NCBI RefSeq assembly: GCF_028768465.1
Contig: NZ_CP118225.1
Coordinates: forward strand, 4,197,001-4,261,000
DNA: 64,000 nucleotides
Source of the DNA: Rhodopirellula sp. P2
Lineage (GTDB): Bacteria > Planctomycetota > Planctomycetia > Pirellulales > Pirellulaceae
Direction: 5' to 3'
The number at the start of each line of letters is the position of its first letter. Within the stretch, counting starts at the first letter, position 1. The translations under genes were made by a program, and so were the position numbers. The notes under the pieces are model-generated. The model was not told the origin of the DNA. It saw only the letters and a program-made list of their open reading frames with translations, and searched no databases. Shown in pieces: positions 1 to 64,000 of this stretch.

Positions 1-122
1 GGGCAGGGATATCGGACAAGGAAATGGGATGGTTCGACCAGCAAGATGTGTTCTTGGCGGCTGTGGTACAGCAATTGCCAATCAATCGATTCGCATTCCA
101 TTCAACCGAGAAGGCCGACGTG

Positions 123-2504
123 ATGATTGAAACACTTGAATCAACCCAAGTTGCTCCCGAGACCCTGCAAAAGATTGACGCCTATTGGCGAGCCGCGAAT
201 TACTTGTCGGTCGGGCAGATTTACCTTTATGACAATCCCTTGCTGAAACGTCCGCTGAAGATTGAGGACGTCAAGCACATGCTGCTGGGGCACTGGGGAA
301 CCACGCCAGGTCAGAACTTCATCTATGCCCATTTGAACCGGATCATCAAGCAATACGATCTCGACATGATCTACGTGTCGGGGCCGGGGCACGGCGGTCC
401 CGCCGTTGTCGGGAACACGTACCTGGAAGGTTCTTACAGCGAGATCTACCCGCACATCAGCCAAGACGAAGCGGGAATGCGAAAGCTGTTCATTCAATTC
501 TCCTTCCCGGGGGGAATTCCCAGCCATGCGTCGCCCGAATGCCCTGGTTCGATCCATGAAGGCGGCGAACTGGGATATTCGCTGAGTCATTCCTTCGGTG
601 CCGTGTTCGACAATCCCGATTTGATTGTCGCCTGCGTGGTGGGCGATGGAGAAGCGGAAACCGGACCATTGGCAACCGCTTGGCATTCCAACAAGTTCTT
701 GAATCCAGCCACCGACGGTGCGGTTCTCCCAATCTTGCATTTGAACGGGTTCAAGATCGCCAACCCCACCATCCTGGCCCGCATCGAACACGAGGAACTG
801 GATCAGCTGATGCGCGGTTACGGGTGGACTCCCATCTTTGTGGAGGGCGACGACCCGATCCGAATGCACGCGGCGATGGCGGAAGCACTGGATGTTGCGG
901 TGAAACAGATCCAATCGATCCAGCGCTACGCTCGCGAAAGTGGCGACACGACTCGTCCTCGTTGGCCGATGATCGTGTTGAGGTCACCCAAGGGATGGAC
1001 GGGGCCAAAGTTTGTGGACGGCGTGCCAATCGAAGGCACGTTTCACTCGCACCAAGTCCCGCTTTCTGATCCCGCCACTCGCCCCGATCACCTGCGTCAG
1101 CTCGAAGAGTGGCTCCGCAGCTATCGTCCGGAAGAACTCTTTGATGAAGAAGGACGCTTGCGTCCAGAAATTGCGGATCTGGCGCCCCGTGGCGATCGTC
1201 GGATGGGCGCGAATCCGCATGCCAACGGCGGGCGTTTGTTGCGGCAATTGAAGATGCCTGACTTCCGGGAGTACGCCGTTGAGATCACGGAACGCGGTTG
1301 CCGAGGCATTGGTGACACGCACGTCACTGGCAAGTTCATTCGCGACATCATTCAACTGAATGACGACCACAAGAATTTTCGTGTCTTTGGTCCCGACGAA
1401 ACGCTCTCGAATGGTTTGGAGGCCGTGTTTGATGTCACTCAGCGACAGTGGAACGCGGCGACGGTCGACACCGATGAATTGCTGGCGCCCACCGGTCGCG
1501 TCTTGGAAATGCTCAGCGAGCATCAATGCGAAGGCTGGTTGGAAGGTTACCTGCTCACCGGACGGCATGGGCTGTTCAACTGCTATGAAGCGTTTGTCCA
1601 CATCGTGGATTCGATGTTCAACCAACATGCAAAGTGGTTGAAGGTGACGTCGGAGTTGCCTTGGCGTCACAAGATCGCGTCGCTGAACTACTTGCTGGCA
1701 TCGCACGTGTGGCGACAGGACCACAACGGGTTCACGCACCAAGATCCCGGTTTCATTGATGTGGTCGTCAACAAGAAAGCGGAAATTGTTCGCGTCTACC
1801 TGCCGCCAGATGCCAACTGCTTGCTCTCGGTGATGGATCACTGCTTGCGAAGTCGGCATTACGTCAATGTCGTCGTGGCGGGCAAGCATCCCTCGCCACA
1901 GTGGCTGACCATGGACGAAGCCGTCGAACACTGTGCCAAAGGCATTGGGATTTGGGACTGGGCGGGCAACGAGTCCTCGGGCGACCCCGACGTCGTGATG
2001 GCTTGTTGTGGCGATGTCCCCACCTTGGAAACATTGGCCGCGGTTTCGATTCTGCGAGAGCATTTGCCTGAACTGAAAATTCGCGTCGTCAACGTGGTCG
2101 ATCTGATGCGATTGCAACCCAAGTCGGAACACCCTCACGGTCTCAGTGATCCCGATTTTGATGCCCTGTTCACGCAGGACAAACATGTGATCTTCGCTTT
2201 TCATGCCTACCCATGGCTGGTTCATCGGCTGACTTATCGGCGGACCAATCACAGCAACATCCACGTGCGTGGGTACAAGGAAGAGGGCACGATCACGACT
2301 CCGTTCGACATGACAGTCCTGAACGATCTGGACCGATTTCATCTGGTGATGGACGTGATTGACCGTTTGCCCAAAACCGGTGAGCAAGGCCAAGGTCTGA
2401 AAACTCTGATGCAAGAGAAGTTGGTCGAGCATCGACGCTACATCAACAAAAATGGTCAAGACATGCCCGAAGTTCGGAATTGGAAGTGGAGTCCATCGCG
2501 ATGA
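123..2504 (+). CDS. xfp: Phosphoketolase (xylulose-5-phosphate/fructose-6-phosphate)
   Basis: Thiamine-diphosphate enzyme that cleaves xylulose 5-phosphate or fructose 6-phosphate with phosphate to give acetyl phosphate plus glyceraldehyde 3-phosphate or erythrose 4-phosphate in the cytosol. The N-terminal family signature [15 protein letters not shown], then [18 protein letters not shown] and [15 protein letters not shown] (ThDP binding) are all visible, followed by the central FGPDETLSN block and C-terminal transketolase-like part. The open frame runs from ATG 24 (826 aa), but its first 33 residues do not resemble the family. ATG 123 is preceded by GAGAAGG at good spacing and gives 793 aa, the usual length, so I chose it. 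The stop overlaps the next start by ATGA, implying translational coupling to the histidine phosphatase. Family assignment is very secure; the substrate preference cannot be read from sequence. Confidence 0.95.
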
Positions 2505-3097
2505 ACGATCGACTCCCGCAGGTCTATCTCGCTCGGCATGGTGAGACGCCCTGGACGATCACGGCTCAGCACACCGGATCGACTGATTTGCCGCTGACCC
2601 CGAAAGGCGAACGAAACGCCTCGCAGCTTCGTGGGCGGTTGGCAGGGGTGGCGTTCGAAGAGGTTTGGACCAGCCCCTTGCAACGAGCGAAGCGAACGTG
2701 CGAGTTGGCGGGATTTGGCTCGGGGAACACGGTCGTCGAAGACCTGACGGAATGGAATTGTGGCGACTACGAAGGGCTCACGCGGGAGGAAATCCAGGCA
2801 AGGAGTCCCGGTTGGAATCTCTTTCGCGATGGATGTCCCAACGGAGAGACGCTGGCCGATGTGACGTCACGCGTTCAGCGCGTCATCGACCGGATTCGTC
2901 AGCAAAAGGGTGACCGCTTGCTCTTCGCCCACAAGCACTTCTTGCAGGTCTTCGCGGCTTGCTGGCTGGGGCTGCCACCGGCTACCGGGCACCAGTTCTT
3001 TCTCGGCACGGCCGCGTTGAGCATCGTCGGTTATCACCACGGCAAATCGGATTCTGTCATCCGGCTTTGGAACGATCGCAGTCATCTGACGGACTGA
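2501..3097 (+). CDS. Histidine phosphatase superfamily protein
   Basis: Phosphoglycerate-mutase-like phosphatase of about 198 aa. The phospho-acceptor motif ARHGET is near residue 15, followed by [13 protein letters not shown] and the SPLQRAKRT arginine motif. A second catalytic region with [10 protein letters not shown] lies near residue 150; the usual AHGxxxR appears as AHKHFLQ, a departure from the textbook motif. The start at 2501 forms a 4-nt ATGA overlap with the phosphoketolase stop; an upstream in-frame ATG at 2480 lies inside that gene and is less likely. Coupling to phosphoketolase suggests a role in sugar-phosphate metabolism, but the substrate (a small phospho-metabolite or a cobalamin/phosphoglycerate-like ester) is not deducible. 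It is a different paralogue from the gpmA-type enzyme at 20612. Confidence 0.85.
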
Positions 3098-3172
3098 GCC
3101 AACGGCCCAAGCCGAGCCGCAGCGACTCGCCATTTCGGCATCCAAGCAATCCCTTCACGATGAACAAGTCCG

Positions 3173-5215
3173 ATGGAAATCAAACTCGACAAGAAAAAAG
3201 GTGATTCGGCTGACAAGTCTGCCAAAGAACCTCCGTATCCCCAGTGGCAGTCGGCGTTGTGGTATTTCTCGGTGCTGCTGTTGGTCTTGTGGCTTTGGCA
3301 GGACATCTCACGAATTGCGGAAGTGCAGCGAATTCCCTACAGCGAATTCAAGGCCCATGTGGTGGCCGGTGAAGTCACCGAATGCGAACTTTCGGAGGAC
3401 ACGATCGAGGGCGTTTATGTTCCTCGCCCGAAAGCGAACGACGTGGCAACATCGGAGTCGGGGGCGACCGACATTGGGACAACCGACGCTGCTGCGTCAA
3501 AGGATGCTTCCAAGGCTGGTGGGGACTCGGACTCACCCTCTCGGGCGGCACCCGCGACGCTGTCCGAATCCAAATCGGAAAAAGTCGGTGATGAAACAGG
3601 ATCGGCACCCACACTGATCACGTTTGTCACCAACCGCGTGGAAGACCCGGAATTGGTGGATCAGTTGATCGCGGCCAACGTCAAGTTCACTGGCAGCCGT
3701 CCGCCTAGCGTGATGCAAAACTTGTTGTTGTGGTGGGTGCTGCCGTTCGTCGCCTTCATCTTTCTCAGTCGGTTTCTGGCCAACCGAATCGGGAACACCG
3801 GGCAAGCCATGATGGGGTTTGGGCGCAGCAAGGCCAAGTTGGTCGCGGATGAGGACACCGGGGTACGGTTCACCGATGTGGCAGGTTGTGTCGAGGCCAA
3901 GTTCGAGTTGGAAGAAGTCGTTGACTTTCTCAAGAACCCCCAACGGTACGTGGAACTGGGGGCCAAGATCCCCAAGGGAGTGCTGTTGGTCGGGCCTCCC
4001 GGGACGGGCAAAACGTTGCTTGCCCGCGCCGTTGCTGGGGAGGCTGGCGTGCCGTTCTTTTCGATCAGCGGCAGTGAGTTTGTGGAGATGTTTGTGGGGG
4101 TGGGGGCAGCGCGTGTTCGGGATCTTTTCGAACAAGGCAAGCAACACGCACCATGCATCATCTTCATTGACGAACTCGATGCGATCGGTCGGGAACGCGG
4201 GGTTCATGTGGCCACGGTGAACGATGAACGGGAGCAAACGCTGAATCAATTGTTGGTCGAGCTCGATGGCTTTGCTGCCAACACGGGGGTGATCATCCTT
4301 TCGGCGACCAACCGCCCCGAGGTGTTGGACCGCGCGTTGTTGCGTCCCGGTCGATTCGATCGGCAGGTGCTGGTCGATGCTCCTGATTTCGAAGGCCGGT
4401 TGGGGATCCTCAGCGTTCACGCGCGCAACAAACCGCTCGATGACAGCGTTGACCTGCGTGACATTGCCCGCTCGACACCGGGGTTGTCGGGTGCCGATCT
4501 TGCGAACGTGATGAACGAAGCGGCCTTGTTGGCGGCTCGACGCAAATCGAAATCGATCGCGAAATGTGATTTGGAGGAAGCGGTGGAAAAGGTCGTCGCC
4601 GGACCGGAACGAAAGAGCCGTCGCTTGGGCGAAGAAGAACGCCGGCGGGTTGCCTTTCATGAAGTCGGGCACGCGTTGGTGGCGACGTTCAGCGAACATG
4701 CGGAACCGGTGCGGAAGATCAGCATCATCCCGCGAGGACAGGCGGCGTTGGGGTACACGTTGCAATTGCCGACCGAGGACCAGTACCTGATGACGCGCAG
4801 CGAACTGGATGCCCGTTTGAGCGGGTTGTTGGGGGGACGTGCTGCCGAGCAGATTGTGTTTGACGAAGTCAGTTCCGGGGCGGAAAACGATTTGCAGAAA
4901 GCCACCACGATCGCCCGCCAAATGGTGTGCATGTTTGGAATGAGCGATTCGGTGGGGCTCACCCACTGTGCGCAGCAACCCAATGCATTCACCGCCACTT
5001 CTGGCGTTCTGCAACGTGATTGCAGTGAACACACGGCCAGCAGCATCGATGATGAGGTCAAGAGTCTGTTGGCGATCGCCTACGCCCAGGCTCAATCCAT
5101 CCTGACGGAACATCGCGAGGCGTTGAACCGCGTCGCCACGGAACTGCTGGAACACGAAACTCTGGATGCGTCCGAGTTTCAGGCCTTGCTGCCAGGTCCC
5201 GTCCAAGCTGCTTGA
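3173..5215 (+). CDS. ftsH: FtsH-type membrane AAA+ zinc metalloprotease
   Basis: ATP-dependent inner-membrane protease of 680 aa, standard for FtsH. It has a membrane segment near residues 28-46, a periplasmic stretch with an Ala/Ser/Asp-rich insert (about 85-140), a second membrane segment near 180-200, the AAA+ module with Walker A GPPGTGKT (about 273), Walker [12 protein letters not shown] (about 327) and the second-region-of-homology arginines ([20 protein letters not shown]), then the protease domain with the zinc motif HEVGH (about 497). It starts 75 nt after the phosphatase gene and ends about 120 nt before atpD, so it may be cotranscribed with the N-ATPase and help quality-control membrane subunits; that link is inference. 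The family call is firm; planctomycetes usually carry several FtsH paralogues, so this need not be the essential one. Confidence 0.93.
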
Positions 5216-5288
5216 ATTCGCCAGTGGCACAGCGAATGCATACCTGTCCGTGTGCCGTGAAGGCACCACCATTGCGATGAAAGACTGA

Positions 5289-7129
<1,841 letters not shown>

Positions 7130-7144
7130 GGAACGAATCAAGCG

Positions 7145-7429
7145 ATGAACAAGCGCCAGACGCTTCAGGACAACGTCGATGCGAAGCAATCTCGCAAGCT
7201 CGACGCACGTCAGCAGGGCGAGCATTCCGCCTGGTTTGGTTTGGGAATGTTCGGGTTGGTCGGGTGGTCCATCGCGATTCCAACGCTGCTCGGAATCGCA
7301 GTGGGAGTTTGGATCGATGAACGCTGGCCGAGTCGGTTCTCTTGGACCTTGATGCTGTTGATCGGTGGTGTGGGGATGGGATGTTTGAATGCGTGGTGGT
7401 GGGTCAATCGGGAGAATGAAGATGAATGA
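7145..7429 (+). CDS. atpQ: N-type ATPase accessory membrane subunit AtpQ (ATPase_gene1/AtpI-like)
   Basis: Small membrane protein of 94 aa with a charged Gln/Arg/Asp-rich cytoplasmic N-terminus and two membrane helices (about residues 33-56 and 62-84: WSIAIPTLLGIAVGVWID, then TLMLLIGGVGMGCLNAWWW). The GxxxGxxID-type turn is typical of the ATPase_gene1/AtpI-like family. In N-ATPase operons this slot is occupied by AtpQ, believed to help assemble or load the c-ring. It starts 15 nt after atpC and ends overlapping atpR. Identification is by hydropathy pattern plus exact operon position. Confidence 0.85.
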   Translation: MNKRQTLQDNVDAKQSRKLDARQQGEHSAWFGLGMFGLVGWSIAIPTLLGIAVGVWIDERWPSRFSWTLMLLIGGVGMGCLNAWWWVNRENEDE

Positions 7430-7763
7430 ATGGATCGCGATGACGGGTGGTTTTCTGGCGGGGGCTGCTGCAGGAGCGTTCTTTGTGGCGTCGTTGTGGT
7501 GGACCACGGTTCGCTTGCCCGCGTCTCGTCAACCGTGGTTGCTGCTGGGCGGCGGTGCGGTGCTGCGGATGGCCGTGGTGCTGGGGATCTTGGCGATGCT
7601 GGCACGCAGTGGGGATTGGCGAATCCTGGTGGCAGCGGCCATGGGGTTCGCGCTCATCCGCACAGTCGGCGTGTGCACTATCGCTCAGCGTGACGCCAGC
7701 TTTCAACTCGCGTCGGCACCCATTTCGCCAGCAGAAACTTTACGTCCCAGGAGCAAACCATGA
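7422..7763 (+). CDS. atpR: N-type ATPase accessory membrane subunit AtpR
   Basis: Membrane protein of about 113 aa with three predicted helices. The open frame extends upstream to 7389, but ATG 7422 has GGGAG about 8 nt before it and overlaps the atpQ stop, as expected in this tightly packed operon; ATG 7416 is also possible. AtpR is specific to N-ATPase operons. A conserved arginine in a membrane helix has been proposed to interact with the ion-binding glutamate of subunit c during assembly; here VLRMAVVLGILAML contains a suitable arginine. Its stop overlaps the atpB start as ATGA. The gene is short and divergent, so the call depends strongly on its neighbours. Confidence 0.82.
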   Translation: MNEWIAMTGGFLAGAAAGAFFVASLWWTTVRLPASRQPWLLLGGGAVLRMAVVLGILAMLARSGDWRILVAAAMGFALIRTVGVCTIAQRDASFQLASAPISPAETLRPRSKP

Positions 7764-8446
7764 GTGGCGTGCAAATCACATCGGACGAATGGATCTTGTG
7801 GCAATCGGAGGCTTGGCCGGTCGTGAAGATCAACGCCACGCTGGCGTTCACTTGGTTGGTGATGGCGGTGTTGGTCGTCGGTTCATGGTGGATCACGCGG
7901 CGATTGACCAGCGACACCGAGATCCCGCGTTGGCAGAACCTCTTGGAAGTGTTGGTCACCGGCATTCGAGATCAAATTCGAGATGTCAGCCGGCACGACC
8001 CGGGGCCGTACCTGCCGTTTGTGGGAACGTTGTTCCTCTTCATCGCGGTGGCCAATTTGTTGAGCATCGTGCCTGGCTACGTCCCGCCCACCGGTTCGCT
8101 GTCGACAACAGCGGCGTTGGCAACCTGCGTGTTTGTGGCGGTCCCTGTGTTTGGAATCGCCTCGCATGGGGTTGGCAACTACTTGAAACGCTACCTGCAA
8201 CCGACACCGTTGATGCTGCCTTTCAACCTGATTGGCGAACTTTCACGGACTTTGGCACTGGCTGTGCGTTTGTATGGAAACATGATGAGCGGCGCAGTGA
8301 TCGCTGCGATTCTGATCAGCTTCGTCCCGCTCTTCATTCCGATTGTGATGCAAGTGATGGGGCTGCTGACAGGAATGATTCAGGCCTACATCTTTGCCGT
8401 CTTGGCGATGGTCTACATCGCGTCAGCAACGAAAGTCGCCAAGTGA
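7760..8446 (+). CDS. atpB: N-type ATPase subunit a
   Basis: Fo stator subunit that forms the two ion half-channels against the c-ring, 228 aa with five to six membrane helices. The essential arginine is in LSRTLALAVRLYGNMMSG, and the last two helices (LFIPIVMQVMGLLTGMIQAYIFAVLAMVYIA) carry the conserved Gln-Ala-Tyr-Ile-Phe stretch of a-subunits. The first helix is preceded by a short N-terminal domain. The ATG overlaps the atpR stop. An 83-nt gap to atpE follows, which may give room for a strong ribosome-binding site for the many-copy c subunit (AAGGAAG is seen just before atpE). Confidence 0.93.
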   Translation: MSGVQITSDEWILWQSEAWPVVKINATLAFTWLVMAVLVVGSWWITRRLTSDTEIPRWQNLLEVLVTGIRDQIRDVSRHDPGPYLPFVGTLFLFIAVANLLSIVPGYVPPTGSLSTTAALATCVFVAVPVFGIASHGVGNYLKRYLQPTPLMLPFNLIGELSRTLALAVRLYGNMMSGAVIAAILISFVPLFIPIVMQVMGLLTGMIQAYIFAVLAMVYIASATKVAK

Positions 8447-8529
8447 TCGAGTCCGGATACCCTGTTCGCATTTCATCTCGTTCGTCAACCGAACACTGAT
8501 TTCATCGTTCAACCAACAAGGAAGACATC

Positions 8530-8796
8530 ATGGATAGCACCACGACGATTGCCGTCGCCAGCATCATCATGGCGGGATTGACCACCGCCATTGGATCGAT
8601 TGGGCCCGCGTTTGCCGAAGGGCGTGCCGTGGCCCAGGCTCTCAGTTCGATCGCCCAGCAACCGGATTCGTCCAACACGATCACGCGCACCCTGTTTGTG
8701 GGTTTGGCCATGATCGAGTCAACGGCCATCTACTGCTTTGTCGTTTCGATGATTCTGCTGTTTGCCAATCCCTTCTGGAACCACCTGACGCAATAG
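8530..8796 (+). CDS. atpE: N-type ATPase subunit c (rotor ring)
   Basis: Rotor-ring proteolipid, 88 aa with two membrane helices joined by the polar loop AQQPDSSNT. The ion-binding glutamate is Glu63 in helix 2, within MIESTAIY: Glu63, Ser64, Thr65 and Tyr68 reproduce the ES(T)xxxY arrangement of sodium-type c subunits. Helix 1 has GSIGPAFAEGRAVAQ, with Glu30 where sodium-type rings often have Gln. This gives a second membrane carboxylate per monomer, a feature associated with N-ATPases. Strong Shine-Dalgarno AAGGAAG precedes the ATG. Sodium specificity is likely from the motif but not proven. Confidence 0.94.
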   Translation: MDSTTTIAVASIIMAGLTTAIGSIGPAFAEGRAVAQALSSIAQQPDSSNTITRTLFVGLAMIESTAIYCFVVSMILLFANPFWNHLTQ

Positions 8797-8812
8797 CAAG
8801 GGATACGAAACG

Positions 8813-9553
8813 ATGAGCATTGATTGGTTTACCTTCACCGCACAAGTCATCAACTTCCTGGTCCTGGTTGGGTTGTTGCGATACTTCCTTTACGGCCCCA
8901 TCGTTCGCGCGATGCAGGCGCGGGAACAGAAGGTGACGCAGCGTCTGAGCGATGCGGAAGCCGCCAAGGCCGAAGCGAACCAGCAACGTGCGGCGTTGGA
9001 AAAGCAGACGCAGTCGCTGCAAGAACAGCGAGAAGAAATGCTTGCCAAGGCCAAAGCGGATGCCGACAGCGAACGTCAGCGAATGATTGCAGAGGCCAGA
9101 AAAGAGGCGGACACCCGGCGAGAACACTGGACGTCCACCTTTGAACGAGATCAAAAGGACCTGGCCGATCAAACCCGTCGTGACATTCAGCGAATGGGGT
9201 TCCAGGCCGCCCGCGAAACCATTGAACAACTGGCGGACGAAGATCTGCAGAGGCGGGTCTGTCAAACGTTTGTGAAGCAGCTGCAGAAGCTTGACGAAAC
9301 ACAACGAACCGCGATCGCCACCCAACTGGTCGATTCGGGAAACCCCGTCTTGGTTCGATCCGCGGATGACCTGGACGACAGCGACCGTAGTCCAATCCGT
9401 GACGCGATCCATGAAGTGTTTCAGTGCGACGCGGAGGTTCGGTTCGAATCAGATCCGGCGTTGATCGCAGGGTTGGAAATGGACGCGGGTGGATACAGCC
9501 TGCCATGGAACGCGGAACGTGCTCTCAAAAAAATGGAGGCCAACGTGGCGTAG
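8813..9553 (+). CDS. atpF: N-type ATPase subunit b (extended, b/delta-like)
   Basis: Peripheral stalk subunit, 246 aa, much longer than a housekeeping b subunit (about 160). It has one N-terminal membrane helix (FTAQVINFLVLVGLLRYFLY), a long coiled coil rich in Glu, Gln, Lys and Ala (about residues 35-130), then a C-terminal region of about 110 aa. N-ATPase operons lack atpH (delta), and the extended AtpF is thought to take over the delta role; that fits here because no delta gene is present. It lies 17 nt after atpE and 94 nt before the preferred atpA start. Confidence 0.9.
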   Translation: MSIDWFTFTAQVINFLVLVGLLRYFLYGPIVRAMQAREQKVTQRLSDAEAAKAEANQQRAALEKQTQSLQEQREEMLAKAKADADSERQRMIAEARKEADTRREHWTSTFERDQKDLADQTRRDIQRMGFQAARETIEQLADEDLQRRVCQTFVKQLQKLDETQRTAIATQLVDSGNPVLVRSADDLDDSDRSPIRDAIHEVFQCDAEVRFESDPALIAGLEMDAGGYSLPWNAERALKKMEANVA

Positions 9554-9646
9554 GCAACGGTGTGAAAGATGGACGAGGTGGTGGGTTCTTCGAAATGGGA
9601 CCTGTTGCTTCGTCCAGGACTCGCCGCTGTGACAACACGATCGATC

Positions 9647-11161
9647 ATGACCACCTACTCTGAAACACTGGAAGCCGCCGCTCACCAATTTGGTCAGGCG
9701 GTGAAATCTCAGCCCAGTCAATTGACGGTCACCGAAATCGGGACCGTCGAAGAGGTCCAACGCGGGATCGCTCGTGTCCACGGTTTGCCCCACGTGCAGG
9801 TCGACGAAGTGCTCCGCTTCGCGGGCGGTCACCTCGGTTACGCTTTCAACCTGGATCCTGACCAAGTCGGTTGCGTGTTGCTGGATTCCAGCGAACAGAT
9901 CACCGCTGGATCGCGGGTGGAGCGGATGCACACGGTGCTGGACACTCCGGTTGGCGATCAGCTTCTGGGGCGTGTGGTGGACCCGGTCGGCCGGCCTTTG
10001 GATGGGGGCCGATCCCTCGATGATTTGCCACGTGAACCTTGCGAACGTGACGCACCACCGATCATGCAACGTGCTCCGGTGACGGTCCCGTTGCAATCCG
10101 GGCTGAAAGTCGTTGACGCGATGATTCCGATCGGCCGTGGTCAACGACAGTTGTTGCTGGGGGATCGTCAAACGGGCAAGACAGCGATCGCAGTCGACAC
10201 AATCATCAACCAACGTGGCCGCGATGTGATTTGCATCTATTGCAGCATTGGTCAACGCAGCACGGGCGTGGCTCGTGTGATTGAACACTTGCGCCACCAC
10301 GAGGCCTTGGATCACACCATTGTGGTGATCGGGGCGGACGATGCCCCACCGGGATTACAGTTCCTGGCACCTTATGCAGCCACGACGATGGGGGAACACT
10401 TCATGCGGCAGGGACGCGACGTGTTGATCGTCTACGACGATTTGACTTCGCATGCTCGGGCTTACCGGCACCTGTCGTTGTTGCTACGCCGTCCGCCCGG
10501 TCGCGAGGCGTTTCCAGGCGACATCTTCTATGTGCACTCACGTTTGCTGGAACGTTCCACGCACTTGATCAAGAGTGCCGGCGGAGGTTCCTTGACGGCT
10601 CTGCCAATCATCGAAACGGAAGCCCAGAACGTGTCGGCGTACATTCCGACGAATTTGATTTCGATCACGGACGGGCAGATCTACTTGTCACCCACCTTGT
10701 TTCGCAAAGGCGTGTTGCCGGCGATTGATGTCGGACGCAGTGTTTCGCGAGTGGGTGGAAAAACACAGTTGCCCGCTTACCGTGTCGTCGCGGGGGATTT
10801 ACGACTGACCTACTCGCAATTTGAAGAGCTGGAACGTTTTGCTCGCTTCAGCAGTCAGCTTGACGAAGACACCCGTGCAACGCTCAACCGTGGGCGTTTG
10901 ATTCGCGAAATCCTGAAGCAAACTCAATTTCAACCGCTCACGCTGCCGCAACAGATCGCGTCGTTGATTGCGGTGACCAGTGGTGTGTTGGATGGTTCCC
11001 CCGTGGACCAGCTTCCCAAGTTGGAGCGTGCCATCCAGGATGCGGTGACCTCGCAGGCGGCTGAGTTGTGTGCCCAGATGCAGGCGGGCGAAAAACTGGA
11101 CCAGCAACAGGTGGAACAGATCGCTCACATCGCTGCCGGAGCCGTTCATGCCCACCCTTGA
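9647..11161 (+). CDS. atpA: N-type ATPase subunit alpha
   Basis: Non-catalytic nucleotide-binding alpha subunit of F1. Visible motifs are the N-terminal barrel with [16 protein letters not shown]-loop [25 protein letters not shown] and the C-terminal signature [22 protein letters not shown]. The open frame begins at ATG 9569 (530 aa), but the first 26 residues are not family-like; ATG 9647 gives [16 protein letters not shown] and 504 aa, closer to the expected length, so I chose it. The C-terminus overlaps the atpG start by 14 nt. Position after atpF and before atpG matches the N-ATPase operon. Confidence 0.94.
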
Positions 11162-12065
11162 ACTTTTGCGGCGTAAGATCGAAACCGCGTCGGACTTGCA
11201 GTCGGTTGTGACCACGATGAAGACGTTGGCCGCCGTTCGGATTCACCAATACCAACGGGCGGCGGACGCGTTGATGGATTACAACCGAACCATTGAATTG
11301 GGACTGCAAGTGATCCTGCGGGAGCAGAGACTCCGTCATCTGCCGGCCAGCGAATGGGGCGGTGGAAGTTCGGGAGTGGGTGGTTCGGAAGAGAATTCAC
11401 ATCATGGCGTGATTGTGATCGGCAGCGACCAAGGCATGTGCGGTCAATTCAATGAACAGATCGCGACGCATGCCTTGGAACATCATGCCAAGCACTGTCA
11501 GCGGCCTCCGGAAGCATTGTGGATCGTGGGATCTCGGGTCGCGTTTTTACTGACGGACAGTGGCTGGTCCATCGACGAGGCGTTTCGGATTCCGACCTCT
11601 GTGCCAGAAATCGCGGACTGTGTCAGTGACTTGCTGACCGCGGTGGAGGCAGTGCGGGAGCAACGCAATTTGACGACATTGAGGATCTACTCGAACATGC
11701 GATCCTCCGCGGGGGCGTACCAGCCCAACACGACGCAGCTGCTTCCGATCGATTTAGCATGGCTGCAACAGCTGTCTGTCAAAAACTGGGAATCGACCTG
11801 TTTGCCAACCTTTGGCGGCGAGCGGGAAGAATTGTTTTCCTTGCTTGTGCGACAAAGCCTGTACGTTTCGCTGTACCAAGCTTGTGCGGAATCCTTGGCC
11901 AGTGAAAACGCCAGTCGGATCGCTGCGATGCAAGCCGCGGAAAAGAACATCGAGGAAACGCTTGATGAACTGAACACGGCTTTCAAAACCCAACGGCAAA
12001 CCGCGATCACCGAAGAGTTGCTGGACGTCGTGGTCGGCTTCGAAGCCTTGACGTCCGGCTCCTAA
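11148..12065 (+). CDS. atpG: N-type ATPase subunit gamma
   Basis: Central rotor shaft, about 305 aa from ATG 11148, which lies inside the end of atpA (14-nt overlap). The start of the protein, [28 protein letters not shown], matches the conserved N-terminal helix, and the C-terminal helix ([20 protein letters not shown]) carries the family's best-conserved stretch. The middle has the Rossmann-like domain with [13 protein letters not shown]. The open frame extends to 11070, but that extra sequence is atpA in another frame. N-ATPase gamma subunits are usually more divergent than housekeeping ones, as seen here. It closes the operon; repeat DNA follows. Confidence 0.92.
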
Positions 12066-12907
12066 GCAGGTCGGCATGAAGGATTGGGGTGAGTCCCGTG
12101 AGTCGTTCGGGCGTTCGCCCGGGCTGCAAAATGCTTTGGGGCGTGGTGGCTATTCCTTTGCGAATGTTTTTATCAAGGTAGCGATGTCAGACGGTAGCCG
12201 GATTCGCCAGAATTCGGACCGCTCCACCATCTCGCCATCTGAATTGTGGGCAATTCAGCGACCACCACTCCACAACCCGAACGCGTCAGTTTTGAAGTTG
12301 CGCTTGTTCGTTGAATGGCCAACGGCCTTCTTCAACCTAGCCAGTGGGCAACGCCCAATGCCATCTACTTTCGAACCAACCGAGGGGATTTTGTTAGCGG
12401 AACGGCGCAAGCCGTCCGGTAAATCGCGAGTGTTTTCCGACGCATCACCGGACGGCTCGCGCCGTTCCGCTACAAAGTCGATGGCATTGGGGCAACGCCC
12501 CTGGGCCAGGAGAACACGGCCCCATTTTGGCCAACGGCCAAATTCAATCCAAGACGTGTGGGCTGATGTTGGCCGTTGGCCAACTCATTTCCCTTTGTTC
12601 TCGTAGCCTGGGGCGATGCCCCAGGCTACGAGAATGAAGGCCTTTGGCCAACAAAACCGAATGCAAAAGCGCAACTTCAAAACTGACGCGTTCGGGTTGT
12701 GATGGGTGCTCTTGGCCGACTCTGACGGGGTAAGAGTGCCCATCCTACATGCGTCGAAACGTCGTTGAGGACTGAGTCGACAAGCCGTCGGCATTGACGC
12801 TCTGATTGCGGATGCCAAGTTTATTCCTGGATTGCACCAAGCCAGCAACGTGGGCCAGGTCTCACCTGGCGACTCAGTCAATGCGAAAGATTGCAGGCCC
12901 TGTCTTC
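12066..12907 (+). repeat. Repeat-rich intergenic region with palindromes
   Basis: About 840 bases between atpG and the convergent antiporter with no convincing gene. It contains a near-perfect 26-nt inverted repeat (12395-12420 with 12447-12472, one mismatch by eye), a small palindrome around CCTGGGGCGATGCCCCAGG, and several copies of GGCCAACGGCC-type inverted words. The block from about 12290 to 12720 is related to the tandem repeat block at 47.2-48.8 kb. The frame open at 12076-12606 simply reads through these repeats. The hairpins could also act as bidirectional terminators for the two convergent genes. Confidence 0.7.
12395..12472. repeat. Long inverted repeat (possible bidirectional terminator)
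   Basis: Arms TAGCGGAACGGCGCAAGCC... and its reverse complement, 26 nt each with one mismatch and a 26-nt loop. A degenerate relative occurs twice near 49396-49630. It is located between the convergent atpG and antiporter genes. Confidence 0.6.
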
Positions 12908-14140
12908 TTAGGACGCTGACGGGACGTCCGGCCGAGACGGTTTCGCCTGGCCCTCGCCCGAGACCATCAGTTGCCAGCGTGTCACGACGGGACCGACTAA
13001 CTCAAAGACGAATGTCGTTCCGACAATCGTGGTCAGCACTTTTTCGCCCAACTCGGGATAACGCTGGGCCACCATCAACGCCAATCCCAGGGCCACGCCA
13101 GCTTGCGGTAGCAGGCAGAAACCGATGTGTCGGCGGACGACGGGAGGTGCACCCGCGGCTTTGGCCCCGAGGTAGGCGCCAATGAATTTGCCGATCACCC
13201 GAGCGACGATGTATCCCAAGCCGATCCATCCCACATGGACCAGTTGATCGAGCTGGAACTGGAACCCAGCCAGGACAAAGAACACAATCAGAAAGGGTTG
13301 TTCCACTTCTTTGATCGCGTGGAACGGACGGTGGTGATGATGAGCGACGTTGGACACGGTCGCGCCCATCGCCATGCAAGCCATCACGTAAGAAAGCTCA
13401 AAGTAAAGGGCCAATCCGCTGCACAGCAGCACAAACCCGAGCGTTTCCACGATGGTCAGCACACCTGATTTGATTCGCCCCGTCAGCATCGCCATGGGCA
13501 GACCAACGGCGATGCCCAGAAGCAAGCCTCCCACGATTTCCCAGAGCCCATGTCCGAGGACGACCCAGGAAGCGACGCTGGCCGAGGTTTCGGGCGTGAC
13601 CATGGAACTGGCGATCACCGTCAACAGGCTGAACAGCATCACGCCCCACGCGTCGTCGATCGCCACGACTCCGAGCAGCGTGTCCGTGAGCGGACCTTTC
13701 GAGCCTGTCCCGCTGGCAACATCCATCGTCGCGGCCGGGTCGGTCGCGGGGGCCACACTGGCAAGGAGCAACGCCAACGGAATGGGAACGCCGAATGCCC
13801 AGAGCAGCAAGAACACACACGCCGCCGAACCAGCGACTTCCGCCAGTGAAACGAAGGCGACCGGTTTGCCCGTGGTCCGTAAACGCTTTCCAAGAAATCG
13901 TTCGCCCAGGTGAAAGCCGATGATGCTGAGCGCGAGCAACGTCGCAAATGAAAACCACTGAGTGATCTCATCGGGCACCAAGTGCCACCCCGACGGTCCT
14001 GCCAAAAAACCCAGCAACAACAGCAACGTGACTCTCGGAACGTGCATCCGGCGTCCCAGCACATCGGCCGCAAAACCGGCCAGCAGGAAGCCGCCCAGAA
14101 TCATCAAAGAAACCGCATCGGCAACGTCGTTCAAAGTCAC
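12908..14140 (-). CDS. Cation:proton antiporter (CPA2 type)
   Basis: Multi-pass membrane antiporter of about 410 aa with roughly 12 hydrophobic segments. The unwound-helix motifs of CPA2 exchangers are visible: ASVAPATDPAATMDV and, further on, GVVAIDDAWGVMLFS, whose adjacent aspartates would carry the ion-binding acidic residues. The open frame extends to 14206, but the membrane protein proper begins at VTLNDVADAVSLM. GTG 14140 is the nominal start, and TTG 14134 has better spacing from AGGAG on the minus strand, so the true start could be six bases downstream. It converges on the N-ATPase operon, and the two together would make a natural sodium/proton circuit; the ion is inferred, and potassium is also possible. 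Confidence 0.85.
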   Translation of the reverse strand: MTLNDVADAVSLMILGGFLLAGFAADVLGRRMHVPRVTLLLLLGFLAGPSGWHLVPDEITQWFSFATLLALSIIGFHLGERFLGKRLRTTGKPVAFVSLAEVAGSAACVFLLLWAFGVPIPLALLLASVAPATDPAATMDVASGTGSKGPLTDTLLGVVAIDDAWGVMLFSLLTVIASSMVTPETSASVASWVVLGHGLWEIVGGLLLGIAVGLPMAMLTGRIKSGVLTIVETLGFVLLCSGLALYFELSYVMACMAMGATVSNVAHHHHRPFHAIKEVEQPFLIVFFVLAGFQFQLDQLVHVGWIGLGYIVARVIGKFIGAYLGAKAAGAPPVVRRHIGFCLLPQAGVALGLALMVAQRYPELGEKVLTTIVGTTFVFELVGPVVTRWQLMVSGEGQAKPSRPDVPSAS

Positions 14141-14450
14141 TCTCCTGAATCGATGAATCTGCAACGAATCTGTCGGTTGCCAGCATGTGGCAACGTTGGA
14201 ACGCAAATGTTGGGCCGGGCGAGTCTTGCCGAGTTGCTCGTTTCACTGCCGCCCGCTGGTGTCCCATCCGGATGTGCAGGTGGGCACGATTCCGAGCAAA
14301 TGGGCTCAGTGACCGCACCGTGGAAGGCGGGACTTGTTGGGCCGCCGGTCATCCTTGATGATTGGCCATCGTTGTTACCAGGTTGAGCGACTCGTTTGAT
14401 CCTGGCGAGACAACCCTTTTCTCCACCTCCGCTTCATTTGGCTGCTGCTC

Positions 14451-14960
14451 ATGACGTTTCCACGGACTTTCTCGCACATCGGAATCTCGGTCACGGACTT
14501 GGACCGAGCCGTGAAGTTTTACACCGAGACACTGGGGTGGTACGTCATCATGCCGCCGACTGAAATTGTCTCGGATGACTCGGCAATCGGGGTGATGTGC
14601 AACGATGTCTTTGGAGAGGGCTGGGGACGCTTTCGCATTGCGCACCTGGCAACCGGCGACCGAGTCGGCGTGGAATTGTTCGAATTCGACAACGCCGAGT
14701 TGCGTGAGAACAACTTTGAGTATTGGAAGTCGGGCGTGTTCCACTTCTGCGTGCAAGATCCCGATGTCGAAGGGCTCGCCCAAAAGATTGTCGAGAATGG
14801 TGGCAAACAACGAATGCCAGTTCGCGAATACTTCCCCGGTGAGAAGCCTTACCGAATGGTTTACTGCGAAGATCCGTTTGGGAACTTGATCGAAATCTAT
14901 TCGCACAGTTACGAGCTGACATACTCCGCAGGTGCCTACCAAGGCGATGCGAAAGAGTGA
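14451..14960 (+). CDS. VOC family (glyoxalase-like) protein
   Basis: Protein of 169 aa with the vicinal-oxygen-chelate fold. The first half-module begins FSHIGISVTDLDRAVKFYTETLGW, and the second ends with the typical YCEDPFGNLIEIYSHSYE. Metal ligands are likely His6 and the glutamate in GVELFEF, with His in VFHFCVQDPD and the glutamate in LIEIYSH forming the other pair, which would suit a metal-dependent lyase or dioxygenase. The substrate is unknown; glyoxalase I, fosfomycin-resistance and dioxygenase members share this pattern. It stands alone, divergent from the antiporter. Confidence 0.85.
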   Translation: MTFPRTFSHIGISVTDLDRAVKFYTETLGWYVIMPPTEIVSDDSAIGVMCNDVFGEGWGRFRIAHLATGDRVGVELFEFDNAELRENNFEYWKSGVFHFCVQDPDVEGLAQKIVENGGKQRMPVREYFPGEKPYRMVYCEDPFGNLIEIYSHSYELTYSAGAYQGDAKE

Positions 14961-15299
14961 TTGACTGTCTCACCCTCGTAAAAGAATGTGGCGATTCCTG
15001 TGAGTTGTCGAGAAAGGGGAGCTGAAGACGCCAAAACCGCTTGCCAACGCCGTTATCTTGGCCGGTGGATGGAGGTGGAAAATCACGCGTGACGGTTCGA
15101 TCCAGCGTGACTTAAGATCGAAACGTCGCCCCGCATGGCAATCGCATTGTCGCAGGGTGTCGCCGTGAGAAGTCACATTACTTGCTCTGGCAAGCAGCTC
15201 GAACATTCATCGGACGAAGCCTGAGTTGTTCCTGTAAAACGGAATCGCCCAGTCCCTCGCGGTTGAGAGTTGAAGCTGATGCGGAGCGGATGTTTTTGA

Positions 15300-18200
15300 A
15301 TGGATGGTCCGTTGGTCCAGTCGCTCCGTTTGCCAGGTCCCGCATTTCTGGTCCAGCCGTTTCAGATTGGCTGGAATTGCTTTCTGTGTGGGGTGCTGTT
15401 GTTCGCTGGTTGTGCACCGTCCGTGTCGAAGAAGACTTCGATGGAGGATGCGTCTGACAACGATTCTTCCGGCCAAAGGACGCCGGTGGTGGAGGAGGGC
15501 GATACGAGCGGACCGTTGAGCGTTGCAACCGAAGCTTTTGAGCATGGAGATTGCGATCGCGCTGCCGAGTTACTGACCCCGTTGATGATCGAGCATCCGG
15601 AGGACCAGGAATTGTTGTTGTTGGCCGCGCGGGTCGAGGCAAAGCGTGGCAAGTGGGCCAAATCGCTGGCGATCGCAGAGAGCGTTGCGGAGAGCAACAC
15701 CAAGCTTCAGCGTCCCGCAATTGCCGTTTGCGTGAATGCTGCCTCAAAGCTGAATGATCCTCGTCGTTACGAGGAAATGTTGCGACGATGGGCGGAAGCC
15801 AACCCGAATCAGGTGGAACCGTACCATCGATTGTGGCGACTCTTCATGAAGCACGGGCGAACGTTCGAGGCGGCTCGCGTTGCTGATCGATTGGTCTTTC
15901 GAGGCCAAGCCAACCTGCAACAGCTTCAGTCGCTGGTCTTCCGGGGCCAATCGGTACCGCGTCTCGCAAAAGCTTCAGGTCGCAATGATCGGTTCCTCAC
16001 CGAAACAGACTTCCGACCGGGGCATGGGCGGGCAAGGCACTCCTTTTCGAACGGCGAATTCCAGAAGGCTCGTGCTGAATTGGAATCCGCTTTGGCGCCT
16101 GATTCAACAACCAGGCCTGTCAACATCGCGTCTGCGAAGGCGCTGCTCGGCCGGGTGCTTGTCGAACTTCAGGATGACGCCGCCTTTTTGGAATGGTACT
16201 CCACACGCGAACCCTCTTGGGAAATCTACGACGACTACTGGTTCGCGATCGGGAGCTACCATGTCGATCATGGCCAACATGAATCTGCCATGCATGCTCT
16301 CTTGGAAGCACTCCGCCGAAATTCGGCCGACTTGGTCACTTACCAGCGGATCCAGCGAACGCTCAAAGCACTCCAGCGAAACGAACAAAGCGATGCGTTT
16401 GAAGCGAAGGCGGCCATCATTCACGAGTCACGCCAACTCGTGAAGCAACTCGATCATCGAACACCAGATAGTCAGCTTCTGAAGGACATCGGCAATCATC
16501 TGCTCGATGTGGGCCGCCCACTGGAATCGCTCCGGTGGACGGAACTGAGTCTACCGGAAACAGCTGCGATTCCGTTGGCACAAATCAAGCAGCAACGTCG
16601 AAGACTTCAGGGCGTTTCTGGACTGCGGCAGATGATGTTGGAGGACGCGATGGTCAACCTTTCGCCTTCCCAATTCGAGTTGCAACCCATCGCCTCCGCC
16701 ACTCCCGCTCGTGAGGAGCGTTTCACTTGGTCGACAACTCCCAACTCGGATTTGCTGGTGAGCGTGGATGACGTCGCAACTGAACGGGGATTGAACTTCC
16801 AGTGGTATCAGGCCGAGCAGGCCGATTTGTCATCCATCGCATTGTACGAGTCGTTGGGAGGCGGCGTGGGAGTGATCGACTACGACGCGGATGGACGACC
16901 CGACCTGTACTTTGCGCAGGGAGCCGGTGACCCGCCAAAGCTGCACGGCACTCGTTCGAATCAACTTTTTCGCAACCTTGGAGAACGTTTTGTTTCGGTT
17001 CAGCAACAAAGCGGCAGTGAAGGCCGTGGCTACTCGCAGGGAATCTGCGTGGGCGATGTCAATCAAGATGGGTGGCCAGATTTGCTGATCGCGAACATCG
17101 GTTCGAATCGGCTGCTTCTCAACAACGGTGACGGGACGTTTCAAGACGGGACGAATCGGATGCACGGGCAGGGCAATCGTTTCACCTCATCCATGGCGAT
17201 CGCTGACCTCAATGGGGATGCTGTGCCGGATTTGTACGAGGTCAACTACATCGATTTGAAGGATGCGTTTGATCCACCCGAGTACGATTCGCAGGGGCGA
17301 GAGTTGCTTCAGGGACCGCTCACTCATCCGCCCACAGCCGATCACTGGTATCGCAGCGACGGACAAGGCCATTGCTTCGGCCGTGAAATACCAGCATCCG
17401 TTGCTAAGCCTGGGACTGGGTTAGGCATTGTGGTCACTGAAATGGATGGTCAGGAAGGGAACGAGATTTTCGTTGGCAATGACGCGCGTCCCAACCACTT
17501 CATCGCAACCCGAAATCATCCCTGGAAAGACACCGCTAGCATTCAGGGTGTCGCCAGTGGCAGGTTTGGTCTCTCGAACGCTTGCATGGGAATTGCGACC
17601 GGAGACTTCAATCGGGACGGGCGTTTTGACATGCATGTCAGCAACTTCTTTGGTGAATACGACAATCTGTTTTTGCAAACCGAAGCCGGAACCTTTCGCG
17701 ATGTCGCACCGAGCTATCAATTGCCGGCACTCAGTTCGTCCAATGTCGGTTTCGGATCCAAATGCCTGGACGTCGATCGAGACGGTTGGCTGGATCTGAT
17801 GACCACGAACGGACACATCTTCGATCAGAGCCACTTGGGTGAGCCCTTTCGCCAACCGCCGCTGCTGATGCACAACCGAATGGATCGTTTTGAAGCGGTG
17901 AAGGTCTCTGATCCTTCCAGCTACCTGGCGGGTTCGTACCTTGGCCGTGGTTTGGCAAAGTTGGATTGGAATCAAGACGGGCAAATGGATTTGGTTGTCA
18001 CGCACCTCGATCGACCGGCTGCGTTGTTGGAGGTTCGCACTGGAACGATGGGGCACGTGTTGCAGTTGGAGATGGTCGGCGTGCAGAGTGAGCGCGACGC
18101 GATTGGAGTTCGTGTCACAATCCAAGCGAAACGCGGAATTCAGGTCGACTGGGTGACTGCGGGCGACGGGTTTCTGTGCACCGATGAACCTGTCCTGGAA

Positions 18201-18338
18201 TTCGGACTGGCCGACTGTGATGTCGTGGACGAGATCCAGGTGACGTGGCCCAGCGGAACGGTTCAGACGTTCGAAGACGTATCCGCTGATCATCGGTACT
18301 TGGTCGTTGAAAACGAGTCGCGATTGTTCACGCGGTAG
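15300..18338 (+). CDS. TPR / VCBS-repeat / ASPIC-UnbV lipoprotein
   Basis: Large exported protein of 1012 aa. A lipoprotein signal with lipobox LLFAGC lies near residue 38, after an unusually long N-terminal extension; a later start is possible. Residues about 75-440 are helical and TPR-like, followed by VCBS/FG-GAP repeats (VIDYDADGRPDLYFAQG, VGDVNQDGWPDLLIAN, IADLNGDAVPDLYEVN, and more), whose Asp/Asn-rich loops bind calcium, and a C-terminal ASPIC/UnbV domain (GVRVTIQAKRG to TWPSGTVQTFEDV). Such proteins are abundant in planctomycetes and are thought to be surface or periplasmic adhesion or scaffold proteins; no enzymatic role is assigned. About 340 bases before the gene contain no other clear feature. 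Confidence 0.85.
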   Translation: MDGPLVQSLRLPGPAFLVQPFQIGWNCFLCGVLLFAGCAPSVSKKTSMEDASDNDSSGQRTPVVEEGDTSGPLSVATEAFEHGDCDRAAELLTPLMIEHPEDQELLLLAARVEAKRGKWAKSLAIAESVAESNTKLQRPAIAVCVNAASKLNDPRRYEEMLRRWAEANPNQVEPYHRLWRLFMKHGRTFEAARVADRLVFRGQANLQQLQSLVFRGQSVPRLAKASGRNDRFLTETDFRPGHGRARHSFSNGEFQKARAELESALAPDSTTRPVNIASAKALLGRVLVELQDDAAFLEWYSTREPSWEIYDDYWFAIGSYHVDHGQHESAMHALLEALRRNSADLVTYQRIQRTLKALQRNEQSDAFEAKAAIIHESRQLVKQLDHRTPDSQLLKDIGNHLLDVGRPLESLRWTELSLPETAAIPLAQIKQQRRRLQGVSGLRQMMLEDAMVNLSPSQFELQPIASATPAREERFTWSTTPNSDLLVSVDDVATERGLNFQWYQAEQADLSSIALYESLGGGVGVIDYDADGRPDLYFAQGAGDPPKLHGTRSNQLFRNLGERFVSVQQQSGSEGRGYSQGICVGDVNQDGWPDLLIANIGSNRLLLNNGDGTFQDGTNRMHGQGNRFTSSMAIADLNGDAVPDLYEVNYIDLKDAFDPPEYDSQGRELLQGPLTHPPTADHWYRSDGQGHCFGREIPASVAKPGTGLGIVVTEMDGQEGNEIFVGNDARPNHFIATRNHPWKDTASIQGVASGRFGLSNACMGIATGDFNRDGRFDMHVSNFFGEYDNLFLQTEAGTFRDVAPSYQLPALSSSNVGFGSKCLDVDRDGWLDLMTTNGHIFDQSHLGEPFRQPPLLMHNRMDRFEAVKVSDPSSYLAGSYLGRGLAKLDWNQDGQMDLVVTHLDRPAALLEVRTGTMGHVLQLEMVGVQSERDAIGVRVTIQAKRGIQVDWVTAGDGFLCTDEPVLEFGLADCDVVDEIQVTWPSGTVQTFEDVSADHRYLVVENESRLFTR

Positions 18339-18480
18339 TCGTTGTGCGTCGCCATTTTGGGGCCGTCACATTGTCAGGCATGCTGCTCACGCGGATGTGA
18401 AATCAGTCCATCCCGTGCAAGCGGCACAGCACGTGCAAAGTACAGGGGTATCACTTCAACCTGCTTCAAGGAGCACACCC

Positions 18481-18894
18481 ATGTCCAAGTCAGACGTAAT
18501 CAACAAAGATGAAGCCATGCACCATGACCACCGTCAATGGGAAAGCGATGTCGCCATGTGGCGGGATGACATCGATATCTGGCAACAAGGGCACCAGAAC
18601 GCATTGAAAGAGCTCAACCGAATCGCCGAACGGCTGACCGAACACACGGCGGCATTGGACGCTCATGTGGATCAGATCGATTCGCACGAAGCCACAGCAT
18701 TGCAGCACGAACACGTCGTGGCCGCTGATTTCCGCAATGAAACGGAACCCACGGCGCACTCCACGGCAGAGCACGTGAAAGAAGCCACGCGTCATCAGCA
18801 TCTGCGGGACGCCCATGAACGCTTGAAAAAGCATCACCACACCGTGATGGCCCACATCGCGATGCTCAAAGCCACTCTCGACGCGGCCGTTTGA
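18481..18894 (+). CDS. Small His/Glu-rich helical protein, unknown function
   Basis: 138-aa protein starting at ATG 18481 with Shine-Dalgarno AAGGAG nine bases upstream. It is almost entirely alpha-helical by composition, with heptad-like spacing over residues about 40-130 (LKELNRIAERLTEHTAALDAH; VKEATRHQHLRDAHERLKKHH), and unusually rich in His (more than 20). No signal peptide or membrane segment. It lies 43 nt before the UbiB-like kinase and may be cotranscribed with it and gpmA. I do not recognise a family; a coiled-coil metal-binding or stress protein is conceivable but unproven. Confidence 0.75.
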   Translation: MSKSDVINKDEAMHHDHRQWESDVAMWRDDIDIWQQGHQNALKELNRIAERLTEHTAALDAHVDQIDSHEATALQHEHVVAADFRNETEPTAHSTAEHVKEATRHQHLRDAHERLKKHHHTVMAHIAMLKATLDAAV

Positions 18895-18936
18895 AACGTC
18901 GCGTTGGTGAGTCGCATGAAAGAAAGAATTTGACCG

Positions 18937-20604
18937 ATGGAACTGATCGAAGTCCCGCAACTGATCCGCAACGCCGAACGTTTTCGCGAGGTCGTCACGA
19001 TCCTCGCCCGGCACGGGTTGGCTGATTGGATTTCCGGTGTTCCGTCGGTCTGGCGGGAGCGACTGCGAGTGGGACGCGATGACGAATCGCTCACCACCGC
19101 AGAACGCATTCGCGTCGCGATGACGGATTTGGGAACCACGTTCATCAAGCTTGGACAGGTTCTCAGCACTCGTGAGGATCTGGTCGGCACCGAACTGGCG
19201 TGCGAGTTGGCACAACTGCGAGCCAATACGCCCAGCGACCCGCCCGAGGCGGTCATTGCGATGATCGAATCCGAGTTGGGAGCGGGCATCGACGAACTGT
19301 TTTCCTGGTTCGATCCGGTTGCCCTGGCCTCCGCTTCGATCGGACAGGTTCATCGTGCGACCACACCGGAAGGATTGGACGTCGTCGTCAAGGTCCAGCA
19401 CCCCGGGATCGAACGGCGGATCGTCAATGATTTGCAGATCATGCAAAAACTGGCCGAAATCGCCGAGCAGCAATCCAACCGGCTTCGGCAGTATCGGCCC
19501 GTGGAAACCATTCGTGAGTTCCAACGATCGCTGATTCGCGAATTGGATTTTCATCGCGAACTGCAAAATATGAATCGGTTTCGCAAGAACTTCGTCGACG
19601 AACCAAACGTTCATTTCGCGACGCCGTATCCCAAGCTGAGTTCGCGGCGCGTCTTGACGATGGAACGCCTGGTTGGCGTCAGTGTTTCGGACAAGGAAGC
19701 CCTGGAGTCATCGGGAGCCGACTTGACGGCGATTGCTTTGCGTGGCGCAACCGTGTTTCTGGACATGATTTTTCGGGACGGCTTTTACCACGCCGATCCA
19801 CATCCGGGGAACCTGATGATTCTTCCGGGGGTGCCCCAGCCGGATCAGGAAACGTCTATGCCCCGAGTTGGGATTCTCGACTGTGGAATGGTCGGTCGCA
19901 TCGACAGCGGTCTTCGCGACGATTTGGAAGCCGCCTTGATCGCGTCCGTCACAAGCGACGCTGCCAGCATCACTGAGATCGTCGTGCGACTTGGCGAGGT
20001 GCCACTGGATTTTGATGAACCCGCCTTGGTGTGTGAAATTCAAGACTTGTTGGATGACTACGCCGATCAAAGTCTTCGCGACTTCGACGTCACCGCTTGT
20101 TTGCGAGATGTCATCCGAATCATTCGCGAGCATCGAATCTACTTGCCCGCCAAGGTCGCGATGTTGTTGAAAGTCTTGGGCATGCTTGAAGGCACCGCTC
20201 ATCAACTCAATCCCGATTTCAGCCTGGCGGAATTGTTGCAACCTTACGGGGAACAGGCGATGCGTCGACGGTTGTCACCGCGACGTGTTTACGAACGCAT
20301 GAAATCCCGAGTGGGTGAATGGGACCACTTGTTGAGCATTCTGCCGAAAGATCTCGCGGATGTGCTCCACAGTTTGAAGCAGGGCAACTTTGACGTCCAT
20401 CTGCAGCATCGTCGCTTGGAACCTGTCGTCAATCGCTTGGTGATGGGAATCTTGACGGCGGCGTTGTTTGTCGGTTCCGCGTCGCTGTGGAGCAGTGGCG
20501 TGTCGCCTCAGTTGTTCGGTGTTTCAGTCCCCGGATTTTTGGGGTGTCTGTTGGCGCTGTTCATGGGGCTTCGACTGACCTGGCAAATTTCACGAGTGAG
20601 ATGA
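18937..20604 (+). CDS. ABC1/AarF/UbiB atypical kinase-like membrane protein
   Basis: 555-aa UbiB-family protein. Hallmarks are the KxGQ motif in [15 protein letters not shown], the Ala-rich loop [11 protein letters not shown], the catalytic lysine in [21 protein letters not shown], and the DxG-like DCGMVGRID. Two C-terminal membrane helices follow (about residues 500-550). Family members support ubiquinone or other isoprenoid-lipid metabolism and have ATPase rather than classical protein-kinase activity; planctomycetes usually hold several. The gene ends 7 nt before gpmA, so the two are probably cotranscribed. The specific lipid substrate is not deducible. Confidence 0.9.
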
Positions 20605-20611
20605 GGACGTC

Positions 20612-21292
20612 ATGGGAAAACTCATTCTGCTACGTCATGGTCAAAGCGTCTGGAACCGTCAAAACCGGTTCACGGGATGGACCGATGTTGGCTTGACGGA
20701 CCAAGGGCACCAAGAAGCTCATGAGGCCGGCCGGACACTCCTCCACGATGGTGTGGAAATCGACATCGCGTTCACGTCCGTGTTGAAACGTGCCATCAAA
20801 ACATTGTGGTTGGTTCTTGAAACCATGGACCAAATGTGGGTGCCGGTGGAACGGTCGTGGCGACTGAACGAACGGCACTACGGTGCCTTGCAGGGGCGGA
20901 ACAAGGCTGAGACAGCGAAACAGTTGGGGGAGGATCAAGTGTTGAAGTGGAGACGCAGTTTCGACGTCCGCCCACCACTTCTGGATATCACGGATGATCG
21001 CTACCCAGGTTTCGATCGTCGCTATGCTTTGCTGTCCGAATCCGAATTGCCACGAGGGGAGAGTTTGCAGGACACGATCGCGCGTTGTCTGCCTTACTGG
21101 GAAGCGACGATCTCGCCCGCCTTGATGATCGGAAAGACAGTGTTGGTCGTCGCTCACGGCAACACCATCCGGGCGCTTCGAAAGCATCTCGACGAGATCT
21201 CAGACGCGGACATCGTGGGGATGGAAATTCCAACCGGCAGTCCGATCGTCTACGACGCAGAAACGATTCGCGAAAAGATTGCGAGGGTGTGA
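20612..21292 (+). CDS. gpmA: 2,3-bisphosphoglycerate-dependent phosphoglycerate mutase
   Basis: 226-aa glycolytic enzyme interconverting 3- and 2-phosphoglycerate through a phosphohistidine. It shows [20 protein letters not shown] (catalytic His in RHG), [26 protein letters not shown] with its catalytic Glu, and the second His in [15 protein letters not shown]. Length and motif order match GpmA. It follows the UbiB-like gene at 7 nt. AAGCGTC-type Shine-Dalgarno is not obvious, but translation could be coupled. The call is firm. Confidence 0.94.
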
Positions 21293-21363
21293 GCTGGACA
21301 CTTGATTGGCCGTCGGGTCACCTCGGAACTGAAACTTCGGTTCCAAGGCGGAATTGCATTGTC

Positions 21364-21843
21364 TCAACGTCGCAGAATCAAAACGGGACAATGCGCCGCT
21401 CGGACGACGTGTTCTGCGACCGATCCCAGCAGCAATCGCTTCACGCCGCTGCGACCGTGTGATGGCAACACGATCAAATCGATCTTGTGATCGGCAGCAA
21501 ACCGCGTGATGCCCTCCGTCGGGCTGTCAACGGCAGTGAAGAATTGAACGCCCCGGAACTCATCGCTGCCAAACGATTCTTTCATTTGGTTCATGGCCGT
21601 GACTTCGTGATCCGCATCGATTTGTGACGCGCCATCCCAATTGAACGTTCCGGCTGCCATTCCTCCGCCAAGTTCATACCCGCCGTTGTCGTCCAAGCCG
21701 TACAACTGGGCTGGGTCCACCACATGCAGCACCGACACATTTTCCTTCTTGCCTGCAATCTTGACGCCTGTCTGAACGGCTTCCTTCGACTGATCAGAGA
21801 AGTCGATCGGAACCAGAATCTTGCTGTTTTCAAAGTAATTCAT
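21364..21843 (-). CDS. Universal stress protein (UspA family)
   Basis: 159-aa UspA-fold protein. The N-terminal strand (MNYFENSKILVPIDFSD, with the Asp that contacts adenine) and the C-terminal ATP-binding motif G2xG9xG(S/T), seen as SHGRSGVKRLLLGSVAEHVV, are both present, so an ATP-binding USP is expected. The frame extends upstream to 21930, but ATG 21843 fits the family's start. It is convergent with gpmA. USPs respond to oxidative, starvation and energy stress; no partner is implied by context beyond the adjacent secreted DsrE gene. Confidence 0.9.
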   Translation of the reverse strand: MNYFENSKILVPIDFSDQSKEAVQTGVKIAGKKENVSVLHVVDPAQLYGLDDNGGYELGGGMAAGTFNWDGASQIDADHEVTAMNQMKESFGSDEFRGVQFFTAVDSPTEGITRFAADHKIDLIVLPSHGRSGVKRLLLGSVAEHVVRAAHCPVLILRR

Positions 21844-22108
21844 GCGGTGGCTTCTTGTTTGAGGCGAGGCTGGCATTCCAAGCCATGCCTGCTGGGAATG
21901 CAGGAGCCAGGATTGCAGCTTCAGTACCAATTCAGAAACCCATCATAACTTCACGGCTGTGTGTGCATCCGGCGCGCAGAACGTCCACGGACGCACACAT
22001 GCGTCGTCTCATCGCGGCTTGGCGACGCCACTTTGTTGGTGGCATGACGTTTGCCAATTCTTGCTGGCACCCTTTGGTCCCATCTCAATCCACTTCAGGA
22101 GTTCAGTC

Positions 22109-22582
22109 ATGTCGATGACAAAACAAATGTTCCGCATCGGTCTCGTTGCAGCCGCGCTCATCACCGCCACGGCGGGTCCGTCAGCCCAGGCCGAGGAAAA
22201 GGCAGCCGTGGACGGGAGTGGTCAAAAGGTCGTGGTGCATCTGTCTCACTTCACCGACGATCTGCACCGCTGCTTCATGGCGGTGAAGGTTGCCAACCTG
22301 ATGCAAGACTACGGCGCCGACGTGACGCTGTTTGTGGACCTTGAGGGAGTCCGCATTGCCGAACGCAAGCAGGAACTGAAATTCAATTGGGGACCCGACT
22401 CGCCATCGCTCGCAGAACTCTACGAGAAGTTTGCAGCTGGCGGCGGCAAAGTCCTGGTGTGCCCGCATTGTGCCAAGTCGGCGCACATCACTGACCCAGG
22501 GCTCAAACGCAATGCCGATATCGCAACGCTTCCAATGCTCGGCAAAATGCTGATCGAAGCCGACAAAGTCATGGACTACTGA
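22109..22582 (+). CDS. Secreted DsrE/DsrF-like family protein
   Basis: 158-aa protein beginning at ATG 22109 with Shine-Dalgarno CAGGAG. It has a Sec signal peptide (MFRIGLVAAALITATAGPSAQA, cleaved after about residue 27) and then a DsrE fold (KVVVHLSHFTDDLHRCFMAVKVANLMQDYGADVTLFVDLEGV). Cysteines at HRC and in VLVCPHCAKSAH form a CxxC pair. DsrE relatives handle sulfur or sulfane-sulfur transfer, but secreted versions with CxxC are less characterised and could be thiol-redox proteins. No operon partner is close. Confidence 0.8.
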   Translation: MSMTKQMFRIGLVAAALITATAGPSAQAEEKAAVDGSGQKVVVHLSHFTDDLHRCFMAVKVANLMQDYGADVTLFVDLEGVRIAERKQELKFNWGPDSPSLAELYEKFAAGGGKVLVCPHCAKSAHITDPGLKRNADIATLPMLGKMLIEADKVMDY

Positions 22583-22872
22583 GCCGCTGCTGGTCCGATG
22601 AGCTTGATCGATGCAATTCGTTGAATTGCAATTCGGCAGGGGGGATCGCTGTTAACGGTGGTCCATTCCCGTTGCATCGAGATGCGTTCCACCACGGACC
22701 TGAAGGTTTGGTCCCGGCTTGCATTTTGGGAGTCGCTGGGCAACGTTCTGGGGAAACGGCTTGCCAGAGCGATCTTTGAACGCTTGGAGGAGTGGCGAGC
22801 AGCGTTCCGCCATCTTGCCCAACCCGCTTCGGTCGCACGCAAAACGATGCGACACTCCCAAGTGACATTTGA

Positions 22873-23814
22873 ATGAATTCCAACGATCCCCCTGCATCAA
22901 AACCGATTCGCCGTTCACGAAAAGCCCGCAGCAAAGTGCTGATGTTTCTGCGGCGAGTTCATCTCTACGTCGGACTGTTTCTTTTGCCGTGGGTGTTTTT
23001 GTACGGCGCCACGGGGGCCATGCTCAATCATGTCGGCTTGTTCCCGGAAGCAGTCATGCAGCAAGTCGATGCGAGTGAGTTGGCAGATTCTGCCTGGGCG
23101 GATCTCCCGGATCAGAATGAGCTGGCCGAACAAGTTGTCGACGCGATGCGCGTTGCTGCTCCCGATTCATCGATCGAGCTGAATCCCGATCATCCACCCG
23201 AATTCACAAACGAAATTGGGTTTCAAATCGAGGACGCGGGGATCCGTCATGCCGTTCATCTGAACCCGGTGGACAAATCGGCTTGGGTGGCGACCTTCCC
23301 GGAAAACCGAGAGCCCATGGAACCTGTTCTGCTGGAGATCAACCGCGTTGATCTCATCCCCAACCCAGTGAAAGTTGCTGAGCAAACCGTGCCAACGGTC
23401 TTGAGTGCAGTGGGAATCGACTCAACCGAAAAGCTGGAACCTCTAGGATGGAGCAAACTGAACTTCTTAGCCAACGTCGATGGCGAGCCCGTTCGCGTCA
23501 CCTACGTTCTTCGCGACGGTCATTTGGATGTGACCCGGTACACCGGCGAAGACGGATTTTCACCGCGTGCATTCTTCGTGCGTCTCCACACTTCCCACGG
23601 CCAACCGCCCCACTGGAATGGACGCCGTTTTTGGTCGCTGTTCATCGATGCGATGGCAATTGCGATGGTCACCTGGGGCGTGACCGGATTGTTGATGTGG
23701 TGGCAGATCAAACGCACTCGTTGGATCGGCGGGATCGTGATCGCAATCAGCGTCGTCACCGCTTCGGCCATGTTTTTCAGCATGATGAGCTTTTACGCCA
23801 CGACCAAGCTTTGA
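22873..23814 (+). CDS. PepSY-associated membrane protein
   Basis: 313-aa membrane protein. It begins with a cytoplasmic Arg/Lys-rich segment, a first membrane helix (LYVGLFLLPWVFLYGATGAMLNH), a long periplasmic region (about 65-240), and two C-terminal helices (LFIDAMAIAMVTWGVTGLLMWW; GIVIAISVVTASAMFF). The RRVHLYVGLF start and the TGLLMWW end are typical of the PepSY-TM family, seen next to iron or heme uptake and reductase systems. No TonB or siderophore gene lies nearby, so the partner is unclear. The 290-base gap before it contains no recognised feature. Confidence 0.8.
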   Translation: MNSNDPPASKPIRRSRKARSKVLMFLRRVHLYVGLFLLPWVFLYGATGAMLNHVGLFPEAVMQQVDASELADSAWADLPDQNELAEQVVDAMRVAAPDSSIELNPDHPPEFTNEIGFQIEDAGIRHAVHLNPVDKSAWVATFPENREPMEPVLLEINRVDLIPNPVKVAEQTVPTVLSAVGIDSTEKLEPLGWSKLNFLANVDGEPVRVTYVLRDGHLDVTRYTGEDGFSPRAFFVRLHTSHGQPPHWNGRRFWSLFIDAMAIAMVTWGVTGLLMWWQIKRTRWIGGIVIAISVVTASAMFFSMMSFYATTKL

Positions 23815-24154
23815 TGAGCTTGTTGATTCATTGTGCCTCCATCCAGCGGTGCTTGCCTGCACTCTTTGGTTTGCAACCTGGTGAACAATCAGTGCTTTCC
23901 GCCTGAAGGATTGCAGTGATCAATCTCCACCCTCTCATTTCATCCGTTAACTCAGGCTGAAGGCATTCCAACAGCCACACGTGCCGCGGGAAATCAAACA
24001 CGGAAGGAAAGTTGTTATGGTTTGATTGGGTAAGCGAGGTGCCGAGCCTCCGAAAAGCATGCTGACGGAGGGACGCCTTTTGGTTGGGGGCCGGTTTGGT
24101 TTCGCGATTGGCCTTCTGTGTTTCATTTTCAATCCATTTTCAGCGGGCACCGAG

Positions 24155-25945
24155 ATGCAACGACATTCTGCTTGGGCGATTTTCGCGTTTCTGATGGTGG
24201 CCCCCTCGCAAGTCTCGAGTGGTGACGAAGATCGCCCGAACGTCTTGTTCATCGCGGTGGACGACCTGCGTCCATCGATCGGGTGCTACGGGGATCCCCA
24301 CGCGATCACCCCGCACATGGACCGTTTGGCAACGCAAGGCGTGCAGTTCAACCGTGCGTATTGCCAAGTCGCGGTCTGCAACCCATCGCGGGCCAGCTTG
24401 ATGACCGGATTGCGTCCGGACAAACTCGGTGTGTGGACATTGCCGATCCATTTCCGAGAAGCCATGCCGGACGCGGTGACATTGCCGCAGTGGTTTCGAA
24501 AGTTTGGCTACACCGCGGTCAGTCACGGAAAGATCTACCACAACCCGACGCCGGACCCACCATCGTGGAGCGAACCGATTCGAGATCTTCCTCGGCTGCC
24601 GCCTTTTTATCCCGACGGCACGCGGGCTCGGATTCAGAAGGCTCAGGAAGCTTTGCCTGAACGCGATTGGCGAAAGAACAATCTTCGTGGCCCCAGCACG
24701 GCGTCGCCTGACCTTCCGGACGATCAAGTCCTCGACGGTGCCCGAACCAACATGGCGATTGAGGACCTGCGCCGGCTTGGTCAATCCAAAGAGCCGTTCT
24801 TTCTCGCGATGGGTTACATCCGTCCGCACCTTGCCTGGGTCGCACCCAAGAAATACTGGGACATGCATGACCCGGCCAAACTGCCCGTCCTGACGGACCA
24901 GCATGTGCCAAAGAACTCGCCCGCCTATGCGATGCACAACAACAGCGAACTGACTCACTATGTCGACTTGATGGATCTGCCAAAACCCTGGGATGACCGT
25001 GTCGTCGAACCAGAAAACGCTCGTCATCTGATGCACGCGTATTACGCCTGTGTCAGCTACATCGACGCGCAAATTGGTCGTTTATTGAATGCGCTCGAAG
25101 AAGAGGGCTTGGCCGACAAAACGATCGTGGTGCTGTGGAGTGACCATGGTTGGAAACTCGGTGAGCATCGAGGTTGGGGCAAGATGACCAACTACGAGAT
25201 CGACGCTCGCGTGCCCCTGCTGATCGCGGGGCCAGGTGTGGAATGTGCCGGTCAACAGACCGATCAATTGGCCGAACTGCTCGATCTGTATCCCACGCTG
25301 TGCGAGCTGGCTGGTATCGAGGTACCCAAGTTTGTGGATGGTGCGAGTTTGGTGCCGATTCTAAGAAATGTCGACGCCAAGGTTCACGACGGAGCGGTCA
25401 ACCAGTACTACCGCCGACATGAAGGACAACAATACATGGGTTATTCCATCCGCACCAACGATTATCGATTGGTCGAGTGGCGAGACTTCAGCACCGGAGA
25501 AGTCACCGCCCGAGAACTTTACGACCACCGCACGGACGATTCCGAAACCGAAAGCATCATCGATTCCGCCGAACCATCCGTCATCGACGAACTGACCGCG
25601 TTGTTGCTGGCCACCCACCCTCGCAAAGGGTTGGTGATGACACCATCGATTCATGCTCAGTGGAAACCGGATGGTTCCAAAGGAAAACTCACCTTCGAGA
25701 ACGCAACCGACACTTTGGTCCGAGTGCTCCCGATCACATCCGCCGGGCGACGTGGCAAAGCCAAACGCGTTCAGCCAGGCGGTAAGATCACGCTCAACGC
25801 GAGGATCGGTTCGGTCTATGTCTTGGAGAGCCACGACGGAACGATTCAACAGATTCAATCGCTGTCTAAACCGACCGAGACCGTCGTCATCCAACGGGAC
25901 GTGCCCAGTGAAACGGGGCGGATGTTGGTCACTCCGGTTCGCTGA
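24155..25945 (+). CDS. Sulfatase (iduronate-2-sulfatase-like)
   Basis: 596-aa secreted sulfatase. ATG 24155 gives a signal peptide (MQRHSAWAIFAFLMVAPSQVSS) followed by the canonical RPNVLFIAVDDLRPSIG metal-binding start. The formylglycine motif CNPSRAS is at about residue 74, of the CxPxR type needing oxidation by a formylglycine-generating enzyme. Further on, HGKIYHNPTP, MGYIRPHLAW and WSDHGWKLGEHRGWGK match iduronate-2-sulfatase-type S1 arylsulfatases. The frame extends upstream to 24026, but that stretch lacks a signal peptide. Marine planctomycetes use such enzymes on sulfated polysaccharides. Its end overlaps the convergent PQQ-propeller gene by 17 nt. Confidence 0.92.
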   Translation: MQRHSAWAIFAFLMVAPSQVSSGDEDRPNVLFIAVDDLRPSIGCYGDPHAITPHMDRLATQGVQFNRAYCQVAVCNPSRASLMTGLRPDKLGVWTLPIHFREAMPDAVTLPQWFRKFGYTAVSHGKIYHNPTPDPPSWSEPIRDLPRLPPFYPDGTRARIQKAQEALPERDWRKNNLRGPSTASPDLPDDQVLDGARTNMAIEDLRRLGQSKEPFFLAMGYIRPHLAWVAPKKYWDMHDPAKLPVLTDQHVPKNSPAYAMHNNSELTHYVDLMDLPKPWDDRVVEPENARHLMHAYYACVSYIDAQIGRLLNALEEEGLADKTIVVLWSDHGWKLGEHRGWGKMTNYEIDARVPLLIAGPGVECAGQQTDQLAELLDLYPTLCELAGIEVPKFVDGASLVPILRNVDAKVHDGAVNQYYRRHEGQQYMGYSIRTNDYRLVEWRDFSTGEVTARELYDHRTDDSETESIIDSAEPSVIDELTALLLATHPRKGLVMTPSIHAQWKPDGSKGKLTFENATDTLVRVLPITSAGRRGKAKRVQPGGKITLNARIGSVYVLESHDGTIQQIQSLSKPTETVVIQRDVPSETGRMLVTPVR

Positions 25946-27305
25946 TCGCGACCAATCGCTTGGTGGTGCGAATGAACAACACGCCGTCGGAGACCGCCGG
26001 TGTTGCGAAGCAGGGGGCGCCCATGGGGTTCTCGGCCAAGACTTCGAATTCAGGCCCCGTTTTCAAGACGTAAACGATGCCGTTTTCGGACGCACAGATC
26101 ACGTTCCCGTTCACGGCCAGCAACGAAGCGATCACCCCAGCGTCTTTGCCGAGTCGTTTTTGAAAAACGCTCTCGCCCGTTTCCGCGTGGAAGCAACGCA
26201 CCACTCCGTTGGAATTGCCCAGGTACAAGTAATCGCCTGAGACAACCGGTGTCGACATGTAAGACCCACCCCGTTCAACGCTCCACACGAGCGGATTGGA
26301 TTCGTCTTCCGAGTCCAGCTTGATCGTTCCGCGAGCGTCGGGGCGGACAACGTAGATCGGTGCCTTGCCGCCGTGTGCGTTCGTGATGTAGATCCAACCA
26401 TTGGAAACAAACGGCGTTGGAATAGGATTGTCGCCTCCGCCTTCGAGTCGCCACAACTCTTCGCCGGTCGCAAAGTCATACGACACAATCCAAGGCCAAC
26501 CGTTGACAATCATCTGCGTGACCCCATCAACCTCGTGGATCAGCGGCGATCCCCAACTGCGTTCGCAAATCTCGGAGCGATCCGACCTCCAGACTTCTTC
26601 GCCGTCGGACAGTTGCAAAACGGTCACGAAGGGGTGGTCGGGATCGTCGCAGATCACAGCAACCCGACCATCGTGAATCGCAGGCGAACTCGCGTAGCCC
26701 CAACCGATTCCGTATTTGCTGACATCGACGACGCCCAGGTCACGGTCCCAGATCAGCTTGCCGTCCAGGTCGTAGCAGTACAGCCCCTCGGAGCCGAAGC
26801 ATGCCACCACCCTGTCACCAGCCACACAAACACTGGTGTTCGCATGAGTCGCTTTGCTGTGCCGAGTCGCTTTGGGCTCGCCATGGTGAGCAGTCTGCTG
26901 CCAAAGCTCTTTTCCGGTCTGCTTGTCGTAGCAAAGCACAATCCAGCTGTAGGCACCGCTGTCCTCCGCCGCATCAATGTTCCCGCCGGCGGCAATGTTG
27001 AGTTCCGTTTCGCCCTCGTCAGGAACCGCGGTCAGCAAGAAAACTCGATCGCCGAAAATCACCGGGCTGGAGTGACCCAGACCAGGGACCTTGGTTTCCC
27101 AAAGCATCCCAGCGGTTGTTTCGCTTTCTGGATCTGCGTTCCAGGTTGTCGGGATCGTTGAACCTTCGGCGACGCCGCGACCGCCCGGTCCTCGGAAGGA
27201 GGGCCAATCGGTCGTGGTTTGGGACTGCGATTCCAACGGAGGAGTCAGTGTGATGAGGAGCAACGTCAATAGACTCGTCAGTGGTTTCAGCATGGTTGGA
27301 ATCAT
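25929..27305 (-). CDS. Secreted PQQ-binding-like beta-propeller protein
   Basis: 458-aa exported protein with signal peptide (about 1-28: LLTLLLITLTPPLESQS) and a quinoprotein-like WD/PQQ beta-propeller. Repeats with the tryptophan-docking style are clear: WPSFRGPGGRGVAEG at the start, then CYDKQTGKELWQ, YDFATGEELWRLEG, CFHAETGESVFQK. This outer-membrane-lipoprotein-like type (PQQ_2) is common in planctomycetes and usually lacks a demonstrated cofactor. It starts at ATGA, overlapping the end of the upstream VCBS gene, so the two are translationally coupled. No enzymatic role is assigned. Confidence 0.87.
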   Translation of the reverse strand: MIPTMLKPLTSLLTLLLITLTPPLESQSQTTTDWPSFRGPGGRGVAEGSTIPTTWNADPESETTAGMLWETKVPGLGHSSPVIFGDRVFLLTAVPDEGETELNIAAGGNIDAAEDSGAYSWIVLCYDKQTGKELWQQTAHHGEPKATRHSKATHANTSVCVAGDRVVACFGSEGLYCYDLDGKLIWDRDLGVVDVSKYGIGWGYASSPAIHDGRVAVICDDPDHPFVTVLQLSDGEEVWRSDRSEICERSWGSPLIHEVDGVTQMIVNGWPWIVSYDFATGEELWRLEGGGDNPIPTPFVSNGWIYITNAHGGKAPIYVVRPDARGTIKLDSEDESNPLVWSVERGGSYMSTPVVSGDYLYLGNSNGVVRCFHAETGESVFQKRLGKDAGVIASLLAVNGNVICASENGIVYVLKTGPEFEVLAENPMGAPCFATPAVSDGVLFIRTTKRLVAISEPE

Positions 27306-28435
27306 TGTCTGGTCACGCGGTTGAGAAAAATGCGGTTCAGGTCATCGGAGTTGGCAACGACGATCTCTGCGTCGCCATCCCCGTCCAGGTCGCCGACATC
27401 GAGGCCATACGTTGCAGAAGCATCGCCGAACGGAACTTCGTCGAAATTCAGATCATTGTCGCTGCGCAGGTACACTGCGTTGGGTTGGTTCAAATTGCCG
27501 ACGATGATATCCAGTCGATCGTCTTGGTTCATGTCGGCAATTGCCAACGCGTAAGATTGGCTGTCGTGAGAACCGAAATCCGTCGCACGCATGACACCAC
27601 CGGAACCGTCGCCCAAGAAGATTTGGTTTTTGCTTCCGATGTTCGCAATCACCCAGTCCAAGTTTCCGTCCGCGTTCAGATCCGCGATCGCAACGGATCG
27701 TGAATGATCTTCACCGGATCCAAACGGCACGCTCTGGGGGAATCGCAGCTCACCGTTGCCCAACAGCACTTCGTTGGGTTGCCGGTCACGGTTGGCCAGG
27801 ACCAGGTCGAGATGTCCATCGCCATTGATGTCACCCGCAGCAACGTCAATGGTCGAGTCGCTGTCTTTCCCGAAAGTGGGCCCCGCCTCAAAATTCGCTT
27901 GGCTGTCATTGAGATAGATGCGATTGGGGCGTCCGCGACAGGTTGCGATCAGGTCCACGTCCCCGTCAAGATCCAGATCAATCGGCAGCAGACTGCGGAG
28001 GCTGGTGACGTCGCCGTATTCACAGTGAAGGGTGAAGCGACCTCCCCCGTCGTTCAGGAGAATTTCGCCTTGGGCGAGGTCATTGCCGGTCGCAATGTCC
28101 AAGTCACCGTCGCCGTCGAAGTCGGCCAATTCGCACGCGTAGGTGGTGCGTTGATCCATGCCGAGCGGACGGATGATCGAGAACTTGGCCCGACCTTGAT
28201 TGACGAGGATTTGGTTCTGTTGAGGCCAATGCCGACCGTTGGCGACGACGATGTCCAAGTCGCCATCTTGATCGAGATCACCCAAGCGAACGGACGCCGA
28301 ACGAAGACGCTCGGTCCCCAGAGTCAGACGGTCGCTGGTCACGAATTCGCGTTGCTGGGCCAGTGCTGAGTGCGTTGGGAAGAACAGACACAAAAGACCG
28401 AATACCCAGCGAGTACGTTGTCCGGTGTCATTCAT
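27302..28435 (-). CDS. Secreted VCBS/FG-GAP repeat protein
   Basis: 377-aa exported protein. A signal peptide (MNDTGQRTRWVFGLLCLFF, cleaved near ALAQ) is followed by about eight FG-GAP-type repeats, for example LGDLDQDGDLDIVVANGR, AAGDINGDGHLDLVLANR and VGDLDGDGDAEIVVANS, each with a DxDxDGxxD calcium loop. Together they would form one integrin-alpha-like seven-bladed propeller. An alternative ATG lies at 28444. The stop overlaps the PQQ-propeller start (ATGA), implying a two-gene operon of exported propellers. Function unknown, perhaps surface adhesion or substrate binding. Confidence 0.87.
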   Translation of the reverse strand: MNDTGQRTRWVFGLLCLFFPTHSALAQQREFVTSDRLTLGTERLRSASVRLGDLDQDGDLDIVVANGRHWPQQNQILVNQGRAKFSIIRPLGMDQRTTYACELADFDGDGDLDIATGNDLAQGEILLNDGGGRFTLHCEYGDVTSLRSLLPIDLDLDGDVDLIATCRGRPNRIYLNDSQANFEAGPTFGKDSDSTIDVAAGDINGDGHLDLVLANRDRQPNEVLLGNGELRFPQSVPFGSGEDHSRSVAIADLNADGNLDWVIANIGSKNQIFLGDGSGGVMRATDFGSHDSQSYALAIADMNQDDRLDIIVGNLNQPNAVYLRSDNDLNFDEVPFGDASATYGLDVGDLDGDGDAEIVVANSDDLNRIFLNRVTRQ

Positions 28436-28482
28436 GCGTTCCATTCCGTTCCATCATCGCACTGAGATTTTGGATTCGAAGC

Positions 28483-29269
28483 AGGTCGGCAGAAATGCTC
28501 GGGCAAAACCCTGTGAGCCGTTTGGGCGTTAGCCCCGGTTGCACGTGGGAACAGTGACGTTTGCCATGAAATTTCAAATGCCAAAAGACTCCTGACGACT
28601 TGCGAAAGAACCACTCTGATCGAACGAGCGTCACGAAACAACTGTTCGATCAAAAAATGGTGCCGCCAAATGAAGCGAGCCTTCCGGTGGGTCACCAAAA
28701 GGCTCCTTTGAATCAGCTAAGCAGGTCGGCTGGAATGATCGGGCACAACCATGTGAGCCGTTTGGGCGTTCGCCCCGGTTGTGCGTGAAAACCGTGGCTA
28801 ACGCCAGCGGCTCACATACCCGATGACACCTGCGTACCTGCTTAACGGCTTGTTGATCGACTCGAGTTCACAACCCGACGCGTGAGCGAGGGACCCATAG
28901 GCTCGTTGCAATGGCACGCGATCCCACACTAAGCAGGTCGGCTGGAATGATCAAGCACAACCCTGTGAGCCGTTTGGGCGTTCGCCCCGGTTGCGTGTGA
29001 AAACCGTGGCTAACGCCAACGGCTCACATACCCGATGACACCTGCGTACCTGCTTAACGGCTTGTTGATCGACTCGAGTTCACAACCCGACGCGTGAGCG
29101 AGGGACCCATCGGCTCGTTGCAATGGCACGCGATCCCACACTAAGCAGGTCGGCTGGAATGATCGGGCACAACCATGTGAGCCGTTTGGGCGTTAGCCCC
29201 GGTTGCGTGTGAAAACCGTAGCTAACGCCAGCGGCTCACATACCCGATGACACCTGCGTACCTGCTTAA
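28483..29269. repeat. Tandem array of palindromic repeats (212-bp unit)
   Basis: Three complete copies of a 127-bp palindromic unit (28718-28844, 28930-29056, 29142-29269), spaced exactly 212 bases apart, plus a partial copy from 28483. Each begins TAAGCAGGTCGGCTGGAATG, contains inverted GTGAGCCGTTTGGGCGTT / AACGCCAACGGCTCAC arms and ends ACCTGCGTACCTGCTTAA. The 85-bp spacers between copies are also nearly identical, with GACGCGTGAGCGAGGGACC. No gene is apparent. Confidence 0.85.
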
Positions 29270-29337
29270 CGCTTTGCGTTAGGATTCAATCAACAGGCCG
29301 CTGACGTTGAGCGTCTCCACCTTGTCCGGAATTCGAC

Positions 29338-29925
29338 TCAGGGAAGTTTCGCGACCACGGTCGCGACATCCGCCCGGTCACCGTGCGAGACAACCGTTTT
29401 TCCGAAGACAATCTTTTGGTCTTGTCCCACCACGAAGGTCGAAGGGTAGGCGGTTTCGCGAGGAGCGTCCCAGCGAAGTCCCCAAGCGTTGGTGAACTTG
29501 TAGTCGGGATCAAGCACAAAGTGATAGTTCGCTGGAAACGACTTGTTCCCTTGGAAATCTTTCGCGTGCTCGCCCAGCGACTCAGCAGGGCCAGGGTAGA
29601 TGAGCACCACTTGTGCACCCGACAGAGCGGACTGTTTGGACAAAAATTCACCGACCTGGCGGTTGCACATCGGGCACTGTTTGCCGGTCCATCCTCGCAA
29701 GACAAGCATCACAACGGGGGACTTTGCCGTCAGCGACTTCAGCGACACGACTTCGCCATTTTGATTCATCAATTGAAAGTCAGGGGCGACTTCGCCAACC
29801 TTGGGTGGATGGGGTGGCTCCTTCCCAGGCTGGGCTTGCCGGCGACCTTGAGCTTGAGCGTTCGCAGAAAAGGCAACGAACACGAGAGTCAACAACAGAC
29901 CGATGGTGGAACGACGATTTTGCAT
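29338..29925 (-). CDS. Secreted AhpC/TSA-type thioredoxin-fold protein
   Basis: 195-aa redoxin starting at ATG 29925, which gives a signal peptide (MQNRRSTIGLLLTLVFVAF, cleaved near AQAQ). Mature fold begins GEVAPDFQLMNQNGEVVSLKSL, and the active site is GKQCPMCNRQ, a CxxC in the peroxiredoxin position (VLRGWTGKQCPMC). Later YPGPAESLGEHAKDF and PSTFVVGQDQKI match AhpC/TSA enzymes. The open frame continues upstream to 30132, but that stretch overlaps the divergent peptidase leader and lacks a signal. Likely a periplasmic peroxidase or thiol-disulfide protein; physiological partner unknown. Confidence 0.87.
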   Translation of the reverse strand: MQNRRSTIGLLLTLVFVAFSANAQAQGRRQAQPGKEPPHPPKVGEVAPDFQLMNQNGEVVSLKSLTAKSPVVMLVLRGWTGKQCPMCNRQVGEFLSKQSALSGAQVVLIYPGPAESLGEHAKDFQGNKSFPANYHFVLDPDYKFTNAWGLRWDAPRETAYPSTFVVGQDQKIVFGKTVVSHGDRADVATVVAKLP

Positions 29926-30193
29926 GGGGTGTCCTTTGGGAGTGTGCGGATGGAGTGATCCAGGTTGGGGATGGTCGTCGCTGTGCTCAGCCCGCCAGAG
30001 GAATTCCAGAGTCAAGCGGCGGGGTGAATGAACTGGTCCGTTGATCATGTCTGCGTCGCATTCTACGCGAAACAATGCTGCCGATCGCGAATCTCCGTGG
30101 ATGCCCCCACGCTGTCGGGCGGAAGTTTCCATCTTCTCTGAACGCGACTATCCTTGGGCACTCGGTTCACTTTGCTTCCTGGGACCCACTTTC

Positions 30194-33100
30194 ATGATTT
30201 CTGCTTTTGATCTTGGCCGCCGTACCGGCATCCGGGCTTCGGTCCTCACTGTCGCTGTGCTGGCTGTTTGCAGCAGCCTGTATTCGCAAGACATCACGCG
30301 CAAGATGCTTCAACACAGTGACTACGACCGTTGGAAAACGGTTTCTGGGTCAAGCCTTTCCAACGCCGGCAGTTGGATCCTGTACACCATCCGAACCGGC
30401 GAGATCGATGGGGAAGGCACGTTGCACATCCATCATGCCAAGACAGGTGCAGAATACGTCATCGAACGCGGCACCGGAGCTCGCTTCACTCGAGACGACC
30501 GGTTTGTGATCTACCGCATCACGCCGCCGAAGAAGAAGGTGGAAGAACTGCGGAAGCAAAAGAAGCCACCCGAAGAGATGCCTCAGCCGGTCATGCAAAT
30601 CCTCGAACTGGACTCGGGTGAGTTGAGAACACTGACGGGAGTCCGCTCGTTTGGATTGCCGGAAGAGAACAGCGACTGGGTGGCTTGCTTGATGGAAAAG
30701 GCGTCCACGCCCGACGAGCTGAAGAAACAAAGCGGCGACCGCGAAGTCTACGAAGTCACACCGGAAGGTCTGCAGCGTCCAGCCAAGAAATTGAAATTGA
30801 AAAGCCGCGAAGAGGTGGCTCGCCAACGCGGACGCATTGAGTCCGTGATCAAAAGCAACTTAGCGGAAAAGAAAGATGAGTCCCCACGTTCCAAAGAAGA
30901 ACCGGACGAGGAAAAGAAGAATGAGAAAAAGGACAAACCGCTGGGGACGGACCTGAAGTTGATCCACCTCGACACAGAGGTCTTGCGGACGTTTCCCTTG
31001 GTGCGTTCTTTCCGTTTCTCAAAAGGCGGCAAACGTCTCGCATTCGTGACCTCGGCGGAAACGCCCCAACCGGGCAAGCCATCGAAATCGGAAAATGAAG
31101 CCGACGAAAAGAACTCGGCTGCGAAAGAAGACACAGCGAAAGAAGACACAGCCAAAGAGGATTCAGCCAAAGGCGAGAAGAAGACGCATGGCCCCCGCGA
31201 CGGTGTGCATCTGATCGAGTTGGATTCCTTGAAACAGAAAACGATCGCCACCGGTGTCGGCGAGTACAAGAACCTGGCCTTCAACGAGCAGGGTTCACGA
31301 TTGGCCTTCCTCAGCAACCACGAAGACTATACGGCGAAGTCGCCGTCTTGGGCGGTCTATCAGTGGACGGCGGATTCCAAGAAGGCCCAACGTTTGGTGA
31401 CCGAAGGCGACGCAGGACTTCCTTCGGGTTGGTGGATCGCGTCGCAATCCAGCCTGAGTTTTTCCGAGGACGACCGACGGCTGTACTTCTCGACCGCTCC
31501 CGTTCCCGAAGCCGTTGAAAAGCAACGCATCGCAGAAGCAAAAGGGGAAGACGTCGAGGAGGATTCCGACGAGAAAGCCAAAGTGGATGTCTGGCACTGG
31601 CAGGATCCCAAGTTGCAACCGCAACAACTGTTGGAGGCCGAACGCGAACGCAATCGTCGCTACCGCGCGGCATACGTGCTCAAGACCGACCGCGTCGTTC
31701 AACTGGAGGACAGTGAACTCCCGTCGGTTCGTGTCGACCTGCGATCGCCTTCCAACCTCGCCGTGGCCAACACCAACGTTCGCTACCAAAAGACGCTTTC
31801 GTGGGAAGTTCCCGGGTTCCAGGACGTCTACCTGGTCAATCTCAACTCGGGGCGTCGTGAACTGGTGTTGGAAAACGTTCGATGGGATGCGGCGATTTCG
31901 CCTCAAGGGAAATACATCGTTTGGTTTGATGCCGAACACAGCAAATGGTTTGCGAAGCCGACCCAAGGCAAGGATGCCAAGACGATCGAAATCAGCAAGG
32001 GGATCAAGCACCCGCTCCACGACGAACTCGATGATCGACCCACGTTGCCGTCGTCCTACGGAACAGCAGGGTGGTTGGAGAACGACAAAGCGTTCCTGAT
32101 CTACGACTCGCACGACATCTGGCAACTGGATCCAACTGGGAAGGCGAAACCGATTTGCATCACTCAGGGTGAGGGACGCAAAAACGATCTTCAGTTTCGC
32201 TACCTTCGGCTGGATCCGAAGCAGCGTGAGATCGACCCGTCCAAGGCGATGATTCTCAGTGCGTTTCGGCGTGATACCAAGGCGAGCGGGTTTTATACGC
32301 TCAAACGCGAGAGCAAGAACGAAGACACGCAGGAGGGTGCCCTGCGTCCGCTGATCATGTTGGATGAGAATCTCGCGTCGCTGCGAAAGGCCAAGGACAG
32401 TGACCGAGTCTTGTTCACCCGCAGCACGTTTCGCCAATTCCCCGATCTTTGGACCAGCACGCTCGGATTTGAAAAGATCGAGCGAGTCAGCGACGCCAAC
32501 CCACAACAAGACGAATACACGTGGGGCACCGCGGAACTGACACACTGGAAAGCCCAGGATGGCCAACAGCTCGATGGGATTCTGATGAAGCCCGATGACT
32601 TTGATCCGTCCAAGAAGTACCCGATGCTGGTTTACTTCTACGAACGAAAATCAGACAGCCTGCACAGCTATTACCAACCGGCTCCGAGTCGTTCGATCAT
32701 CTGTTTCAGTTTCTATGTCAGTCGCGGCTACCTCGTGTTCATTCCTGACATTCCTTACAAGACAGGTGAACCCGGACAGAGTGCCGCCAACTCGATTCTT
32801 CCCGGCGTGGATCACTTGATCGCCAAAGGTTTCGTGGACGAGGATCGAATCGGAATGCAAGGGCACAGCTGGGGCGGCTATCAAACGGCATACTTGGTCA
32901 CCCAAACCGATCGTTTTGCATGTGCCGAATCAGGGGCTCCGGTCAGCAACATGACCAGTGCCTACGGCGGGATTCGCTGGAGCAGCGGGATGAGCCGAAT
33001 GTTCCAGTACGAGCGGACTCAAAGCCGGATCGGCGAAGACTTGTGGTCTGCCCGCGAGAAGTACATCGCCAACTCGCCGATCTTCTTTGCCGACAAAATC

Positions 33101-33400
33101 AACACGCCCTTGTTGATCCTGCACAACGACGAGGACGGTGCGGTGCCCTGGTACCAGGGGATTGAGCTGTTTGTGGCACTGCGACGTCTTGAAAAGCCAG
33201 CCTGGATGCTGAACTACAACGGCGACCCGCACTGGGTGATGGGCGAACACAACCGCCGCGATTTCGCGATCCGGATGCAGCAGTTCTTTGACCACTATCT
33301 CAAGGACGCCCCGGAGCCGGAATGGATGGCCGTCGGGGTGCCCGCCGTCGACAAAGGCAAACGATTCGGCCTGGATCTACTGGAACCGATCCAAGATTGA
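30194..33400 (+). CDS. Secreted S9 family (prolyl oligopeptidase-like) peptidase
   Basis: 1068-aa exported serine peptidase. Start ATG 30194 gives a signal peptide ending near CSSLYSQ. A long N-terminal beta-propeller with low-complexity Lys/Glu inserts is followed by the alpha/beta-hydrolase domain, with the nucleophile in GHSWGGYQ (about residue 890), Asp in HNDEDGAVPW (about 977) and His in GDPHWV (about 1011). The insert around 31090-31180 has tandem KEDTA-type repeats (AKEDTAKEDTAKEDSAK), a likely flexible surface loop. The order resembles dipeptidyl-peptidase/acylaminoacyl-peptidase-like S9 proteins in Bacteroidetes and planctomycetes. Divergent from the redoxin; specificity unknown. 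Confidence 0.9.
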   Translation: MISAFDLGRRTGIRASVLTVAVLAVCSSLYSQDITRKMLQHSDYDRWKTVSGSSLSNAGSWILYTIRTGEIDGEGTLHIHHAKTGAEYVIERGTGARFTRDDRFVIYRITPPKKKVEELRKQKKPPEEMPQPVMQILELDSGELRTLTGVRSFGLPEENSDWVACLMEKASTPDELKKQSGDREVYEVTPEGLQRPAKKLKLKSREEVARQRGRIESVIKSNLAEKKDESPRSKEEPDEEKKNEKKDKPLGTDLKLIHLDTEVLRTFPLVRSFRFSKGGKRLAFVTSAETPQPGKPSKSENEADEKNSAAKEDTAKEDTAKEDSAKGEKKTHGPRDGVHLIELDSLKQKTIATGVGEYKNLAFNEQGSRLAFLSNHEDYTAKSPSWAVYQWTADSKKAQRLVTEGDAGLPSGWWIASQSSLSFSEDDRRLYFSTAPVPEAVEKQRIAEAKGEDVEEDSDEKAKVDVWHWQDPKLQPQQLLEAERERNRRYRAAYVLKTDRVVQLEDSELPSVRVDLRSPSNLAVANTNVRYQKTLSWEVPGFQDVYLVNLNSGRRELVLENVRWDAAISPQGKYIVWFDAEHSKWFAKPTQGKDAKTIEISKGIKHPLHDELDDRPTLPSSYGTAGWLENDKAFLIYDSHDIWQLDPTGKAKPICITQGEGRKNDLQFRYLRLDPKQREIDPSKAMILSAFRRDTKASGFYTLKRESKNEDTQEGALRPLIMLDENLASLRKAKDSDRVLFTRSTFRQFPDLWTSTLGFEKIERVSDANPQQDEYTWGTAELTHWKAQDGQQLDGILMKPDDFDPSKKYPMLVYFYERKSDSLHSYYQPAPSRSIICFSFYVSRGYLVFIPDIPYKTGEPGQSAANSILPGVDHLIAKGFVDEDRIGMQGHSWGGYQTAYLVTQTDRFACAESGAPVSNMTSAYGGIRWSSGMSRMFQYERTQSRIGEDLWSAREKYIANSPIFFADKINTPLLILHNDEDGAVPWYQGIELFVALRRLEKPAWMLNYNGDPHWVMGEHNRRDFAIRMQQFFDHYLKDAPEPEWMAVGVPAVDKGKRFGLDLLEPIQD

Positions 33401-33564
33401 GGGCGAAGTCGATCGGCGGAAGTGGTCAGAATGACCGTGACAAACATCGACCTATGTGCGACTTCGCTCAGTTTTCGGTCGCTTGGTGCCGATTCCAGCG
33501 TTGGTACATCCTTTGCCTGGGGATGGATTGAACGCTTGAATCAATCTGTCACCAGGAGACTTCG

Positions 33565-35982
33565 ATGTCCGCTATCGCATCCGCCGTTGATCTTGTTCGT
33601 TGGTTCGACCAAATCGGGATTGACGATGTCCCGAGTGTTGGCGGCAAGAATGCTTCGTTGGGAGAGATGTATCGTGAACTGACGCCGGATGGTGTTCAGA
33701 TTCCCAATGGGTTTGCAACCACGGCGGCGGCCTATCGAAACTTCCTCCAAGTTTCCGGCTTGGACGAGAAGATCTCGCAGGTTCTAGCGGATTTGGATTC
33801 TGGTGACATTGGGAACCTGCGGCAACGTGGGCATCAGGTCCGCGAGCTGATTTTGAGCGCAGAGTTTCCCCGCGAATTCAAAGACGCAATTTGCAAAGCC
33901 TATCGTGAACTCAGCTTGGAACGAGGGGAGCCGATTGATGTGGCCGTTCGTAGCAGTGCGACCGCGGAAGACCTTCCGGACGCCAGCTTCGCCGGGCAGC
34001 AGGAAACGTATTTGAATGTTCGAGGTGAGACGGCGTTGTTGGATGCCTGTCGGCGTTGCTTCGCGTCGCTGTTCACTGACCGTGCGATCTCCTATCGGGT
34101 CGACAAAGGATTCGATCATCACCAAATTGCTTTGTCGGTTGGTGTGCAGGTCATGGTCCGCTCGGACATTGGAACGTCCGGCGTGATGTTTTCGCTCGAT
34201 ACCGAGAGTGGGTTTCGGGATGCGGTGCTGATCAATGCAGCCTATGGACTGGGCGAAAACGTTGTCCAAGGCGCTGTCAACCCAGACGAGTATTACGTTT
34301 TCAAACCGACCCTGCGAACGGGAAGTCGGCCCATCTTGAAGAAGTCCGTTGGGACCAAGGAAATCAAGATGGTCTATGACATTGGCGGCAGCAAGCTCAC
34401 CAAAAACATTCCGGTTCCCGCGAAGGAACGAACTCAATTTGCAGTCAGCGACGACGATATCCTGACGTTGGCACGCTGGGCCTGTCAGATCGAAGACCAC
34501 TACAGCGAGAAGAAGGGACACCCATGTCCGATGGACATGGAATGGGCAAAGGACGGAAACACAGGCCAACTGTTCATCGTCCAGGCGCGTCCGGAAACTG
34601 TTCAGTCGCAACGTTCGATGCTGACTCTGGAAACGTACCATTTGCGTGGCACCGGACCGGTCATCGTGAGCGGTGGTGCCGTGGGATCACGTATCGGGCA
34701 GGGGAAGGTTCGAGTGATCGCGGACGCCAGTCGCTTGGCTGAGTTCCAGGAAGGCGAGGTGCTGGTGACGGAAAAGACGGACCCGGATTGGGAGCCGATC
34801 ATGAAGAAGGCGGCCGGGATCGTGACCGACCGTGGTGGCCGGACATGTCATGCCGCGATCGTCAGCCGGGAACTCGGGTTGCCCGCGATTGTAGGGACTC
34901 TTCGCGGCACCGAACTGTTGCACGATGGGCAAGAAGTCACGGTGTCATGTGCCGAAGGAGACTCCGGCGTTGTTTACGACGGGCTGCTTCCCTTCGACGT
35001 GGAAAAGACTCAACTGGACGAACGCAAACGTCCCCGAACCAAGGTCATGATGATCCTGGCGAATCCCGATGAGGCATTCTCGCTCTCCTTCATTCCAAAC
35101 GATGGCGTTGGTTTGGCACGAATGGAATTCATCATCAACAATCACATCAAGGTGCACCCGCTGGCACTGCTGAAATTCGATCAGCTGGAGGACTCCGCGG
35201 CTCGCACCGAAATCGAACGACTGACGGCCGCGTATTCAGATAAACCGCAGTTCTTTGTCGATCGCCTCGCCGAGGGAGTGGGAATGATTGCTGCCGCGTT
35301 CTACCCCAAAGACGTGATCGTTCGAATGAGCGATTTCAAGACGAACGAATACGCCAATCTTGTCGGTGGACGCCAGTTTGAGCCGATTGAAGAAAACCCA
35401 ATGCTTGGGTTCCGCGGCGCGTCCCGTTACTACAACGAACGCTATCGTGACGCGTTCACCCTGGAGTGTCGGGCCATGAAGAAGGTTCGCGACGAAATGG
35501 GGCTGACGAACGTCAAGCTGATGATTCCGTTTTGCCGCACCGTCGAAGAAGGCAAACGCGTTCAGGAAGTGATGGCCGGGCAAGGCCTGGTGCGTGGGGA
35601 CAACGGATTGGAGATCTACGTGATGTGTGAGATCCCCAGCAACGTGATTCAGGCCGAGGCGTTTGCCGAAATCTTTGATGGCTTCTCCATCGGTTCCAAT
35701 GATTTGACTCAGTTGACGTTGGGGGTCGATCGCGATTCCGAAATCGTGGCCCACATCTTCAATGAACGGGACCCTGCGGTGTTGGCGACCATTGAATCAG
35801 CGATCCAGACCGCCAAGCGGATGGGACGCAAGATTGGCATCTGTGGGCAAGGTCCCAGTGACTACCCCGAGTTGGCTGAGTTCTTGGTCGAACAAGGCAT
35901 CGACAGCATCTCTCTGAACCCCGATGCCGTGTTGAAAACGACAATCAGGATCGGAGAAATGGAAGACCGACTTTCGAACTAA
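33565..35982 (+). CDS. ppsA: Phosphoenolpyruvate synthase
   Basis: 805-aa enzyme that makes phosphoenolpyruvate from pyruvate and ATP, releasing AMP and phosphate (gluconeogenesis). The ATP-grasp N-terminal domain has VGGKNASLGEM and VRSSATAEDLPDASFAGQQETYLN; the mobile phosphohistidine domain has GGRTCHAAIVSRELGLPAIVG; the C-terminal PEP/pyruvate barrel has MCEIPSNVIQAEAF, GSNDLTQLTLGVDRDS and GICGQGPSDYPE with its catalytic Cys. Length and the SRELGLPAIVGT context fit PpsA rather than pyruvate phosphate dikinase. Shine-Dalgarno AGGAG lies upstream of ATG 33565. It stands alone. Together with phosphoketolase upstream in the window it suggests flexible carbon flux, but that is inference. Confidence 0.94.
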   Translation: MSAIASAVDLVRWFDQIGIDDVPSVGGKNASLGEMYRELTPDGVQIPNGFATTAAAYRNFLQVSGLDEKISQVLADLDSGDIGNLRQRGHQVRELILSAEFPREFKDAICKAYRELSLERGEPIDVAVRSSATAEDLPDASFAGQQETYLNVRGETALLDACRRCFASLFTDRAISYRVDKGFDHHQIALSVGVQVMVRSDIGTSGVMFSLDTESGFRDAVLINAAYGLGENVVQGAVNPDEYYVFKPTLRTGSRPILKKSVGTKEIKMVYDIGGSKLTKNIPVPAKERTQFAVSDDDILTLARWACQIEDHYSEKKGHPCPMDMEWAKDGNTGQLFIVQARPETVQSQRSMLTLETYHLRGTGPVIVSGGAVGSRIGQGKVRVIADASRLAEFQEGEVLVTEKTDPDWEPIMKKAAGIVTDRGGRTCHAAIVSRELGLPAIVGTLRGTELLHDGQEVTVSCAEGDSGVVYDGLLPFDVEKTQLDERKRPRTKVMMILANPDEAFSLSFIPNDGVGLARMEFIINNHIKVHPLALLKFDQLEDSAARTEIERLTAAYSDKPQFFVDRLAEGVGMIAAAFYPKDVIVRMSDFKTNEYANLVGGRQFEPIEENPMLGFRGASRYYNERYRDAFTLECRAMKKVRDEMGLTNVKLMIPFCRTVEEGKRVQEVMAGQGLVRGDNGLEIYVMCEIPSNVIQAEAFAEIFDGFSIGSNDLTQLTLGVDRDSEIVAHIFNERDPAVLATIESAIQTAKRMGRKIGICGQGPSDYPELAEFLVEQGIDSISLNPDAVLKTTIRIGEMEDRLSN

Positions 35983-36096
35983 GATCGCAGTCACGGTTGG
36001 TGTGCGACGAGTGAAGAGCAGTGTTTCCAGAATCGCCTGTTTTCGCGGAACACGAATCTTCACTCATCGAACACGAAGCATTTCGGCGTGTTGATT

Positions 36097-36165
36097 TAAT
36101 CAGCCGCCACGCGTTCGCGTCCGGTTCAGCACCGTCAACCGAGTGCTAGCGCACGGCGGCTGATT
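36097..36165. repeat. Perfect 11-bp inverted repeat
   Basis: AATCAGCCGCC and GGCGGCTGATT flank a 47-base core after ppsA. It could be a weak terminator or part of a dispersed repeat. The rest of 35983-36413 shows no gene. Confidence 0.5.
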
Positions 36166-36413
36166 GTTGTTCCGGAATCCACGACTAAATCAGCAAGCCG
36201 ATTTTGTTTGCCCTTGCCCTGGACGGCTAAGAGTTTGGTGTTGCGAAGCACGATGGTTGCGAGAATCTTCATCCGGTTAGGGATTCAAGACGGTCGCCGT
36301 CGGTAAACGATCCCGCCACCGACAAACATCTGAATCCCACCTTCCCGTTCCGGATCCCGCCGTGTTTGGGGGGACGCTCGTTTTCCGGTGGGATTGTGGT
36401 TGGCGTTCTATGC

Positions 36414-36540
36414 TAAGCAGGCACGCAGGTGTCATCGAGTATGTGAGCCGTTTGGCGTTAGCCACGGTTCCCACGCAAAACCGTGGCTAACGCCAAACGG
36501 CTCACAAGATGAAACCCAATCATTCCTGCGTACCTGCTTA
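36414..36540. repeat. Palindromic repeat, same family as 28.7 kb
   Basis: TAAGCAGGCACGCAGGTGTCATCG through to CGTACCTGCTTA, with inverted GTGAGCCGTTTGGCGTTAGCC arms. It is 127 bp, matching the units at 28718 and 50960, and lies upstream of the multidomain gene. Confidence 0.8.
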
Positions 36541-36703
36541 GCCACTTTTAGTCTCTTCGTCCCGCTGCGAGATGGTGATGGGACGCAGCCAATGGCCGCC
36601 CGCGCAGGGGGCGAAGCGGCTGATATACTGGGCCTCCCTGCCTCGATGGTTCCACGTTCTGGTTCGAACGGTGTTGAACGCACTCCCTCCTGAAGCATTC
36701 TCC

Positions 36704-39700
36704 ATGCCCACCTTGATTTGTCGTTCGATGCTGACGTTGTTCGTCATGCTGACCGTTCCAGTGTTCGCGCAGTCGCCTGAGGCACCCTCGCCTGGCGCAA
36801 CAGCGTCTGAAAGCGCATCACTGGGCGTTCTGGAACAAGAGAACTTGGTGGCGTGGTGCATCGTCCCCTTTGACGCAGCCAAGCGAACTCCGGCGGAGCG
36901 AGCTCAGATGCTGGGCGATCTTGGCATCCGCCGCTGTGCCTACGACTGGCGAGCCGAGCATGTGCCGAGCTTCGAACAGGAAATTCTCGAGTACCGCAAG
37001 CACGGCATCGAGTTCTTTGCATTTTGGGGCGGACATCCCGAGGCCTATCGGTTGTTTGAGAAGTACGACCTGCATCCGCAGATTTGGATGATGCCGCCCA
37101 ATCCACGCGAAGGCACGCAGGAGGAAAAACTCCAACAAGCTGCCAAGCAGATGGTCTCCGCCGCTCAGGAAACTCAGCGATTGGGATGCAAGTTGTCGCT
37201 TTACAACCACGGCGGCTGGGCTGGTGAACCGGAAAGCCTGGTCGGCATCTGTCGCCTGTTGCGAGAGCAGGGATTCCATCACGTCGGGATCACGTACAAC
37301 CTGCACCACGGGCACGAACACATCGACGATTGGAAAGAATCATTCGAGTTGATGTTGCCATATCTGCACTGTCTCAATCTGAACGGAATGAATGACAGTG
37401 CGAATCCAAAGATCTTGGGGCTCAGCAAAGGCAGTCACGAACAGGAAATGATTCGCGTCGTGGCGGAAAGCGGATACGAGGGACCCATCGGAATCCTCGA
37501 TCATCGCTCGGAACTGGATGCCAAAGATTCTCTGCAGGAGAACATCGAAGGGCTACGTTGGCTTCGCGAGGAACTGAAGCAACCAGGCAGCGGGGGAGCG
37601 AAACCGAAGACACCGGTGCCACCCGCGTCTGCCCGCGTGCAGTCGACTCAGCCCGCGACGCCCAGCATCAGCGGGCTGTTCCCAGGCTCGCCAAAGTATC
37701 GACGCCCTCCCATCACGGTGGAATGTCGAGCGACATTGAATTCAGCGGCTGGCTACAACATCCTCGTCAGCAGCGATACCAAGCGGTCGGCCAAGCACTG
37801 GGAACTGTTCAGCATGGCCAACAGTGGAACGCTGACGGCTTATTTGCCGGGCCGGCAACCGGATCATGTGCGCAGTGAAGCGGTGGTCACCGACGGCAAG
37901 CCTCACACCTTGTCGATGATCTATGAACCTGCGCGGGTGCGTCTGTTTGTCGATGGCAAGCAGGTCGCCGATCAAAACATTTCTCCCATTCGCGGCCGAG
38001 GCATTGATGGAGGCTTGGGGATTGGACGCTTGGTGCAGCGTTCATTCCACTTCAACGGCTTGATTGAGTGGGTGCGCGTCTCCCGCGGTGTGCGACCGAT
38101 CCCGTCGTCTGCGGTGAAGCAGGTTTCGGTGGAGGACGACACGCTCGGGCTGTGGGAACTGGATCCTGAGCGTGAGAAGATTCGGTTTGTTGGGAAGTCG
38201 GCGATTGAGGTCCAGCCTGCTGCGGAAGCGGATTCCCATAACGGGACTCCTCCGACGGCGGCACTTCCCTATGATCCCAGCTTGATCCAGGCGTTGGCCA
38301 GCGAAGCAATGCAGCAGGGGGATACGTTGCGGGGTGCACGCGTGTTTGCCAGCGCGCAGACCGCGTGTTTGTCGTGTCACCAGGTCGGTTCCCATGGCGG
38401 AACGATCGGCCCCCGGTTGTCCGCGATGGAAAACAAACGCGAATTGTCCCACTTGGTGGAATCCGTGCTGTGGCCGGATCGTGAGATCGCACCGGAATAT
38501 GTGAGCTGGAAAGTTCTGACCGAGGATGGCCAGGTGCTCACTGGTTATCGCGTGCAGTCAGACGAAAACTCAGTGACGTTGCGTGATCCTGCCTCCGGAA
38601 AGGAATTCGTGATCGATGCAGAAGACATCGTCGACGAAATCGCGGGCAGCACACCGATGCCGGCGGGATTGGCCGCTGCGATGACACGCCAGCAGCAACG
38701 GGATTTGATTCGTTTTCTGGCCGAAGTCAGCCATGAGCAGCGAGCGCTGTCGCAGGAACTGGAGCACGTGCTGGCACAATCTCAGGCCCATGGTCCTGTC
38801 TCGTTCCCGCTGGACCTCGAACCTCTCAGCCCGAATCGCTGGCAGCATGCGAAACATCAGGTGAACCGTGACCGCATCTATGACTTCTACACCAAGCAAG
38901 CGGAGCATTTTCGGAACCAGGATTCGCTGCCGATGTTGTTGTCGCCCTACCCAGGGCTCGATGGTGGGCAGCACGGACACTGGGGCAATCAAACCGAGGA
39001 AACCTGGGCCAGTGACCGATGGCAGCAAACGATCCAGGGATCGGTGTTGGCCGGCGTGTTTCGTGGCAATGGGAAAACCGTGTCCCGCGGTGTTTGTGTG
39101 CAGTTGGGCGGCCCCGGTGAACATTCGGTTTGCTTCAACCCGGACACGTTGACGTATGAAGCAGCCTGGGAGGGTGGCTTCGTTTCATTGTCTTCGGTCC
39201 GTCACGGCTTTGTCAGCGGATTGAAAATGCAAGGCCGTCCGATCCCTGTCCCGTCGAGTCTGGCCCCCGACGAGCCTTGGCGGTATCACGGTTTTTATCG
39301 GTTGGGTGACCGCGTGATGTTCTCGTACCGCATCGGCGAGACCGAATACTTGGACTCACCGCGAATGGAAGGGGGACGCTTGGTCGTCGACCGATTGCCC
39401 GCCAACGAACATCCGCTGCGTGACGCTTTGACAGGCGGCCCAGCACAGTGGCCACAAACAACCCGGACGCAAATCGTTCCGGGTTCTGGCGAACCCTTTG
39501 CAATCGACACGATTGAGCTCCCACATGACAATCCCTGGAAGGCGTTGCTGTTCTGCACCGGGCATGATTTCCTGCCTGATGGCAGTGCTTTGGTCTGCAC
39601 AATGCAGGGAGACGTGTGGCACGTCAGTGGATTGCAAGCCCCGGCGGATCAACCGGGGGTGGCCACTTGGCGACGTTTTGCATCCGGGTTGCATCAACCG

Positions 39701-41329
39701 TTGGGGATGGTCGTTGCCAACGATGGAATCTATGTGCAGTGTCGTGACCAGTTGACTCGTTTGACAGACATCAACGGTGACGGCGAGGCGGATTTCTACG
39801 AGTGTTTCAGCAATGCCTTTCAAACCTCGCCCGCCGGACATGATTTCATTTGTGGGTTGCAGCGTGATCGGCAAGGGAATTTCTACACCGCGTCCGGTAA
39901 CCAAGGTCTCGTTCGAATTTCGGCCGACGGCAGCCAAGCGGAGGTCATTGCCACCGGATTCCGTAACCCCGACGGACTGGGGATGCTTCCCGATGGAACG
40001 TTGACGGTGCCCTGCAGCGAAGGCGGCTGGACGCCCGCTTCGATGATCTGCGCTGTCCCGAGTTCATTCGATGGGGCGACGGGCAATTCACCACCGCACT
40101 ACGGGTACCGCGGTCCGCAAGGGAACCAGCCACCGTCACTGCCATTGGTGTACTTGCCCCGTGGCCTCGACAATTCCAGTGGTGGACAAACGGTGGTGCC
40201 ACCGGGCGTGTGGGGGCCTCTGCAGAAACAATTGCTGCACTTCTCGTTTGGGACGGGGACGTGGTTCACCGTGTTGCGAGACGAAGTCGACGGAAAAACA
40301 CAGGGGGCCGTGATTCCGATGGCGGGGGACTTTCTATCGGGAGCACACCGAGGCCGGTTTTCGCCAGTCGATCAACACTTGTATGTATCGGGTTCGCAAG
40401 GTTGGGGAGCCTACGTGCCGGAAGAGGGCAGCTTTCAACGAGTTCGTTTCACAGGGCAAACGTATCAGGTTCCCACCGGTTTTCACGTGCACGAAAACGG
40501 CGTGCGGATCACATTCGCGGAGCCTGTTGACCCCAGCATTGCCGGCGACCCGAAGAGCCACTTCGCTCAGTGTTGGAACTATCGATACAGCGGAGCGTAT
40601 GGATCGCCGGAGTACTCCCCGATGCACCCTGGGGTTGCCGGACACGATCCCTTGGCGATTGTCTCGGCGCATGTCTTGTCCGATTCGCGATCGGTTTTCT
40701 TGGAGATCCCCGACCTGCAACCTGTCAATCAATTGCACCTGCGATTGAATGTCAACGCGGACGGCCAATGCTTGACCAGCGGCCCGACTGAATCAGGCCA
40801 CGACCTGATCGTCACAGTTCATCGACTGGACACGGCGTTCAAAGAATTTCCTGGTTATCAGCCGGTTGAAAAGACGATCGCCGCGCATCCTCTGTTGAGT
40901 GATTTGGCGCGAAACGCCATCCAGGTGCCCAATCCGTGGAAGGATCCAATTCCGAACGCGCGTTCGATCGAATTGAAGACGGGAACGAACCTGACGTACC
41001 AAACCAAAACCATTCGCGTCCGAGCCGGCGAGCCCGTGGCGCTCACCTTGGTGAACCCGGATGTGGTGCCTCACAACTGGGCGTTGGTCCGTCCGGGGGC
41101 ATTGCAAAAAGTCGGTGAACTCGCCAACCAATTGATTGCCGATCCGCAAGCCTTCGCCCGCCACTACATCCCCGAGACGGAAGAGGTCTTGGTCGCGACG
41201 GATGTGGTTGGACCTGGGGAAGCACAAACCGTTTACTTCCGTGCCCCATCGAAGCCGGGACGGTATCCCTTCCTGTGCACGTTCCCAGGCCACTGGATGG
41301 TGATGAACGGCGAGATGATTGTGGAGTGA
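36704..41329 (+). CDS. Secreted multidomain protein: TIM barrel, LamG, heme c, propeller, cupredoxin
   Basis: 1541-aa exported protein (signal about 1-24 from ATG 36704). Order: xylose-isomerase-like TIM barrel (about 40-290; HGIEFFAFWGG, GPIGILDHRSE), LamG/concanavalin-like domain (about 330-490), c-type heme motif CLSCH (about 555) in a planctomycete-type heme-binding domain, a sorbosone-dehydrogenase-like six-bladed propeller (about 930-1270; GFRNPDGLGMLPDG), and a C-terminal azurin/plastocyanin-like domain with PHNW, LCTFPGHWMVM supplying the His, Cys, His and Met copper ligands. It is exceptionally long for a single chain and could couple sugar-acid oxidation to electron transfer through its own heme and copper. 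That role is inferred; the domain calls are firm apart from the TIM barrel and LamG limits. Confidence 0.8.
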   Translation: MPTLICRSMLTLFVMLTVPVFAQSPEAPSPGATASESASLGVLEQENLVAWCIVPFDAAKRTPAERAQMLGDLGIRRCAYDWRAEHVPSFEQEILEYRKHGIEFFAFWGGHPEAYRLFEKYDLHPQIWMMPPNPREGTQEEKLQQAAKQMVSAAQETQRLGCKLSLYNHGGWAGEPESLVGICRLLREQGFHHVGITYNLHHGHEHIDDWKESFELMLPYLHCLNLNGMNDSANPKILGLSKGSHEQEMIRVVAESGYEGPIGILDHRSELDAKDSLQENIEGLRWLREELKQPGSGGAKPKTPVPPASARVQSTQPATPSISGLFPGSPKYRRPPITVECRATLNSAAGYNILVSSDTKRSAKHWELFSMANSGTLTAYLPGRQPDHVRSEAVVTDGKPHTLSMIYEPARVRLFVDGKQVADQNISPIRGRGIDGGLGIGRLVQRSFHFNGLIEWVRVSRGVRPIPSSAVKQVSVEDDTLGLWELDPEREKIRFVGKSAIEVQPAAEADSHNGTPPTAALPYDPSLIQALASEAMQQGDTLRGARVFASAQTACLSCHQVGSHGGTIGPRLSAMENKRELSHLVESVLWPDREIAPEYVSWKVLTEDGQVLTGYRVQSDENSVTLRDPASGKEFVIDAEDIVDEIAGSTPMPAGLAAAMTRQQQRDLIRFLAEVSHEQRALSQELEHVLAQSQAHGPVSFPLDLEPLSPNRWQHAKHQVNRDRIYDFYTKQAEHFRNQDSLPMLLSPYPGLDGGQHGHWGNQTEETWASDRWQQTIQGSVLAGVFRGNGKTVSRGVCVQLGGPGEHSVCFNPDTLTYEAAWEGGFVSLSSVRHGFVSGLKMQGRPIPVPSSLAPDEPWRYHGFYRLGDRVMFSYRIGETEYLDSPRMEGGRLVVDRLPANEHPLRDALTGGPAQWPQTTRTQIVPGSGEPFAIDTIELPHDNPWKALLFCTGHDFLPDGSALVCTMQGDVWHVSGLQAPADQPGVATWRRFASGLHQPLGMVVANDGIYVQCRDQLTRLTDINGDGEADFYECFSNAFQTSPAGHDFICGLQRDRQGNFYTASGNQGLVRISADGSQAEVIATGFRNPDGLGMLPDGTLTVPCSEGGWTPASMICAVPSSFDGATGNSPPHYGYRGPQGNQPPSLPLVYLPRGLDNSSGGQTVVPPGVWGPLQKQLLHFSFGTGTWFTVLRDEVDGKTQGAVIPMAGDFLSGAHRGRFSPVDQHLYVSGSQGWGAYVPEEGSFQRVRFTGQTYQVPTGFHVHENGVRITFAEPVDPSIAGDPKSHFAQCWNYRYSGAYGSPEYSPMHPGVAGHDPLAIVSAHVLSDSRSVFLEIPDLQPVNQLHLRLNVNADGQCLTSGPTESGHDLIVTVHRLDTAFKEFPGYQPVEKTIAAHPLLSDLARNAIQVPNPWKDPIPNARSIELKTGTNLTYQTKTIRVRAGEPVALTLVNPDVVPHNWALVRPGALQKVGELANQLIADPQAFARHYIPETEEVLVATDVVGPGEAQTVYFRAPSKPGRYPFLCTFPGHWMVMNGEMIVE

Positions 41330-41637
41330 CTGTCGTCCGCCTCATGGAAACCCGAAGCGTCAGCGAGGCACGAGAGCTTCGGGAAAACTCATTGCAATTT
41401 GCAATCACCGAGTAGGCCACGTTCCACGTGGCAGCCCAACTTCTTTGGTAGCCCGAAACGTGACAGGCTGTTGATTGAATACGTCTCGCAGATCGAGCGA
41501 TCAGCCGTTGGGCAATCGCCCACGGTTACCAGAGACGAACCGGACGCTATCGCGTTCCGGCTGACTAAGTCAACAGGATGGTGAGCGATGAAGCAGACAC
41601 GTCCAGCGCTTCCTCGTTCACGCGTCGGGTTTCCACT

Positions 41638-41766
41638 GCTGAGCAGGTACGCAGGTGTCATCGGGTATGTGAGCCGTTGGCGTTAGCCACGGTTTTCACG
41701 CGCAGGCCAGGCTAACGCCCAAACGGCTCACATGGTTGTGCCCGATAACACCTGCGTACCTGCTGA
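41638..41766. repeat. Palindromic repeat, same family as 28.7 kb
   Basis: GAGCAGGTACGCAGGTGTCATCG to CCTGCGTACCTGCTGAG. The 440 bases beyond it (41767-42211), up to the PhoD gene, contain no recognised feature. Confidence 0.75.
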
Positions 41767-42211
41767 GCGTCTCTCAGCTGATCCTGCGATTTGGGAAACG
41801 TTTTACATCAACAGTCTGATAGCCTTTGGTTTTCAATCCAAGGTCATTCTGCCAAAAAACGCACCTCCAAATTGCGTGAGTGAAGCGTGAGTCACGCGAA
41901 TTGGTTTTTCGCTCGGACGCTTCGGGTTTCCATTCGCACGCGACTCAAACCGATGTTCGCACGTGTGGCTATGTAGCTTCCGGGCTCAGTTCTCCTTGCT
42001 GCAGAAGCCCATCCCAACCAATGGACGCATGGTGGCTCCTGTGTCAACATTTCGCTTGTCGAAGCGGACCGTTCCAAAAGTTCGCCCTCAAAACTTGGGT
42101 CGATCGATAGCCTTGGTGATTGCCTGTGCAACGATGCGAAGCGTCTTGAAGGCAAGCCGCGTTCGACCGGCTCCAAATTCTCCCTCCTAAAACCCCCCGT
42201 CTCTCACCGTC

Positions 42212-44221
42212 ATGAACCTCTCAAAACTTCATCCATTCTTATTACTCGGCTCGTTTTGGCTGGTCACGTTCGCGAACTGCGATGCGGCGAAAGCCAACGA
42301 CGTCGTCGGTCCGCTGGTCGGAGCGGTCGAGAGCACTTCTGCCCATCTGCTGTATCGGGCGGCTGAGTCCGAACAGTCGTTGCAGTTGTCGGTTGTCTTG
42401 GATGGGGAGGTGATCCAGGAAGTCAGCGCCGTCGGACGGAAGGAAGATGACTTCGTGGCCAAGTTTCAAGTCGCGAGTCTCCAACCAGACACCCTGTACC
42501 ACTACCAAATTGTGAACGAAAAGACGGGGGAGACGTTGGTGGAAGCCGACGACCAGCATTCGTTTCGAACCGCCAATCTGGCTCGTCGTGGAGAGCGAGT
42601 TTCCGTTGGCTTCGTTTCCTGTGTCGACATTGAACCCAACGGCATTTGGAAAGAAATGCAGGGACTGGACCTCGACACCGTGTGCCTGATGGGCGACACC
42701 CCTTATATCGATAGCACTGATCTGAAGAAGGTGCGGGCCAGGCATCGCGAATTCCTGCAGATGCCCGACTTGGCTGCTCTATCGGCCAAGACATCCACCG
42801 TTGGCACTTGGGACGATCACGACTTTGGCCTCAACAACGGCAACGGTCACAATCTGATGGAAGGCAAAGTCGACACCCGCCGCGGGTTCGTGAACTATCG
42901 AGCTCATTCGCAGTTCGGCAATGGCCAGGAAGGCGTTTACCATCGTGTCGACTTAGGCATGATCGAAGTCTTCTTTCTCGATCCACGCTACTTTTCGCAA
43001 ACGGAGCCCTCGCCTGTCGACCCAACTCAACCGACCTGCTTCGGGGCGGAGCAATGGGAATGGTTGCTAACCGGTTTGCGTGAGTCCAAGGCTCCCTTCA
43101 AAGTCCTCGCTCAAGGTGCGATTTGGGAGGACAAAAAGAACCGCGAAACAGATGACATGTTCACCTATTGGTATGAACGCGACGCGTTGTTCGATGTGAT
43201 CGAGAGCGAGAGGATCGAAGGTGTTGTGCTGCTGGGAGGTGACATCCACGTTGCCCGGCATTTGATTCATCCTCAACGTGTCGGGTATGACCTGCATGAC
43301 TTTGTGATTTCACCAGGACACGACCACACGATCACCACGTTGGACGTTTACCATCCGTCACTGGAATGGTCGTTGGTGGAAGGATGGCAGTTCCTCACCC
43401 TGACTGCGGATGGGACACAAGACGAACCCACTTTGACGGCTGAGTACCGTCAACCGGATGGCGTGGTGAACCGTCAAGTCAAAATCCCACTGGCATCGTT
43501 GAAGGCTGACGATTCATCCAAAGCGGACACTGAATTGAGAGCCCACTGGTCATTCGACGGTGACTTGAAGAACCAATCCGTTCTCGGACGCCGCATCGAT
43601 GCGGTCGCCGTGAACGACGCCCAAGTGGTTGCCGAGGATGGAGTTTCTGGCGGTGCTTTGAAACTCGACCGTTCGCGGGAACAATTTGTGCGTGTTCCCC
43701 GCAGTTTTTTGGATGACAACTCGACCCACCACACCGTTTCACTTTGGTTCAAACCGACCAGCCTGCCAGCACACGGCACGTCTGAACGACACTTTCTCAT
43801 CGAGAGCACAGCGGAAGGAACCGAGTCTGCAAAATCCGCTTGGCATTTGTCACTGGGGATGCGTTCGACGGAGGACGCCGATCAGGTGAACTTGCAGATG
43901 TACACGCACACGTTGCAGCCCGCCTCCGAAACCGGGGCCGCTCCGACTGCCAGGTCGCAGGGCGGTTTTGATACCTTCATTGATCGTGACGCTTTGCTTG
44001 ATCGTTGGAATCACTTGGTGATGGTTTTCGATTCCAAATCGCTCTCGCTGATTCTGAACGACGCCCCGATCGCCAAACATCCCCTGCCAATTCCCGGTCC
44101 AGCGTCCGAGTTCGGCGGATTGGTGATCGGAGGGCATCGTGCAGGAACGGGCCGTAACTTCGACGGTTGGATGGATGAAGTCTCCATTTGGCAAGGCAAG
44201 ATGCCGGCTGAAACCAAATGA
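42212..44221 (+). CDS. Secreted PhoD-type alkaline phosphatase with LamG domain
   Basis: 669-aa exported enzyme. A signal peptide (LHPFLLLGSFWLVTFANCDAAKA) is followed by a fibronectin-like N-terminal PhoD domain (about 50-135), the phosphodiesterase/phosphatase core (GFVSCVDIEPN, LMGDTPYID, TWDDHDFGLNNGN, VVLLGGDIHVARH, with the metal-binding Asp and His residues) and a C-terminal LamG-like domain (about 450-660: LRAHWSFDGDLKNQS ... IGGHRAGTGRNFDGWMDEVSIW). It should release phosphate from phospho-esters in the periplasm or outside the cell. LamG may bind polysaccharide. PhoD enzymes typically respond to phosphate limitation, but no PHO box was identified upstream. Confidence 0.9.
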   Translation: MNLSKLHPFLLLGSFWLVTFANCDAAKANDVVGPLVGAVESTSAHLLYRAAESEQSLQLSVVLDGEVIQEVSAVGRKEDDFVAKFQVASLQPDTLYHYQIVNEKTGETLVEADDQHSFRTANLARRGERVSVGFVSCVDIEPNGIWKEMQGLDLDTVCLMGDTPYIDSTDLKKVRARHREFLQMPDLAALSAKTSTVGTWDDHDFGLNNGNGHNLMEGKVDTRRGFVNYRAHSQFGNGQEGVYHRVDLGMIEVFFLDPRYFSQTEPSPVDPTQPTCFGAEQWEWLLTGLRESKAPFKVLAQGAIWEDKKNRETDDMFTYWYERDALFDVIESERIEGVVLLGGDIHVARHLIHPQRVGYDLHDFVISPGHDHTITTLDVYHPSLEWSLVEGWQFLTLTADGTQDEPTLTAEYRQPDGVVNRQVKIPLASLKADDSSKADTELRAHWSFDGDLKNQSVLGRRIDAVAVNDAQVVAEDGVSGGALKLDRSREQFVRVPRSFLDDNSTHHTVSLWFKPTSLPAHGTSERHFLIESTAEGTESAKSAWHLSLGMRSTEDADQVNLQMYTHTLQPASETGAAPTARSQGGFDTFIDRDALLDRWNHLVMVFDSKSLSLILNDAPIAKHPLPIPGPASEFGGLVIGGHRAGTGRNFDGWMDEVSIWQGKMPAETK

Positions 44222-44341
44222 TCGAAAGGTTTCATGTTGGCGTTTGGATCAAGGATGCTACTTTTCTTCCGGCTTCTGTCTTTCTTCATCCGTACCAGGA
44301 TGGAAGCTTGCCCAAACGAATCCTCGCGTTGCGTCTGTCTT

Positions 44342-44803
44342 CTACGCGGTGTGCAGGCTGACCAAGTACTGGCCGCCGGTGGAAGCGATCTCCGCACGCA
44401 ACTTCAGCCCTGGTGAGAGGCGGGACAGCCGATCGATCAACCAGGCAGCGACGGAGTCCGCGTCGTCCTGCGAAGGACAGCGAGCCATCGCTTCACGGCC
44501 ACCTTTTCGCTCCAGTCGCTCGGTGGCAGCGATGATCGGTGCCGGGTCCACGACAATCAAATGGTCGGGCCAGGGCACGACCGGATCGTTCCCGCCTTTG
44601 CCGGTGTTGCAGCTCTTGTGAGCCAATCGCTCGGGCGGCACGTTTCCCTTGTCCTGCTTTTTCTTCTTGGCTTTGGCCTTGGTGATCCGAGTGTCCACGC
44701 TGGCACCCCGAGGGTCATTCGGCGACATGTCCGGATCAACCGGTTCGTCGCACAGCCAGCATCGCCAGCCATCGGCCTCGCCCACATCACTGAGTTGTCC
44801 CAT
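44342..44803 (-). CDS. HNH-like (treble-clef) small protein, unknown function
   Basis: 153-aa protein. The pattern WRCWLCDEPVDPD, then ERLAHKSCNTGKG about 45 residues later, is that of an HNH nuclease (CxxC ... H..CN), but the central DHI is replaced by VDTRI and a Lys-rich stretch (KAKAKKKKQDKG), so catalysis is doubtful. The C-terminal half (DPAPIIAATERLERKGGRE) is unclassified. It lies between phoD and the RIO kinase, on the opposite strand. A degenerate HNH/DNA-binding protein is the best description; hypothetical otherwise. Confidence 0.55.
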   Translation of the reverse strand: MGQLSDVGEADGWRCWLCDEPVDPDMSPNDPRGASVDTRITKAKAKKKKQDKGNVPPERLAHKSCNTGKGGNDPVVPWPDHLIVVDPAPIIAATERLERKGGREAMARCPSQDDADSVAAWLIDRLSRLSPGLKLRAEIASTGGQYLVSLHTA

Positions 44804-45072
44804 CGGTTCCCTTCAAAACGTAGCGAAACTCGTCAAGAGTTTCGGTCTGATCAAAAATACGAACATCTTCACAACATCCACCCGGCTTCAATTGTTGTCC
44901 CATGATAGCGGTTGCACAGCTGAATCCGGCCCTCCCGGGCTCATCAGGAGAAATTTGTGCCGACCAGGGAGGCTGTTCTGGGGTGGCGATGTTAGGATCA
45001 GGGACGCATTTTGCTCCCCTTTCGTCTCCTGCTTCCCAGCGGAAGCGACTTCGTTTCTGAATCGGCCGTCCT

Positions 45073-45918
45073 TTGAAAGTCCCCAAACGCATTCAACCTC
45101 TGATCGAAGACGGGCTCGTCGACCAAGTCTTGGGATCCCTGATGAGCGGCAAAGAGGCACAAGTGTTCCTGGTCCGTTGCGGTGACGAGGTTCGCTGCGC
45201 CAAGGTGTACAAGGACGTTGCCAAGCGAAGTTTCAAGAACGCGGTGCAGTACCAGGAAGGCCGGAAGATTCGAAACAGCCGTCGGCAGAGAGCGATCGAC
45301 AAGCGTTCCAAGTTCGGTCGAGACCAACAGGAAGACGTTTGGCAACGAGCCGAAGTCGACGCCCTGATCAAACTCTTCCAGGCAGGCGTCCGCGTCCCCA
45401 AGTCCTACGGGTTCTTCGATGGCGTGTTGTTGATGGAATTGATCGGCGACGGGGAAGGCGGAGTGGCTCCGCGATTGAACGACATCACGATGTCAGCGGA
45501 ACAAGCGGTCCGAGAACACGCCGTCATGATGACGTACGTGTTGCGGATGCTGTGTGCCGGATTGGTGCACGGGGATCTCTCCGAGTTCAACGTGCTGCAA
45601 GAGGAAAGCGGTCCGGTGATCATCGATTTTCCACAAGTCATCAACGCCTCGGGCAACAACAACGCCAAGACCATGTTGCAGCGAGATGTCCGAAATATCA
45701 CGCAGTACTACGCCCAGTACGCACCCGAGTTAGCGGAAACGCATTACGCGGAAGAGATGTGGGAACTGCATGAGAAGAGCGAACTGGACCCCGACATCAA
45801 ACTCACCGGTCGATTCAAGTTCTCCACCAAGTCCGCTGACGTCAACTCCGTCATCACAATGATCGACCTCGCCTACGAAGATGAACTCGACCGCCAAAAC
45901 CGCTCGGAAAACGGCTGA
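45073..45918 (+). CDS. RIO1-family serine/threonine protein kinase
   Basis: 281-aa bacterial RIO kinase. The P-loop-like GKEAQVFLVRCGD, the catalytic lysine in CAKVYKDVAKRSF, HGDLSEFNVL (catalytic loop) and IDFPQ (metal-binding loop) are all present, and the N-terminal helix and C-terminal tail match RIO1. It starts at TTG 45073; a later ATG at 45144 would remove the first part of the fold. RIO1 kinases mature small ribosomal subunits in archaea and eukaryotes; bacterial members are of uncertain role. It is distinct from the UbiB-like kinase at 18937. No operon partner. Confidence 0.9.
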   Translation: MKVPKRIQPLIEDGLVDQVLGSLMSGKEAQVFLVRCGDEVRCAKVYKDVAKRSFKNAVQYQEGRKIRNSRRQRAIDKRSKFGRDQQEDVWQRAEVDALIKLFQAGVRVPKSYGFFDGVLLMELIGDGEGGVAPRLNDITMSAEQAVREHAVMMTYVLRMLCAGLVHGDLSEFNVLQEESGPVIIDFPQVINASGNNNAKTMLQRDVRNITQYYAQYAPELAETHYAEEMWELHEKSELDPDIKLTGRFKFSTKSADVNSVITMIDLAYEDELDRQNRSENG

Positions 45919-46073
45919 TCGATTGAGGGCATTGCTCTTGAGGGCATTGCTGCAGTGAGTCCGCACGAACACGCTTGTTCGGCTCATCGGCGGTGCGAAT
46001 CAGAGGTGCTGTGCGACGAATATCGCAAGCGATTTCTGTGAAGTCCTCTGTCGGAAGTGCGAATCTGGGATGG

Positions 46074-46919
46074 CTACTGTTTCGGTGCCGTTGGCAGCAA
46101 CTCTTTGGTTGTCTGAATCACGGTGGGGATGTCGGTGCACGCAACATCGAGGCCCAATCCAATGGCGAGGTAGTAATCCTCGACTCGGTGACCGGGCCAG
46201 CCGTTGACTTTGTAGCCTAGCTTTTGAGCCTTCTGCACCAGGTCGCGTGAGGTGCCGGTGATTCGGCAGGCGATGTGAGTGGCTTGCAGACGTTCGGCTC
46301 GTTCAATGAACTCTTCGGACAGCGGTTGGCTGGCGATGATCGCAATTGGCCAATCCGTATCGAGCTTTCGCATCTCCCCCAGGGGACGCTCGTCAAAGGA
46401 TGTGAACAGGTAGTCCGAACCCGACGGTTTGAACTGCTTGGCCAACGCGTACAGCTTCTGGCAATACTCCGCGACCCGTGCGTCGGGGTACAAATCCTTG
46501 TTCTTGGTCTTCATCTCCAGTTCCAAGTACACGCCTGGCTTGTCCTGGAAGTACCGCAGGAAATCCTCAAGCAACAGAAACGATTGCCCCTTCTTGGTTC
46601 GCACGCTCTTCAGTTCAGACGCCAACTTCTCTTCAACGGGGCCGCTGGCATCATGAGTCCGGTCGAGGCTGTCGTCGTGCAACAGAACCAACACGCCATC
46701 CTGGGTCATGCGGATGTCCGTTTCGAAGCCGCGAATGCCTCGTTCGTAACAAGCCTGGAAACCTTCCATGGTGTTTTCTTCGTACTCATGGGCGCCGCCG
46801 CGATGAGCCAGGATCAACGGCAACTGATCCGTGTCATCGGCGTGACCGTTCCAACCCAACATCAGGCTGGCCAGCAGTTGACACAACAAAACACATCGGA
46901 ACTGGGGCAGTTGATTCAT
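46074..46919 (-). CDS. Secreted glycerophosphodiester phosphodiesterase
   Basis: 281-aa exported enzyme hydrolysing glycerophosphodiesters to glycerol 3-phosphate and an alcohol. Signal peptide (LLCQLLASLMLGWNGHA) is followed by AHRGGAHEYEENTMEGFQ, GFETDIRMTQDGVLVLLHDDSLDRT, and the metal-binding ELEMKTK near residue 145. These match the GDPD fold. Next to PhoD (42212) it suggests organic phosphate scavenging, but the genes are not adjacent. It is convergent with the RIO kinase. Confidence 0.92.
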   Translation of the reverse strand: MNQLPQFRCVLLCQLLASLMLGWNGHADDTDQLPLILAHRGGAHEYEENTMEGFQACYERGIRGFETDIRMTQDGVLVLLHDDSLDRTHDASGPVEEKLASELKSVRTKKGQSFLLLEDFLRYFQDKPGVYLELEMKTKNKDLYPDARVAEYCQKLYALAKQFKPSGSDYLFTSFDERPLGEMRKLDTDWPIAIIASQPLSEEFIERAERLQATHIACRITGTSRDLVQKAQKLGYKVNGWPGHRVEDYYLAIGLGLDVACTDIPTVIQTTKELLPTAPKQ

Positions 46920-47092
46920 CGGAAAGCGAAATCAGTCCAAGGGAAGGAGGTCAGGATGGCGGCCCTGAATCTAGCTTGGATGCAGACGCCCATTCAACCC
47001 GCGGTCGACGATGGGAGAAGCGTGAATCGCCGAATCGTCCGATGAAGTCTTGGTGAAGATCGTTGCCCCAGCCCCAGAAAGATTTCACTCTC

Positions 47093-47222
47093 CTAAGCAC
47101 CTCGGCAGGAATGATCGGGTAAAACCTCACGTAGGCGAGTCTCTCTGAGACTCGCAAATGACAGCGTCTCGGAGAGACGCCGCTACGTGATCAAGCCCAA
47201 TGACTCCCGCTCACGTGCTAAA
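47093..47222. repeat. Palindromic repeat, variant centre
   Basis: CTAAGCACCTCGGCAGGAATG ends as in the family at 28.7 kb but the central arms differ (CGTAGGCGAGTCTCTCTGAG / CGTCTCGGAGAGACGCCGCTACG). It is immediately before the 728-bp tandem repeats. Confidence 0.65.
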
Positions 47223-48800
47223 CTTGACGAGTCCAAACCGAACGGGTTGGAAAGCAACGCGTCCAACCAAAGAACAAATTCACCCTCCTGGCAGGAGGGT
47301 CGAGCGAAGCGAGGGGAGGTCGAACGCCAACACCCCAGACCATTGAAAAAGTGAAATTGACAATTGCAAATTGCAAAAGGACTTGCCACTCCCCTGTTCA
47401 ACGCCGCCGCGCAGCAAGTCGGTCGCTCGTAGGCCAGGTCCCACCTGGCACTGGATCTTTGGAGACGTTCAAAAAACAAATGGTGGCTGGCATCTCGGTT
47501 TTCGCCCCGGATGGGGCCGTCGTGCTTAGCTCGGGGCGGAAGCCCCGAGAGACCGATGCCGAAAAACAAACGGTCGCCCCGGATGGGGCCGTCGTAGAAG
47601 TTGGGTGGCGTCCTTCGCTCACGCGCTTTGAAGTTGCGCTTTATCCGTCAATAGCCAACGGCCTTTTTCAACATAGCCAGGGGCATCGCCCTTGGATCAG
47701 TAAAGCACGGCCCCATTTTGGCCAACGGCCAAATTCAATTCAAAACGTGTGGGTTGATGTTGGCCATTGGCCAACCAATTTCCCTCCATCTCGATCCCTG
47801 GGGCGATGCCCCAGGCTACGATGACGAAGGCCGTTGGCCAACAATACAGATTGCAAAAGCGCAACTTCAAAACTCACGCGTCGCGTTGTGATGGACACTC
47901 TTGCCCGTCGGAGTTTTAGATGTCAGACAAGAGTGCCCAACCGACAACAAACTCGACGAGTCCAAACAGAACGTGTCGGCAAGCAAGCGTCCAGCAAAAG
48001 AACAAATTCACCCTCCTGGCAGGAGGGTCGAGCGAAGCGAGGGGAGGTCGAACGCCAACACCCCCGTCCATTGAAAACGTGAAATTGACAATTGCAAATT
48101 GCAAAAGGACTTGCCACTCCCCTGTTCAACGCCGCCGCGCAGCAAGTCGGTCGCTCGTAGGCCAGGTCCCACCTGGCACTGGATCTTTGGAGACGTTCAA
48201 AAAACAAATGGTGGCTGGCATCTCGGTTTTCGCCCCGGATGGGGCCGTCGTGCTTAGCTCGGGGCGGAAGCCCCGAGAGACCGATGCCGAAAAACAAACG
48301 GTCGCCCCGGATGGGGCCGTCGTAGAAGTTGGGTGGCGTCCTTCGCTCACGCGCTTTGAAGTTGCGCTTTATCCGTCAATAGCCAACGGCCTTTTTCAAC
48401 ATAGCCAGGGGCATCGCCCTTGGATCAGTAAAGCACGGCCCCATTTTGGCCAACGGCCAAATTCAATTCAAAACGTGTGGGTTGATGTTGGCCATTGGCC
48501 AACCAATTTCCCTCCATCTCGATCCCTGGGGCGATGCCCCAGGCTACGATGACGAAGGCCGTTGGCCAACAATACAGATTGCAAAAGCGCAACTTCAAAA
48601 CTCACGCGTCGCGTTGTGATGGACACTCTTGCCCGTCGGAGTTTTAGATGTCAGACAAGAGTGCCCAACCGACAACAAACTCGACGAGTCCAAACGAAAC
48701 GGGTCGGAAAGCGAGGCGTCCAGCCGAAGAACCAATTCACCCTCCTGGCAGGAGGGTCGATCGAAGCGAGGGGGGGGCAGACGCAAACACCCCCGTCCAT
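47221..48800. repeat. Tandem repeat block, unit about 728 bp (2.2 copies)
   Basis: Copies begin AACTTGACGAGTCCAAAC at 47221, 47950 and 48677 (729 and 727 bases apart). Each contains AATTCACCCTCCTGGCAGGAGG, GATGGGGCCGTCG (twice) and a CCAACGGCC-rich region related to 12290-12720. The third copy is truncated. Frames open in the repeats (such as 47351-47824) give mirror proteins in both copies and are not credible genes. Confidence 0.85.
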
Positions 48801-48835
48801 TGAAAACGACACCGTGGTCATTGCAAACAGCCGTC

Positions 48836-49242
48836 TCACCCCGCCTCAGCCAAGTCCTCGTCCCGCATCAACCGATCCAACGGACTGACCACCTTCGCCT
48901 CATGCGGATTTCGCACGTGCGTGTAAATCTCCGTCGTCTTCACATCGCTGTGTCCCAGCAACTGCTGAATCTGGCGAATGTCCGTCCCCTGCCACAACAG
49001 ATGCGTCGCAAAACAATGGCGAAACGTGTGGCTCGTCACATGCTTCAAAATCCCTGCCTGCTCCACCGCGCGTCGCAAGTGAGTTGGGAAGGTGACCGCA
49101 AGAAAGCAATCACATCATCGGCCGAAAACTTCCAATCCGGTTCCGTCTTCCGCCGGTGAAATTGGCAAAGCTTTTGGAACCATATCTTCGCCCAACGCTG
49201 CTTCTGTTCGGCACTCGCCGGTTTCGAAAACGTTCCCATCAC
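48836..49242 (-). pseudogene. intI: Integron-integrase remnant (internal deletion plus frameshift)
   Basis: Minus-strand remains of an integron tyrosine integrase. N-terminal part (49242 inward): PASAEQKQRWAKIWFQKLCQF then [13 protein letters not shown], like the IntI SAM-like domain. After a junction the frame changes to the C-terminus (48836-49078): [25 protein letters not shown] and VSPLDRL, which is the IntI C-terminal signature with catalytic His, Arg and Tyr. Only about 130 residues remain of some 320-340; the central catalytic region with the first Arg is missing and the two parts are out of frame. It points away from the cassette array, as IntI normally does. Therefore the integron is integrase-dead, unless a copy elsewhere acts in trans. 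Confidence 0.82.
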
Positions 49243-49395
49243 AACTCAACTCCCGCACCTGAACCGTGTCAAACCAATTCGTGTCATCCAACCTGCCACC
49301 TCAGCAAGTCGCTCACCTCGTCGTTCTGCAACCCAAGTGGCTGTTAGCCTGAGAATCCTCCCTCCCAACCCGCCGCGTAAACAACAAGTCACGAT

Positions 49396-49628
49396 GTTAG
49401 CGGTGTGGCGCAAGCCGCCCGGTGAGGAACCGGAGGGCTCGCGTCCTTCCGCTAAGCAGGAACGCAGGTGTCATCGGGTATGTGAGCCGTTTGGGCGTTA
49501 GCCCCGGTTGGACGTGGAAGCAACCACGCTTGCCAAGACATTTCAAATGCCGAAAGACTCCTGCCGACCTGTTTAGCGGTGTGGCGCAAGCCGCCCGGTG
49601 AGGAACCGGAGGGCTCGTGCCCTTCCGT
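49396..49628. repeat. Composite of palindromic repeats between IntI remnant and IS
   Basis: Two degenerate relatives of the 12.4-kb palindrome (TAGCGGTGTGGCGCAAGCCG..., starting about 49396 and 49577) flank a 49453-49575 unit of the 127-bp family. No gene. Confidence 0.65.
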
Positions 49629-49631
49629 TAA

Positions 49632-50959
49632 GCAACGCACGGTGAATAACTGTCATGTTCTGGGATTTGCGACATAGTTCCACTTTGGCAGAAGATCATC
49701 GTAGACGATTGTTAGGTTGTCTTTCATATCTTGGGTGGCAGTCCTTCCGGTTTCAAAGACGCGTTTGATGACAGCGACGGTCGTTCGCAGTCCAGTTCTC
49801 GTCTTCGCCCCGCGCATCAGCGACACGGCCGTGTCGAGACAATCAAACAGCATTCCACTGCACGCCCGTCCGATGTGCGGAAAGAAGCGGCGCTCGATCT
49901 GGTTGTACTTCGAACAGTACGGTGGATAGTGAGCAATGCGAATCGGCAAACCGATCGCATCACTCAGTCGCTCCAGGTCGTATTTGAAGATGTACTTGCT
50001 CGCTGAATTGCTGCCGCCCCCGTCACAAGTCAGCAGAATCGACGTCGCGTCCGGATAACGTCGGTGGCCGAACTTGTTCCAAAAACGCCTGAACGACTCA
50101 CAGGCAAATTCGCTTGTGTCGCGGGACAGTCCCAGGTTGATATGCCCCAAATTGGCCTTCGGGTCAAAGATCCCGTGTGGGATCAAAGCGCCATCGGCCC
50201 AGGAAGGAAAGTCATGATCAAACGCTTCGAACGAACGGTTGCCGCGAACTCGCCCCTTACGATACAGAAGCCCCAAATGCTCCTTCGCTTTGGTGTCGAT
50301 CGAGAACCAGGGCTCGCCGGCTGTTTCGTATTGCGAGACCAGTTCGGCGATGCGTTCAAACTGGCAGTCTCGGTCGGGATGTTCGCCGCCAGGGATGTCT
50401 TTGCGAATTTGCCGTCGACGGATTCCCGCGTCATCGAGCCACTGAGCGATCGCGTCTTTGCCCACGGGGGTTCCCATCTTCGCCAGACGCTCCGACAGAT
50501 CCTGCGGCGACAAGTCGGTGTAAATGATGTCCTCTTCGTCGGGGTCTCCGGCGGTACGGAACTCGAGGCACTCGATCAGGTTGGCTTCTTCCGGCGTTTC
50601 GGAATCGATCTTTTTTTTCGACCGGCACCGGGCCGACGTACGCGTCCAGCCGCCGGGTCATCCTTCAGGTGATCAAGTTCCGCGATGCCCCGTTCAATCG
50701 TTCGGGTCGAAATCCTAAGCACACCGGCGATGTAAGTGATCCCGCCATGCCCACGCTGTGTCGCTTCGATGGCTGCAAATCGCCTGCGATCCTTCTCCGA
50801 TAAAGTTCCTGCAAAATCACGCAAGCGTTGCTCGGTCTGTGAATCGGCTTCGCGTAAACTGATGGCCATCCGTGGCTCCGCCATGTGGGGATCGAATTGA
50901 ACTCACAGCAGTCTATCAGATACGCCCAGTATCTCCGACACTAATTGATCGTGCGTTGC
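49632..50959 (-). mobile_element. ISAzo13-like insertion sequence
   Basis: 1328-bp element with imperfect terminal inverted repeats (GCAACGCACGGTGAATAACTG at the left, complement of the right end ATTGATCGTGCGTTGC, about 19 of 24 matching) and TAA on both sides as a possible target duplication. The inverted ends enclose one transposase on the minus strand. It sits within the 127-bp palindromic repeat: removing it and one TAA restores TTAAGCAGGTACGCAGG. Confidence 0.8.
49653..50884 (-). CDS. ISAzo13-family transposase (frameshifted)
   Basis: Two overlapping frames on the minus strand. Frame A (50884-50576, 102 aa) has a helix-turn-helix (GGITYIAGVLRISTRTIERGI), ending at an A8 run. Frame B (to 49653, 286 aa in its ATG-started part) carries DDE-like transposase motifs (FSIDTKAKEHLGLLYR, LLTCDGGGSN, HYPPYCSKYNQIE). 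A shift of -1 at the A8 slippery run (CGA AAA AAA AG) joins them to about 410 residues, the family size. It is intact enough to be functional via programmed frameshifting, or it may simply be a frameshift mutation. Confidence 0.75.
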
Positions 50960-51086
50960 TAAGCAGGTACGCAGGTGTCATCGGGTATGTGAGCCGTTGG
51001 CGTTAGCCACGGTTTTCACGCGCAACCGGGGCGAACGCCCAAACGGCTCACATGGTTGTGCCCGATCATTCCAGCCGACCTGCTAC
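50960..51086. repeat. Palindromic repeat, same family as 28.7 kb
   Basis: TAAGCAGGTACGCAGGTGTC to CAGCCGACCTGCTACG, continuing after the insertion sequence. The following 430 bases (51087-51519) contain no convincing gene. Confidence 0.75.
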
Positions 51087-51519
51087 GTCACTTGTTGTTC
51101 ACGTGGTTCTAAGCAAGGCCTCCCAGCATCTCCTCCTCCTGCCGATCAAAAATGAGATTCTTCCAAAACGCTCCAACGCAACCAGAGGCAGCGCCTCCAC
51201 GTCAGCCACCAAAACTGTCTCGCGTGCGTGAACAAACTAGGCGGGAAACTCGCGGAAACCACCGCTCAAAGCGTGCGTTTTTGTTCACCGGGTGCAAAAA
51301 TGCTTGCAAGCCGGGTGCGGATCCCCAAGAATAAGACGGGAATTCCACTGGACACTTTCGCGAGTATCAAAGGATGCAGTCCTTTGGCTCAAGTCCTGCC
51401 GTCAAATTGACTGTTAAGATCAATCAGAGGACGCAACGTCCTGGAAGCGTCACGGTGAGAACAAGTCACCCACGTGGACGAAGTCCGCGCCGACTGACGA
51501 GAACAAGTGCTCGGAAGGC

Positions 51520-51601
51520 GACTTATTCCCACCGGCAAACCGTGTAGAATAAACCTCACCACTTATTCCCACCTGTCCAACAGGTGATAAACAAGTTATC
51601 C
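51520..51601 (+). other. Candidate attI site with direct repeats
   Basis: ACTTATTCCCACC occurs twice (about 51520 and 51562) upstream of a GTTATCC core at 51595-51601, just before the first cassette. Direct repeats plus one core are the layout of an attI site. Distance from the integrase remnant (2.3 kb) is increased by the insertion sequence and repeats. A second weak candidate is GTTAGCC at 49343. Confidence 0.4.
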
Positions 51602-51616
51602 AACTGGAGTGGCACG

Positions 51617-52018
51617 TTGACGAATCCATACGAGTCCCCAGTATCTGATTCTCGCTCAGAACGAGACCGGAACTGGAACCGCGATCAATGTCCAGTGTGC
51701 CTGACAACACTCAGCCTCTGGAAGGTACTAAACACGATTCGATTTAGTTGTCCGACGTGTTCAACACGACTCACAATCACCCTCGGGCCTGGCTGGACGC
51801 GTTTGATCTTTCGCGTTTTTTGGCTGCTGCTTGTTTGCTATTGCTTTTGTGATCTCTACCTTCAGATCGAGCCCAAGTGGTACGCCAGTTTTCCATTCGT
51901 CCTCTTCGGCCCGTTGATACTTTTGTCCCTATTGCGTTTTGGTTACCTGCATCCTTGCCAGAGAAACTGGATTAGTTCTCGTCCACCAACTGTGTACAAT
52001 TCCGGGCGTGAGGGATAA
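51617..52018 (+). CDS. Cassette 1: NPYxxP small membrane protein with CxxC pairs
   Basis: 133-aa cassette protein. TTG 51617 with Shine-Dalgarno ACTGGAG gives MTNPYESPVSDSR, with the NPYxxP start seen in many planctomycete small membrane proteins. CPVCLTT and CPTCSTRL form a zinc-ribbon-like pair, followed by two membrane helices (VFWLLLVCYCFCDLYL; FVLFGPLILLSLLRFGYL). The frame opens earlier at GTG 51584, but that lies in the putative attI core. The TAA stop is part of the R box of the following attC. Function unknown. Confidence 0.65.
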   Translation: MTNPYESPVSDSRSERDRNWNRDQCPVCLTTLSLWKVLNTIRFSCPTCSTRLTITLGPGWTRLIFRVFWLLLVCYCFCDLYLQIEPKWYASFPFVLFGPLILLSLLRFGYLHPCQRNWISSRPPTVYNSGREG

Positions 52019-52418
52019 CCAATAAGGATTTGACTTCGCGTGGATGCGGCGGTTGAGTCTCTTTCTCTTTCATGTTGCTTCGTTCGTCGCGGTTCAAAAC
52101 GCGTCGCCTAGCCGAAGCTCAAGTCCTCTGTTCAAGATGCCCGGGGGTAAATGGCGAGGCGTTGATTGAGGATCTCTTGGGAATTGCTTCCCGGCTGCGT
52201 TCTCTAACGAAGAGGCAGGTTGGTTTTGAAGTAGGTGAATTGCTGATCGGCCGTTTGCTCTGTGCCTGTTCCGCTGGCGACGAGTTGGATGGAAGCGGAT
52301 TGACGCTCATTGCCCGATTAATTTTGAGCTTGAGATTGCTGTCGCGACATACCTTCCTCCTTCGCCCTCCTGAAGACGTTCGAATTCGACCGGTCATTTC
52401 ACTTCCCCGGTTCATGCG

Positions 52419-53567
52419 TTACCCACTGTCGTAGTAAGTCAGCCCATGCTCGGGACGGATGCCCTGCGACGACAACGATGTGTAGCTGACCTCAATCGCT
52501 CGCATGATCCCGCCGCACAGGCGACACTTCATCGGTGCGGTCAGTGGTTCAACCTGTGGCGCGTAGCCACTGCCCAGCCAGAAAGTCCAGCCAAGCATCA
52601 GCCACACCAACCACTTCACCTCCTCGACCTTCACCTTGCTGTTGCCGCTCATCCACCCGTAATGACGAATCTTCATGAAGTTCGTCGGCAACACGTGCTG
52701 CAAGAAGTCGCCCACGAACTCTTCGCCGGCAACCTCTTTGTTCTGAACCACGTTTCCCTTGCGACGAATTTGGTACGTCACCGTTTCTGAGTTGACATCG
52801 ATGATCCGGCTGTCGTTGATCGCGACTCGATGAACGTACGGTGCCAGGTACTTCAGCGTTGGAACGCCGTGCCCGACCGCCTGGATGTCGACGACGAAGT
52901 CTTTCGTCCAAGTCTCGCGATCGACTTGGTCATACAGCCCAGCGGCACGAAGCTCATCGGCCAGCTTCGCTTTGTAGACGCGGATCAGCGTGCCGTGATG
53001 GAACAAGAAGTTCTCCGGTGTGCTCTGCCATGATTCGGCATTGCCTTGCTCATCCAGTTTCACTCCGCCGCCAGGAACGACATAGTGAACGTGCGGATGA
53101 TAGACCGCCGGGTCACGGCCCCAGGTGTGCAGCACGCCGAAGAATCCAAGCTGGCATCCTTTCAGGCTCTTGGTTGCCGCGCCCACATCGCGAATGCTCT
53201 GACTGCTGGCATCGAACAAGCATCGGTAGCCGTCACGTTGGTGAACGCGCAGCACCAAGCCGATCTCCCGGGGCACCGTGAAAGTGACCAAGAAGTGATG
53301 AACCGGCATCAGCTTGGCAGACTGCGTTTCAATCCAAGCCTGCGTCTTCTCGTGACCGCAGTTTGGGCAGTGCCGATTGCCACACGAACGTCCGACCCAG
53401 TGATCGCTTCCGCAACCGCCGCACTGGTAGTGAACACCACCCAGTGCACCGGTGCGACAACGAGTGATCGCGCCAAGAACTTTATCTTCGGCGACCGAGA
53501 TCGAATCGGCGTGTTGCTGCAGGTATGCCGGTGCGAATTGCCGAAGAGCCTCCGCAACCGTGGGCAT
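52419..53567 (-). CDS. IS91-family transposase, copy 1
   Basis: 382-aa HUH-type rolling-circle transposase. The N-terminal zinc-binding region has CGGCGSDHWVGRSCGNRHCPNCG-like Cys pairs, the metal-binding HUH motif is in HPHVHYVVPGGG, and a catalytic tyrosine is in FMKIRHYGWM, consistent with the one-tyrosine (ISCR-like) group. It starts 14 nt after the recombinase stop, in the same operon. The zinc finger, HUH and Tyr motifs are all intact, so it may be active. About nine residues differ from the copy at 59238. Confidence 0.92.
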   Translation of the reverse strand: MPTVAEALRQFAPAYLQQHADSISVAEDKVLGAITRCRTGALGGVHYQCGGCGSDHWVGRSCGNRHCPNCGHEKTQAWIETQSAKLMPVHHFLVTFTVPREIGLVLRVHQRDGYRCLFDASSQSIRDVGAATKSLKGCQLGFFGVLHTWGRDPAVYHPHVHYVVPGGGVKLDEQGNAESWQSTPENFLFHHGTLIRVYKAKLADELRAAGLYDQVDRETWTKDFVVDIQAVGHGVPTLKYLAPYVHRVAINDSRIIDVNSETVTYQIRRKGNVVQNKEVAGEEFVGDFLQHVLPTNFMKIRHYGWMSGNSKVKVEEVKWLVWLMLGWTFWLGSGYAPQVEPLTAPMKCRLCGGIMRAIEVSYTSLSSQGIRPEHGLTYYDSG

Positions 53568-53581
53568 TTGCCAGAGCGGGT

Positions 53582-54526
53582 TTACTCGCCGCTGCCTGGT
53601 AGCCTACCGAACAACTTTTCGATTTCTTCACGAGCGTTGGCCTCGGCCGTATCAGTCAAATGCAGGTACACCATCGTGGTCTGCAGCGACGAATGCCCCA
53701 AGTACTTTTGAATCACCTTCAGCCCCACGCCCGCTTCGAGCAAGTGCGTCGCATAGGAATGACGCAGCGTATGAATGCTGACCTTCTTGCCAAAGCGGAG
53801 GTTTTTCGTGATCTGCTTCATTGCTCCTTGAACGGCCGTTTCGCTCATCGGAGTCGTCGCTTGACTGACGCCGTCTTTGGCAAGGCTGTGGTTTCGGCCA
53901 TCTGCCGGAAACAGCAGGCGTGGGTGCCGGTGACTTGCCCAGTAGCTTCGCAGAAGTCGAACGGTCGTCGTCGGCAGCGGGACATACCGGTCCTTGGCTC
54001 CCTTGCCACGATGGACATGGACCCAGCCTCGCTGGGCGTCGATGTCACTGACCTGCAAATGCAGCGCTTCATTGAGTCGCAGTCCCAGCGAATAGACGGT
54101 CCAGAAATAGACGAACATTCGCCGCGTGGTCGCCGAGCCGATCAGTTCATGAACCTGATCGATCGTCAGCACCTCCGGCAACGTGGTGATGTTTTGGAGC
54201 TTGAGCATCTTGATGATTTCCCAGTCACGCTTGCAGGTGTGCGTGAACAAGAATTTGATGCCTGAGAAGGCCACCCGGAGCGATCCATAAGCAAAGTTGC
54301 GTTCGTTTTTGAGGTGCAAGAAGAACTGCCGCACATGCTGCTCGGTCACCTGATCGGGACTGCAACCGGCGAAATCGGAGAGCTGCCTGACCGCTCGGAT
54401 GTAGCCATCGTGAGTTCGCTTGGCCTTGCCGGTCAGGTGCAAGTCTTCGGAGAGTCTCAGGCGAAGACTTTCCGGGAAGTGAACTCCAGGTGCATTTTGC
54501 GGATTGTTTGAGCTAGAATTGGACAT
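53582..54526 (-). CDS. IS91-associated tyrosine recombinase, copy 1
   Basis: 314-aa recombinase starting at ATG 54526 with AAAAGGA eight bases before it. The N-terminal SAM-like domain (LTGKAKRTHDGYIRAVRQL) is followed by the catalytic domain with Arg in SLGLRLNEALHL, HTLRHSYATHLLEAG (His and Arg) and GHSSLQTTMVYLHL (Tyr). All catalytic residues are present. It precedes the HUH transposase in the same operon, a combination seen in many IS91-like elements. The frame opens to 54628 but reads through the leader hairpin. It may target attC-like DNA because both copies sit there. Confidence 0.9.
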   Translation of the reverse strand: MSNSSSNNPQNAPGVHFPESLRLRLSEDLHLTGKAKRTHDGYIRAVRQLSDFAGCSPDQVTEQHVRQFFLHLKNERNFAYGSLRVAFSGIKFLFTHTCKRDWEIIKMLKLQNITTLPEVLTIDQVHELIGSATTRRMFVYFWTVYSLGLRLNEALHLQVSDIDAQRGWVHVHRGKGAKDRYVPLPTTTVRLLRSYWASHRHPRLLFPADGRNHSLAKDGVSQATTPMSETAVQGAMKQITKNLRFGKKVSIHTLRHSYATHLLEAGVGLKVIQKYLGHSSLQTTMVYLHLTDTAEANAREEIEKLFGRLPGSGE

Positions 54527-54537
54527 GTTGTGTTCCT

Positions 54538-54587
54538 TTTCAGGAGGAGTTGCTGAGCTGTTCCCAGCGAACAGCTCCTCCTGAAAG
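54538..54587 (-). promoter_or_regulatory. Conserved leader hairpin of IS91 element, copy 1
   Basis: TTTCAGGAGGAG and CTCCTCCTGAAA arms, with nested GAGCTGTT/AACAGCTC, end just before the recombinase start. The identical hairpin occurs at 61357-61406. It could sequester translation signals or form a structured single-stranded end. Confidence 0.55.
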
Positions 54588-54658
54588 GTTGCTTCCAGCA
54601 ATCCGCAACGCGTCCGTTCCACCATCAATTTGAAACCGCCGCGCTAGCGGCTTACTTG

Positions 54659-54747
54659 AACCATCCGATGCAACCGAGCGGCGAATTCGGGCGTTTTGAA
54701 GTGGACGATCAACCGTCGCCGCCGGCTGATCGGTAACGTTACCCGAC
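54659..54747 (+). other. attC-like site 1 (split by IS91 copy 1)
   Basis: Right part of attC after cassette 1; the left R'' box GGATAAC is at 52013-52019. Complementary halves GAGCGGCG and CGCCGCCGG surround a central CGTTTTGAAGT, and the right R' box is GTTACCC. Confidence 0.75.
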
Positions 54748-54772
54748 TGAAACTGAACGAACTGTAAACCAC

Positions 54773-55204
54773 ATGGACATTGCTGACGCCATTGCTGTTT
54801 TGCTCGACTGCAATGAACCAGTGCCGAAACCTTTGCGGCTGCCGACCGAATCAGATGTCCGCGCTGTCGAAAGCGAACTTGGCGTCGGCTTGCATCCTGA
54901 CTTTCGCCGGTTTCAACTGGAGGCAAGTAATGTTCGCTTCGGCATTCGAGAACCATTCGTTGCCCTACCGGATCTGATGCCCTACCTTAGCCTCGCCGCT
55001 AACGCAAAGGCGGCATGGGCTGCAGGCGTTCCTCGAAACTGCATCGCCTTCTGTGGCGACAATGGAAACTACTTCTTCCTCGACCCGGCCGGTTGTGTTG
55101 GGTACTATGACCACGACTCAGATTCACATTCGGCGTCAAAGCAAACGCTTGCTGATTGGATATTCGAAGATTGGATCAACGATCCAGCACTTTCCGACGA
55201 TTGA
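54773..55204 (+). CDS. Cassette 2: SMI1/KNR4 family protein
   Basis: 143-aa cassette protein with the SMI1/KNR4 fold: LPTESDVRAVESELGVGLHPDFRRF at the start and NCIAFCGDNGNYFFLDPAG, where the GDxGNYFFLDP strand is the family signature. Such proteins often act as immunity proteins against polymorphic or contact-dependent toxins, or as adaptors. No toxin gene is nearby, which is normal for a cassette. It is followed directly by attC site 2. Starts at ATG 54773 just after the attC 1 end. Confidence 0.85.
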   Translation: MDIADAIAVLLDCNEPVPKPLRLPTESDVRAVESELGVGLHPDFRRFQLEASNVRFGIREPFVALPDLMPYLSLAANAKAAWAAGVPRNCIAFCGDNGNYFFLDPAGCVGYYDHDSDSHSASKQTLADWIFEDWINDPALSDD

Positions 55205-55214
55205 TCCAAGCGGC

Positions 55215-55307
55215 GGGTAACCATCGCGTGAACCGGAGCACGCGAGTCGACGTTTTTGAAGTTGAGAATCTTCCGCGCGTGCCCGGTTACGCGTGTCGTT
55301 ACCCGAC
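55215..55307 (+). other. attC-like site 2
   Basis: GGGTAACCATCGCGTGAACC at the left pairs with GGTTACGCGTGTCGTTACCC at the right; inner arms GCACGCG / CGCGTGC; loop contains CGTTTTTGAAGT. Confidence 0.8.
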
Positions 55308-55322
55308 AGATTGGAACCTCGA

Positions 55323-56045
55323 TTGCGATACTTAGCTCTTCTCCTGTTCTTAACGTCGCTTGGATGCTCAGAGCCTGTCGTCTCTCGCAGCGATGTGCTT
55401 GATAATACGTCGGGTTCAACCGCAGTAAACGAATCTGACCCACCATGGGGTGGTCTGAAGATTCAGTCCTCAGGAATATCACTCGACGACGCCGATCAAA
55501 TCGTCGTACTGCTTCATGGCTACGGCGCTACCGATGCTGATCTCACGCCACTTGCGGAATACATTGGCGGTGACAAGCGTGCATTCGTCTTTCCCGCCGC
55601 ACCCATCCCTGTTGACGGTGGAGGACTCGCATGGGCGACAACCGAGCAGGAACTCGAAACCGCTCATGCTCGTCTCGCATCTCTGGTGCGTTTCGCTAGC
55701 CGGACATACCCCGATGCGGAGATAGCGGTCGGTGGATTCTCGCAGGGGGCAACTGTATCAAGTATGCTCCTGTCGGACGCAAGTCTCCCAATTCGTCACC
55801 TTATCCTCTACTCACCCGCACTTGCGATCGACGCGGAATCACTTGGCCCCGCACGCAATATCCAGGTTCTGCTTGCGCACGGCCGAGGCGACCAAGTGCT
55901 GCCGTTTGATGACGCTAAGCGGTTGCATGAAATGCTTGAACGCAAGGGAGTTGTGACTAACTGGCACCCGTTCAACGACGGACATACAATCACAACCGAA
56001 GTGCTGGACGCCACGAGAGACCAGCTATCGCAAGAGGGCGGGTAA
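55323..56045 (+). CDS. Cassette 3: lipoprotein carboxylesterase/phospholipase-like hydrolase
   Basis: About 240-aa alpha/beta hydrolase. TTG 55323 gives a lipoprotein signal with lipobox LTSLGC near residue 15, so the enzyme should be anchored in the envelope. The catalytic triad is Ser in GGFSQGAT, Asp in HGRGDQVLPF and His in DGHTI, with oxyanion region LLHGYGATDADLTPLAE. It matches the phospholipase/carboxylesterase family. The longer GTG 55293 frame overlaps attC 2 and is less likely. A cassette-borne envelope hydrolase of unknown substrate. Confidence 0.85.
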   Translation: MRYLALLLFLTSLGCSEPVVSRSDVLDNTSGSTAVNESDPPWGGLKIQSSGISLDDADQIVVLLHGYGATDADLTPLAEYIGGDKRAFVFPAAPIPVDGGGLAWATTEQELETAHARLASLVRFASRTYPDAEIAVGGFSQGATVSSMLLSDASLPIRHLILYSPALAIDAESLGPARNIQVLLAHGRGDQVLPFDDAKRLHEMLERKGVVTNWHPFNDGHTITTEVLDATRDQLSQEGG

Positions 56046-56053
56046 CCATCGCA

Positions 56054-56768
56054 ATCGGGATAGGGGCCCGGTTGCCCGGGACCCCTCCCACACCACCTAG
56101 CATGCGGGACCGCACTAGGCGGTTGAGCACGAGTTTCAAATCAACGCGTCGCCGCGATGACCCAAGCCATTAGACCGACAGCTTCGCCGCTAAGAGATTG
56201 CCATACGGCAACGGCTCCTTCGTGAGATGATGTCGATACGTGCTTGCTCATTCCCTTCAGGCCTTCGCGTCGCCGTTGGATTCGGCGGATCGCTACTATG
56301 CCTTCTGCTGACTTCTCTTTGCACGGGCATACGTTGCCGCATTCCGCCCCGCCTTTCGGGCAAGCCCTACTCACGGGTACGCATCGAGATCTCCCCAAAT
56401 AAGGGACGTCCTTGATCGCTCAAGAACACGTGATCTGTCCCCGCCCAAGTGCTTGATCTACCTCCGCTCTTTCTTCCGGTTCGGCTTCTTGGTCAGCAGC
56501 CCAATCGCCTGGAGTCGTCGGCCTCGTATCAAGTTTCTGTTCGTCACCTGGCGGGTCTTGGCGAGAAGATGTCCAGCGACGATTCTTTGCTGGCTTACCG
56601 ATCATCTTCGCAGGCTTCCTCCCCACGGTTCGTCACCTCCCCGCAGTTGCCCTCGCCTCGTACTGTTCTTTACGAGCTATCCATTTGGTATCATGACTCC
56701 CGTAAAGAAAACCGGAACTAAGTACAGGGGACTTCCACCCCACAAGATCACGCCCATGTTGGGCGTAC
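56054..56768 (-). mobile_element. Group II intron-like ribozyme, ORF-less, inserted in attC 3
   Basis: 715-base insertion on the minus strand splitting attC 3. Its 5' end reads GTACGCCCAACATGGGCG (GTGYG-like) followed by the domain-I motif GGTGGAAGTCCCC. Its 3' end has a hairpin around CCGCCTAG...CTAGGTGG (possible domain V), then GGGTCCCGGGCAACCGGGCC and TATCCCGAT (domain VI-like). Excision restores GGGTAACCATCGCA|TGCAACGG, which matches the other attC sites. It is too short for a maturase. Group IIC introns are known to use attC targets, with the same opposite orientation. Confidence 0.6.
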
Positions 56769-56848
56769 TGCAACGGAGAACGGGTGGTTCGTTTTCTCGT
56801 CTGCTTGCAAGTCGTTCGCCCGTTCCCGCTGATGCGTAACGTTATTCG
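56769..56848 (+). other. attC-like site 3 (split by the intron)
   Basis: Left part GGGTAACCATCGCA is at 56040-56053; right part has AACGGAGAACGGG / CGCCCGTTCC arms and ends GTAACGTTATTCG. Confidence 0.65.
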
Positions 56849-57115
56849 ATTGACTCATGCTCGTATCGGCGGACGAATCGCTGCGATATGTGTGGCTCGA
56901 TCCAATGCTCGTTCAGCATTCGATTCAGGTCGCGAGCAGTGTAGATTCCATGCTCGCTTGCCAGTTCGTTCCATGCTCGATGTTGCCGTTCGATCATCCG
57001 CCCAATTTGCCGCGTGAACGTCGCAGACCTGATACGATGAATTCAGAGCCACGCAATTGTTTCGGCGTTTCCCAGGATCGTGGTGCGCTCGCTCCTGCAC
57101 CGCCTGCGCGTGAAC
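56849..57115 (-). pseudogene. Cassette 4: degenerate cassette, homologous to cassette 8
   Basis: About 270 bases closely related to 61567-61833. The minus strand has a protein-like frame (AWNELASEHGIYTARDLN, then EHWIEPHISQRFVRR), open to a stop in both copies but interrupted by TGA in this one after ETIAWL; in the other copy the frame is open there but stops earlier at MSQ. The + strand frame open from ATG 56857 shows many replacements between copies. No family recognised; likely a decaying gene. Confidence 0.4.
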
Positions 57116-57213
57116 GAATAACCATTGCGTGCACACTGAGCGGTGGTGGAGACCAACCTCGCTTTCCAATCACACTGACCGCCACCGCCAGGTGACGCTG
57201 ACCGTTATCCGAC
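57116..57213 (+). other. attC-like site 4
   Basis: GAATAACCATTGCGTGCACACTGAGCGGTGGTGG through to GACCGCCACCGCCAGGTGACGCTGACCGTTATCC. It is nearly identical to site 8. Confidence 0.8.
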
Positions 57214-57222
57214 TTTCAAACC

Positions 57223-57516
57223 ATGAACTCTGAATTCAAAGCCAATCTGGATCGTAAACTCGCCGACTTGCGTGACTGGATGCGCGCACACTCCTTTGCA
57301 AATTGCCGCATCGTACAGTACTGCGGAGTTGAATGCCTTGGAGGCGTGGACATCGAACGCGATGAACTTGAGTGCCGCGTTGAATGCTACATCAAGGAGG
57401 GATTCAACGCCGACTGGAGCATACTGGATTCGCTTGCCGTCCTTCGGATTTACGAATATCCTGGCCCCGAGCCGGCGTGGGATCTCGTTCTCTCCGAAAG
57501 CGATCTTGCGAGCTGA
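57223..57516 (+). CDS. Cassette 5: small acidic protein, unknown
   Basis: 97-aa acidic cassette protein (MNSEFKANLDRKLADLRDWM...). Residues 1-25 look helical, then beta-rich with VQYCGVECLGGVDI, WDLVLSE. It has no signal or membrane segment. No family recognised. ATG 57223 lies ten bases beyond attC 4. A single-gene cassette of typical size, followed after about 30 bases by attC 5. Confidence 0.6.
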   Translation: MNSEFKANLDRKLADLRDWMRAHSFANCRIVQYCGVECLGGVDIERDELECRVECYIKEGFNADWSILDSLAVLRIYEYPGPEPAWDLVLSESDLAS

Positions 57517-57546
57517 ACTTGAAATGCAACCCGCTTAAATGCACTC

Positions 57547-57643
57547 GGATAACCATGGGTTGTTGACGGAGCGGCGGTGGCACGCTTTTTCGTTTGCTTG
57601 CAAGCCGATCGCCGCCGCCCGCAAAACCCTACCGTTCCCCGAT
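57547..57643 (+). other. attC-like site 5
   Basis: GGATAACCATGGGTTGTTGACGGAGCGGCGGTGG pairs with CCGCCGCCCGC...CCCTACCGTTCCCC. Confidence 0.75.
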
Positions 57644-57661
57644 CAGGAGTTAGCGATCGAA

Positions 57662-58120
57662 CTGAACCCCTACAACCCGCCTCAGACTTTTGATGCAGTC
57701 GAGTCACGAGATGCAACCGCGATCCGAAGAATTCGACCCCCGGCAACTGGACTCATCTTCATGCTTTCGGTTCAATCGTTTGGCTACGCTATTGCAGGAA
57801 TTGTTGCTCTCGCAATGCTGGCTCTCGGGGAGACTGTTGACGCGACGTTGTTTGGCATCTGTTTCGCCGTGGTGCATTTCTTCGCAATGATCTTTATGAT
57901 TCAATCAATGCGACATGTTCGTCGACTGCAAGGGCTTCGCAACGGAAGAATTGCGGCGGGACTTGCGTGTATCCCATTCATTTCGCCTGCGATCTGGATA
58001 GGCATTCCTCTCGGTATCTGGCTATCCGTGATTCTATTCAAGGACGACGTGGCTGCGGCTTTTCACGAGACAAACGCAGAAGACGGGGAACCATCGGTTG
58101 CAACGGAGGCCGCGAGTTAA
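57662..58120 (+). CDS. Cassette 6: NPYxPP small membrane protein
   Basis: About 152-aa membrane protein beginning near LNPYNPPQTFDAVESRD, the same NPY style as cassette 1. Start is non-standard: CTG 57662 is likely, with AGGAG at 57645; ATC 57656 has better spacing. The longer ATG frame from 57539 is attC 5. Three membrane helices (SFGYAIAGIVALAMLALG; LFGICFAVVHFFAMIFMI; LACIPFISPAIWIGIPLGIWLSVILF). Its last 12 residues and stop are inside attC 6. Function unknown. Confidence 0.6.
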   Translation: MNPYNPPQTFDAVESRDATAIRRIRPPATGLIFMLSVQSFGYAIAGIVALAMLALGETVDATLFGICFAVVHFFAMIFMIQSMRHVRRLQGLRNGRIAAGLACIPFISPAIWIGIPLGIWLSVILFKDDVAAAFHETNAEDGEPSVATEAAS

Positions 58121-58176
58121 CGTTTTTGAAGTGGTGAGTCGTTCGCGCGGCCCCGTTGAACCGTGCCGTTACCCGA
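58085..58176 (+). other. attC-like site 6
   Basis: GGGGAACCATCGGTTGCAACGGAGGCCGCG pairs with CGCGCGGCCCCGTTGAACCGTGCCGTTACCC, loop CGTTTTTGAAGT. Overlaps the end of cassette 6's gene. Confidence 0.75.
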
Positions 58177-58189
58177 ACGAATTAGTCCG

Positions 58190-58819
58190 TTGAGCGAATT
58201 TTTTGAAAACTTCAAATTCGACGAGTTCGACGACCCTATTCCGTGGGTCACATCAAGCCCCGTTTTTATAGACGCCGAGCTAACTTACGAGTTCGATTCA
58301 TTGCGAGGATGTGTCAAGCGGAACCAGCGTCGACGTAGAAACGCAACAGTCGAAGTCTATGCCCACAATGAACTTGAGAACGGATACCAAGAATTCCAGC
58401 AGGCAGCATGGGGCGATCTAAGCACCTACGCAACTTCGGTGGAAACAGCAGTGGCAGAAAAGCTCTGGCCGATTTGCCGTGAAAACTTCACGACCTGTAT
58501 TGCTTCTCTTGAAACGCACGAAAAGACATGGAGTGCGATTCGCAGTAGAGAACAATGGGACGACAAATCCGTTTTGCTGAAACAGATTGCACTAACAGGC
58601 ATTTCTCTTTTTGATACCGAAATCGCTGGTCACGGCATTTTCTCACTCGACTTCGCAGTCGGATGGGACGAAGAGCACGGGGTTAGCCTTTTGATGGTCC
58701 GTGACAAGGTCATTGCAAAGAGCGGGCTGGCTGACTTCATTTGCCGCGGTGAATCGTTACTCGATCATGCAAAGTACATTCAAAACTATGACTTCACGCA
58801 GGGCGATTTGCGTATTTGA
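58190..58819 (+). CDS. Cassette 7: unknown protein, immunity-like composition
   Basis: 209-aa protein (TTG 58190, LSEFFENFKFDEFDD; GTG 58163 is an alternative in the attC). Possible resemblance to DUF6985-type immunity-associated domains in FSLDFAVGWDEEHGVSLLMVRDK; this is uncertain. Acidic, no signal peptide or membrane helix. The stop is about 15 bases before the attC 7 box. Otherwise hypothetical. Confidence 0.5.
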   Translation: MSEFFENFKFDEFDDPIPWVTSSPVFIDAELTYEFDSLRGCVKRNQRRRRNATVEVYAHNELENGYQEFQQAAWGDLSTYATSVETAVAEKLWPICRENFTTCIASLETHEKTWSAIRSREQWDDKSVLLKQIALTGISLFDTEIAGHGIFSLDFAVGWDEEHGVSLLMVRDKVIAKSGLADFICRGESLLDHAKYIQNYDFTQGDLRI

Positions 58820-58832
58820 GCAGTACGAAACG

Positions 58833-58839
58833 GGTAACC
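58833..58839 (+). other. attC-like site 7, left R'' box (split)
   Basis: GGTAACC immediately left of IS91 copy 2; the remainder is at 61478-61566. Confidence 0.7.
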
Positions 58840-59237
58840 AATAAGGATTTGACTTCGCGTGGATGCGGCGGTTGAGTCTCTTTCTCTTTCATGTTGCTTC
58901 GTTCGTCGCGGTTCAAAACGCGTCGCCTAGCCGAAGCTCAAGTCCTCTGTTCAAGATGCCCGGGGGTAAATGGCGAGGCGTTGATTGAGGATCTCTTGGG
59001 AATTGCTTCCCGGCTGCGTTCTCTAACGAAGAGGCAGGTTGGTTTTGAAGTAGGTGAATTGCTGATCGGCCGTTTGCTCTGTGCCTGTTCCGCTGGCGAC
59101 GAGTTGGATGGAAGCGGATTGACGCTCATTGCCCGATTAATTTTGAGCTTGAGATTGCTGTCGCGACATACCTTCCTCCTTCGCCCTCCTGAAGACGTTC
59201 GAATTCGACCGGTCATTTCACTTCCCCGGTTCATGCG

Positions 59238-60386
59238 TTACCCACTGTCGTAGTAAGTCAGCCCATGCTCGGGACGGATGCCCTGCGACGACAACGATGT
59301 GTAGCTGACCTCAATCGCTCGCATGATCCCGCCGCACAGGCGACACTTCATCGGCACGGTCAGTGGTTCATCCTGTGGCGCGTAGCCGCTGCCCAGCCAG
59401 AACGTCCAGCCAAGCATCAGCCAGACCAACCACTTCACCTCCTCCACTTTCACCTTGCTGTTCCCGCTCATCCATCCGTAATGACGGATCTTCATGAAGT
59501 TCGTCGGCAACACGTGCTGCAAGAAGTTGCCCACGAAGTCTTCGCCGGCAACCTCTTTGCTCTGAACCACGTTTCTTTTGCGACGAATTTGGTACGTCAC
59601 CGTTTCTGAGTTGACATCGATGATCCGGCTGTCGTTGATCGCGACTCGATGGATGTACGGTGCCAGGTACTTCAGCGTTGGAACGCCGTGCCCGACCGCC
59701 TGGATGTCGACGACGAAGTCTTTCGTCCAAGTCTCGCGATCGACTTGGTCATACAGCCCAGCGGCACGAAGCTCATCGGCCAGCTTCGCTTTGTAGACGC
59801 GGATCAGCGTGCCGTGATGGAACAAGAAGTTCTCCGGTGTGCTCTGCCATGATTCGGCATTGCCTTGCTCATCCAGTTTCACTCCGCCGCCAGGAACGAC
59901 ATAGTGAACGTGCGGATGATAGACCGCCGGGTCTCGCCCCCAAGTATGAAGCACGCCGAAGAACCCAAGCTGACATCCTTTCAGACTCTTGGTTGCCGCG
60001 CCCACATCGCGAATGCTCTGACTGCCGGCATCGAACAAGCATCGGTAGCCGTCACGTTGGTGAACGCGCAGCACCAAGCCGATCTCCCGGGGCACAGTGA
60101 AAGTGACCAAGAAGTGATGAACCGGCATCAGCTTGGCAGACTGCGTTTCAATCCAAGCCTGCGTCTTCTCGTGACCGCAGTTTGGACAGTGTCGATTGCC
60201 ACACGAACGTCCGACCCAGTGATCGCTTCCGCAACCGCCGCACTGGTAGTGAACACCACCCAGTGCACCGGTGCGACAACGAGTGATCGCGCCAAGAACT
60301 TTGTCTTCGGCGATCGAGATCGAATCGGCGTGTTGCTGCAGGTATGCCGGTGCGAATTGGCGAAGAGCCTCCGCAACCGTGGGCAT
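59238..60386 (-). CDS. IS91-family transposase, copy 2
   Basis: 382-aa HUH transposase, near-identical to 52419-53567, with the same zinc, HPHVHYVVPGGG and RHYGWM motifs, all intact. Replacements are scattered, such as SVAED to SIAED, and PYVHR to PYIHR, suggesting the copies arose separately or have diverged since. Follows the recombinase in the same operon. Confidence 0.92.
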   Translation of the reverse strand: MPTVAEALRQFAPAYLQQHADSISIAEDKVLGAITRCRTGALGGVHYQCGGCGSDHWVGRSCGNRHCPNCGHEKTQAWIETQSAKLMPVHHFLVTFTVPREIGLVLRVHQRDGYRCLFDAGSQSIRDVGAATKSLKGCQLGFFGVLHTWGRDPAVYHPHVHYVVPGGGVKLDEQGNAESWQSTPENFLFHHGTLIRVYKAKLADELRAAGLYDQVDRETWTKDFVVDIQAVGHGVPTLKYLAPYIHRVAINDSRIIDVNSETVTYQIRRKRNVVQSKEVAGEDFVGNFLQHVLPTNFMKIRHYGWMSGNSKVKVEEVKWLVWLMLGWTFWLGSGYAPQDEPLTVPMKCRLCGGIMRAIEVSYTSLSSQGIRPEHGLTYYDSG

Positions 60387-60400
60387 TTTCCAGAGCGGGT

Positions 60401-61345
60401 TTACTCGCCGCTGCCAGGCAGCCTACCGAACAGCCTTTCGATTTCTTGACGAGCGTTCGCCTCAGCGGTGTCAGTCAGATGCAGATAGACCAAGGTGGTC
60501 TGCAGCGACGAATGCCCCAAGTACTTTTGAATCACCTTCAGTCCCACGCCCGCTTCGAGCAAGTGCGTTGCATAGGAATGACGCAGCGTATGGATGCTGA
60601 CCTTCTTGCCAAAGCGGAGGTTCTTTGTGATCTGCTTCATCGCTCCTTGAACGGCCGTTTCGCTCATCGGAGTCGTCGCTTGGCTGACGCCGTCTTTGGC
60701 AAGGCTGTGGTTTCGGCCATCTGCCGGAAACAGCAGGCGTGGGTGCCGGTGACTTGCCCAGTAGCTTCGCAGAAGTCGAACGGTCGTCGTCGGCAGCGGG
60801 ACATACCGGTCCTTGGCTCCCTTGCCACGATGGACATGGACCCAGCCTCGCTGGGCGTCGATGTCACTGACCTGCAGATGCAGTGCTTCATTGAGCCGCA
60901 GTCCCAGCGAATAGACGGTCCAGAAATAGACGAACATTCGCCGCGTGGTCGCCGAGCCGATCAGTTCATGAACCTGCTCGATCGTCAGCACCTCCGGCAA
61001 CGTGGTGATGTTCTGGAGCTTGAGCATCTTGATGATTTCCCAGTCACGCTTGCAGGTGTGCGTGAAGAAGAACTTGATGCCCGAGAATGCCACGCGGAGT
61101 GATCCATAAGCAAAGTTGCGATCGTTTTTCAGGTGCAAGAAGAACTGCCGCACATGCTGCTCGTTCACCTGGTCGGGACTGCAGCCGGCGAAATCAGAGA
61201 GCTGCCTGACCGCTCGGATGTAGCCATCGTGAGTTCGTTTGGCCTTGCCGGTCAGGTGCAAGTCTTCAGAGAGTCTCAGGCGAAGACTTTCAGGGAAGTG
61301 GGATCCAGGTACATCTTGCGAATCGTTTGAGCTAAACTTGGACAT
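60401..61345 (-). CDS. IS91-associated tyrosine recombinase, copy 2
   Basis: 314-aa tyrosine recombinase from ATG 61345. The catalytic Arg (SLGLRLNEAL), HTLRHSYATH and GHSSLQTTLVYLHL motifs are intact. The N-terminus differs from copy 1 at several residues (MSKFSSNDSQDVPG). The frame extends to 61576 through the hairpin into the attC, which is unlikely to be translated. Confidence 0.9.
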   Translation of the reverse strand: MSKFSSNDSQDVPGSHFPESLRLRLSEDLHLTGKAKRTHDGYIRAVRQLSDFAGCSPDQVNEQHVRQFFLHLKNDRNFAYGSLRVAFSGIKFFFTHTCKRDWEIIKMLKLQNITTLPEVLTIEQVHELIGSATTRRMFVYFWTVYSLGLRLNEALHLQVSDIDAQRGWVHVHRGKGAKDRYVPLPTTTVRLLRSYWASHRHPRLLFPADGRNHSLAKDGVSQATTPMSETAVQGAMKQITKNLRFGKKVSIHTLRHSYATHLLEAGVGLKVIQKYLGHSSLQTTLVYLHLTDTAEANARQEIERLFGRLPGSGE

Positions 61346-61356
61346 CTTGGTTTCCT

Positions 61357-61406
61357 TTTCAGGAGGAGTTGCTGAGCTGTTCCCAGCGAACAGCTCCTCC
61401 TGAAAG
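61357..61406 (-). promoter_or_regulatory. Conserved leader hairpin of IS91 element, copy 2
   Basis: Identical arms to 54538-54587 (TTTCAGGAGGAG with CTCCTCCTGAAA), directly upstream of the recombinase gene. Confidence 0.55.
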
Positions 61407-61477
61407 GATGCTTCCAATAATCCGTCACGCTTCCGTTCCACCACCAATACGAAACCGCCGCGATAGCGGCTTACTTG

Positions 61478-61566
61478 AACCATGCGATGATACGGAGCGG
61501 CGGTGGTCGCCGTTTTGGCAATGGTTGAGTCGCTCGCCGCCGCCCGCATATCGCTACCGTTATTCG
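61478..61566 (+). other. attC-like site 7, right part
   Basis: AACCATGCGATGATACGGAGCGGCGGTGG ... CGCCGCCCGCATATCGCTACCGTTATTCG. Left R'' box at 58833. Confidence 0.75.
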
Positions 61567-61833
61567 ATTGACTCATGCTCGTATCGGCGTACGAATCACT
61601 GCGACATGTGGGGCTCGATCCAATGCTCGGTCAGCATTCGATTCAGGTCGCGAGCAGCGTAGGTCCCATGCTCGCTTGCTGGTTCGCTCCATGCTCGAGG
61701 TTGCCGTTCGATCGTCCGCCCAGCTTGCCTCGCGAACGTCGCATACCTGATACGATGAAATCCGAGCCACGCAATTGTTTCGACGTTTCCCAGGATCATG
61801 GTGCGCTCGCTCCTGCACGGTTCACGCGTGAAC
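61567..61833 (-). pseudogene. Cassette 8: degenerate cassette, homologous to cassette 4
   Basis: Same sequence family as 56849-57115, with many scattered substitutions. On the minus strand the frame from MILGNVETIAWLGFHRIRYA is open but stops at MSQ, whereas copy 4 continues at that point with RFVRRYEHESIE and is instead interrupted upstream. Each copy is broken at a different point, so an ancestral gene of about 75 codons is likely. No function recognised. Confidence 0.4.
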
Positions 61834-61930
61834 GAATAACCATTGCGTGCACACTGAGCGGTGGTGGAGACCAACCTCGCTTTCCAATCACCCTGGCCGC
61901 CACCGCCAGGTGACGCTCACCGTTATCGCA
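61834..61930 (+). other. attC-like site 8
   Basis: GAATAACCATTGCGTGCACACTGAGCGG to CCGCCACCGCCAGGTGACGCTCACCGTTATCG; almost identical to site 4. Confidence 0.8.
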
Positions 61931-62414
61931 CTGGCGTTAGACGGCGCATTGTTGTGCTACACGGTTTGCTTCGGTTGACAGATGTTAGAATGCGATTTTA
62001 TCGGCTCGCTCATTCGCTTCGGTCGAGGCTGTTGGTCACACTGCGGTAGATCGAAACTGGTGACAAACGTCACCGGTGGGACCGAAGGCTAGACTGCTAT
62101 CGCTGTTCGATGCCGCCGGGCGACACAGCAGCTAACCGAACGCTCGCTGGCACCCGATCCGGCAGGCATAGACCAGTTGGTTCCGTTGGCATCCAGCTTT
62201 GCGCAAGTTGCTGTTGATTTGTGCTTCGCGGCTTTGCGTGATGCGTACGGCGGGATGTCCTGCCGCTGGGCCATTGGGTGATTGGGATTGGTTGCTGGCT
62301 TCGGGTCTTGTTAGCGGTTTGCGCGGTCAATGCTTGCTGCGTCACGCTGCAGTGGGCTAAAATGCGGTTCACGCCCTGCTTGTTGATCTTACGCTCTCCG
62401 CTCCACATGATTTG
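61931..62414 (+). other. Cassette 9: no convincing gene
   Basis: About 485 bases between attC 8 and 9. No frame on the + strand has protein-like content; short frames on both strands run into attC 9. May be a non-coding cassette or a decayed gene. Confidence 0.5.
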
Positions 62415-62508
62415 CGATAACCAAGCCATTCAACGGAGCACGGCTTGCCAGGTTTTTTGCAATGGAAAATCAAACGTCCGTGCCCGCTGATGGCAAACGT
62501 TATTGCGA
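62415..62508 (+). other. attC-like site 9
   Basis: CGATAACCAAGCCATTCAACGGAGCACGGC pairs with CGTCCGTGCCCGCTGATGGCAAACGTTATTG. Confidence 0.75.
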
Positions 62509-62602
62509 CGAATTGGTTGGTTGCTCGACGACGTTCACGTTGCTTCGAGCATTCGCGTTTTGCTTGGGTTGCTTTGGTTGATCGCGAATCGCTTGACGGA
62601 AC

Positions 62603-62821
62603 ATGCTGGTTGGAACGCGGCGCTTTGCACCTACACCCGAGTTGGTTCTCAAGCTTTTTTTGCTGGCTTCACGGTTGATTGGCAATCACCGGTCGCCCAT
62701 CATTGCATTCGCAACGCCGCTCGATCACTCCATCACCCGTCGTTTACGCGAAATGGTTGGCTTTTGCATCGTTTCCCGCTTTGTTGTTTCGCTATTCGGC
62801 CTGTCGTACAATTTCACTTGA
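62603..62821 (+). CDS. Cassette 10: possible small membrane protein
   Basis: 72-aa frame from ATG 62603 (MLVGTRRFAPTPELVLKLF...VGFCIVSRFVVSLFGL) with one hydrophobic stretch. An overlapping frame (62503-62826, 107 aa) is equally open. Neither has a clear Shine-Dalgarno or a known family, so this is a weak call; the cassette itself is supported by attC sites on both sides. Confidence 0.25.
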   Translation: MLVGTRRFAPTPELVLKLFLLASRLIGNHRSPIIAFATPLDHSITRRLREMVGFCIVSRFVVSLFGLSYNFT

Positions 62822-62853
62822 TATGACGGCGCCCAGCCATTCCGCCCCGCACG

Positions 62854-62947
62854 CAATAACCAATGCATGCTGCGGAGTGGCGGTGGAGACCAACAACAAG
62901 TGGAAATCCGGTTTTCGCCACCGCGCAGATGCTTCCCGTTACCCGAC
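62854..62947 (+). other. attC-like site 10
   Basis: CAATAACCAATGCATGCTGCGGAGTGGCGGTGG to CGCCACCGCGCAGATGCTTCCCGTTACCCG. Confidence 0.75.
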
Positions 62948-62968
62948 TGAAATGAGACTCTACGCCAC

Positions 62969-63463
62969 TTGAGATACGTTGCTTACGCTCTTTTGTTTGC
63001 CATGGCCTTCCTGATCTGTGGCTCCACGACTGCGTTAATCGCTGGAGCGATCCTAGGGGAAATCAATGATGTAACACGCTTTGAAGGTGCACGCGGCTAC
63101 ATGGTGGGAATGTTCGCATTTCTAGGATCAATCCTGGGGCCAATCATCGGCATTGTTATCGGTATCAAGAATGCGGCGTTGCAAGGCCGTGCCGATTACC
63201 GTGAGCATCCGAGTTCTTCTCGATCTGGCAAATTGTTGTACTGGACTGCAATGTATACGTTGGGGTGTGGACTGCTGGCTTTCGTTCCAGTCACCGCATA
63301 TTCGTACATCGACCTTATCTCCACCGTTTGGATCCTTGCCGCTATCGTGACTTCAGTGACCCTGGCATATCCCTGCTACGAGAGAAATCGTTGGTGGATC
63401 GCGCTGCTTGCCGGGCAATGCTGTGCCGCGCTCATCGTCCCAGTGCTATGGTTGACACTGTGA
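62969..63463 (+). CDS. Cassette 11: four-helix membrane protein, unknown
   Basis: 164-aa membrane protein, TTG start 62969 (MRYVAYALLFAMAFLICGST). Four hydrophobic helices (about 4-30, 45-68, 90-110 and 118-160), the second containing GSILGPIIGIVIGI. No family recognised. It is an intact single-gene cassette: begins 20 bases after attC 10 and its stop lies 7 bases before attC 11. Confidence 0.65.
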   Translation: MRYVAYALLFAMAFLICGSTTALIAGAILGEINDVTRFEGARGYMVGMFAFLGSILGPIIGIVIGIKNAALQGRADYREHPSSSRSGKLLYWTAMYTLGCGLLAFVPVTAYSYIDLISTVWILAAIVTSVTLAYPCYERNRWWIALLAGQCCAALIVPVLWLTL

Positions 63464-63470
63464 TATGCTC

Positions 63471-63560
63471 GGGTAACCATGCGATGAACACGGAGTGGCC
63501 GAAAACACGTTTACAAATGAAAGATCAACCGCGGCCACCCGGTTATCGCAACCGTTGAAC
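63471..63560 (+). other. attC-like site 11 (intact)
   Basis: GGGTAACCATGCGATGAACACGGAGTGGCCG to CGCGGCCACCCGGTTATCGCAACCGTTGAAC. The best template for the undisturbed site split by IS91 copy 2. Confidence 0.8.
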
Positions 63561-63894
63561 TTAATCGAGTCGTCCGGCCGACACGCTTTCTCCAGTGCAC
63601 GGGCTGGCAAGCTCTTTCGGTGGGGGGCCGCTTCCTTGCGGTGTGATGGTTGGCATCCCTGCCAACCATGCATGTTCCATCAGCTTCGCTGACTCGAACT
63701 CTGCGGCGGGAACGTGATGGATGACGGCAGTGGCGGTCTTGAAATAGCACGCTCATGGGAATGAACGCCTTCGGCAAGGTCCGGTTAAAACGGTTGTAGG
63801 ACTTGCGCTTTTGGGTTTCCCAAGCACTGTGGAATGCTTCCGCACACCGAACTCTCGGCGTGCGATGCTTCCATCCTGCTTTGAGACAAGTGCA

Positions 63895-64000
63895 ATGGCT
63901 CCCTCCGAAGAACATTCTTGCAAGCTGACTCGCCGAATGGCTGAGGACATGCTCATCCGAAACATGGCCCCCGCGACCATCAAGGCTTACACCTATCACG
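63895..64000 (+). CDS. Tyrosine recombinase, 5' fragment (IS91-associated type)
   Basis: First 35 codons of a protein cut by the window edge: MAPSEEHSCKLTRRMAEDML, then IRNMAPATIKAYTYH. This is the SAM-like N-terminal domain of a phage-type integrase, similar in type but not in sequence to the recombinase of the two IS91 copies. It is on the + strand. The 330 bases before it (63561-63894) have no recognised gene and could be the left end of another mobile element or a twelfth cassette. Confidence 0.65.
   Translation, partial: MAPSEEHSCKLTRRMAEDMLIRNMAPATIKAYTYH

Follow-up and report, generated by a model that had tools for sequence, protein, structure and literature searches.

The window analysed, i.e. 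the whole stretch of 64,000 nt taken from Rhodopirellula sp. P2 (contig NZ_CP118225.1, 4,197,001-4,261,000 of the forward strand; host genome G000), harbors two gap-free copies of one planctomycete transposable element, here called ISA, with 2582 of 2700 bases identical in the BLAST alignment, short flanks included (Table 1). The sequence-only reading of this DNA had described two copies and quoted their flank letters as they stand; its unit of 2638 bp is replaced by one of 2642 bp, which is the period of abutting tandem copies, the shorter figure having omitted the element's own 3' AACC. Both copies encode an IS91-family transposase (TnpA) and a tyrosine recombinase. TnpA of copy 1 contains the HVH and YLAPY motifs and scores 321.6 bits against NF033538 (cut-off 125), which identifies it as an IS91-family Y2 HUH transposase with a Zn_Tnp_IS91 domain. 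An Xer/IntI-like tyrosine recombinase is carried by nearly all full-length ISA copies examined, and the nearest solved chain to that of copy 1 by E-value is 2a3v, IntI4. The IntI-specific insertion near the catalytic domain is absent from this partner recombinase (TIGR02249 154 bits, cut-off 265), and the alignment shows a gap in the recombinases of ISA and of a second element, ISB, where the host IntI is longer by about 30 residues. The host genome contains nine full ISA copies at six sites, and ISA ends were also found in relatives.

Table 1. Features of the two ISA copies and of the surrounding attC sites, in window coordinates.
Feature	Coordinates	Strand	Basis
Target attC 1, left part, R'' GGATAA up to the cut	52013..52018	+	junctions
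ISA copy 1, 2642 bp, CCAATAAGG...CTTGAA	52019..54660	- (genes on minus strand)	BLAST and junctions
Copy 1 origin end, 117-nt imperfect hairpin, one extra base in 3' arm, ends GTTCAA	52019..52135	+	fold and covariation, 38 distinct arm pairs
Copy 1 tnpA, IS91-family transposase (Zn_Tnp_IS91 and Y2_Tnp)	52419..53567	-	Pfam E 6e-49, NCBIfam NF033538 E 6e-96
Copy 1 tyrosine recombinase, from ATG 54526; ORF opens at TTG 54628	53582..54526	-	PF00589 and PF13495
Copy 1 terminator end, hairpin GCCGC-GCTA-GCGGC, then TTACTTGAA up to the cut	54638..54660	+	fold
Target attC 1, remainder; chimeric attC together with element end TTGAA	54661..54744	+	CM match 54655-54744, 83.8 bits, in register
Unoccupied attC	55215..55304	+	CM R1
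Other unoccupied attC	56762-56847, 57116-57210, 57547-57640, 58085-58174, 61834-61928, 62415-62505, 62854-62944		CM R1
Target attC 2, left part, R'' GGGTAA up to the cut	58832..58837	+	complement of R' of attC 58085-58174
ISA copy 2, 2642 bp, 96.3% identical to copy 1	58838..61479	-	BLAST and junctions
Copy 2 origin hairpin, identical to copy 1 over that stretch	58838..58954	+	
Copy 2 tnpA	59238..60386	-	Pfam and NCBIfam
Copy 2 tyrosine recombinase, ATG inside element; listed ORF opens outside element	60401..61345	-	Pfam
Copy 2 terminator end	61457..61479	+	sequence
Target attC 2, remainder	61480..61565	+	CM match 61474-61565, 72.2 bits, in register
attC with R' box occupied by ISB; also in training set A1	63471..63560	+	CM
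ISB start (recombinase and Y2 transposase, about 2.85 kb), runs off window	63554..64000	+	5 copies in G000, Pfam

The exchange point is unreadable from the two copies alone, AAC(C) being common to the target and the element end. Two short ori units and junctions from other genomes put it at AA^C (the caret marks the bond), i.e. between 52018 and 52019 for copy 1 and between 58837 and 58838 for copy 2. These short units, of 117 bp (G000) and 56 bp (G485), end in GTTCAA. The native next base is G; here the CC of the adjoining copy follows instead. At left ends AAC is followed by C, also in cases with CA, CT or CG at the right junction. Occupied sites vary after AA (CC, CA, CG, CT and once TC) and over the next ten bases. 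Insertion between AA and C of RYYYAAC, on the attC top strand, would best fit the junctions, and the single-nucleotide target proposed from the window stands as one exact bond, which junction variation makes more likely to be RYYYAA^C than TAACC^AT. Counting against the model, 10 of 102 distinct left ends show no AA before the cut. No target duplication is detectable beyond the AAC(C) carried by ISA's own end, and both flanks together make up one attC.

The attC sites were located with a covariance model (CM R1) trained on ISA-free sites only (training set A1, to which several of the unoccupied attC of the window belong). A simple stem score combined with a GTT search, whose small control set (409) itself contained attC sites, was dropped in favour of this model, given its poor separation (many p near 0.03, some none) and its failure to find R' boxes not spelt GTT. 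As had been claimed, the joined flanks of each copy give one attC, and in each right half the model detects an in-register attC. As cassette logic demands, the R'' box GGGTAAC at the left of copy 2 complements the R' of the preceding attC exactly.

Listing insertion flanks had been set beforehand as the test of this specificity. Right ends were listed by the element's terminal motif in 108 loci, and the covariance model puts 35 of the 44 distinct ISA right ends precisely in register at attC R'' (33 of 38 when only exact ends are counted), against a random expectation of about 1.6 if [GT]AAC sites in 62 loci were targeted by chance. The target of ISA is the R'' box of attC, which confirms and extends what was seen in the window. 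Copies at sites with no attC structure, named beforehand as the finding that would speak against it, come down to one clear case, L088, which lies within a Y1 transposase gene; the eight remaining ends with no in-register match (L055:14006, L061, L101, the second of L102, L104, L141, L166 and L208) are degraded, rearranged or unclassified. Concerning the left ends, 26 have an attC ending within 700 bp upstream, and in 23 of these R'' is the exact 7/7 complement of the R' of that attC, the other three reaching 6/7, 5/7 and 4/7; mean complementarity is 6.77, compared with 5.20 when shuffled, and none of 2000 shuffles was as high. Short ISA derivatives (about 620-780 bp) are in register in five of seven cases (L160 twice, L161, L163 and L199, not L141 and L208), and being too small for the genes they indicate that the ends suffice in cis.

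ISA shows the structured ori and ter ends of the IS91 type, the end lying 3' of tnpA being, from that position, the probable origin. The terminator motif GCGGCTTACTTGAA was found again in relatives. In the origin hairpin 95.8% of cells are paired over 18 pairs, with 24 both-side changes compared with 6.1 when the arms are shuffled, and neither value was reached in any of 2000 shuffles. The extra base of the 3' arm is present in 38/38 arm pairs, a count in which gap-free arm matching disfavours arms without an extra base and 4 of 62 units were dropped. The origin is laid out like an attC, with a bulged hairpin directly after the cut and GTT at its end. The two are alike but not the same, because the extrahelical base sits in the 3' arm of the ISA origin and in the 5' arm of attC read from R''. 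The hairpin alone does not explain the specificity either, since a Phaeobacter relative has a bulged origin hairpin and no attC was found there.

We consider it probable that ISA transposes by the rolling-circle route of the IS91 family and accepts attC as a target resembling its origin hairpin. TnpA would nick its own origin at AA^C, immediately 5' of the bulged hairpin, and one strand would be displaced as far as the terminator (the hairpin and TTACTTGAA) and then joined to an identically cut target. The attC site would share the layout of the origin, i.e. AA^C, a spacer, an imperfect hairpin with an extrahelical base and GTT, and would for this reason be accepted in its place. A probable role of the recombinase lies in holding or recognising the paired AAC/GTT boxes or in resolving products, and this is the least certain step. 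Since the terminator end supplies TTGAA, the right junction keeps AAC beside the rest of attC, so that a chimeric attC-like site remains which could be targeted again, and this fits the abutting tandem arrays. It should be noted that tandem copies and short ori units are no more than suggestive of a single-stranded circular intermediate and of one-ended transposition.

By symmetry, AA^C is the cut position of IntI. It is also where an integron-type recombinase would cut, which counts against the TnpA model and in favour of integration by ISA's own tyrosine recombinase, which would insert a circle (crossover CTTGAA^CCA[AG]TAAG) at attC R'' in integrase fashion, TnpA only making the circle. The joined ends form, by eye, a near palindrome (CTTACT...AGTAAG, G507 type), and the recombinase, with its best solved match in IntI4, has been conserved among the more distant ISA members (54-65% identity). 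However, it is without the insertion found in the host IntI, tandem copies and duplicated ori units agree with rolling-circle transfer ending prematurely or repeatedly, and PMC5714925 describes IS91 as transposing via its own transposase; we regard this route as unlikely. Similarly doubtful is a recognition of linear sequence only, in which TnpA reads AAC.A plus a few bases common to planctomycete attC and folding is irrelevant: the 5' halves of 29 aligned attC sites are indeed invariant at A5, A6, C7, A9, T15, A23 and G24, but the occupied sites differ after AA and over the next ten bases, and on the 5' side tandem and chimeric sites are different.

Loose insertion at AAC, of which only the harmless events in attC persist, is highly improbable. 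Entry at R'' can be mild where this box overlaps the cassette stop codon (at copy 1 the TAA of R'' is the stop of ORF 51584-52018), yet the cassette genes can presumably be spared and greatly exceed attC in length, none of the 44 ends was recognised as a cassette-gene insertion (L104, L141 and L166 being unclassified), and selection against harm cannot explain why 35/35 in-register ISA ends lie at R'' and the attC-borne ISB copies at R'. That the host integron integrase, encoded in full at G000:4768073-4769020, inserts ISA as a cassette is scarcely credible, as cassettes join at R' whereas ISA enters at R'' and splits attC. ISA as an integron gene cassette was itself rejected on this entry at R'' and on the lack of a CM match inside either window copy.

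The new part is the target, attC, and not the gene pair. The sequence-only reading knew of no IS91-like HUH plus tyrosine-recombinase element with this specificity, which holds for the target, while the pair proves to be a common architecture, frequent in Proteobacteria. There (e.g. L236, L237, L239, L242), with the recombinase upstream, gene pair and order are as in ISA, the transposase is likewise a Y2 HUH enzyme with zinc-finger cysteines, and L236 also has a terminator hairpin GCCGC..GCGGCTT and a bulged origin hairpin; TnpA identity to ISA is, however, 32-36%, and no attC match was found at six Proteobacterial loci (L236, L237, L239, L240, L241 and L242) with the planctomycete-built model, which could miss others. 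Archetype IS91 differs in its GAAC/CAAG target with no attC context and is not known to have a partner recombinase. The IS1111-attC group (ISKpn4, ISPst6) uses a DEDD transposase with a seekRNA guide, an enzyme unrelated to that of ISA, in which Pfam gives Y2_Tnp/Zn_Tnp_IS91 and Phage_integrase domains only and no DEDD transposase. Like ISA, IS91/ISCR elements are described, in PMC5714925, PMC13393415 and PMC9676059, as having a rolling-circle transposase with Y249/Y253-type tyrosines, structured ori and ter ends and no target duplication. Group II introns (IIC; also IIB), associated with integron attC according to PMC7923331, are, unlike ISA, retroelements, and none of the five ORFs given has a Pfam match to a reverse transcriptase. 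The literature searched, in the parts available, yielded no description of an IS91-family element targeting attC (PMC7923331, PMC11187229, PMC13393415, PMC9345347, PMC6218425, PMC5714925 and PMC9676059 included).

Such an element suggests how integron arrays take in transposons with attC retained. It is a natural case in which to ask whether an HUH transposase is guided by fold or by sequence, it points to a function for the recombinase gene whose presence in many IS91 elements is unexplained, and it could serve to insert DNA at cassette boundaries. Integron integrases read attC as folded single strands, and a rolling-circle HUH element that chooses this very site connects two systems acting on single-strand DNA.

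ISB is a distantly related IS91 plus recombinase element. In the trees ISA and ISB form separate groups; with three main groups and no outgroup, these trees fit one or two origins of attC targeting alike. The two-mismatch search for the ISB left end gave mostly noise, and its places in G000 and G485 alone were used; GTT after ISB right ends proves nothing, because the search pattern itself ends in GTT. A broader reading, which we put forward tentatively, is that the IS91-type origins of this lineage may be structural copies of attC (the AAC of the target, followed by the element's hairpin with its extrahelical base and the element's GTT), so that the HUH transposase would treat a folded attC as its own origin. 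ISA (top strand, R'') and ISB (bottom strand, R', the bond of the integron integrase) would then have divided the site, and each ISA insertion would rebuild a usable attC, so that ISA would travel within a cassette and be open to mobilisation by the integron integrase. Four of the five ISB copies of the host genome lie at the attC R' box, the mirror position to ISA, and the layout of ISB at R' is the same as that of ISA at R''.

ISA, the IS91-family element that sits at the R'' box of attC, occurs in the 7.29-Mb host genome (G000), of which the window is part (C1, 4197001-4261000), as nine full copies at six sites, together with diverged or broken left ends. The two window copies, which the sequence-only reading had described, align with each other without gaps; the length of 2638 bp given there becomes 2642 bp, the period of abutting head-to-tail copies in G000 (see table). 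Each copy carries two genes, both on the minus strand. Profile matches identify the first as an IS91-family transposase (TnpA) with a zinc domain and Y2_Tnp, showing the motifs PHVHYVVPGGG and YLAPY, and the second as a tyrosine recombinase with the blocks HTLRH and LGHSSLQTT.VY, which bears out the earlier assignment as an IS91-like HUH plus tyrosine recombinase pair. For the closest named recombinase models, XerA, IntI and XerC/D, every score fell under the cut-off. The host is related to Rhodopirellula, since R. europaea has the same transposase at 94%, and its family is taken to be Pirellulaceae.

TnpA relatives (E up to 1e-60) are found in 13 of 396 genomes of the order, G000 counted, and the left-end core, allowing one mismatch at most, in 53/241 genomes of the family; as a control, the core pattern in reverse gave 5 matches in total, hence a few one-mismatch left-end places are chance. 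We fetched 18 regions around TnpA matches and 80 around left ends (18 listed places left out). The right-end motif GCGGCTTACTTGAA, with no more than one mismatch tolerated, was then sought in 108 loci. This yielded 46 distinct right-end strings, two of which were dropped, namely a tandem junction and a wrong-strand match inside tnpA (L200 and three others). The attC covariance model (CM) was built from an alignment of 29 ISA-free native sites taken from cassette arrays of G000, one of them bearing a second element, ISB, at its R' box; its matches in the window are confined to 54.6-63.6 kb, inside the cassette array. Scored by script, 35 of the 44 distinct right ends are in exact attC register, i.e. 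the match starts at the expected base (including L177, whose match begins at the first base past the cut), as are 33 of the 38 mismatch-free ends. Random targeting of [GT]AAC sites in 62 loci would give 1.6/44, a figure that assumes independence; element ends, not attC, were the basis on which the loci were chosen.

Nine right ends have no in-register match (see table). The one clear off-target insertion is the L088 copy, in a gene both halves of which match PF01797. The earlier expectation that most copies lie at attC is thus confirmed by the flanks, and among copies lacking attC structure, which it held to count against the claim, L088 is the clear case. The specificity of ISA for attC is real and strongly supported.

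Cassette logic, in which each R'' box complements the R' box that precedes it, gave an independent check of the left flank. Among 26 distinct left ends with an attC match ending at most 700 bp upstream, complementarity is 7/7 in 23, and 6/7, 5/7 and 4/7 in the other three; the mean is 6.77 against 5.20 shuffled (0/2000 shuffles as high). Hence, it is the R'' box of the interrupted attC that flanks ISA on the left. Copy 1 enters directly after the TAA stop of a cassette gene.

Concerning the exchange point, left flanks are mostly AACC, and AA precedes the cut in 92 of 102 distinct left ends, these being the ends that pass a core filter which itself requires CC (two mismatches allowed). In-register right flanks past TTGAA start with CC, CA, CG, CT and once TC, so the second C on the left is part of the element. 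Two short duplicated left ends, origin units measuring 117 bp (G000) and 56 bp (the relative G485), both close with GTTCAA. A G comes next in intact ISA; in the short units GTTCAA runs directly into the CC with which the following copy begins. A cut at AA|C, i.e. RYYYAA|C of R'', is the simplest one to fit all junctions; the fixed entry point proposed earlier stands, but the bond is more probably this one than TAACC|AT. By symmetry, this AA|C corresponds to the bond cut by integron integrases at R'.

The left (origin) end forms an imperfect hairpin, beginning two bases past the cut and closing at GTT(CAA), whose inner part is ~70 nt in some members and ~10 nt in others. From 62 units, four of which were dropped (3' arm missing or odd), 38 distinct arm pairs were obtained, with pairing in 95.8% of 684 cells. 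There are 24 changes on both sides, compared with 6.1 after redealing of whole 3' arms (0/2000 shuffles as high), and they are compensatory: T-A to A-T and G-C, A-T to C-G, and G-C to T-A and C-G. In 38/38 pairs the 3' arm carries a single extra base, albeit with the arms matched gap-free. Target AAC plus origin reads AAC-spacer-hairpin-GTT, a layout shared with attC; however, in attC read from R'' the extra base lies in the opposite arm. A Phaeobacter relative has a long bulged origin hairpin as in ISA, but attC was not found there. Given this imperfect likeness and the Phaeobacter hairpin, we call the origin attC-like, and mimicry of attC is put forward only as a hypothesis.

The best reading of the sequences is that HUH rolling-circle transposition would select attC as an origin-like fold. 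The terminator end supplies TTGAA and so recreates, at the right junction, an AAC ahead of the remainder of attC, which would explain the tandem arrays. The cassette retains an attC-like site, a putative IntI substrate, with ISA as passenger. Short derivatives are in attC register in 5 of 7 cases, so that the two ends are enough in cis; these derivatives often have the core variant AAGGCTTTGAC.

ISB, present in five G000 copies of 2.85 kb, encodes a recombinase and a Y2 transposase frame of 706-712 residues, and has its start on or inside the R' box (left junction C|GTTGAAC, right junction CAATTC|GTT). Of the five copies, all but L228 are at attC; CM matches end at the ISB start for three copies and partly for L227, and the start of a G485 copy (L202) is likewise in register. 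The right-end core occurs in 57/241 family genomes, with an attC match in 11 of the 30 loci it fetched. Its origin also is a long hairpin, AAC...GTTGAAC. The ISA and ISB transposases are only distant relatives; in trees, ISA, ISB and proteobacterial IS91 elements with a recombinase are separate from one another; these trees, which have no outgroup, fit one origin as well as two.

Both IS91 and ISCR possess ori and ter ends, those of ISCR being described as structured, and IS91 makes no target duplication (PMC5714925, PMC13393415, PMC9676059). Plasmids commonly carry an IS91 transposase paired with a site-specific integrase, and the pair is seen in each of L236, L237, L238, L239, L240 and L242. 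No attC match was obtained at L236, L237 and L239-L242 with the CM, a model trained on planctomycete attC that could overlook more distant sites. The Roseobacter IS91 element with a recombinase (L236, L240, L241) has a bulged origin hairpin, seen in L236, yet none of its three sites gave an attC match; it offers a natural contrast to ISA for target specificity. ISKpn4 and ISPst6 (IS1111-type) target attC with an unrelated enzyme (PMC11187229). The literature searched, mostly outside subscription papers and without ISfinder, describes no IS91-type element at attC. Further features of the array neighbourhood close the table.

Features of ISA, ISB and their surroundings (window coordinates unless a genome or locus is named)
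Feature	Location	Remark
ISA tandem array, 3 copies	G000 4917082-4925006	head to tail, 2642-bp period
ISA tandem array, 2 copies	G000 4925841-4931124	2642-bp period
ISB (also L229)	63554-64000	at R' box of attC 63471-63560
Short ISA derivatives	L160, L161, L163, L199, L141, L208	~620-780 bp; both ends, genes do not fit
ISA copy	L088:2908-5549 (G353)	lies within an IS200-like Y1 transposase gene; GTCAAA|CAAAACG is the target
Right end, no register match	L055:14006	cassette orientation switches there
Right end, no register match	L061	degraded ISA copy
Right end, no register match	L208	then what looks like half an attC
Right ends, no register match	L101, second end in L102	flanks attC-like but without a CM score
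Right ends, no attC seen	L104, L141, L166	
Cassettes in opposite direction	L055:14001 to L056:6241	between two ISA arrays; first array without its normal right flank, as after an inversion
Integron integrase gene fragment	48869-49093	C-terminal part, upstream of cassette array
Full-length integron integrase	G000 4768073-4769020	only one above cut-off in G000
Related cassettes	56810-57109, 61528-61827	87% identical over 300 bp, same array, attC near-identical
Tandem repeat	28717-29352	212 bp, 3 units
Direct repeat pair	47259-48286	300 bp, 98%, spaced 728 bp
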